Positions 1 through 34,949 of a DNA stretch of 34,949 nucleotides are shown piece by piece (position 1 is the stretch's first letter; each line of letters starts with the position of its first letter). This DNA is from Planctomycetia bacterium (lineage in GTDB: Bacteria > Planctomycetota > Phycisphaerae > Phycisphaerales > SM1A02), in the NCBI GenBank assembly GCA_005799475.1, contig SYGQ01000070.1, forward strand, positions 1 to 34,949, given 5' to 3'. Below the pieces are notes generated by a model. It was not told the origin of the DNA. It saw nothing but the letters and a program-made list of their open reading frames with translations, and did no database searches. A program made the position numbers and the translations under genes.

Positions 1-1761
1 CTCCTCTTCGATGTCGGTCACCAGTGCTACACCCACAAACTCTTGACCGGCCGACAGCATCTCCTCCCACGCCTCCGCCAGCGCGGCGGCATGGCTGGAT
101 TCCCCGAACCACGCGAATCCCCCTATGACTTGTTCTCGGTGGGTCACGCGGGAACGGCGATCCCGACCGCGGTCGGCATGGCTCGTGGCGATGCCCTCAT
201 GGAAGAGGGATGGAGCCCCGAAACGCCGCGCGGCCGCCGCGTGGTCTCCCTGATCGGCGATGCGTCCATCGTGAACGGCGTGGCGATGGAAGGGCTCAAC
301 AACGCGGGAACACTCAAGCGACAGTTCCTCGTCATCCTGAACGACAACGGGATGAGCATCGCGAAGCCCCAGGGGGCGGTCGCGGCCTACTTCGACCGGC
401 TCAGGATGTCCCACACCTACGGCGAGTTCAAGCGACGGGCGAAGGCGATGGCAGGCCACATGCCCGGCGGCGAGTCGCTCAAGGGGCTCTACCACCGAAT
501 GGGCGAGTCATCCAAAGCGTTCATTGCTGAGAACCACTGGTTTGAGCACTTTGGACTCGTCACGGTGGGGCCGATCGACGGCCACGATCTACCGACACTC
601 ATTGACTTCCTCAACGAAGCGAGGCACTTCGATCGACCCATGGTGCTCCATGTGAAGACGATTAAGGGCCGCGGCTATGAATTCGCCGAGAAAGACGCCA
701 CCGCGTTCCACTCCCCGAGCGCGTTCAAGATTGAAACCCTCGAGAACGAGGGCTGTCGCGTCGAGGTCAAGAGGGGCGGGCGCTCCTTCACGGCGGCGTT
801 CGGCGATGTCATGCGCGATCTCTTGGCGCGCGACCCGAAGGTCGTTGCGTGCACCGCCGCGATGCCCGACGGCACTGGAATCAACAAGGTCATCGACGAG
901 TATCCCACGCGAGTCATCGACAGCGGCATCTGCGAGAGCCATGCGATGGACATGATGGCCGGCTTCGCGAAGACGGGTTGGAAGCCATTCTTCGCGGTCT
1001 ACTCGACCTTCCTGCAGAGGGCCTTTGATCAAGCGTTCCAGGAGGGCGCGCTTCAGGGACTGCCGATCCGGCTGTGCCTTGATCGAGCCGGTTTGGTCGG
1101 CGGTGATGGCGCGGTGCACCACGGATTCTGCGACATTTCGCTTCTGGCGACTCTCCCCAACGCGTGCATCATGGCGGCGATGGACGAGCCAAGCCTGCGC
1201 GGCGCCATCGACTTCATGGCGGGTTGGTCCGAGGGCATCTCGTCCGTGCGGTACCCACGCGACTCGGTGAGCGAACGGTTCACGGCCTCCGCCTGCCCCG
1301 CGTTTGTGCTCGGACGGGCGCGCGCGCTCGCGACGCATGCTGATCCCGAGGCGGCCATCCTTGGGTTCGGCGTTTCCGTGATCGACGCGGCAGCGGCCAT
1401 TGACGAACTCGGCGGCGAATTCGCGGTCGAACTCTACGACGCACGATTCGCCAAGCCTGTCGACGGTGAACTACTCGAGCGATTGCTCAGTGCCGGAGTG
1501 CCAATCGTGACGGTTGAGGACCACTCCATTCGCGGCGGGTTTGGTTCGTGCGTCCTCGAAGAGTGCAATCGACGCGGCCTCGACACGCGGCTCGTCACGA
1601 GGCTCGGCCTGCCGGATCGGTGGATTCATCAGGGCGAACGCAAGGAGCAACTCGCCGAAGCTGGGATTGACTCGCACGCCATCGCGCGCACCGTGCGCGC
1701 CCTCGTGGAGGCGCAGCGCGCACGACGAGATGCCTTGACCGCGCACGCGGCGGCCAAGTAG
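1..1761 (+). CDS. dxs: 1-deoxy-D-xylulose-5-phosphate synthase, N-terminus truncated by window edge
   Basis: The frame stays open to base 1 (LLFDVGHQCYTHKLLTGR...). DXS-like motifs: DVGHQ.Y.HK.LTGR, FSVGHAGTAIPTAVGMA, GDASIVNGVAMEGLNNAG, LNDNGMSIAKPQGAV, KTIKGRGYEFAE, then transketolase C-domains. Confidence 0.96.
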   Translation, partial: LLFDVGHQCYTHKLLTGRQHLLPRLRQRGGMAGFPEPRESPYDLFSVGHAGTAIPTAVGMARGDALMEEGWSPETPRGRRVVSLIGDASIVNGVAMEGLNNAGTLKRQFLVILNDNGMSIAKPQGAVAAYFDRLRMSHTYGEFKRRAKAMAGHMPGGESLKGLYHRMGESSKAFIAENHWFEHFGLVTVGPIDGHDLPTLIDFLNEARHFDRPMVLHVKTIKGRGYEFAEKDATAFHSPSAFKIETLENEGCRVEVKRGGRSFTAAFGDVMRDLLARDPKVVACTAAMPDGTGINKVIDEYPTRVIDSGICESHAMDMMAGFAKTGWKPFFAVYSTFLQRAFDQAFQEGALQGLPIRLCLDRAGLVGGDGAVHHGFCDISLLATLPNACIMAAMDEPSLRGAIDFMAGWSEGISSVRYPRDSVSERFTASACPAFVLGRARALATHADPEAAILGFGVSVIDAAAAIDELGGEFAVELYDARFAKPVDGELLERLLSAGVPIVTVEDHSIRGGFGSCVLEECNRRGLDTRLVTRLGLPDRWIHQGERKEQLAEAGIDSHAIARTVRALVEAQRARRDALTAHAAAK

Positions 1762-1827
1762 ACCGCGCGCGGCCTCTGGTGCCGCCAGAACTTTGGAACC
1801 ACTTTTCGATGGCGTCGCGGATCGTCG

Positions 1828-1833
1828 TAGCGT
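1828..1833 (+). promoter_or_regulatory. Candidate -10 (TAGCGT), 6 nt upstream of yraN ATG
   Basis: cgTAGCGTggcacgATG; no Shine-Dalgarno sequence in between. Confidence 0.4.
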
Positions 1834-1839
1834 GGCACG

Positions 1840-2220
1840 ATGTCCGGTCGACAACTCGAGATTGCGCGCGCGGGCGAGGTGGCAGCCGAGGCCCATCTGG
1901 TGCGGGCGGGATTCATTCCCGTGGCGCGAAATGTCCGAGTTGGACGCGATGAAGCGGACCTCGTGATGCGCGATCCCGACGGGCGAACGATGGTGGTGGT
2001 CGAGGTGAAGACGAGGACCCGTTCATCGGTGTGGCCGGAAGAACGCATCGACCGCGCCAAGCAGTTCCACCTCCGAAGGATCGCTCGGACGCTCGCGGCC
2101 CGAACTCCGTCAGGCACCCCTTGGCGGATTGACGCGATCGGCGTCACCCTCATCGGCGATGCCCCCGCCGTGATCGTGCACCACACAAACGCGGTCGAAG
2201 GTCAAGCCTTGGGGAGATAG
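1840..2220 (+). CDS. yraN: YraN/UPF0102-family endonuclease-like protein
   Basis: 126 aa with G..AE..AA.HL...GF..VARN.R.GR.EADLV....DGRTMVVVEVKTRTR, the UPF0102 signature. Confidence 0.88.
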   Translation: MSGRQLEIARAGEVAAEAHLVRAGFIPVARNVRVGRDEADLVMRDPDGRTMVVVEVKTRTRSSVWPEERIDRAKQFHLRRIARTLAARTPSGTPWRIDAIGVTLIGDAPAVIVHHTNAVEGQALGR

Positions 2221-3485
2221 CGATGCCACGCGATGTCGGTGAGGCGCCTCGTCATCTGTTTGATGTCAGTCGTCACCCACCGATCCCGTAACTTCGCGAG
2301 GTAGCGGTACTGCTCGCGCTTGCCGCGCTGCTCTTCGAGCGCGAGCCGGATCTGCCGCTGGAGGATCGGGTCAAACAGCCCTCGACCCTGCGCCGACTGG
2401 ATCCGCACCACGCAGTACCAGGTGACACCCGACGGTTTGCGATGGGCGGCGGTCAGCGCGCCCGTCGTCGAGGCCTTGAGAAGCGACTTGATATCGTCAG
2501 CGAACTCAAGACCGTCAATCCCATTGGCTGGGAGGTCGAACTTTGTCCAGATGCCGTCATCAGGCAGCGCGAGTGCCTTGGCGATCTCCGCGAACGACTC
2601 GCCGCGCGCGATTCGGGTCTCGACATCCTTGAGCCGCTCCACCTCCGAAGCGGCCACCTGAATCCTGCCAATCCAGATGACCGGCGCGGGATTGAACTCT
2701 TTCTCGAACCTGACATACTCGCGCTCGATATCGCGCCAGCTCACGATGGTGCGCGGCTTCACGCGGCGGCGAAGCAGATCCTGCGCCAACGCCTCATCGC
2801 GCTTCTCTCGCAAGTACTCCTCCATCGACATCCCGAACTGGTCCTGAAGGGTTTGGCTCGCCTGCGCGAGGTTGCCTCCATACCCGGCGACCGTCTGCTG
2901 TTGGACGGAGTCCAGCCAGGCAAGGATCCCCAACTGCATGTCAGGAGTCAGCATTCCCTCGGCCTCGGCGATGATGAGTTCGTTGTTGATGTACTGCTCG
3001 AAGCGCTCGGCCACGAGATTCTCGATCATCATCTTTGCCGTCACCTGAGGATTCTCGGCCACGATGCGCAGGATGCGATCCTCCACCGATTGAAGGAACT
3101 GGCTCGCGTAGACGGCGCGACCGTTGATCTGGCCGACGAGACTGTCGACGGTCCAGCGCTGCCCCGGCTGCACACGGATCTCTTCTCGTGACGCCACGGG
3201 AATGTCCACTTCCTTACCGTCGGGACCTTGCTCGACCCGCGATGTCGTTGTCGTCACTCTCTCGGCGCCGTCATCCGACGACTCCACCGTCTCCGTCACG
3301 ACGCGCTCTGGAGCGAACACTTCCGATGGCACCAAGATCGCGGTCGACGAGGCCATCATGGGCAACGAGAAGTCGGCGGCCGAGACTTCCGGTGCGGTGT
3401 CAGGACGATCGACAAGCGAGCGGCAGCTCGGCAGTGCGATCACCGCAGCGCACAGGCCTGCACAAGAGAGCTGGCTCAATGGCAT
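2202..3485 (-). CDS. SurA/PpiC-like peptidyl-prolyl isomerase, probable lipoprotein
   Basis: 427 aa; N-terminal signal with a lipobox-like ALPSC; SurA-N-like helical region (VGQINGRAVYASQFLQSVEDRIL) followed by a parvulin-like region (RIARGESFAEIAKALALPDDG). The 3' end overlaps yraN by 19 bp, convergent. Confidence 0.65.
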   Translation of the reverse strand: MPLSQLSCAGLCAAVIALPSCRSLVDRPDTAPEVSAADFSLPMMASSTAILVPSEVFAPERVVTETVESSDDGAERVTTTTSRVEQGPDGKEVDIPVASREEIRVQPGQRWTVDSLVGQINGRAVYASQFLQSVEDRILRIVAENPQVTAKMMIENLVAERFEQYINNELIIAEAEGMLTPDMQLGILAWLDSVQQQTVAGYGGNLAQASQTLQDQFGMSMEEYLREKRDEALAQDLLRRRVKPRTIVSWRDIEREYVRFEKEFNPAPVIWIGRIQVAASEVERLKDVETRIARGESFAEIAKALALPDDGIWTKFDLPANGIDGLEFADDIKSLLKASTTGALTAAHRKPSGVTWYCVVRIQSAQGRGLFDPILQRQIRLALEEQRGKREQYRYLAKLRDRWVTTDIKQMTRRLTDIAWHRYLPKA

Positions 3486-3491
3486 CGCCGG

Positions 3492-3497
3492 AGTCTA
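3492..3497 (-). promoter_or_regulatory. Candidate -10 (TAGACT), 6 nt upstream of the SurA-like gene ATG
   Basis: Minus strand: ccTAGACTccggcgATG. Confidence 0.5.
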
Positions 3498-3509
3498 GGT
3501 CCTACGGTC

Positions 3510-3515
3510 TATACT
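3510..3515 (+). promoter_or_regulatory. Candidate -10 (TATACT) for the DUF1844 gene, divergent from the SurA-like gene promoter
   Basis: cggtcTATACTcgtggagaacggacagaacgATG in a 50-bp divergent intergenic region. Confidence 0.5.
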
Positions 3516-3535
3516 CGTGGAGAACGGACAGAACG

Positions 3536-4015
3536 ATGGCGAACGAAACACCAAACATCCATGTCGACAGCGACTGGAAGGCGCAAGCCGAGGCCGAGCG
3601 CGAGCGACTTCAGAAACTCGATGCCGCTCACGCGAAGGGGCAACCCGCCGCTGCGGCGTTCCCCCCTGCGGACCTCCGGAGTCTGGTTGGTCTTCTTGCC
3701 ACGCAGGCGCTCGGCGGTCTTGGTGCCTACGGTGACCCGAAGACCAACCGGGTCATGGTGGACCTTGATCAGGCGCAGTTCGCCATCGACCTCCTCGCCG
3801 TGCTTGAGGCGAAGACGAAAGGCAATCTCTCGACCGAGGAGGCCGCTGAACTGACGGCCATTCTCGCCGAACTCCGGAGTCGGTTTGTCCAGATTTCGAA
3901 ACTCGTGGCTGCGCAGCACGCGGAAGCGGGCGGACGCATTGCTCCGACACCCTCTGCCGCCGCAGAAGCATCGCCGGCGAGCCCGACCAAGCCCAAACTC
4001 ATCATTCCGAGCTAG
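3536..4015 (+). CDS. DUF1844-domain protein
   Basis: ATG at 3536: MANETPNIHVDSDWKAQAEAERERL...ADLRSLVGLLATQALGGLGA...VDLDQAQFAIDLLAVLEAKTKGNLSTEEAAELTAILAELRSRFVQ, typical of DUF1844. Confidence 0.82.
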   Translation: MANETPNIHVDSDWKAQAEAERERLQKLDAAHAKGQPAAAAFPPADLRSLVGLLATQALGGLGAYGDPKTNRVMVDLDQAQFAIDLLAVLEAKTKGNLSTEEAAELTAILAELRSRFVQISKLVAAQHAEAGGRIAPTPSAAAEASPASPTKPKLIIPS

Positions 4016-5367
4016 GGCGTCGCCGCGCCGCGCGCTGCGGCCGTGAACAACACGATCCGCCCCACCATCACGGCACTCATTCCCAATTGCATGACGGCGA
4101 GAACGACCGGCGCCGCGACCTCGGGCCACGACGACTGGCGACGCGAAGGGTCTTCCGTGTCTCCCGCGGCGACGAGGAGCGGGAGGAACATCAGGATCGG
4201 AAGGTCGATGTATCGCTCGAAACACTGCGTGTTCGCCGTCGCCGCGGCGACGAACGAGAGCATCGCGAGCACGAGGAGTCGGCCATCGCGATGCTGCCAT
4301 GCGCGCGAAATGAGGGCCGCGAGGACCGCTCCACCGAGACCGGCGAGAGCGATGACGACCACGCTGTGCCCCATGGGAGAAGGGAACGATTCGATCACGC
4401 TCCAGATCGGTCCGCCCCACCTGCCGGACTCGCGCGCGTAGTCCGTTTGTGGCAAGAGACCCACGAGGAGCCCTGCGCCAAGGCCTACGACGGGGACTCG
4501 CCATGGACCGTGACGATCTGATGTGACATGTGTCACCACGAGCCAAGGGCTTCCCCACAATCCGAGCAGGGCAAGGAAGAGCGAGGGGGTCGCCCAGTTC
4601 GCCCCTGCGGCGTGCTGCGCCCGGAACGATGGCGGCACCAGACCGCCCCAAATCGCCACAAGCCCTGCGAGGACAGCCAGTGGAAGCGCGATCGCCAGAA
4701 CCCATGCGATCCAGTGCCCTGGACTCCAAGCCTGATGCGAAGACCTCCAACGAATCACCCCGAGCGCCGCAATCGGGGCGACCATCCACACGGAAGGCTG
4801 CCGGACGAAGACGGCGAGCGTCGCAAGCACGCCGATCGCAGCGAGCCTGCCAACGCTTGGCGTCGGCCCGAGAATGAGAGCGAGCGCACCAAACTGGAGC
4901 ATCCACGCCGCAACATCCGTCGTAAGCCAAATGCTGCCACCGAGGAAGTAAGGCGACAGGAGAAGCGGCATCGTCCATCCCAGCGCGTGCCAGCGCGGCA
5001 TGGAACGACCTAGCGCCGCGCAGACCGTCACCGCCAGTACAAGCCCGCAGAGACTCGAGACCAGTTGGAGTCCCAAGAGCGAATCCACCCCGGCAACGCG
5101 CACCACGGCGAGTACGGTGTGGAATCCGGGGCTCGTGGCTGACGGGTAGTCCTTGAGCAGCTCGCTCGGCGTCCGCGAGCCTGGATCTCCCCTCAAACTG
5201 GCCGCAATCTCGTCGATGACCACGGCGTGATGATGGTCCTGGTCGTAGGCCTCGCTGCCCTCATGCGATTGCATGAGGATGGCGCCCCACACCAGAACGA
5301 GGTACGCGATGCCGACGACGGCGCAGGGCTGGAGTCGATCGCGCAGAGTCCTCGTGTGACCGGCCAT
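4012..5367 (-). CDS. Polytopic membrane protein, glycosyltransferase-like (ALG10/GT-C-like)
   Basis: 451 aa with many hydrophobic segments; an early acidic lumenal motif (YDQDHHHAVVIDEIAASL) then KDYPSATSPGFHTVL, reminiscent of GT-C/ALG10-type enzymes. Adjacent to a UbiA-family gene. Confidence 0.55.
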   Translation of the reverse strand: MAGHTRTLRDRLQPCAVVGIAYLVLVWGAILMQSHEGSEAYDQDHHHAVVIDEIAASLRGDPGSRTPSELLKDYPSATSPGFHTVLAVVRVAGVDSLLGLQLVSSLCGLVLAVTVCAALGRSMPRWHALGWTMPLLLSPYFLGGSIWLTTDVAAWMLQFGALALILGPTPSVGRLAAIGVLATLAVFVRQPSVWMVAPIAALGVIRWRSSHQAWSPGHWIAWVLAIALPLAVLAGLVAIWGGLVPPSFRAQHAAGANWATPSLFLALLGLWGSPWLVVTHVTSDRHGPWRVPVVGLGAGLLVGLLPQTDYARESGRWGGPIWSVIESFPSPMGHSVVVIALAGLGGAVLAALISRAWQHRDGRLLVLAMLSFVAAATANTQCFERYIDLPILMFLPLLVAAGDTEDPSRRQSSWPEVAAPVVLAVMQLGMSAVMVGRIVLFTAAARGAATP

Positions 5368-5373
5368 TGCTGG

Positions 5374-6315
5374 CTAGACCACAAGGAGCACGCGCCGAAT
5401 GACTGAGTCGACCGCCTCGCTGTACAGCGCTCCGTAGACCCCCAGCACGAACAGCCCGACGGCCCACGCAAGTACGCGATCGTCGCGCAACGCGGCCAGT
5501 GGTGAGTCACTTTCTCCATCGATCGCTCGTCGATAGAAGCGATGGACAGCCATGAGAACAAGCGGACTCAGGAGCGCGAGCGCGAGGCTGCGCGTTCCGA
5601 AGAGCGACATCGCGTGCGCGCTGAGGGTGTACATCAGATACATCAGCACCGTCATGCCCCCGCTCACACTCAGGAGCCAGTTCAACTCCGCGAGGCTTCC
5701 GTATTGCGCCCGCTGCGACCACTCAGAACCGGCTTCCTTCGCGGCCGCGGTGAGGTCACAGGTGCGCTTGATGAATCCCAAGTATGTCGTGAGGAAGAAC
5801 ACGCAAAGAAGGAGCCAGATCGACACGGGCACCGAGATCGCCACGGCCCCGGCGATCGCACGGAGGCAGAATCCACACGCGATCGTCCCCACATCCACGA
5901 AGCCGACACGCTTGAGCCCAGCGTTGTAGAGCACCTGAAGGAGGAGATAGAGCGCAATGACCCAGGCCACGGGCTCGCCCGCGAGTCGGCCCACCGCGAG
6001 CGAGACGATGGCGAGCCCGACGCCGATCGCGATAGCGGTCGCGCTTCCCATCGCCCCGCTCGCAACCGGTCGCATCCGCTTGCGGGGGTGCAAGCGATCT
6101 TCTGCGGCATCAAGCGCATCATTGATCGCGTACCAACCACTCGCGGCGAGACAGAATGCGGCGAAGGCGATCACGGAGTCCACGAGCATCGCGTTGAGCG
6201 ACTCGGCGGAGGCCCCGCGCCCGGCACCGCCAAGCCAAAACACTAGTGGCGCCGCCACGAAGACATTCTTGACCCAGTCGCCGGGCCGGAGGAGACGCAG
6301 GACAGCGACCGTCAT
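5374..6315 (-). CDS. UbiA-family prenyltransferase, decaprenyl-phosphate phosphoribosyltransferase (DPPR synthase)-like
   Basis: LLRPGDWVKNVFVAAPLVFW, WYAINDALDAAEDRLHPRKRMRPVASG (NDxxDxxxDRxHPxKRxRP motif), YLGFIKRTCDL; about 8-9 transmembrane segments. Confidence 0.85.
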   Translation of the reverse strand: MTVAVLRLLRPGDWVKNVFVAAPLVFWLGGAGRGASAESLNAMLVDSVIAFAAFCLAASGWYAINDALDAAEDRLHPRKRMRPVASGAMGSATAIAIGVGLAIVSLAVGRLAGEPVAWVIALYLLLQVLYNAGLKRVGFVDVGTIACGFCLRAIAGAVAISVPVSIWLLLCVFFLTTYLGFIKRTCDLTAAAKEAGSEWSQRAQYGSLAELNWLLSVSGGMTVLMYLMYTLSAHAMSLFGTRSLALALLSPLVLMAVHRFYRRAIDGESDSPLAALRDDRVLAWAVGLFVLGVYGALYSEAVDSVIRRVLLVV

Positions 6316-6321
6316 GGGAGG

Positions 6322-6327
6322 ATTATC
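6322..6327 (-). promoter_or_regulatory. Candidate -10 (GATAAT), 6 nt upstream of the UbiA-like gene ATG
   Basis: Minus strand: gccGATAATcctcccATG. Confidence 0.45.
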
Positions 6328-6368
6328 GGCTCGCGCGCAAGAAAATCGCCACTAATGAGATCCACTCA

Positions 6369-7574
6369 TCAGACAAGTTCGCAGAGCACCGTGTCGGCAA
6401 GGAGCAGGCCGCTCGCCGAGAGACGCAACGCGCTTGCATCCCGCACGAGCAGTCCCTCGCGCGTGAAGCGGGCCAACGCGTGCCGGCGCGCGGGCCCCCT
6501 CGACCCGACGGTCAGCAACGACTCAACGCGGTCGAGCGGGATCCCGTCGATGAGACGCAGGCCCAGCATGAACACCTCACCCACCCGAGCGTCGTCGTCG
6601 AGCACTTCAATGTCCTGCACACTCGCCAGAGGCCCCTCGCTGAGCCAGTCCGAGAGCCGAGGAACATTCTTCCACCGCACGCCGCTCGCGTGCGCGCTGG
6701 CGCTCGGGCCCAATGCCCACCAGTCAGCGTTTTCCCAGTACAGAAGGTTGTGTCGGCAGCGGTGGCCTCGCCGCCCCCAATTGCTGATCTCGTATCGCTC
6801 GAACCCAGCCGCAGCGAGACGACCGCACGCGGCGGCGCACTGGGCAACCTCCAGTTCCTCCGCCAACTTCGTCACTTTGCCCGTGCGCAGTTTCACGGCG
6901 AGGGGGGTATTGGGTTCGTACACGAGCCCGTACGCACTGATGTGGTCCGGCTTGAGCGCGATCGTGCGGTCGAGATCCAGTTCCCACTGCTCGATCGTGC
7001 TGCCGGGGATGCCATAGATCAGATCCAGGTTGATAGACGGAATCCCCGCCTCTCGGAGAAGACCAACGGCACGCGCCACGGACTCGGGATGATGCCAGCG
7101 CTCCAAGGTCGACAGCAGTGCCGGATCGAACGACTGGGCACCGAGGCTCACTCTCGTGGCACCGGACTCCATGAGCGCACGCGCCATGGGCGCGTTGACG
7201 GTCTCGGGATTGGCCTCGACCGTGAACTCGGCGCCGTCGATCATCGCGAATCGGCGACGCAGTCCCGAGATCATGCGTCGAACGAGGGACTCGCCAATCA
7301 GCGTGGGCGTGCCTCCCCCAATGAAGACTGTCTCCAACGGTTCAACGATGAACTTCAGGGCCTCGTCCATTTCCGACTCGAGCCTCTCGACGAATGCCTC
7401 AGCCCGATCTTCGCTATCGACGATGGAGTAGAAGTCACAGTAATGGCACTTGTGTGCACAGAACGGCACATGGACATAGAGCGCACGGAACCGCGGCGCC
7501 CCTGCGTGAGTGAGGGCGTCGACGGCGGTGCGTCGCGGTGATTTCCCGCCGATGCTGAGGGCGACTCGTTCCAA
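6369..7574 (-). CDS. hemW: HemW-like radical SAM protein (coproporphyrinogen III oxidase-like)
   Basis: ALYVHVPFCAHKCHYCDFYS (CxxxCxxC), FIGGGTPTLI, EANPETV, RVSLGAQSFD, NLDLIYGIPGST, HISAYGLVYEPNTPLA. The listed ORF opens at 7724 inside purA; TTG at 7574 is a more plausible start but is uncertain. Confidence 0.9.
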   Translation of the reverse strand: MERVALSIGGKSPRRTAVDALTHAGAPRFRALYVHVPFCAHKCHYCDFYSIVDSEDRAEAFVERLESEMDEALKFIVEPLETVFIGGGTPTLIGESLVRRMISGLRRRFAMIDGAEFTVEANPETVNAPMARALMESGATRVSLGAQSFDPALLSTLERWHHPESVARAVGLLREAGIPSINLDLIYGIPGSTIEQWELDLDRTIALKPDHISAYGLVYEPNTPLAVKLRTGKVTKLAEELEVAQCAAACGRLAAAGFERYEISNWGRRGHRCRHNLLYWENADWWALGPSASAHASGVRWKNVPRLSDWLSEGPLASVQDIEVLDDDARVGEVFMLGLRLIDGIPLDRVESLLTVGSRGPARRHALARFTREGLLVRDASALRLSASGLLLADTVLCELV

Positions 7575-7615
7575 GGGCCACAAGGTATCGGCGCGAACTG
7601 GAAACGCCCCCCCGC

Positions 7616-8962
<1,347 letters not shown>

Positions 8963-8977
8963 ACTGCCGGCGCGCCG

Positions 8978-11830
8978 CTACTGGTCGCACATGAATGCGG
9001 CGAGCTTCACGCACGCCTCGTCCCAGGCAATCGTGCAACACTCGGGCATCATCTTGCCGCAGATGAGCGCACAACACGAACCTTGACTGCAGTAGGGAGT
9101 CGTGTGCGGCGTGAAGCACGATCCCGTCGTCGGGTCGCCGCACCCTGGGGCGTCGCACACGCGACACTCCTCTTGGGCGAGGGCAGCGCACTGCGAATCC
9201 CACGACACCGCGCAACAAGTCGGCGCCAACTGGCAGACGGCATCGCAGCACTTGAGCACGCTGCACGCGGGCGAAAAATGCGGGATACAACAGTTGCCCG
9301 CGTCAGGGTCACCGCACTGCGGCGGAGGGCAGGCGGGGGTCTCACCCTTGACGCAGAGGGCGCGCGCGAGATTCGCGCATGTGACATCCCACGCCGTGTC
9401 GCAGCAGTACTCGTCTTGAGCGCACACAAGTCCGCAACAGGCCTCATCGCGGCAGTTGGGAGTGGCATGCGCCTCGCAGCAGTCCCCAGCGCACAGATCG
9501 CCACAGGGCCGCGTGCACCCACAGTCGGCGATTCCTGCCGCCTCCGACGCGCAGGTCGCGTCCCACGCCATGTCGCAGCAGACCGCGTCGATCTTGCACA
9601 CGGCTTCACAGCACGCGCTCGAGCGACATGCCGGGTTGTTCGGGTGTGCGGTGCAGCAGTCGCCCGCGAGCGCATCGCCACACTCTTCAGTGGGCTCGCA
9701 CGCCGACTCGGCCTGCGCCATGGTGGCGCACGCACTGTCCCAGAGGGTTTCACAACAGAACGAGTCCAGTCGGCACACCGTCACGCAACACATCCCGTCC
9801 GAACAGCCAGGATTCGAATGCGCTGACAAGCAACTTCCGGCATCGTCATTGCCGCAGCCGCGACCGCAGCGCTGGTATGCGAACTTCACACAGTCGTAAT
9901 CCCATCCGACGCTGCAGCAGTACGGATCCTGCGCGCACACCGCGGCGCAACAGAACTGGTCATCGCAGAATGGCGCGTCGTGAGGGAGCAGGCACTCACC
10001 GTTCGCCGAGCTTCCGCATCCGGGGAATCCGCCGCAGATGCCGCGAGCGAGTGAGGCACACTCCTGGTCCCAGATCACGACACAGCAGTTGGCATCCGAG
10101 AAACACACCGCGCTCGCGCAGGCAATGTCATCGCACGCCGGGTTTTCGTGCGCCTCAAAGCACGACCCCGTGCAAGGGATGTTCCAGTCGGGGTCCGGAC
10201 GGCAGCGTTGATTCGCGATGGAGACGCACCCCGAGTCCCACGCCGTCGTGCAGCACTCGGGGTCGACGAAACAGACAGCGTTGCAGCACGAGGCATCGAT
10301 GGACCCGGGTGTCGGATGCACCGTGAATGGCGAGTCCACGCCTGGGCAGCCGCCGACGGAAATGCAGACATACCCAACGAGGTCGGCGCACATCTGGTCC
10401 CAGGCGATCCGGCAGCAATTGGGCTCGATGCTGCACACGGCGGTCGAACAGTCGAGGTCCGCGCATCCCTTCTGGGGGTGCGCCACGAGGCAGTCGCCGC
10501 GCCCTTGCGCCCCGGTGGGCAGCGTGCAGCCGATTCCCAACTCAGCGAAGACCATCGCCTCCCCGACGCAGATCGCGTCCCACTGGACTGTGCAGCAATA
10601 GGTGTCGTAGAGCTCGCAAATCGTCCCGCAGCAACCCGGGTCGTCGCAGCCCCTGAGGAAGCTGGCGACGAAGCAAGTCCGCCCCCCCGCATGGGCGCAG
10701 TTGTCGCCGTCGGGCACGCAGGAAGCCTCGGCCTCGGTCGCGCAATTGCCATCCCACGCAACCTCGCAGCAGAATGGATCCCTCGCGCAGACAAGGAGGC
10801 AGCACACCGCGTCATCGCACGCAGGTGTCTTGTGCGGCTGGCGGCACGGGCCCGCGAAGACTTCGCCGCAGCCTTCGCACAAGAGCGTCACTTGGGCCAC
10901 ACAGTCGGCGTCCCACCCAGTCGTGCAGCATGCTGGATCGGCGGCGCACACGCGGTCACAGCAAGCCGGGTCCGCGCAGCCGGGATCGACATGTTCCACA
11001 AGGCAGTTGCCCGTCGCACCCTTGCACACCGGGTTCGTCGCGCACAGGGCGTCGGCGGCAGCCACGCATGAAGCATCCCAGGTCACGCCACAACAGAATG
11101 GGTCGGAATTGCAGACAGCGTTGCAGCAGACGAGCGAGGCGCACCCAGGCACCTCATGCACCTCAAAGCACGGTGCCGTCGCGCCACCTGTGCCGCACGG
11201 GCACGACACATCGACGCAATACTGGAGCACACCATTGACGCACTGGACATCCCACACAATCTCGCAGCAGAATGGGTCAAGTCCGCACACCGTCTCGCAG
11301 CACTTTGCGTCCCGGCAGAAGGGATTCCCGTGCGTGAGGCAGCAGTCTCCGGCCGTCACGCTCCCGCAATCGGCCTCCTGACACAGCAGCGACGCCCGCT
11401 CGACGCAGACGGCATCCCACACGACGCTACAGCATGCCGGGTCGACCACGCACACCGTGCTGCAGCACGAGGCGTCGTTGCAACACGCGGTGGTGCCAAC
11501 AAGGAAGCAACTCGGCAGCGCGTCACTCCCACAACTCACGCAGGCCGTCATCGCCACAGCGACACACGCCAAGTCCCACTCGACCACGCAGCACAGCGGC
11601 GCTTGCGCACACACGGCATCGCAACACAAGGCCGACGCACAGTACGGCGAACCGTGAGGGAGGAAGCAACCTCCGGTTCCGGGGAGCCCGCACGCGCCGC
11701 AGTTGACCGTCGCGATGTCGACGCACGCCTGATCCCACGACAGCATGCAGCAGCTCGGACGCAGCGTGCAGGTGTATTCGCAGCAGTCCCTGTCGGCGCA
11801 GAACGGTGTCGCGTGCACTTGGCTACAGAG
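8978..11830 (-). repeat. Tandem array of 17 protein-level Cys-rich modules (C-x8-C-x4-CC-x3-C-x5-CC-x3-WD-x2-C-x7-C)
   Basis: Manual alignment of the translation. CC-x3-WD-x2-C is present in all 17 modules; His near position 5 in 15 of 17. Module lengths 54,53,55,58,55,53,57,61,55,55,56,54,58,59,63,58,46 sum to 950 aa and account exactly for the interval plus the stop codon. Confidence 0.92.
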
Positions 11831-12946
11831 TCCCGCAGTCGGTGAACCGCAAAACAGCCCCGCCTCGCTGGTCGGATTGATGGCTCCAGGCGTATCGATA
11901 CCCGTTGTGACGACCTGGTCGAACGCCGAGAGCACCTTGTTGTCGGCGTTGCGAAAAATGTGCCTCGGCGTTTCGAGTGCTCCCGATCCTGGGTCGACCG
12001 GGTCGATCTCGAACAACGCACCGTGCGAGTAGATGCACCCGGCGCCCCCCGCGCCGGTGGTGATCGGGCTCCGAACGGCGCTCACGGCATCGAGGACAAC
12101 ATCCCATGGCGGGAGCTGGTTGGGAGGCGGCGGCCCGAACACGGGGGTGAACCGCGTGTCGATGGCGCAGTCCTGATTGCGGTCGATCGCCTGACCGACC
12201 GCCGGGACGGCTGTCTTCGCGGTGTAGCCGCTCCCCGAGGGGCGTCGGTAGACGAGCAGCCATGTCGTATTGAGATCGTGCTGCTGTGCGAAGGGGATCG
12301 ACTGGGGGATCATCTGTGGGACGACGCCCACAGGCACCGGCAAGCTGAATGAACTGTCGATGATGAGAGCGAGACCGTCAGCAGAAAACTCAGCGCCATT
12401 CAAGTCAATGACGCGGCGGATGAGCCCGTTGGCCAGCGTCGTCGAGTTGTTCCGAGAGACAAGGATCAGGTAGTAGCCCGCAGTGAACTTGCGCAAGAAC
12501 GGATAGTCCGAGGGCAGCGGCGACGGGACGCGGAACTCGACATAGCACTGCTGCGGGTCAGCCGGGCTCGGCTGTCCGCTGCGAAGCTCCGATATGGTGA
12601 ACGCGGGGACGCGCCCCTTGTTCGAGCCGAGCCCGCCCTGCGTCGTGCCCGTGAAACTCACAAGGCGTGTGAGCTGAATCTTGTCGTCGTTGTCGAGGAC
12701 TCCGTTCCGGTTGATGTCAGCGCACGGCGAGTACTGCCCCTGCGCGACCAACCCCTGCCAAACGACGATGTCGGAGTTGTTCACGAGACTGTCTTGGTTG
12801 AGGTCCCCGATGAAGCTGGCCGGGGCGCAGTACTGCGCGGCGGCCGGAGCCACCGCGAATGACAATGCGACCAGCAAGCCTGAGAGGGCCCTGAAACACC
12901 ACCCCCCAATCAGTTGACGCCCTCGCGGGCCCTGCTGCACAGCCAT
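8978..12946 (-). CDS. Secreted giant cysteine-rich repeat protein with dockerin-like segment and 17 tandem Cys-rich modules
   Basis: ATG at 12946 (MAVQQGPRGRQLIGGWCFRALSGLLVALSFAVAPAAAQYC, signal peptide), about 1322 aa. 17 repeats of ~53-63 aa cover the C-terminal 950 aa. Confidence 0.85.
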   Translation of the reverse strand: MAVQQGPRGRQLIGGWCFRALSGLLVALSFAVAPAAAQYCAPASFIGDLNQDSLVNNSDIVVWQGLVAQGQYSPCADINRNGVLDNDDKIQLTRLVSFTGTTQGGLGSNKGRVPAFTISELRSGQPSPADPQQCYVEFRVPSPLPSDYPFLRKFTAGYYLILVSRNNSTTLANGLIRRVIDLNGAEFSADGLALIIDSSFSLPVPVGVVPQMIPQSIPFAQQHDLNTTWLLVYRRPSGSGYTAKTAVPAVGQAIDRNQDCAIDTRFTPVFGPPPPNQLPPWDVVLDAVSAVRSPITTGAGGAGCIYSHGALFEIDPVDPGSGALETPRHIFRNADNKVLSAFDQVVTTGIDTPGAINPTSEAGLFCGSPTAGLCSQVHATPFCADRDCCEYTCTLRPSCCMLSWDQACVDIATVNCGACGLPGTGGCFLPHGSPYCASALCCDAVCAQAPLCCVVEWDLACVAVAMTACVSCGSDALPSCFLVGTTACCNDASCCSTVCVVDPACCSVVWDAVCVERASLLCQEADCGSVTAGDCCLTHGNPFCRDAKCCETVCGLDPFCCEIVWDVQCVNGVLQYCVDVSCPCGTGGATAPCFEVHEVPGCASLVCCNAVCNSDPFCCGVTWDASCVAAADALCATNPVCKGATGNCLVEHVDPGCADPACCDRVCAADPACCTTGWDADCVAQVTLLCEGCGEVFAGPCRQPHKTPACDDAVCCLLVCARDPFCCEVAWDGNCATEAEASCVPDGDNCAHAGGRTCFVASFLRGCDDPGCCGTICELYDTYCCTVQWDAICVGEAMVFAELGIGCTLPTGAQGRGDCLVAHPQKGCADLDCSTAVCSIEPNCCRIAWDQMCADLVGYVCISVGGCPGVDSPFTVHPTPGSIDASCCNAVCFVDPECCTTAWDSGCVSIANQRCRPDPDWNIPCTGSCFEAHENPACDDIACASAVCFSDANCCVVIWDQECASLARGICGGFPGCGSSANGECLLPHDAPFCDDQFCCAAVCAQDPYCCSVGWDYDCVKFAYQRCGRGCGNDDAGSCLSAHSNPGCSDGMCCVTVCRLDSFCCETLWDSACATMAQAESACEPTEECGDALAGDCCTAHPNNPACRSSACCEAVCKIDAVCCDMAWDATCASEAAGIADCGCTRPCGDLCAGDCCEAHATPNCRDEACCGLVCAQDEYCCDTAWDVTCANLARALCVKGETPACPPPQCGDPDAGNCCIPHFSPACSVLKCCDAVCQLAPTCCAVSWDSQCAALAQEECRVCDAPGCGDPTTGSCFTPHTTPYCSQGSCCALICGKMMPECCTIAWDEACVKLAAFMCDQ
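12659..12811 (-). other. Dockerin type I-like segment (two Ca-binding loops)
   Basis: IGDLNQDSLVNNSDIVVWQGLVAQGQYSPCADINRNGVLDNDDKIQLTRLV: DxNxDxxxNxxD and DxNxNGxxDNxD loops, each followed by a helix. Confidence 0.75.
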
Positions 12947-13725
12947 CACAACTCCTTCGTGCCCAACGATTCGGTCAATCCTAGCGGGGCGTTCCCCAAA
13001 TCCATCGTCGCATCGGCAACGCACCCAAATGTCCGGCGACGCGCCGAAAAGTCGGCAATGGCCCCTTGAAGGTCCGTTGGCGTGAACTCGGGCCAGAACC
13101 GATCCACGAAGAGGATCTCCGCATAGCTCGCCTGCCACAGGAGGAAGTTCGAAAGTCGACGTTGACCGCCGGTGCGGATGAGAAGGTCCAGCTCCGGCAG
13201 TCCGGCCGTGGCGAGGTGTCGTGCGATTGAAGCCTCATCGATCGAGTCGACGCTGCGGCTGCCCTTCGAAACTTCGGCGGCGAGCGATCGCGCTGCCGCA
13301 GTGATCTCTCCGCGCGCCCCGTAGTTCATCGCAAGCGCCATCGTGATCCGTGTCCCGGCCGCCGTCGCTCGTTCGACCTCATCGAACGCCGCCAAGACTC
13401 CACTGGGCATCCCCTCGCGGCTGCCAATGCGCCGAAGTCGAACGCCGCTCTCAATGAGCATGGCACACTCTTCGGCGAGCTTCTCGCAGCAGAGCGTCAT
13501 GAGGCCATCGATTTCCTCCGTCGGACGACCCCAGTTCTCGCTGGAGAAGGAGTAGAGCGTCAGCGCTTCGACGCCCGAGTCGGCGGCGGCTCGCAACACC
13601 GGGCCGATCGCCAAGGCGCCCGCGCGGTGACCCGCGAGCCGCGGCAGACCGCGCTCTTGAGCCCAACGGCCGTTGCCATCCATGATGATGGCGATGTGCC
13701 GAGGTGTGTCAACGCGGTGCGCCAT
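12946..13725 (-). CDS. uppS: Isoprenyl transferase (undecaprenyl diphosphate synthase)
   Basis: HIAIIMDGNGRWAQERGLPRLAGHRAGA, LTLYSFSSENWGRP, MALNYGARGEI-like region, LLIRTGGQRRLSNFLLWQASYAEILFVDRFWPEF. Confidence 0.95.
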   Translation of the reverse strand: MAHRVDTPRHIAIIMDGNGRWAQERGLPRLAGHRAGALAIGPVLRAAADSGVEALTLYSFSSENWGRPTEEIDGLMTLCCEKLAEECAMLIESGVRLRRIGSREGMPSGVLAAFDEVERATAAGTRITMALAMNYGARGEITAAARSLAAEVSKGSRSVDSIDEASIARHLATAGLPELDLLIRTGGQRRLSNFLLWQASYAEILFVDRFWPEFTPTDLQGAIADFSARRRTFGCVADATMDLGNAPLGLTESLGTKEL

Positions 13726-13726
13726 G

Positions 13727-16700
13727 TCACTCCAACACCTTTTCGAACATGAGGATCTTCGGTTGGTCGCCAGGACGATTCACTCCGCTGCGATCCACAA
13801 CGAGCACGAACCTCGACTCCTCGAGAAGGGTCGCTGGATTCGTTGCGTCCCATACTCCCGTGGCAGGATTGACCGCGACCGCTCGCACCTTGAGGTACAC
13901 GGTGAACACATCGCTGCGCGTCGTGACGAGGCTCGCGATGCCTTTGAGAAGGGCATGCTGTTCGGCAATGTCGCCGGCCACTGTTGTCCGGCCGTAGCTC
14001 GTCGGTTCGACCACGGGGGTGCTCACGAGATCCGCCTGGATGACATCGATCCCCATGCGCTCGGTCGAAAGTTGGGCGCCGAACTGGGTGGTGCCTGATC
14101 GCCAACCGATGCCGCCATCGGCGGGAACCGGAACAACCGGAGGAGCGTGGCCGGTGCTCGGCGTGCCCGCAGGCACCGGAGGATCCTCGCTTCCTCGGTA
14201 GGGATCTCGTCCCGCGTACGAAATGGACCACGACTTGTTGTCGCTCCAGCTGACGCCAGCAATCGACTCGGCCTCGGGGTCGGGTTCCTGCGCCGTCCCT
14301 GCCAGCGACGGCCGGTAGGCGCGATCCATGATCGAAAGTTCACCGACCGAGACGATGCCCCGCTCCCTACGCATCCCCGGATGGAACGGGAACAGTTCCG
14401 TCGCCGGCGGCGTCGGGAAGAACCCGCGATCGTCGTACTTGGGGCCATCGGGGGCGAGGGCGGCGGAGGGCATGCGATCGCGATAGTTCACAATCGTCTC
14501 GGGAATGCGAACCCGCCACACGCCCGGCGGCGCGATGCCGACGGCACCCCCTGCATTCACGGGGTCCTTGTCGTAGGCGAGTTGCTGCATGTGGGGCATC
14601 GCTCGCATCACCTCGATCGGTGCCGTATTGATGTTCACGAGGCCCGGCGTCGCTTTCCCCGCAAACCCCGAAGCGAGGCGAGTGCGCCGCTGGTCGGCCG
14701 TGAGCCGCTCCGCGTCGGTCGTCGTCAGATCGAGGTTGGCATCGATCGTCGCCACTCCCGCTCCATCGAGCGTGAATCCGTCGAGGATTGACGCGCCCGC
14801 CGGCAACGGCGGCACGAAGCCAACGACACTCAACACGGCCTCGCGAGCGCGATCGTGCCGGAAATGCATCGGCGCGTACTCGTCAGCGGCATCGGCCCCG
14901 AAACTCGGGAAGGGCACGATCGGATCATCGTTCGACTTCCTGGCGCCGCTGGACTCGCGCGTGCCCACCATCATCTCGCCTGCGGTGGCGTGCATCTTCC
15001 AAACCCCTTGGTCGAGTTTCATGACGGGCCCCCACACGGGCACATCGAACACTTCGCCGACCTGCTCGAACGGTCCGTCCCGTTGAGCCAGGCGCACTGG
15101 GTGCTGGTAAAAAGTCAAGGCGCGCGTGGGAATGCCCGCGCCGGTATCGCCAAAGATGTCTGTCGGTACAAGGCCGCCGTCGGGATCGCCCGGCCACGAT
15201 GCCGGTTGCACCAGCGGCCAGCCCGTGTAAACGCGATCGGCCCCGACAAGCTGCGTCCGCAGCGTAAAGTTCGTCGGCTTGCCGCGCGCCGCGGTTCCAA
15301 ACGGGGTCTTCGCGCTCACGATGACGATTTTGTCGGGCTCGGTCTTGAGTTCCTGCGCTGTGAACACAACACCCGGGAAGGGCGACGAGTCGCCAGCGAC
15401 AAGTCCGACATAGTCAGGAAGGCCGCTTCCCGCCTTGACCACCATCGGTTTCGAGTTGGACGCGAAGACGAAGCGTGGCGAACGCTCGTTGGGCGTGATC
15501 GCCATGTTGCCGTCGACATCAAGTGTCCAGGGTCGACTCATTCTGGCCCAAGTCATCAAGAAGTCAGCGTTGCCGACGGCCACATGGGCGAAGGTCTGCG
15601 TGGCGCTCCCGGGATTGGGCGCCACATACTTTGGCGGCACCATGTAGCCAGCGCCCGAACCAGTCTGGGAGCCCCCGGGCGGCGCGGCTGGTGGCGGATC
15701 AAGGAGGCGCTTGATCGTCTCTTTCCATGGATGATCGTGCTCTGGCTGTCCCATCGCGTCGACAAGCGAGAAGTCATTCTCCAAGCGGTCGACAACAACC
15801 GTGGCACTCGAATTGGGGTTGTATGGGTCGGCGACCATTCGCACGAGCGCAATGTCCGAATCGTCCTCGTTCGCCGAGTTGATCTTGTCGAGATAGAACT
15901 TCGGGTGGAGGTCCCACCGCATCGAGCCCGCCTCCGTGATCGGCTCGCCGCCTGTCTGCTTCGACGCGTTGAAGAGCATCGAGTCCGCGTACACGGTCGA
16001 CGCGTCCTCGAACATGTCCGATTGTGTTCCACCGACGGGAAAGACTTCGTTCTGTGGGACCGCAGAGAACTCTTGCACCAGCCGTTGCGGAACCACTGCA
16101 CCGGCGGGCGCACCCGAGGCCTTCATCCACGGGTGTGTCAGGTCGAGCATGGCCATCATCCGAGCGCGGAAGTTGGCATCGTCGGGGAAGGACTTCGGGA
16201 TCGCGAACACGACCGCGCTCCGTGGCCCTTCTTCCGTGGCGGGCCCAAGGACGGGCGTGAAACCGTAGCCCCACCGACCATCGGCACCTGTCGCGGGCTG
16301 AAGGAACTGGAACGATTGACCGAAGGCACGCAGCTGGAACGGCCAGAGTTCGATCGGTTCGTTGTACGGATTGGCGATCTGCACGGCGAGCACGATGCGT
16401 GCCGCATCACCGTTGGTTTGGTCGTAGCACACATAGCCGCCGCCGGCACCCGGAACTCCGGCAGGAATCGTCCCCGTCTTCGGGTAGACGACCGCGAAGA
16501 ACACCTGCACGATGAATGGGTGCTTCTCCTCGCCAATAAAGCTGTAGGTCTCGCTGCCCTCCTGAAGAATGATCCCGCGCTCGGGATGAAGCGGCGGGTC
16601 CGTCGGCACATTGAGACCCGCCTGCAGGCGCGGACCATCGCGTGCGGCAAGGATGTTGGCGGCCCAGCTCGCGCATGCGCGCCGAGCCTTGTCGAGGTCG

Positions 16701-19048
16701 GCGATCTCAGAACCAAACACGCTTGTGCGTGTGTCCACATCGAGGAGCGATCGCTGGAGCACCTTCATCGCGTCGCGGGCGAAGTCGTGCTGCGCCATGA
16801 GGAACTGCTGAGCCGTCGCGTGGTCGTCGAAGAGTTCGCGGTTGAGGTCGACCTTCTTGTTCCAGTCGAGGAACTGGCTCCGCGCCAACTCGACATCGGT
16901 CTGATCCACAATCCCGTCGCAATTGCCATCGCCAACATTGGCTCCTGGCTGCGCCGGGAACTGCAGCGCGAGGTCGGGCGTCCCCTGCGGCGGCACGCTG
17001 CGCGGCGCGGTCACTTCGAGGATGCCGTAACTGGTTTGGTAGAGCGGCCGCCACGAGCGGACTTGCCCGGCAGTCCATGGGTTGTTGACATCGACTGGAG
17101 GCGCCGGAGGGAGCGTCCAGAGCCATGGCGGCATGAGTTCATTTCGCGCGCCGCTGACAGTCGTCAACTTGCGTCGGTTGTCGAACAGGAGCTGCCTCGC
17201 ATCGAGTTGGTCGAAGTATTCACTCGTCTCCTCACGCTGCATCGAGGAGCGCAGAAACTGGAAGTTCTGATCGGCCGCAACGGTGTCCGGATCGATCGCG
17301 CGCTCCAGCCGGCTGCGCAGATACGGATTGTTGTGGCCGGCGAAGCCGCGCAACTCCAACTCGTCGGCCATTGTGAACGGATCGAGCTGCTCGACGGGCA
17401 ATCCGGATGAACCCCGCACGATGGCGTTCCCGCCACTGTCGAAGTATCCATCCACAGCCCCGCCCTGCGCCATCGACTTGAAGTATCGCGTGCGCTCGAC
17501 ATTCGGCTTCAAGAAGTTGGGGAATGCGGGGTTTGCCGCGGCGACACCCGAGTTCGACTCCTTGACGAGGCTCAACTCTCGCAGGACCGTCGGATCCGTG
17601 ACCGACCCGGGAATCGTGGCCGTCAGCATCGGCGCACCGAATCGAGAAGGCTGAAAGTTGACCGCGATCTGCGGGTAGGCCCCCGTTGTCGCGGTGTTGA
17701 ATGGCGAGCTGAGGAACCCGACCTCTTCGGAGTTCCCCGCGAGATCTTGCCGACTCACGAGCGCGAGGTCCGACGGTGTGGCTCCAACGGTCGTGGCAGC
17801 ATCGCTGCGCGTGGCGACATTCACATTGAGCAGCGCGCAGTTGTCCACGACCGAGACGCCGACAACATGCCGCACCGATCGATCGAGCGATGTTGGCGCG
17901 AGGAACCAGAAGCTGTCGGTGAATCCATCCCCGTCGGTGTCGCACATCGTTCTCGTGATGATGTTGCGCGGCGAGTCCTTTACGAACTCATCGCCCTTGG
18001 GGCCGAACCATTTCAGCCGAAGAAAGTTTGGCAGTGCCTTCGCCGAATCGAGAACGCTCTCCGCGTGCGCGGTCGAGAACCACCCGCCGGGCGTCGTCGC
18101 CGGAGCAACCCCGAACGCCAACTGCTGGAATGTGAGCGCCGCATCACCCTGCGGAGTGGACGGGTTTGGATACGGCCCCAACGGCGCGGGTGGTATCGCC
18201 CCAATCGTCGTCGGGATCCACAGATTCGCATCGGGCGCCACCGACGGCAGCCACTGCTCGTAGGGAATCTGCAGTCCATACCGGGCTGGCGTGCCGGGAA
18301 AGAACTGTGCGGCATTGATTGGCGCCACTGCAGTCAGCGTGTTGGCCGTCACACTTGAGATATCTGTGACGAGTCGCCACCCGTTGCTCGCGGTTGGGAT
18401 CCATGAAAGGTGCGACCAGTGCGAGAAGGCTGGCATCCCCTGAAAGACGACTCGGACCGGCTCGGTCGAGCGCAACCATCGCGCATCGCCGAACCCGGGA
18501 TTGCCCACGGGATTCCCCTCGGCGCCGCGGATGTCTCCTGCTGGCGCCGGAGGCGCGTTGTAAGCGTCTGGCCAATTCGTCCACGGCCGGACCTCGTAGG
18601 GTGCGAAGTTGTAGCCATCGACGATGCCGTCGGACCCGGGCGCGAGCGTCGAGTTGTTGACCATGTCCAGCGGATCGACGCCGAATCGCGTCTGCGCGCC
18701 CGGAATGAACGCGCTTCCCGACACGGGAACATCCGATGTGGGTGACAGTCGCGGGTACGCACTCGACGCAATGCCGCTCCCGACACCCACAAGCGCCGGA
18801 TCCGCCGAATTCACCGGCTTCACGAAGAGCGCCTGAGCGATCTCTTCGGTCACCCCGTGCGCGATCGGGCCGATTCGGTCCGTTTGGGCGGCCGCCTGCT
18901 GCTGCGCGGTCGCCGTCAAGCGGCTGCCCTGCGAACGGCTCACGAATGCCGACGCGAGGATCACGAGCAGCACGAGGATCGACACCACGAGAATCATCGT
19001 GCTGCCCCGAGGTGCACCGCGAAGATGTCGTTGCCCTGAGTGGGTCAT
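13727..19048 (-). CDS. Oversized GspK-like minor pseudopilin / T2SS-T4P associated protein (1773 aa)
   Basis: N-terminal RGSTMILVVSILVLLVILASAFVSRSQ membrane helix; C-terminal GLVNINTAPIEVMRAMPHM (GspK/HhH-like) followed by IVNYRDRMP; position after a run of pseudopilin genes. SD GGAGG precedes the ATG. Confidence 0.7.
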   Translation of the reverse strand: MTHSGQRHLRGAPRGSTMILVVSILVLLVILASAFVSRSQGSRLTATAQQQAAAQTDRIGPIAHGVTEEIAQALFVKPVNSADPALVGVGSGIASSAYPRLSPTSDVPVSGSAFIPGAQTRFGVDPLDMVNNSTLAPGSDGIVDGYNFAPYEVRPWTNWPDAYNAPPAPAGDIRGAEGNPVGNPGFGDARWLRSTEPVRVVFQGMPAFSHWSHLSWIPTASNGWRLVTDISSVTANTLTAVAPINAAQFFPGTPARYGLQIPYEQWLPSVAPDANLWIPTTIGAIPPAPLGPYPNPSTPQGDAALTFQQLAFGVAPATTPGGWFSTAHAESVLDSAKALPNFLRLKWFGPKGDEFVKDSPRNIITRTMCDTDGDGFTDSFWFLAPTSLDRSVRHVVGVSVVDNCALLNVNVATRSDAATTVGATPSDLALVSRQDLAGNSEEVGFLSSPFNTATTGAYPQIAVNFQPSRFGAPMLTATIPGSVTDPTVLRELSLVKESNSGVAAANPAFPNFLKPNVERTRYFKSMAQGGAVDGYFDSGGNAIVRGSSGLPVEQLDPFTMADELELRGFAGHNNPYLRSRLERAIDPDTVAADQNFQFLRSSMQREETSEYFDQLDARQLLFDNRRKLTTVSGARNELMPPWLWTLPPAPPVDVNNPWTAGQVRSWRPLYQTSYGILEVTAPRSVPPQGTPDLALQFPAQPGANVGDGNCDGIVDQTDVELARSQFLDWNKKVDLNRELFDDHATAQQFLMAQHDFARDAMKVLQRSLLDVDTRTSVFGSEIADLDKARRACASWAANILAARDGPRLQAGLNVPTDPPLHPERGIILQEGSETYSFIGEEKHPFIVQVFFAVVYPKTGTIPAGVPGAGGGYVCYDQTNGDAARIVLAVQIANPYNEPIELWPFQLRAFGQSFQFLQPATGADGRWGYGFTPVLGPATEEGPRSAVVFAIPKSFPDDANFRARMMAMLDLTHPWMKASGAPAGAVVPQRLVQEFSAVPQNEVFPVGGTQSDMFEDASTVYADSMLFNASKQTGGEPITEAGSMRWDLHPKFYLDKINSANEDDSDIALVRMVADPYNPNSSATVVVDRLENDFSLVDAMGQPEHDHPWKETIKRLLDPPPAAPPGGSQTGSGAGYMVPPKYVAPNPGSATQTFAHVAVGNADFLMTWARMSRPWTLDVDGNMAITPNERSPRFVFASNSKPMVVKAGSGLPDYVGLVAGDSSPFPGVVFTAQELKTEPDKIVIVSAKTPFGTAARGKPTNFTLRTQLVGADRVYTGWPLVQPASWPGDPDGGLVPTDIFGDTGAGIPTRALTFYQHPVRLAQRDGPFEQVGEVFDVPVWGPVMKLDQGVWKMHATAGEMMVGTRESSGARKSNDDPIVPFPSFGADAADEYAPMHFRHDRAREAVLSVVGFVPPLPAGASILDGFTLDGAGVATIDANLDLTTTDAERLTADQRRTRLASGFAGKATPGLVNINTAPIEVMRAMPHMQQLAYDKDPVNAGGAVGIAPPGVWRVRIPETIVNYRDRMPSAALAPDGPKYDDRGFFPTPPATELFPFHPGMRRERGIVSVGELSIMDRAYRPSLAGTAQEPDPEAESIAGVSWSDNKSWSISYAGRDPYRGSEDPPVPAGTPSTGHAPPVVPVPADGGIGWRSGTTQFGAQLSTERMGIDVIQADLVSTPVVEPTSYGRTTVAGDIAEQHALLKGIASLVTTRSDVFTVYLKVRAVAVNPATGVWDATNPATLLEESRFVLVVDRSGVNRPGDQPKILMFEKVLE

Positions 19049-19059
19049 GGGTGCCTCCG

Positions 19060-20598
19060 TTACGACACGGGCCTCTGCGGCAGTTCGATGATGAGTTGGA
19101 CGGTCCGCCCTTGCTCAAGACGCTTCTCTGGGTCGTGGAGGGTCATGGTGATGCGGAGCGCCGTTGGCCAGGGCGTGTAGTCCTGATTCGCGATTGGAAC
19201 GCCCGCGAGGTTGGTGTAGAACGGCGTGTCGGCGTTGAATCCAAACGCCGCCGTGTAGACCTTCACTGGGACGGATGCTCCCAATGGCTGCGACACCGGC
19301 TCCGGGAACAACATGGGAAAGCCCTCGATCGCTTCAGGGAGGATGGGCAGGTGCACATAGAGCGGGTTCCCACCACTGACAAAGTTGTCGCGGTACTCGG
19401 TCAATGACATCACGCCGCGGCGCGACTCGGCCTGCGTCGCAGGCGCGTGCGCATCGGGGAAGCCCCACCAAGGGGTCGGCAGCAGCGACGACGGCGTGAA
19501 GCCAGGGAACAGGACCGTGCCACCAGGGGTGGCGAGGTAGGTGCGGCCCGTCGCGTTGGCCCAGGTCCAGTCCACCATGAAGCTCGAGCAGTTCGAGGCG
19601 AGCGTCGGCGAGGTCAGCATGACATCCAATCGGTGCATGCTTGGCGAACGCTTCTCGCTGCGCACATACCCGCCGACCTGCCCGAACGCGGCCGGCGAAC
19701 CGAAGAATCCGTTGATCGCACGGGTGCGCCAATTCGCATTCCCAACCGGCGCGAGCACGCGCCGCAAGTCATCGAGATTCATGCTTGTGACATCCACGCG
19801 GGAGTTCACGACATCTGGACTGGGACTGAGCGCGCCGTCCATCAAGGTTTGGTGGAGGTTGGCCTGATTGAACAGACTCACCGCCGAATTGGGACCGTAG
19901 GTGGGCGTGGTCTGCTGAAAAAGCGTCCGCGTACCGCCGTCGTCGGCCAAGAGCACCGCCTGCCGTGCGAGCGTCCACTCGCGGGCCTCCGGCTGCGTCC
20001 CGTTGGTGCGCCCGCCGCCGCCACCGATCCAATACTGATAGTCGAGGCTCGGTCCATCTGCAATCGTGTCGTAGCTCCACGGCGTAAGCGGTCCGAAGTC
20101 GAACCCCACCGGATCCGGGCGCAGCGTCTGCGAGGGTCCTTCGGGCACGAGATCCGGCAGCTGAATGCCGTGGCCGTAGATGACCCGGCTGACGGCGCTG
20201 CGCGAAAGCCCGTTCCCTGTACCAAGGTCATTGCCCCCAGAAAATCTCGCCGAATCCTGTGTGCCCTTGGCGAAGAAGACGAGTTGGTCAGCGCGGATGA
20301 CTGCGTCGGGCGGACGCGTCGGATCCAAGAGTGGTGCCGTGGGATTCGAGAGTTGGTTGATGTTGTTGCCAATCTGCACGCACTGGATCAGGAGGACCCC
20401 GTCGCGATCGAGCCGGGCGATATCCGTGCGGATCTGTCGCTCGATCGCGCCGATCTCCTGGAGCACGCTGGCGTTGGACTCGCCGATTCCAGCGACCTTG
20501 CTCGCGGTCGAAAAAATCTTGCTGGTCGCCGCGATGACGACGAGGAGCAGGCTCACTGCCACCATCAGTTCGACCATGGTGAATGCTCGTGGGCGCAT
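19060..20598 (-). CDS. Prepilin-type N-terminal methylation domain protein (GspJ-like minor pseudopilin)
   Basis: MRPRAFTMVELMVAVSLLLVVIAATSKIFSTAS class III signal; 512 aa. Confidence 0.82.
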   Translation of the reverse strand: MRPRAFTMVELMVAVSLLLVVIAATSKIFSTASKVAGIGESNASVLQEIGAIERQIRTDIARLDRDGVLLIQCVQIGNNINQLSNPTAPLLDPTRPPDAVIRADQLVFFAKGTQDSARFSGGNDLGTGNGLSRSAVSRVIYGHGIQLPDLVPEGPSQTLRPDPVGFDFGPLTPWSYDTIADGPSLDYQYWIGGGGGRTNGTQPEAREWTLARQAVLLADDGGTRTLFQQTTPTYGPNSAVSLFNQANLHQTLMDGALSPSPDVVNSRVDVTSMNLDDLRRVLAPVGNANWRTRAINGFFGSPAAFGQVGGYVRSEKRSPSMHRLDVMLTSPTLASNCSSFMVDWTWANATGRTYLATPGGTVLFPGFTPSSLLPTPWWGFPDAHAPATQAESRRGVMSLTEYRDNFVSGGNPLYVHLPILPEAIEGFPMLFPEPVSQPLGASVPVKVYTAAFGFNADTPFYTNLAGVPIANQDYTPWPTALRITMTLHDPEKRLEQGRTVQLIIELPQRPVS

Positions 20599-20600
20599 CG

Positions 20601-21791
20601 TTAGAGTTCCTGCACCGTGGCAAAAACCGGAACGAGCGAGTTGCCTGCCGCGTCAACTCCGGGAATGAACCAGATCGCGCGCACCGCGGGATTGAGCCCG
20701 GTCGAGGAGCCATCGGCTCCGTACCCGAGTTGTGAAGGCACGGGCAATGGATCAGGGATCGGCCGCGAGAGCATCACCGGTCCTTCGCGAGTGTTCCGTC
20801 GACCACCGACGACCCGATGAACTGTGTTGTACTGATCGACGAGCCACTGGCCTGGATACTGCCAAGTCAGATCGACGGCGAAGTCCACCGGATTGCCGGT
20901 CAGAGCGGCCGTCCCTGGAACGATGTGATTGTCGGCGGCCGTGGGCACACTCGCATCGAAACCGCCGGGTGTCCAAGGGGCCACCAACACGATGCCCAGA
21001 GGAAGCGGTGGTGTCGCGGAGTTCACGGGCATCGCCGCCTGCGCCACGCTGTAGGGGCGCGGTTCTCCGCCGCTGACGATCCGATAGACGAAGATCGCAA
21101 CCTGAATGCGGCCCTCAAACCGTCGGAACATGCACTCCCAGTGGTACGCAGGCTTCTTGGAGCCCTGCCCCGCCGTCCCTGGCTGCGGGTAGCCGCGCTC
21201 GGCTTGCGTAATGATCACCAGCGGTTCGCCCTCGACGCTCGAGATGGTGTGATCGAAGGGCTGGAAACCGCTCTCGAAGAGCGAGCGGTTGTAGGGAATC
21301 CCGTAGAGGGTCGCTCCGGAACCGCCGCCCGCATCTCCGTCTGGCGATTCATTGCCGACCTTACTCACATTGACGGTGCCACCGAGACCACCACCGTCCA
21401 TCTTGCTTGAGTACAGCGCGCTAAAGACATCGATCGCACCGAGTTCGTCAATCGCGGAGCTGTTCAGGTCGTGGAACAGGAACCCGGGGCGCTTCCAGCG
21501 CCAGTCGCCTGGGATGGTGCTCCCGAGTACCAACGAGGAAGTTCCCGATGGCGGCATGATGAAGTCGACTTGACCGAAGTCCTCGTAGGTACCGAACCAC
21601 TCGGGCTTCAACTTGAGGCGCAGGAGCGCCATCGCGTTGTCGGCGACGATGGGACCCATGATGTCGTCGGCGGCCTGTCGCTGCTGCGCAATGCCCACAG
21701 GGAACAGAGCGGAGATGCCGATGATCCCGATGCCGAGAATGAAGACGGCCATCAGCAGCTCGACGAGCGAGAAGGCGCGGCGGACGATCAC
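20601..21791 (-). CDS. Prepilin-type N-terminal methylation domain protein (PilV/GspI-like)
   Basis: GTG at 21791: VIVRRAFSLVELLMAVFILGIGIIGISALFPVGIAQQRQAADD. The listed ORF starts earlier at 21890, but the GTG gives a GTGA overlap with the upstream stop. Confidence 0.82.
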   Translation of the reverse strand: MIVRRAFSLVELLMAVFILGIGIIGISALFPVGIAQQRQAADDIMGPIVADNAMALLRLKLKPEWFGTYEDFGQVDFIMPPSGTSSLVLGSTIPGDWRWKRPGFLFHDLNSSAIDELGAIDVFSALYSSKMDGGGLGGTVNVSKVGNESPDGDAGGGSGATLYGIPYNRSLFESGFQPFDHTISSVEGEPLVIITQAERGYPQPGTAGQGSKKPAYHWECMFRRFEGRIQVAIFVYRIVSGGEPRPYSVAQAAMPVNSATPPLPLGIVLVAPWTPGGFDASVPTAADNHIVPGTAALTGNPVDFAVDLTWQYPGQWLVDQYNTVHRVVGGRRNTREGPVMLSRPIPDPLPVPSQLGYGADGSSTGLNPAVRAIWFIPGVDAAGNSLVPVFATVQEL

Positions 21792-22735
21792 TTGGGCATC
21801 ACCTCCGCCACTCCAGTAAATCGATTGAAGTGGATGCGGTCGGCGAACTGGTTGACGAAGTCGGTGCGGGCGGCATTGAGCGTGGCCCATGCCCCGTACC
21901 CCTGCCAGTCGGCTGGAGTCCCCTCTTCATGCATGCGCTCGTCGTCGTAGACGGCGAGGAAGAGCGTGTGGTCGCCCAGAGGTTCGTCATTCCCTTCGTC
22001 GTACGCGAAGTACTTGCCGTTGCTGCTCCCTGTCGTCGTGCCGATGTCGATCCGCGCGTTTCGATTGAAGTCGATGTAGGGGGCCACAACGGAGGTGTCA
22101 GTCCCCGACGCGGTGAGGTTGCCCGTGAGGGAAGGATTCCGAGTGATGGTTGAGCCATCAGCCCCGTAGCGAACAACGACCATGCTCGCGCGCTCCGTGT
22201 TCTTGAGTTCGGGCTGTCCGAGCCAGACGGTGTCCTGCCCGATGTCGTTGATGTCCGTGACATCGGCGGCCGACCCGGCGACCTTCACACCCGACGGAAG
22301 GAGCCGCGGCGGAACGCCTTCGACGGGCTCGAACTCCTCGATGAGAAGGTCATCGATTCCTGCGGCTGGAAGGACAAGTGTCCAGGCTCCGGCGGTCGCG
22401 GCACCTGGGAATCCGATCCGACCGGTCGGCTTGGCGATCACGATCTCCACCTGTTGAGGCTTCGTCTTGTCGACCTGAACGACCCCCGATCCGTCCTTGT
22501 ACACGGGCTGGCGAACCTTGAACGCCACGAGCACGGTCGAACGGTCCCGAATCGCGATCGCCCGCGCCTGGCCAAGTGCTGCGAGCACATGATTGGTCGC
22601 ACCCGCGACCTTCGCGTCCTTGGCGATCCGCTGCGCACTCATGGTGACGGTGATCGCCAGAACGGCGATGACGCCGATGACCGCCAACAACTCGGCGAGC
22701 GTGAAGGCGCGGCACTTGTGCGTCGCTGCGCTCAT
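21788..22735 (-). CDS. Prepilin-type N-terminal methylation domain protein (GspH-like)
   Basis: CRAFTLAELLAVIGVIAVLAITVTMSAQRI; 315 aa. Confidence 0.82.
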   Translation of the reverse strand: MSAATHKCRAFTLAELLAVIGVIAVLAITVTMSAQRIAKDAKVAGATNHVLAALGQARAIAIRDRSTVLVAFKVRQPVYKDGSGVVQVDKTKPQQVEIVIAKPTGRIGFPGAATAGAWTLVLPAAGIDDLLIEEFEPVEGVPPRLLPSGVKVAGSAADVTDINDIGQDTVWLGQPELKNTERASMVVVRYGADGSTITRNPSLTGNLTASGTDTSVVAPYIDFNRNARIDIGTTTGSSNGKYFAYDEGNDEPLGDHTLFLAVYDDERMHEEGTPADWQGYGAWATLNAARTDFVNQFADRIHFNRFTGVAEVMPK

Positions 22736-23463
22736 GGTCGTGGCAGCGGCTCATAGGAGTAGATGTTGTCTTCGGCGGTGTTGAAGTCGCCGTCGGGTCC
22801 ACAGGAAACAAAGTATGGGCGACGGTTGCGGCACACGCCGATGGTCTGCTCGTCAATCGTGCGCACGCTGCCATCGTTGGCATCCGTGTAGATCGTTGGA
22901 TTGGCAAGCTCGGCCTTCGTGGCCGCGCGACCCGGGAAGCAACTCGAGATGCGTCGACCCCATGGGTCCACGAGTTCGCGAATCAGCCCGAGCGCGTTCG
23001 CCGGCATTCGGTTGGGCAACCAAGTCGCCGGCAACGGCTCCCCGAGAACGGTGGCGCCGTTCATGGGGACGAAGCGCAGGGCCGACCCGGGGATCTTGGC
23101 GAGGATGTCCGCTGACTCCGAACCCGGCGCGGCCAGTTGCTCAAGCAGGATGCAGATGATGTACGCGCTCGTCGCATTCAACTCATAGATGTCGTAGGCC
23201 ACATTCGGGGTGGTGCCCGTATAGTCGGGAGGTCCACCGCCTCCGGCGGGAACGGCCCGGCGTCCGTACGACATCTCGCGCCCCATCTGTGCCTGCCATG
23301 ACTCCATGGCCTGTTCAAGAAGTTTGAAGGTCGTCTCAGTCGTTCGACGGTCGTTCGAGGCAAGGACGGCGCTCGTGACAGAAAGCGCGAGTGCCATGAG
23401 GATCAGGATGATGCCGATCACGACGACGAGTTCGAGCACGGTGAATGCACGGCGAATGATCAT
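22732..23463 (-). CDS. Prepilin-type N-terminal methylation domain protein (GspG-like)
   Basis: MIIRRAFTVLELVVVIGIILILMALALSVTSAVLASNDRRTT; ATGA overlap with neighbours. Confidence 0.82.
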   Translation of the reverse strand: MIIRRAFTVLELVVVIGIILILMALALSVTSAVLASNDRRTTETTFKLLEQAMESWQAQMGREMSYGRRAVPAGGGGPPDYTGTTPNVAYDIYELNATSAYIICILLEQLAAPGSESADILAKIPGSALRFVPMNGATVLGEPLPATWLPNRMPANALGLIRELVDPWGRRISSCFPGRAATKAELANPTIYTDANDGSVRTIDEQTIGVCRNRRPYFVSCGPDGDFNTAEDNIYSYEPLPRP

Positions 23464-24512
23464 TGGCCGATCTCCACGACATTGTCCTCGTTGAATCCTC
23501 CCGCATCGACGCGTGCGGTGAAGTCCGCGTCGCGGTCGGGTCCCATTGAGAAGAGCGCGAACTCGGCGCCGACGAGTCCCTTTGACGTCGTTGTGTCACC
23601 GTTGGCATCAGCGAGTCCATCGATGCCGGTCCCGGCCTCGAACCGCTGCGGTCGAAGCACGAAGATGTCGCTCAGATCCCAGCCGAGACCGAGACTCCCA
23701 GTGCTGCCTCGCCCGCGCGTCATGCGAGGATCCGCGTTCATGTAGCCCTTGCGGTAGTAGCGAATGGGTTGCCCCCAGTAATCGACGATGCAGCGCGGTG
23801 CCGTCTCGATGAAACTGTTGTCGCCCGGGCGAGCAACAATCGGTGCACCACTGGGAGCGAAACCAACCACCGCGCCGAACATCGAGGCATCCTTGAGCTC
23901 GAGGTAGGGCCCCAGGGCGCGGCCAGACACATTGGCCAGAGTCGAAGTGTTGGCCGCAACGCCCTGCGGAAGATTTCGTTGCGCGAAGGTGCCCGGTGGC
24001 TGTGTGGAATTGAGTGGAGTGAGGTACGACCCCCATGCGCCGTCCTTCAGCGGCGCTCGGATGCCAACCGCAGGAATCTCCTTGGATCCAAGCGAGTTGG
24101 CCACTGGAGTTCCGACCGCACCATATCCGTCCTGGTCGCGGCCGCCGGGGCCGATGAGGTACTCCACAAGCGTTGTGATCGAGCAGTAGTTCTGCGGCGT
24201 GACCTGTTGGGGGAGCGTCGGTCCGCCGATCACCTGAGGGATCAAGAGGTCGCGCAGGTGTCCGGAAGATCCGACGGCCGACGGCATCGAGGGAGCCGCT
24301 CCCAAGACCGGTGGGAAGTAGCCGAGGTCCGTCTTGAACCGGGCAAGTGCACTGGAGATGGACCCCATGAGCGCGCGGGTGCTCGCGGCCTGTGCCGCCT
24401 TCGCCGAACTCGAGAGCACCGTCACCAGAATCCCGACCAAGAGCACAATGACCGCCACGACGACGAGCAACTCGACGACCGTGAACGCGCGGATGCCCCG
24501 CCCGGTACGCAC
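23460..24512 (-). CDS. Prepilin-type N-terminal methylation domain protein (GspG-like)
   Basis: RAFTVVELLVVVAVIVLLVGILVTVLSSSAKAAQ; 350 aa; start GTG overlaps the gspF stop (TAGTG). Confidence 0.82.
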   Translation of the reverse strand: MRTGRGIRAFTVVELLVVVAVIVLLVGILVTVLSSSAKAAQAASTRALMGSISSALARFKTDLGYFPPVLGAAPSMPSAVGSSGHLRDLLIPQVIGGPTLPQQVTPQNYCSITTLVEYLIGPGGRDQDGYGAVGTPVANSLGSKEIPAVGIRAPLKDGAWGSYLTPLNSTQPPGTFAQRNLPQGVAANTSTLANVSGRALGPYLELKDASMFGAVVGFAPSGAPIVARPGDNSFIETAPRCIVDYWGQPIRYYRKGYMNADPRMTRGRGSTGSLGLGWDLSDIFVLRPQRFEAGTGIDGLADANGDTTTSKGLVGAEFALFSMGPDRDADFTARVDAGGFNEDNVVEIGQ

Positions 24513-25795
24513 TAGCCGCCACCCTTGGAGACCGACTCGATCATGGCGACGAGCGGGAGGAAGAGTGCGAGCACGATCGTTCCGACAATGCCGCCGAGGA
24601 TGACCACCATGAAGGGCTCGAGCAGCGAGAGGAGGCTCGCGACGGCCACATCTACTTCTTCGTCATAGTTGTCGGCGATCTTCATGAGCATGGCATCGAG
24701 GTCGCCCGTCTCCTCACCGACATCGATCATGTTCACGACGATGGCGTCACACACTTTCGCCTCGCGCAGCGGCTTGGCGAACGACTCACCCTCGCGAACC
24801 GAGTCGTGCACCTTCGTGAGAGCTTTCTCGAAGACATAGTTCCCCGAAGTGTCACGCGTAATGAGAATCGCTTCGAGGATCGGCACACCCGCGGCCACGA
24901 GCGTGCCGAGCGTTCGCGTGAACCTCGCGATCGCCGTCTTGCGGATCAACATGCCGATGACCGGGAGTTTCGTGCGAATCACATCCGTGGCCGCACGCCC
25001 GAACGCCGTCTTCCTGACCACCTTGAAGAAGAAGAAGATGAGGAAGGGCGAAAACATGACCCAGACCGCGCCGGGGACGCGCTGACCGTCTTCCTGGCCG
25101 GCCACCCACTTGCTGGCGGCGATGAGCCACTTCGTCAGCCCAGGGAGTTCCACCTCGAAGTCGTTGAAGATCTCCTGGAACTTCGGGATCACGAAGTACA
25201 TGATGCCGGTCACGATGGCGACGGCAATCGTGATGACCACGGCCGGATAGATCATGGCGCCGATGATGCGCCGCTTCAGCCGCTGCCCCTTCTCCATGAA
25301 GTCGGCGAGCCGCTGCATGATGACATCGAGCACGCCGCCGATCTCGCCGGCGGCCACCATCTTCACATAGAGGGTCGAGAAGACCTTGGGGTGTTGCCCG
25401 AAGGCGTCGGAAAGCGACGAACCTGAACTCACCGACTCACAGACCTCGCCGAGCACATTCTTGAGCTTGCCCGGCTTCTGCTGATCTTCCAAAATCTGCA
25501 GCGATCGGAGCAGCGGAAGGCCCGCGTCTTGCAGCGTGGACATCTGCCGCGTGAATGTCGTCAGCACCTTCGTGCTCACCCCGCCGATCGAAATGGAGAA
25601 TCCCTTCTTCTTCTTGCGGTCGAGGTTCGGAGTCTTCTTCTTCTTGGCCGCGCCTTTGCGCTGCTCACGAACGGAGGTCGGAAAGAGTCCGCGCGCGCGA
25701 ATCTGGCGAATGGCGTCTTCGCTCGAACCCGCCTCGACCATCCCCTTTTCTGTCTTCCCTGCCGCGTTGGCTGCCTCGTAGGCAAAGTTCGCCAT
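24512..25795 (-). CDS. Type II secretion / type IV pilus inner-membrane platform protein GspF/PilC
   Basis: ANFAYEAANAAGKTEKGMVEA..., TTFTRQMSTLQDAGLPLLRSLQIL, MVAAGEIGGVLDVIMQRLADFMEK, LVAAGVPILEAILITRDTSGN, VNMIDVGEETGDLDAML. ATG 25795 preceded by GGAGGA. Confidence 0.95.
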   Translation of the reverse strand: MANFAYEAANAAGKTEKGMVEAGSSEDAIRQIRARGLFPTSVREQRKGAAKKKKTPNLDRKKKKGFSISIGGVSTKVLTTFTRQMSTLQDAGLPLLRSLQILEDQQKPGKLKNVLGEVCESVSSGSSLSDAFGQHPKVFSTLYVKMVAAGEIGGVLDVIMQRLADFMEKGQRLKRRIIGAMIYPAVVITIAVAIVTGIMYFVIPKFQEIFNDFEVELPGLTKWLIAASKWVAGQEDGQRVPGAVWVMFSPFLIFFFFKVVRKTAFGRAATDVIRTKLPVIGMLIRKTAIARFTRTLGTLVAAGVPILEAILITRDTSGNYVFEKALTKVHDSVREGESFAKPLREAKVCDAIVVNMIDVGEETGDLDAMLMKIADNYDEEVDVAVASLLSLLEPFMVVILGGIVGTIVLALFLPLVAMIESVSKGGG

Positions 25796-25800
25796 GGGTT

Positions 25801-27576
25801 TCACTCCTCCGTGATCGTCTCGCGGACGACCTCGTCGATGGTGGTCTGACCCTCATAGAGCGCGAGCAATCCCGACTCGCGAAGCGTGCGCATGCCGCGC
25901 TTACGCGACTCCGCGCGCAACACGGCCGTGGACGCTTGCTGCATCACCAGTTCGCGGACTTCGTCGTCCATCATCATGATCTCGAAGAGCGCCATGCGCG
26001 ACTTGTAGCCCGACTTCGTGCACGCGTCGCAGCCTCGGCCGCGGAACAACTGCCGACCCTGCACATCCGCCGGACGAAGATTGAGCTCCATCAGGTGCTC
26101 CTCGCTCGGGATGAACTCTTCCTTGCACTGGGTACAAATGCGTCGGACCAGCCGCTGCGCGACGATCGCCTCGATCGTCGCCGTCAAGAGGAAGCTCTCG
26201 ACGCCGAGATCGAGAAGTCGCAGGATGGAACTCGGCGCGTCGTTGGTGTGGAGCGTCGCAAACACAAGGTGCCCCGTGAGGCTCGCCTGGATGGCGATTT
26301 GTGCCGTCTCGAGGTCACGGATTTCGCCGACGAGAATGATGTCGGGATCTTGGCGCAGGAAGGATCGGAGCAGTTTCGCGAAGGTCAACTCCTGATCCAT
26401 GTTGACCTGGCACTGGACCATCCCTTCGATGTCGTACTCGACCGGATCCTCAGCGGTCAGGATCTTGGTGTCCACTTGGTTGAGCTCACGCAGCGCGGCG
26501 TACAGAGTGGTCGTCTTGCCCGAGCCGGTGGGCCCCGTGACGAGCACGATGCCGTTGGGCTTGTTGATGATCATTCGCATCGTTTTGAGCTCGTCGTCGC
26601 GAAGCCCGATGCGATCAAGTTCCAATTGCACCGCGGAGCGATCGAGCACACGAAGCACCACCGACTCGCCGAACATCGTGGGCAACACAGCGACACGAAG
26701 GTCGATCGGCTCGGCCGAAACGCCTTCGTAGTTGATGCGGCCGTCTTGCGGGAGGCGGCGCTCGGCGATGTTGAGTTTGGCCAAAATCTTGACTCGACTC
26801 ACGATCGCCATCGCGATGCTCTGCTCTGGATTCTTCATCTCGTAGAGCACGCCGTCGATTCGGTAGCGAAGCTTGAACTCGTCTTCGAAGGGTTCGAGAT
26901 GGATATCAGAGGCGCGATTGGCGATCGCCTGCATGAGCATGTTGTTCACAAGCCGAATCACCGCGTTGTCGCTCGCGGCATCCTGCAGTGAGGCCATGTC
27001 GACCGAGTCGCCGCGACCCTGAAGATTCTTGACCGCCTCGGATCGGTTCACTTCGGAGTAGAGCTCTCCGGTGTCGACCTTTCGTGAATACTCGCGCTTG
27101 ATGACCTCGTCAATCTCTGCGGCAGGCGCGATGACGACAGTCACCGCGTACCCCGCCATCACATTCATCTTGAGGTTGTCGACGGCCTGGAAGTTCGAGG
27201 CGCTCGCGATCGCCACAGTGGCCGACTTCAACTCCTGGTCGACAGCGATGGGGACGACCTTCATCACATTCGCCGTCTCAGAGGAAATGACCCGGAAGAC
27301 CTCGGCCGGGATCTTCATCGCGACGATGCTGACATAGGCGAACCCGCGTTGCCCTGCGAGGGCGACCGCGAGGTCGTACGCCGTGATGAGCCCCATATCG
27401 ATCAGCAGTTCCCCGAGCTTCTTCCTGATCTTTGCGGGGTCGTTGGCGCGCGCCTCGATCGCCGCGTGAACCTGCTCCCGCGTGACCTTCCCCATCTTGG
27501 TAAGAACTCGACCGATCTTGCGGCCCTTGAGTTCTGACGGATCGATGGCGGCCAGTGATTCTGGCATGGTGTTCAC
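25801..27576 (-). CDS. PilB/GspE-family secretion ATPase with N-terminal MshEN-like domain
   Basis: Walker A GPTGSGKTTTLYAAL, Asp box EDPVEYDIEGMVQCQV, Walker B DPDIILVGEIRDLETAQIAIQASLTGHLVFATLHTND, CTQC...CDAC tetracysteine. Start either GTG 27576 or ATG 27567. Confidence 0.95.
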   Translation of the reverse strand: MNTMPESLAAIDPSELKGRKIGRVLTKMGKVTREQVHAAIEARANDPAKIRKKLGELLIDMGLITAYDLAVALAGQRGFAYVSIVAMKIPAEVFRVISSETANVMKVVPIAVDQELKSATVAIASASNFQAVDNLKMNVMAGYAVTVVIAPAAEIDEVIKREYSRKVDTGELYSEVNRSEAVKNLQGRGDSVDMASLQDAASDNAVIRLVNNMLMQAIANRASDIHLEPFEDEFKLRYRIDGVLYEMKNPEQSIAMAIVSRVKILAKLNIAERRLPQDGRINYEGVSAEPIDLRVAVLPTMFGESVVLRVLDRSAVQLELDRIGLRDDELKTMRMIINKPNGIVLVTGPTGSGKTTTLYAALRELNQVDTKILTAEDPVEYDIEGMVQCQVNMDQELTFAKLLRSFLRQDPDIILVGEIRDLETAQIAIQASLTGHLVFATLHTNDAPSSILRLLDLGVESFLLTATIEAIVAQRLVRRICTQCKEEFIPSEEHLMELNLRPADVQGRQLFRGRGCDACTKSGYKSRMALFEIMMMDDEVRELVMQQASTAVLRAESRKRGMRTLRESGLLALYEGQTTIDEVVRETITEE

Positions 27577-27581
27577 CTCGG

Positions 27582-27587
27582 ATTATA
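27582..27587 (-). promoter_or_regulatory. Perfect TATAAT -10 candidate in an AT-rich gap upstream of pilB-like gene 1
   Basis: Minus strand: gtgccgTATAATccgagGTGAACACCATG. A TTGAAT lies 21 nt upstream (suboptimal spacing). The ~76-bp gap is unusually AT-rich for this window. Confidence 0.5.
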
Positions 27588-27652
27588 CGGCACAACCGCC
27601 GTTTCTTGATTCAAAAACCAAGTTTCAATTCTGACATCTGGTATTCGGGAAT

Positions 27653-28810
27653 CTATGTGGCGATTTTCGCATCGTCGTCGTCCCATTCCGGACGGCCGAT
27701 CTTTCCACCGGCACGGTGAACCTTGTCCCGCAGCGCCCCCGCGTCCTTTGCCTTATCGATCATTTCCTCGGCGTCGATCCGGCCTTCCGTGTACATCCGC
27801 CAGAGGTGGTCATCGAGGAGTTGCATTCCAAACTTCTTGCCGGTCTGAATCGCCGAGTCAATGCGGAATGTCTTGTTCTCGCGGATGAGATTCGAGATGG
27901 CCGGCGTGACCATGAGGAACTCATATGCCGCCAGTCGTCCCGGCCGATCCTTCCGCACGAGCAGCACCTGGCTGAGTACGGCGATCAAACTTGTTGAGAG
28001 CTGCACTCGGATCTGCTCTTGCTGATTGGTTGGGAATGCGTCGATGATTCGGTTGATGGTTCCGGCGGCGCCAGTGGTGTGCAGGGTGCCGAACACAAGG
28101 TGGCCCGTTTCAGCCGCACGGATCGCCGCCTCAATCGTTTCGAGGTCTCGCATTTCACCCACGAGGACGACATCGGGGTCCATTCGGAGCACCCGTTTGA
28201 GGGCCTCGGTGAAGGATGGGACATCCTCTCCCACTTCGCGCTGGTTGACCACTGACTTCTTGTGGAAGTGATAGAACTCGATCGGGTCTTCGACCGTCAC
28301 GATGTGGCGCTCGAAACTCTGATTGATGTGGTCGATCATTGTGGCGAGCGAGGTGGACTTGCCGCTCCCCGTGGGTCCCGTCACCAACATGAGACCTCGT
28401 GGTCGGCGGATGAGGTCGAGGCAGATCTCGGGGAGACCGATCTCCTCAAAAGTCAGCAGCTTGTTGGGGATCTGCCGTAGCACCATCGACACCGCGCCGC
28501 GCTGCTTGAAGATGGCGCAGCGAAACCGTGCCAGCGTCGAGAAGGCGATGCCGAAGTCCGAGCCCCCGTTCTCCTGAAGCTCCTGCTGATTTCGCTCCGG
28601 CGCGATCTGCTTCATCAATGACATCGTGTCTTCTGAAGTGAGCACCTTCGTCGCGAGCGAGCGGAGTCGCCCATGCAGGCGGAGCGTCGGCGGGCGGCCG
28701 ACAGTGATATGAAGATCCGATGCGCCCTGACGAACCACCGTGTCAAGAAGCCGGTCGATCTGCATGGAGCTCGCTTCGACTTTGGCTGGAGTGTCTTCAG
28801 TGGATGACAT
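27653..28810 (-). CDS. pilT: Twitching motility ATPase PilT
   Basis: ASDLHITVGRPPTLRLHGRL, GPTGSGKSTSLATMIDHIN, EDPIEFYHFHKKSVVNQREVG, DPDVVLVGEMRDLETIEAAIRAAETGHLVFGTLHTTGAAGTINRIIDAFP. Confidence 0.95.
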   Translation of the reverse strand: MSSTEDTPAKVEASSMQIDRLLDTVVRQGASDLHITVGRPPTLRLHGRLRSLATKVLTSEDTMSLMKQIAPERNQQELQENGGSDFGIAFSTLARFRCAIFKQRGAVSMVLRQIPNKLLTFEEIGLPEICLDLIRRPRGLMLVTGPTGSGKSTSLATMIDHINQSFERHIVTVEDPIEFYHFHKKSVVNQREVGEDVPSFTEALKRVLRMDPDVVLVGEMRDLETIEAAIRAAETGHLVFGTLHTTGAAGTINRIIDAFPTNQQEQIRVQLSTSLIAVLSQVLLVRKDRPGRLAAYEFLMVTPAISNLIRENKTFRIDSAIQTGKKFGMQLLDDHLWRMYTEGRIDAEEMIDKAKDAGALRDKVHRAGGKIGRPEWDDDDAKIAT

Positions 28811-28835
28811 GCGCTGGCTCCTTCATTGCGGCGAG

Positions 28836-30581
28836 TTACCCCGCCATGTCGGACTGGGCGAACTTGGCGACCTCGAGGCAGGTGGTCATGCCGTTGAGCA
28901 CTTTGATCTTGCCGTCGAGCAGGAGCGTGCGCATGCCCGCGCGAACCGCGGCGGCGCGGATCTTGCCGACGGTGGCGCGCTGGAACGCCAGATCACGGAT
29001 CTCCGAGTTCATGATCATCATCTCATAGACGCCGCGGCGTCCCTTGTAGCCGACATTTCCGCATTTGAGGCATCCGACGGCCTTCATCATGGTGCCCTTG
29101 GCCACTTCTTCCGGCGTGATTCCGGTGATGCGCAGCCAGTCGGCTTCCGGGGCATCGTCGGGGGCCTTGCAGTCCGGGCAGAGGATGCGCGCCAATCGCT
29201 GCGCGAGAACCGCTTGAATCGAACTCGCGACGAGGAACGGCTTCACCCCCATGTCGATGAGTCGCGTAATGGCGCTCGGCGCATCGTTCGTGTGGAGCGT
29301 CGAAAACACCAGGTGTCCAGTGAGCGCAGCTTGAATGGCAATGTCCGCCACCTCCCGGTCGCGGATTTCGCCCACGAGGATGATGTTGGGCGCCTGACGG
29401 AGCATCGACTTCAAGATCATCGGGAAGGTGAGCCCGATGTGCTCGCGCACCTGCACCTGATTGATCCCCTTGAATGAAAACTCGACCGGGTCCTCCGCGG
29501 TGATGATTTTCCGGTCGGGTCGATTGAGTTCGTTGAGCGCCGAGTACAGCGTCGTCGTCTTGCCGCTCCCGGTGGGTCCGGTCACGAGGAAGATGCCGTT
29601 GGGCCGCCTGATGACCCGGTTGAAAGTGTCGAGCGTGTCTTGCTGAAGGCCGAGATTCAGGAGGCCGATGCGCGCGGACTCTGGCCGCAGGATGCGCATG
29701 ACGATCGACTCGCCCCAATACGCCGGGCAACTGCTGACGCGAAAGTCGATGTTTGAACCATCGACATTGAACTTGATGCGACCGTCCTGCGGGATGCGAC
29801 GCTCGGCGATGTTGACCCCCGCCATCAGCTTGATACGCGCCAACAACGCGCTCTGGAGCCGCTTGTCGACCCGCTCCATTTCCACGCACGAACCGTCGAT
29901 GCGGTACCTCAGGAGCACATACTGCTTCATCGGTTCGATGTGGATATCGCTGGCCCGCTGCTGGACCGCGTCGATGATGATGCGGTCGACGAGTTTCGTC
30001 GCACCTACCTGCGCCGCGCGGTCAGCACGGTCGGTATCAACGCTCGCATCGCGCGATGCGTCCTGGCTGGTGTCGCGGCTCGTGTCCTTGGACTGCGTGA
30101 TCGACGCCGTGAGAATGGACTTGCGATTGAGGAGGCTCCCGTCCTCCTTGCCACCGTCGAGGAACCGTCGAATCTGCCCCCGGCTCGTGATGAATTTCTC
30201 GAACTGGCAGTTGAGCCGGAACTGGAGCGCGGTGAGCGCCTCGAGATCCATCGGATCGTGGATCAGGATCCGGACGATGTTCCCCTTCCGTTCGTCGAGC
30301 GGGAGGATCAAGAACTTCTTTGTGACATCCTCGGGAAGGAGCTTGCGGTTGACCCGATTTGCCCATTCCGGGCGCTCGAGGTTGGCAAACTCAAGTCCGA
30401 ACTGCGCGCCGAGGGCTTTCGCCACATCCTCTTCGGTGCAGGCTCCCATCTCCACGAGGACTTCGCCCGTTCGCTTCCTCGAAGCCTTGCCGGTCGACAC
30501 CGCCTGCTCCACTTGAGCGGCTTGAACGACCCCCGCGTCAACCAGCATTTCGCCGATCTTGCGCCGCTCCTTACGAGCCAT
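28836..30581 (-). CDS. Second PilB/GspE-family secretion ATPase with MshEN-like N-terminus
   Basis: RRKIGEMLVDAGVV..., GPTGSGKTTTLYSAL, EDPVEFSFKGINQVQV, APNIILVGEIRDREVADIAIQAALTGHLVFSTLHTND, CPDC...CLKCGNVGYKGRRG. Confidence 0.95.
   Translation of the reverse strand: MARKERRKIGEMLVDAGVVQAAQVEQAVSTGKASRKRTGEVLVEMGACTEEDVAKALGAQFGLEFANLERPEWANRVNRKLLPEDVTKKFLILPLDERKGNIVRILIHDPMDLEALTALQFRLNCQFEKFITSRGQIRRFLDGGKEDGSLLNRKSILTASITQSKDTSRDTSQDASRDASVDTDRADRAAQVGATKLVDRIIIDAVQQRASDIHIEPMKQYVLLRYRIDGSCVEMERVDKRLQSALLARIKLMAGVNIAERRIPQDGRIKFNVDGSNIDFRVSSCPAYWGESIVMRILRPESARIGLLNLGLQQDTLDTFNRVIRRPNGIFLVTGPTGSGKTTTLYSALNELNRPDRKIITAEDPVEFSFKGINQVQVREHIGLTFPMILKSMLRQAPNIILVGEIRDREVADIAIQAALTGHLVFSTLHTNDAPSAITRLIDMGVKPFLVASSIQAVLAQRLARILCPDCKAPDDAPEADWLRITGITPEEVAKGTMMKAVGCLKCGNVGYKGRRGVYEMMIMNSEIRDLAFQRATVGKIRAAAVRAGMRTLLLDGKIKVLNGMTTCLEVAKFAQSDMAG
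30018..30086 (-). repeat. Degenerate 12-bp tandem repeat (~5 copies) encoding DTSR-DTSQ-DASR-DASV-DTDR
   Basis: Minus strand reads GACACGAGCCGC GACACCAGCCAG GACGCATCGCGC GATGCGAGCGTT GATACCGACCGT. Confidence 0.75.
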
Positions 30582-30735
30582 GAGACACTCCGAAGGTCGT
30601 GACGGGTTTCATGGTCGGGCGCAATCCGCGAGCGGCGAATGGTAGCAGCCTCGCCATTGGGTGCGCGCGCCGCGAACGAAGGTAGCCTCGTCGGGTTCGG
30701 CGACGACACGCCTCACTCAAAGGAAACCCAACACC

Positions 30736-31752
30736 ATGCAACTTGGAATGATCGGACTCGGACGGATGGGGGCCAACATGACGCGGCGCATCTTGCGAGC
30801 CGGACACGAAGTCGTTGTGTACGACCGCAGCGCTGAGGCGGTGGCTGGACTTGTCAAGGAAGGGGCGACCGGCTCGACCAGCGTGAGCGATCTCGTCGCG
30901 AGACTCCATGGGCCCCGCCATGTTTGGCTCATGATTCCCGCGGGATTCGTAGATGCTTCGATCGCCGAACTCGCACCGTTCCTCTCCCGCGACGACACGA
31001 TCATCGACGGCGGCAACTCGTACTACAAGGATGACATCCGACGCGCGAAGGAGCTCGCCGCTCGTGGGCTCTACTATGTCGATTGCGGCACAAGTGGCGG
31101 TGTGTGGGGACTCGAGCGCGGGTACTCACAAATGATCGGCGGCGATCCCGAGCCCGTGAAGCAACTCGACGCAATCTTCCGCGCGCTCGCGCCGGGCAAG
31201 GCATCCGCTCCCGCGACACCTGGACGCACCGCAAAGGGCACCGCTGAGGAGGGATACCTGCACTGCGGACCCGCCGGAGCAGGTCACTTCGTGAAGATGG
31301 TGCACAACGGGATCGAGTACGGCCTCATGGCCGCGTACGCCGAAGGACTCAATGTGCTCCGCCACGCCGATGTTGGCCTTCGAGCGAGGACCACCGATGC
31401 GGAAACCACCCCCCTGCGTGATCGCAGTGAGTTCCAGTACCAGTTCGACATCGCCGAGGTCACTGAGGTGTGGCGACGAGGCAGCGTCGTCGCAAGTTGG
31501 CTGCTCGACCTGACCGCGCAGGCCTTCGCACAAGATCGCACCCTCGATGGATTCAGCGGCCGCGTGTCCGACTCGGGCGAGGGGCGATGGACCGTGCTCG
31601 CCGCCATCGAAGAGGGGGTGCCTGTGCATGTCATCAGCGCGGCACTCATGGATCGTTTCGAGAGTCGAGGCGAAGCCGAGTTTGCCAACAAGGTGCTTGC
31701 CGCCATGCGCATGGGATTCGGCGGCCACCTCGAGAAGTCGCACGGAGCCTGA
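30736..31752 (+). CDS. gnd: 6-phosphogluconate dehydrogenase (decarboxylating), short form
   Basis: [92 protein letters not shown]; 339 aa. Confidence 0.94.
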
Positions 31753-31754
31753 AC

Positions 31755-33143
31755 ATGAGCGCGAAGACTCCCGCCGATTCCCTCGTCTTTTTCGGCGCCA
31801 CGGGCGACCTCGCGCACAAAAAGATTTTCGATGCGCTGCAGTCGCTCGTGCACCGCGGCAGCCTGACTGTGCCGGTCGTCGGCGTCGCGCGCAGCGGGAT
31901 GAATCTCGAGCAACTCGTCGCGCGCGCCAAAGATGGCATCAAGAAGTACGGCCGCGGGCTGAACGAAGCCGCATTCGCCACCTTGTGTTCGCGATTGAAG
32001 TACATCGATGGCGACTACGGGGACCCGTCGACTTTCCAGCGGCTTCGCGAGGCGTTGGGTCCTGCGGCGCACCCGCTTCACTACCTCGCGATCCCGCCGG
32101 CACTGTTCGGCAGCGTCTGCACGCACCTTGGCAGCTCAGGGTGCGCCGCGGGGGCGCGCGTCATCGTCGAGAAACCGTTCGGTCGCGATCGCGCGAGCGC
32201 GAACGCCCTCAATGACCTCCTCCACGGCGTGTTTGAAGAGCGCTCCATCTTTCGCATGGACCACTACCTCGGCAAGGAGGCCGTGCAGAACATCCTCTAC
32301 TTCAGGTTCGCGAATGCGTTCCTCGAGCCCGTGTGGAACCGACAGCACATCCGGCAGATTCAAATCACGATGGCCGAGTCCTTCGGAGTCGAAGGACGCG
32401 GCGCTTTTTACGACGCCACCGGCACGCTTCGCGATGTCATTCAGAACCATCTCCTCCAAGTCGTGGCCTTCCTGTGCATGGAAGCCCCCGACTGGTCGCA
32501 GACTGAGCGCACTCGAGATGAGCAGGTGCGACTCTTCCGCGCTGTGCGGTCGCTTGGACCATCCGACATTGCGCGTGGCCAGTTTGAGGGGTATCTCTCC
32601 GAGGCCGGCGTCGCCCCGGGTTCGATGACCGAAACATTCGCGTCGGTGCGGCTCGCGATTGACAACTGGCGGTGGGAAGGTGTTCCCATCTTCATCCGTG
32701 CAGGGAAACACCTCCCCGCCAACGCGACAGAGGTTCGTGTCGAGTTTCATCGGCCACCCCAAGTCGTCTTTCACGAACGCATCCCCCCGAACCGCAACTT
32801 CGTCCGCTTCCAGATCAGCCCGCGCATCGAGATCGGCCTCAACGCCGAAGTGAAGCGCGACGGCACCGAAATGGATGGCGAGCAACTCGAACTGCTTGCG
32901 ATCGACCAACAGTCCGACGAGATGACTCCCTACGAGCGCCTGATCGGCGACGCCCTGCGTGGCGACGGGACGCTGTTCGCGCGCGCCGACTCCATCGACG
33001 AGTGCTGGCGGATTGTCGATGGCGCCATTGGCGGTGGAAACCTCATGCGCTACGCGCCAGCTTCCTGGGGCCCAGAGTGCGACGACGAGCGGCTCCTTCC
33101 GCCGGGAGGTTGGCATGCCCCGCGCGTTGCCACAAAGGCATGA
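31755..33143 (+). CDS. zwf: Glucose-6-phosphate 1-dehydrogenase
   Basis: [109 protein letters not shown]. Confidence 0.96.
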
Positions 33144-33156
33144 AGCCGACGACGGC

Positions 33157-34665
33157 TTAGCCCGACATGGGAGTCGTTCGCCGCGCGAGGGCAGTTCCCG
33201 AGATCGTCTCCGACACACCCATGTGGAGCGGATGGACGAAGGCAAGGATCCCCAATGCCGGCGCCATGAGCACCACGCCCTTGATCGCAGCGCGCGCAAG
33301 GACCCGTCCAGTGCCCGCGCGTGCGTCGCCCTCATGAGTTGCTGAGCGCGGCTCGCTGGCGATCACCCGTCCTCCGACGAGGAACTTCCCAGGGGACGCG
33401 CGCCACACCAGTTCGAACGCACCGCACCAGAGGGCCGTGAATGCCATCATGACGGCCGCGCTCGCACATTCGGAGAGCTGGGCGGTCCACGATGGCATCA
33501 CCATGAGAGCCGTCGCCCCTTCGCCGGTAACGGCAAGTGCGACGCCCGCTCCGGGAAGGAGATCGATGGCCAGCGCCACGGTTCGCCGGACCATCGAGAG
33601 TGGTTCCCAACCGCGGGCAAGCCGCCTCGAAGACTCAAGTGTCGGCTTCATGACGAACCCAATGAGGAGAAGCGCGATCGTTGCCGCGCCCAAAAGCGGC
33701 AGGTGCACCCACTCAAAGGTCTGCGGGACAATCGCTACGGACGCTGATGGCGCCGCGACGACGCCAGTGATGGGATCGATCTCGGCCATCGAGACTTCAC
33801 CGCGTGGAGCCTCGACCGCAAGCATGAAGCCGTCGCCGAGTCCAAGCACCGTCCACGCCTGCGATGGCGCCGCGAGGCGTGCGACAACCCGCACGCCCGC
33901 CGCCTGCGCGACGCAGAGTTCGTGAACTCCCCCCGGACGCGAGCGGAGAAACGCATTGCAGTTTGCGCCGGACACCCAGAATTCGAATCCCTCGCCTGCT
34001 CCGGCGAATCCGAGTGTGGTCCACGGCGCAAGTTCGATCTTGCTCGCAACGCGGCAGAGCGCGGACAGGTTGCCATCGCGAGGGGCTGACACGCCAAGGC
34101 ACCGCGCGCCCTCGTGCCACCACACTCCAAGCACCGACGGGCCGAGCCAGCCTTGCGGAAACGGCACCGTCGTCCACCGGTCGACACCGAGTCGGTGGCA
34201 CTCGATGGCCGACGGTGATGCCAATGCAAGCAGCACCGCGCCGTCGGCCACGATGCTGGGCGATCCAACCCCCGAAGGCAGGCTCGGCAAGACATCGAAA
34301 CGACCCGTCGGCGTCTCGTAGGCGAGCCCAGTCGCTGGATTTCGGTGGGTTGTGACGGAGTAGACCGGGTGGGATCGAGGTGACCCCTCCGTGGGCATGA
34401 CCACCCAGAGTTGGTCGCCCGAGGCAGCCATCGCCTGCGGCACAGCAGGAAGGCGCCCTGCTTCGCGAACCGCGCCATCGGGCATCGATGCCGCATGATG
34501 AAGGATTCGGCAGCCTCCGTCTTTGGGCACGGCGAACCAGAGGTGCGTCCCCGAACTCGCCGCGACGAGCGATTCACGAGGTCCTTGCCTCGCCTCGGAA
34601 CTCTCGGCTTGCGCGGGGGCGCCGTTGACTCCCCACGCAAGAAGAAGACCTGCGGCAGCGATCAT
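33157..34665 (-). CDS. Secretory/membrane protein with C-terminal RDD-like domain
   Basis: N-terminal signal (MIAAAGLLLAWGVNGAPAQAES), long periplasmic region possibly propeller-like, then RTVALAIDLLPGAGVAL...LWCGAFELVWRASPGKFLVGGRVIAS (RDD-like). Confidence 0.6.
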   Translation of the reverse strand: MIAAAGLLLAWGVNGAPAQAESSEARQGPRESLVAASSGTHLWFAVPKDGGCRILHHAASMPDGAVREAGRLPAVPQAMAASGDQLWVVMPTEGSPRSHPVYSVTTHRNPATGLAYETPTGRFDVLPSLPSGVGSPSIVADGAVLLALASPSAIECHRLGVDRWTTVPFPQGWLGPSVLGVWWHEGARCLGVSAPRDGNLSALCRVASKIELAPWTTLGFAGAGEGFEFWVSGANCNAFLRSRPGGVHELCVAQAAGVRVVARLAAPSQAWTVLGLGDGFMLAVEAPRGEVSMAEIDPITGVVAAPSASVAIVPQTFEWVHLPLLGAATIALLLIGFVMKPTLESSRRLARGWEPLSMVRRTVALAIDLLPGAGVALAVTGEGATALMVMPSWTAQLSECASAAVMMAFTALWCGAFELVWRASPGKFLVGGRVIASEPRSATHEGDARAGTGRVLARAAIKGVVLMAPALGILAFVHPLHMGVSETISGTALARRTTPMSG

Positions 34666-34949
34666 GGCGATGCTCGCTCAACGACTTCTGGACGAAGAGC
34701 GGCCTCGACATCCTGCCAGCGGAAGAGCTGCGGCTTGATCGACTCGGCACCGAAGCTCGGCGCCTCCGCCGCGAGTGTCGCCACGGCATCGGGCCTCTCC
34801 CGTGTGGAGCCGTGCGGTCCCCACGCCGCGATCCTCATGCGAGTCGCCAAGAGCGGCTTGACCTCAGCTTCGGGAGCGCCCGCGGGACGATCCCCCGAAG
34901 GCCACACGAACGCCTCGAGCTCGCACGACGCGATGACCTCGCCCGCGCC
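34662..34949 (-). CDS. Hypothetical protein, truncated by window end (C-terminal part only)
   Basis: Open frame runs to the last base (GAGEVIASCELEAFVWPSGDRPAGAPEAEVKPLLATRMRIAAWGPHGSTRERPDAVATL...). 4-bp overlap with the downstream gene start. Confidence 0.5.
   Translation of the reverse strand, partial: GAGEVIASCELEAFVWPSGDRPAGAPEAEVKPLLATRMRIAAWGPHGSTRERPDAVATLAAEAPSFGAESIKPQLFRWQDVEAALRPEVVERASP

Follow-up and report, generated by a model that had tools for sequence, protein, structure and literature searches.

The window, which is the whole 34,949-nucleotide stretch of DNA that was analysed, carries on its minus strand an open reading frame of 1773 aa (13727-19048; ATG at 19048, stop at 13727-13729) that looks like a GspK minor pseudopilin of unusual size. 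This raises the questions of whether the protein is a genuine member of the GspK family and, if so, what its enlarged head would do. The frame has no internal stop, starts 11 bases past the gene for a J-like pseudopilin and ends 1 base ahead of uppS. Given that an end-to-end counterpart with 76% identity is found in another genome of the same genus, the frame is considered a real gene. A gene fusion or frameshift artefact was ruled out because the family holds unbroken homologues whose lengths are similar.

The landmarks that a sequence-only reading had proposed are present. A prepilin-like cleavage site and N-terminal helix occupy residues 14-35 (18944-19009, minus), where RG is followed by STMILVVSILVLLVILASAF (beginning STMILVVSILV); as in GspK, position 5 is hydrophobic and lacks Glu. 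The giant is the sole pseudopilin of its operon without Glu5, and every relative whose N-terminus could be read has a hydrophobic residue at +5. The predicted helix-hairpin-helix (HhH) motif near the C-terminus is the ININTAP block LVNINTAPIEVMRAMP at residues 1470-1485, part of a larger T2SSK/HhH block (residues 1469-1573, 14330-14644, minus; GLVNINTAPIEVM...VNYRDR...SVGEL) supported by the family alignment, PF03934 and hhalign. The protein closes with GspK-type strands (residues 1693-1773, 13730-13972, minus; TTRSDVFTVYLKVR...VVDRS...PKILMFEKVLE) that were identified by alignment of C-termini and by hhalign.

Single-sequence searches fell short of naming the protein. No Pfam family was matched by the 1773-aa protein at E<=1, and neither GspK model (PF03934, NF037980) scored over its cut-off; for PF03934, a match around NINTAP reached 13.2 of the required 24.2 bits. 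Relatives reached 22.3 of 24.2 bits on T2SSK, also under the cut-off, and 13 of 35 C-termini matched PF03934, all under the cut-off (best 0.0017). Compact relatives of 843-1100 aa from other orders of the class scored over the cut-off for HHH_3, and the NF037980 GspK model matched both their N-terminal helix (1.4e-5) and their HhH (2.8e-4). Sequence searches of the PDB using the 1773-aa protein and four family profiles returned only short motif matches at chance level. AlphaFold models of residues 575-1773 (9-row alignment) and of a full-length compact relative of 1038 aa (10-row alignment) each had a pLDDT of 32.8 and were unusable because the alignments held only 9-10 rows.

Profile comparison did identify the scaffold. 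Orthologues were gathered from the genus, family and order, and their C-termini were aligned into a family profile that was compared using hhalign with 19 canonical GspKs from T2SS clusters of the same genomes. The C-terminal profile matched with a probability of 97.3% (E=2.2e-11) across PGLININTAP/HhH, YRD, GxxSxGEL, TTRSDVF and VVDRS, and the full-length comparison gave 95.8% (E=7.7e-9). Canonical GspKs end in VDRSTLPAQILxYRE and the giants in VVDRSxVxxPxDxPRILxFExV. N-terminal regions aligned to GspK across the helix only, and from the order of the blocks the giant and GspK would share a common pilin sheet. The sequence-only reading had staked itself beforehand on a GspK relationship, and for the scaffold that relationship holds. 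To judge by its sequence, the 1773-aa protein is a greatly enlarged GspK-type minor pseudopilin.

Its size was also read correctly as several times the usual, since the source genome also encodes a canonical GspK of 464 aa, which is over the cut-off for PF21687, HHH_3 and PF03934. Median spacings from helix to NxN, from NxN to NINTA and from NINTA to the end are 111/243/103 aa in canonical GspKs and 393/1126/307 aa in giants of the source's family. The scaffold is thus stretched at three places, and the greatest stretch falls in the domain that GspK itself carries as an insertion (PMC7248040, PMC8179133), where the distance between the two NxN motifs rises about fourfold, from ~240 to ~1100 aa. 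The proposed insertion of over 1000 aa is borne out by these spacings.

Within the giant, blocks shared across the order were found in the insert at residues 551-650, 776-960, 1150-1200 and 1326-1360. The first (17099-17398, minus; PFxxADExELR...SRLE...LTTxSGARN) resembles, by eye, the first GspK helical subdomain. The second (16169-16723, minus; AVQIANPYxxPIxL...) is probably a lamin-tail-like beta-sandwich; matches to the Lamin tail domain (PF00932, cut-off 34.3 bits) were sub-threshold in 6 of 35 members, with 22.9 bits in the best relative. No known adhesive, lectin or enzymatic domain was recognised in the giant. An alternative is that the giant and its enlarged I- and J-like neighbours are purely a structural cap, priming and shielding a thick or unusual pseudopilus tip, with a ligand-free insert whose size has drifted because tip heads tolerate length. 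Such drift would fit an insert that is the least conserved part of the protein (column conservation 0.15-0.3 over long stretches) and ranges from 465 to 1460 aa. However, the order-wide blocks hold near-invariant residues (R519, T629, N798, G839, P844, N893 and P894), which is more than filler requires, and we regard a cap without ligand as unlikely.

A conserved signature block lies at residues 340-430 (17759-18031, minus), recognised by conservation and shuffling, in which a DxDGDGxxDSxW loop, placed ahead of the first NxN, is followed ~25 aa on by VxDNSxxLNVN. Both the DxDxDGxxD spacing of an EF-hand-type loop and its conservation are found at residues 370-378 (DTDGDGFTD; 17915-17941, minus), as had been proposed from the sequence. 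D370, D378, D402 and N410 are kept in every one of the 37 relatives with sequence at these positions. When the protein was shuffled 10,000 times, the pattern DxDxDGxxD turned up in 0.28% of the shuffles and D[TA]DGDGxxD[SA]xW in none. Conservation and shuffles together ruled out a chance EF-hand pattern. The loop is likely to bind calcium, and such a site fits the GspK family because GspK/XcpX binds calcium (PMC6211770), though perhaps at a different position. The DGDG block alone had no real hhalign match in GspK. As a separate observation, an acidic insert shared throughout the family (GEDWNLNGRLDxNEDDG...WPxDxxDGxLDAGW; L086, G000:C23:50918-52309) is found in the canonical GspKs of these genomes and looks like a calcium site of its own.

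A second, dockerin-like loop suggested by the sequence-only reading does exist at residues 706-718 (GDGNCDGIVDQTD; 16895-16933, minus), but as a single half-motif and not as a family trait: it is retained only in the genus and in one other lineage (L048). The two 22-residue calcium-loop repeats of dockerin type I were not found, nor was a Pfam dockerin match, and a dockerin module was ruled out on the grounds that a lone half-motif is limited almost to the genus. A duplicated dockerin-like loop does occur near the N-terminus of a protein of ~1386 aa encoded elsewhere in the window (8978-13138, minus). That protein has many repeats of PHxxPxCxDxxCCxxVCxxDPxCCxxxWDxxCV, matches no Pfam family at E<=1 and, in many of the family's genomes, is kept next to uppS/purA.

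The minus-strand genes upstream of the giant were annotated. In the direction of transcription they encode a PilB/GspE-like ATPase (28836-30581) with an MshE-type c-di-GMP motif (48 bits against a cut-off of 38), a PilT retraction ATPase (27653-28810; TIGR01420, 450 bits, cut-off 319), a PilB/GspE assembly ATPase (25801-27576), a PilC/GspF platform protein (24512-25804), two GspG-like pseudopilins of 243 and 350 aa (22732-24512), a GspH-like pseudopilin of 315 aa (21788-22735), an oversized GspI/PilV-like pseudopilin (20601-21890; a 429-aa frame whose true start is probably internal), an oversized GspJ-like pseudopilin of 512 aa with Glu5 (19060-20598) and finally the giant. The MshE-type motif suggests control of the pilus by c-di-GMP. 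Operons of the order and class always place the giant last after G-H-I-J, which agrees with the tip-type position first assigned to it.

PilT, PilB and PilC, the combination used to recognise a type IV pilus operon, all occur together here, and because PilT is over its cut-off the machine belongs with retractable type IV pili rather than with simple type II secretion systems. A PilM match lies elsewhere in the genome. The operon could instead be a second T2SS-like exporter, with a giant head that recruits folded exoproteins or pushes them through a secretin. The closest scaffold is indeed GspK and not PilX, the P. aeruginosa PilX being without the GspK insertion (PMC7248040), and three secretins are found in the genome. 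Against a secretion role, however, PilT and two PilB/GspE ATPases are in the operon, no GspC, L or M was recognised there, and the genome already encodes a secretin and the canonical 464-aa GspK in a T2SS-like cluster of their own. We consider a second exporter quite improbable.

Lower still is the chance that the insert binds DNA for transformation. A precedent is offered by Thermus ComZ, whose pilin sheet carries a large inserted domain that is proposed to do so (PMC8179133), and the HhH blocks of the compact relatives resemble ComEA. The HhH block, however, belongs to every GspK scaffold and is for that reason no evidence for DNA binding, and no competence genes were seen within the 34,949-nt window. 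A DNA-uptake tip is therefore rated very improbable.

The neighbours of the giant change in size with it. Its length correlates with that of the J-like protein (rho 0.77, 44 operons) and of the I-like protein (rho 0.79, 39 operons), and within the source's family the values are 0.71 and 0.72, in each case with kinship ignored; among the remaining orders of the class the correlation is weak. The three tip proteins I, J and K appear to have enlarged in concert. Parallel enlargement of I and J is also what a structural cap would lead one to expect.

The giant is widespread. Using the 1773-aa protein as query, 49 of 61 relatives were matched, the named relatives being Phycisphaerales and Phycisphaerae genomes from metagenomes, and the operon is kept in synteny across the order and the class Phycisphaerae. 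The counter-case set beside the original proposal was a common long family already described in the lineage, of which the first part applies: a search with the C-terminal profile matched 171 of 198 genomes of the class at E<=0.001 (weak matches may be canonical GspK), and open frames span 648-2682 aa among 110 of the matches listed. The second part does not, as no description of the giant family was found in the open-access literature. Among the matches listed, the median frame is 1795 aa in the source's family, 1365 aa in the order's remaining families and ~1050 aa in other orders, and giant size is thus ordinary for the class and no oddity of the source genome. The loop signature DxDGDGxxDSxW...LNxN also finds proteins of 862-1952 aa in other planctomycete classes (eight were fetched), where those of 1600-1960 aa close similar operons. 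In most cases these operons hold gspE, gspF and several pseudopilins, with the giant last (example protein DNDGDGTPDSIWVDLG...DLDGRLNLNAHG). The distant proteins did not match the curated GspK and TIGR02600 models, and a search of viral contigs found nothing. Annotation pipelines miss giant K proteins because they score under every cut-off; the protein is a real, conserved and under-annotated giant variant of GspK.

On this evidence we favour, with reasonable though far from full confidence, a giant GspK-type minor pseudopilin that is the initiating subunit at the tip of a retractable machine resembling a type IV pilus and carries an enlarged, ligand-presenting head. The N-terminal helix would insert the protein, which would undergo prepilin processing and join the I-, J- and H-like products of the genes directly upstream in the tip complex of a machine to which the PilB, PilT and PilC homologues of the same operon belong. 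We infer that the head would then be exposed extracellularly on the tip of the pilus, with its probable lamin-tail-like beta-sandwich and a presumed calcium-stabilised loop beside the first NxN strand. Particles, polymers or surfaces may bind to the head and would then be pulled in by PilT-driven retraction; a head that binds ligand or captures macromolecules is plausible. Pili-like fibres of planctomycetes, studied in another class, bind macromolecules such as dextran (PMC5394234), and a capturing head, if real, could be their missing binding component. A conserved giant tip subunit in a PilT operon, with PilY1 found in almost none of the relatives that were searched, offers a concrete candidate for the head through which planctomycete pili bind, and one that can be tested.

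Several known systems invite comparison. The PilY1/PilC tip adhesin is likewise a large tip protein, but it is no pilin. It is carried by core minor pilins and binds calcium in known cases. PilY1 was found in 1 of 31 relatives and in 0 of 14 control genomes, so the sensitivity of the search is unproven; the giant may take the place of PilY1. The sole PilY1 (L162, G005:C82) is in a 90% complete genome in which no giant K was found, maybe by chance or contamination.

Protein A of the Verru_Chthon cassette (TIGR02600, 1296 positions, function unknown) is, like the 1773-aa protein, a giant encoded with three prepilin-like proteins, and the last 40-65 positions of its model match the C-terminus of the giant family in most genera searched. 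Unlike that protein, the giant is far under the cut-off (15.1 bits against 332.3, at the C-terminal end only) and has no long alignment; 0 of 61 relatives were over the cut-off (best 29.6 bits). On the Verrucomicrobiota side the comparison used the models, and no paper on Verru_Chthon or TIGR02600 was found. Cassette models A/B/C/D (TIGR02600/02598/02599/02596) match K/I/J/H one to one, all sub-threshold (19060-22735, minus; L170, L178, L180), and the best cassette match was 4e-10, for model D in a class relative. Cassette A-D may be the same tip complex, which could explain the function of the Verrucomicrobia cassette. A broader, speculative proposal, to which we give only a minor chance, is a Planctomycetota-wide, unrecognised type IV pilus with an outsized I-J-K tip, in which a giant GspK head replaces PilY1, captures polymers or particles in a calcium-dependent manner and is retracted to the cell, and of which Verru_Chthon A-D would be the same complex.

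The closest known proteins are GspK/XcpX/PulK (PF03934, PF21687, NF037980), of which GspK caps the GspI-J-K tip with a domain inserted in its pilin sheet (PMC7248040, PMC8179133). The giant has in common with them a helix without E5, NxN and then NxNTA/HhH blocks, C-terminal strands ending in VDRS...IL and the last place in the order H-I-J-K; its block order would fit their large inserted domain, and its predicted calcium loop has a parallel in their known calcium sites. Unlike them it is ~4 times longer with all three scaffold spacings stretched, has the DxDGDGxxDSxW loop ahead of the first NxN, sits in a PilT-bearing operon and falls under all curated cut-offs. The modular pilins S. sanguinis PilB/PilC, CofB and ComZ likewise join a pilin scaffold to a bulky tip module (PMC8179133, PMC9934059); they act as tip adhesins (PMC8179133), and the domain-richest one surveyed has 860 residues (PMC8179133, PMC9934059). 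Unlike theirs, the module of the giant is a ~1000-aa insertion in a GspK-type scaffold with no named domain, and the modular-pilin idea is extended to a GspK scaffold that can hold an insert of this size.
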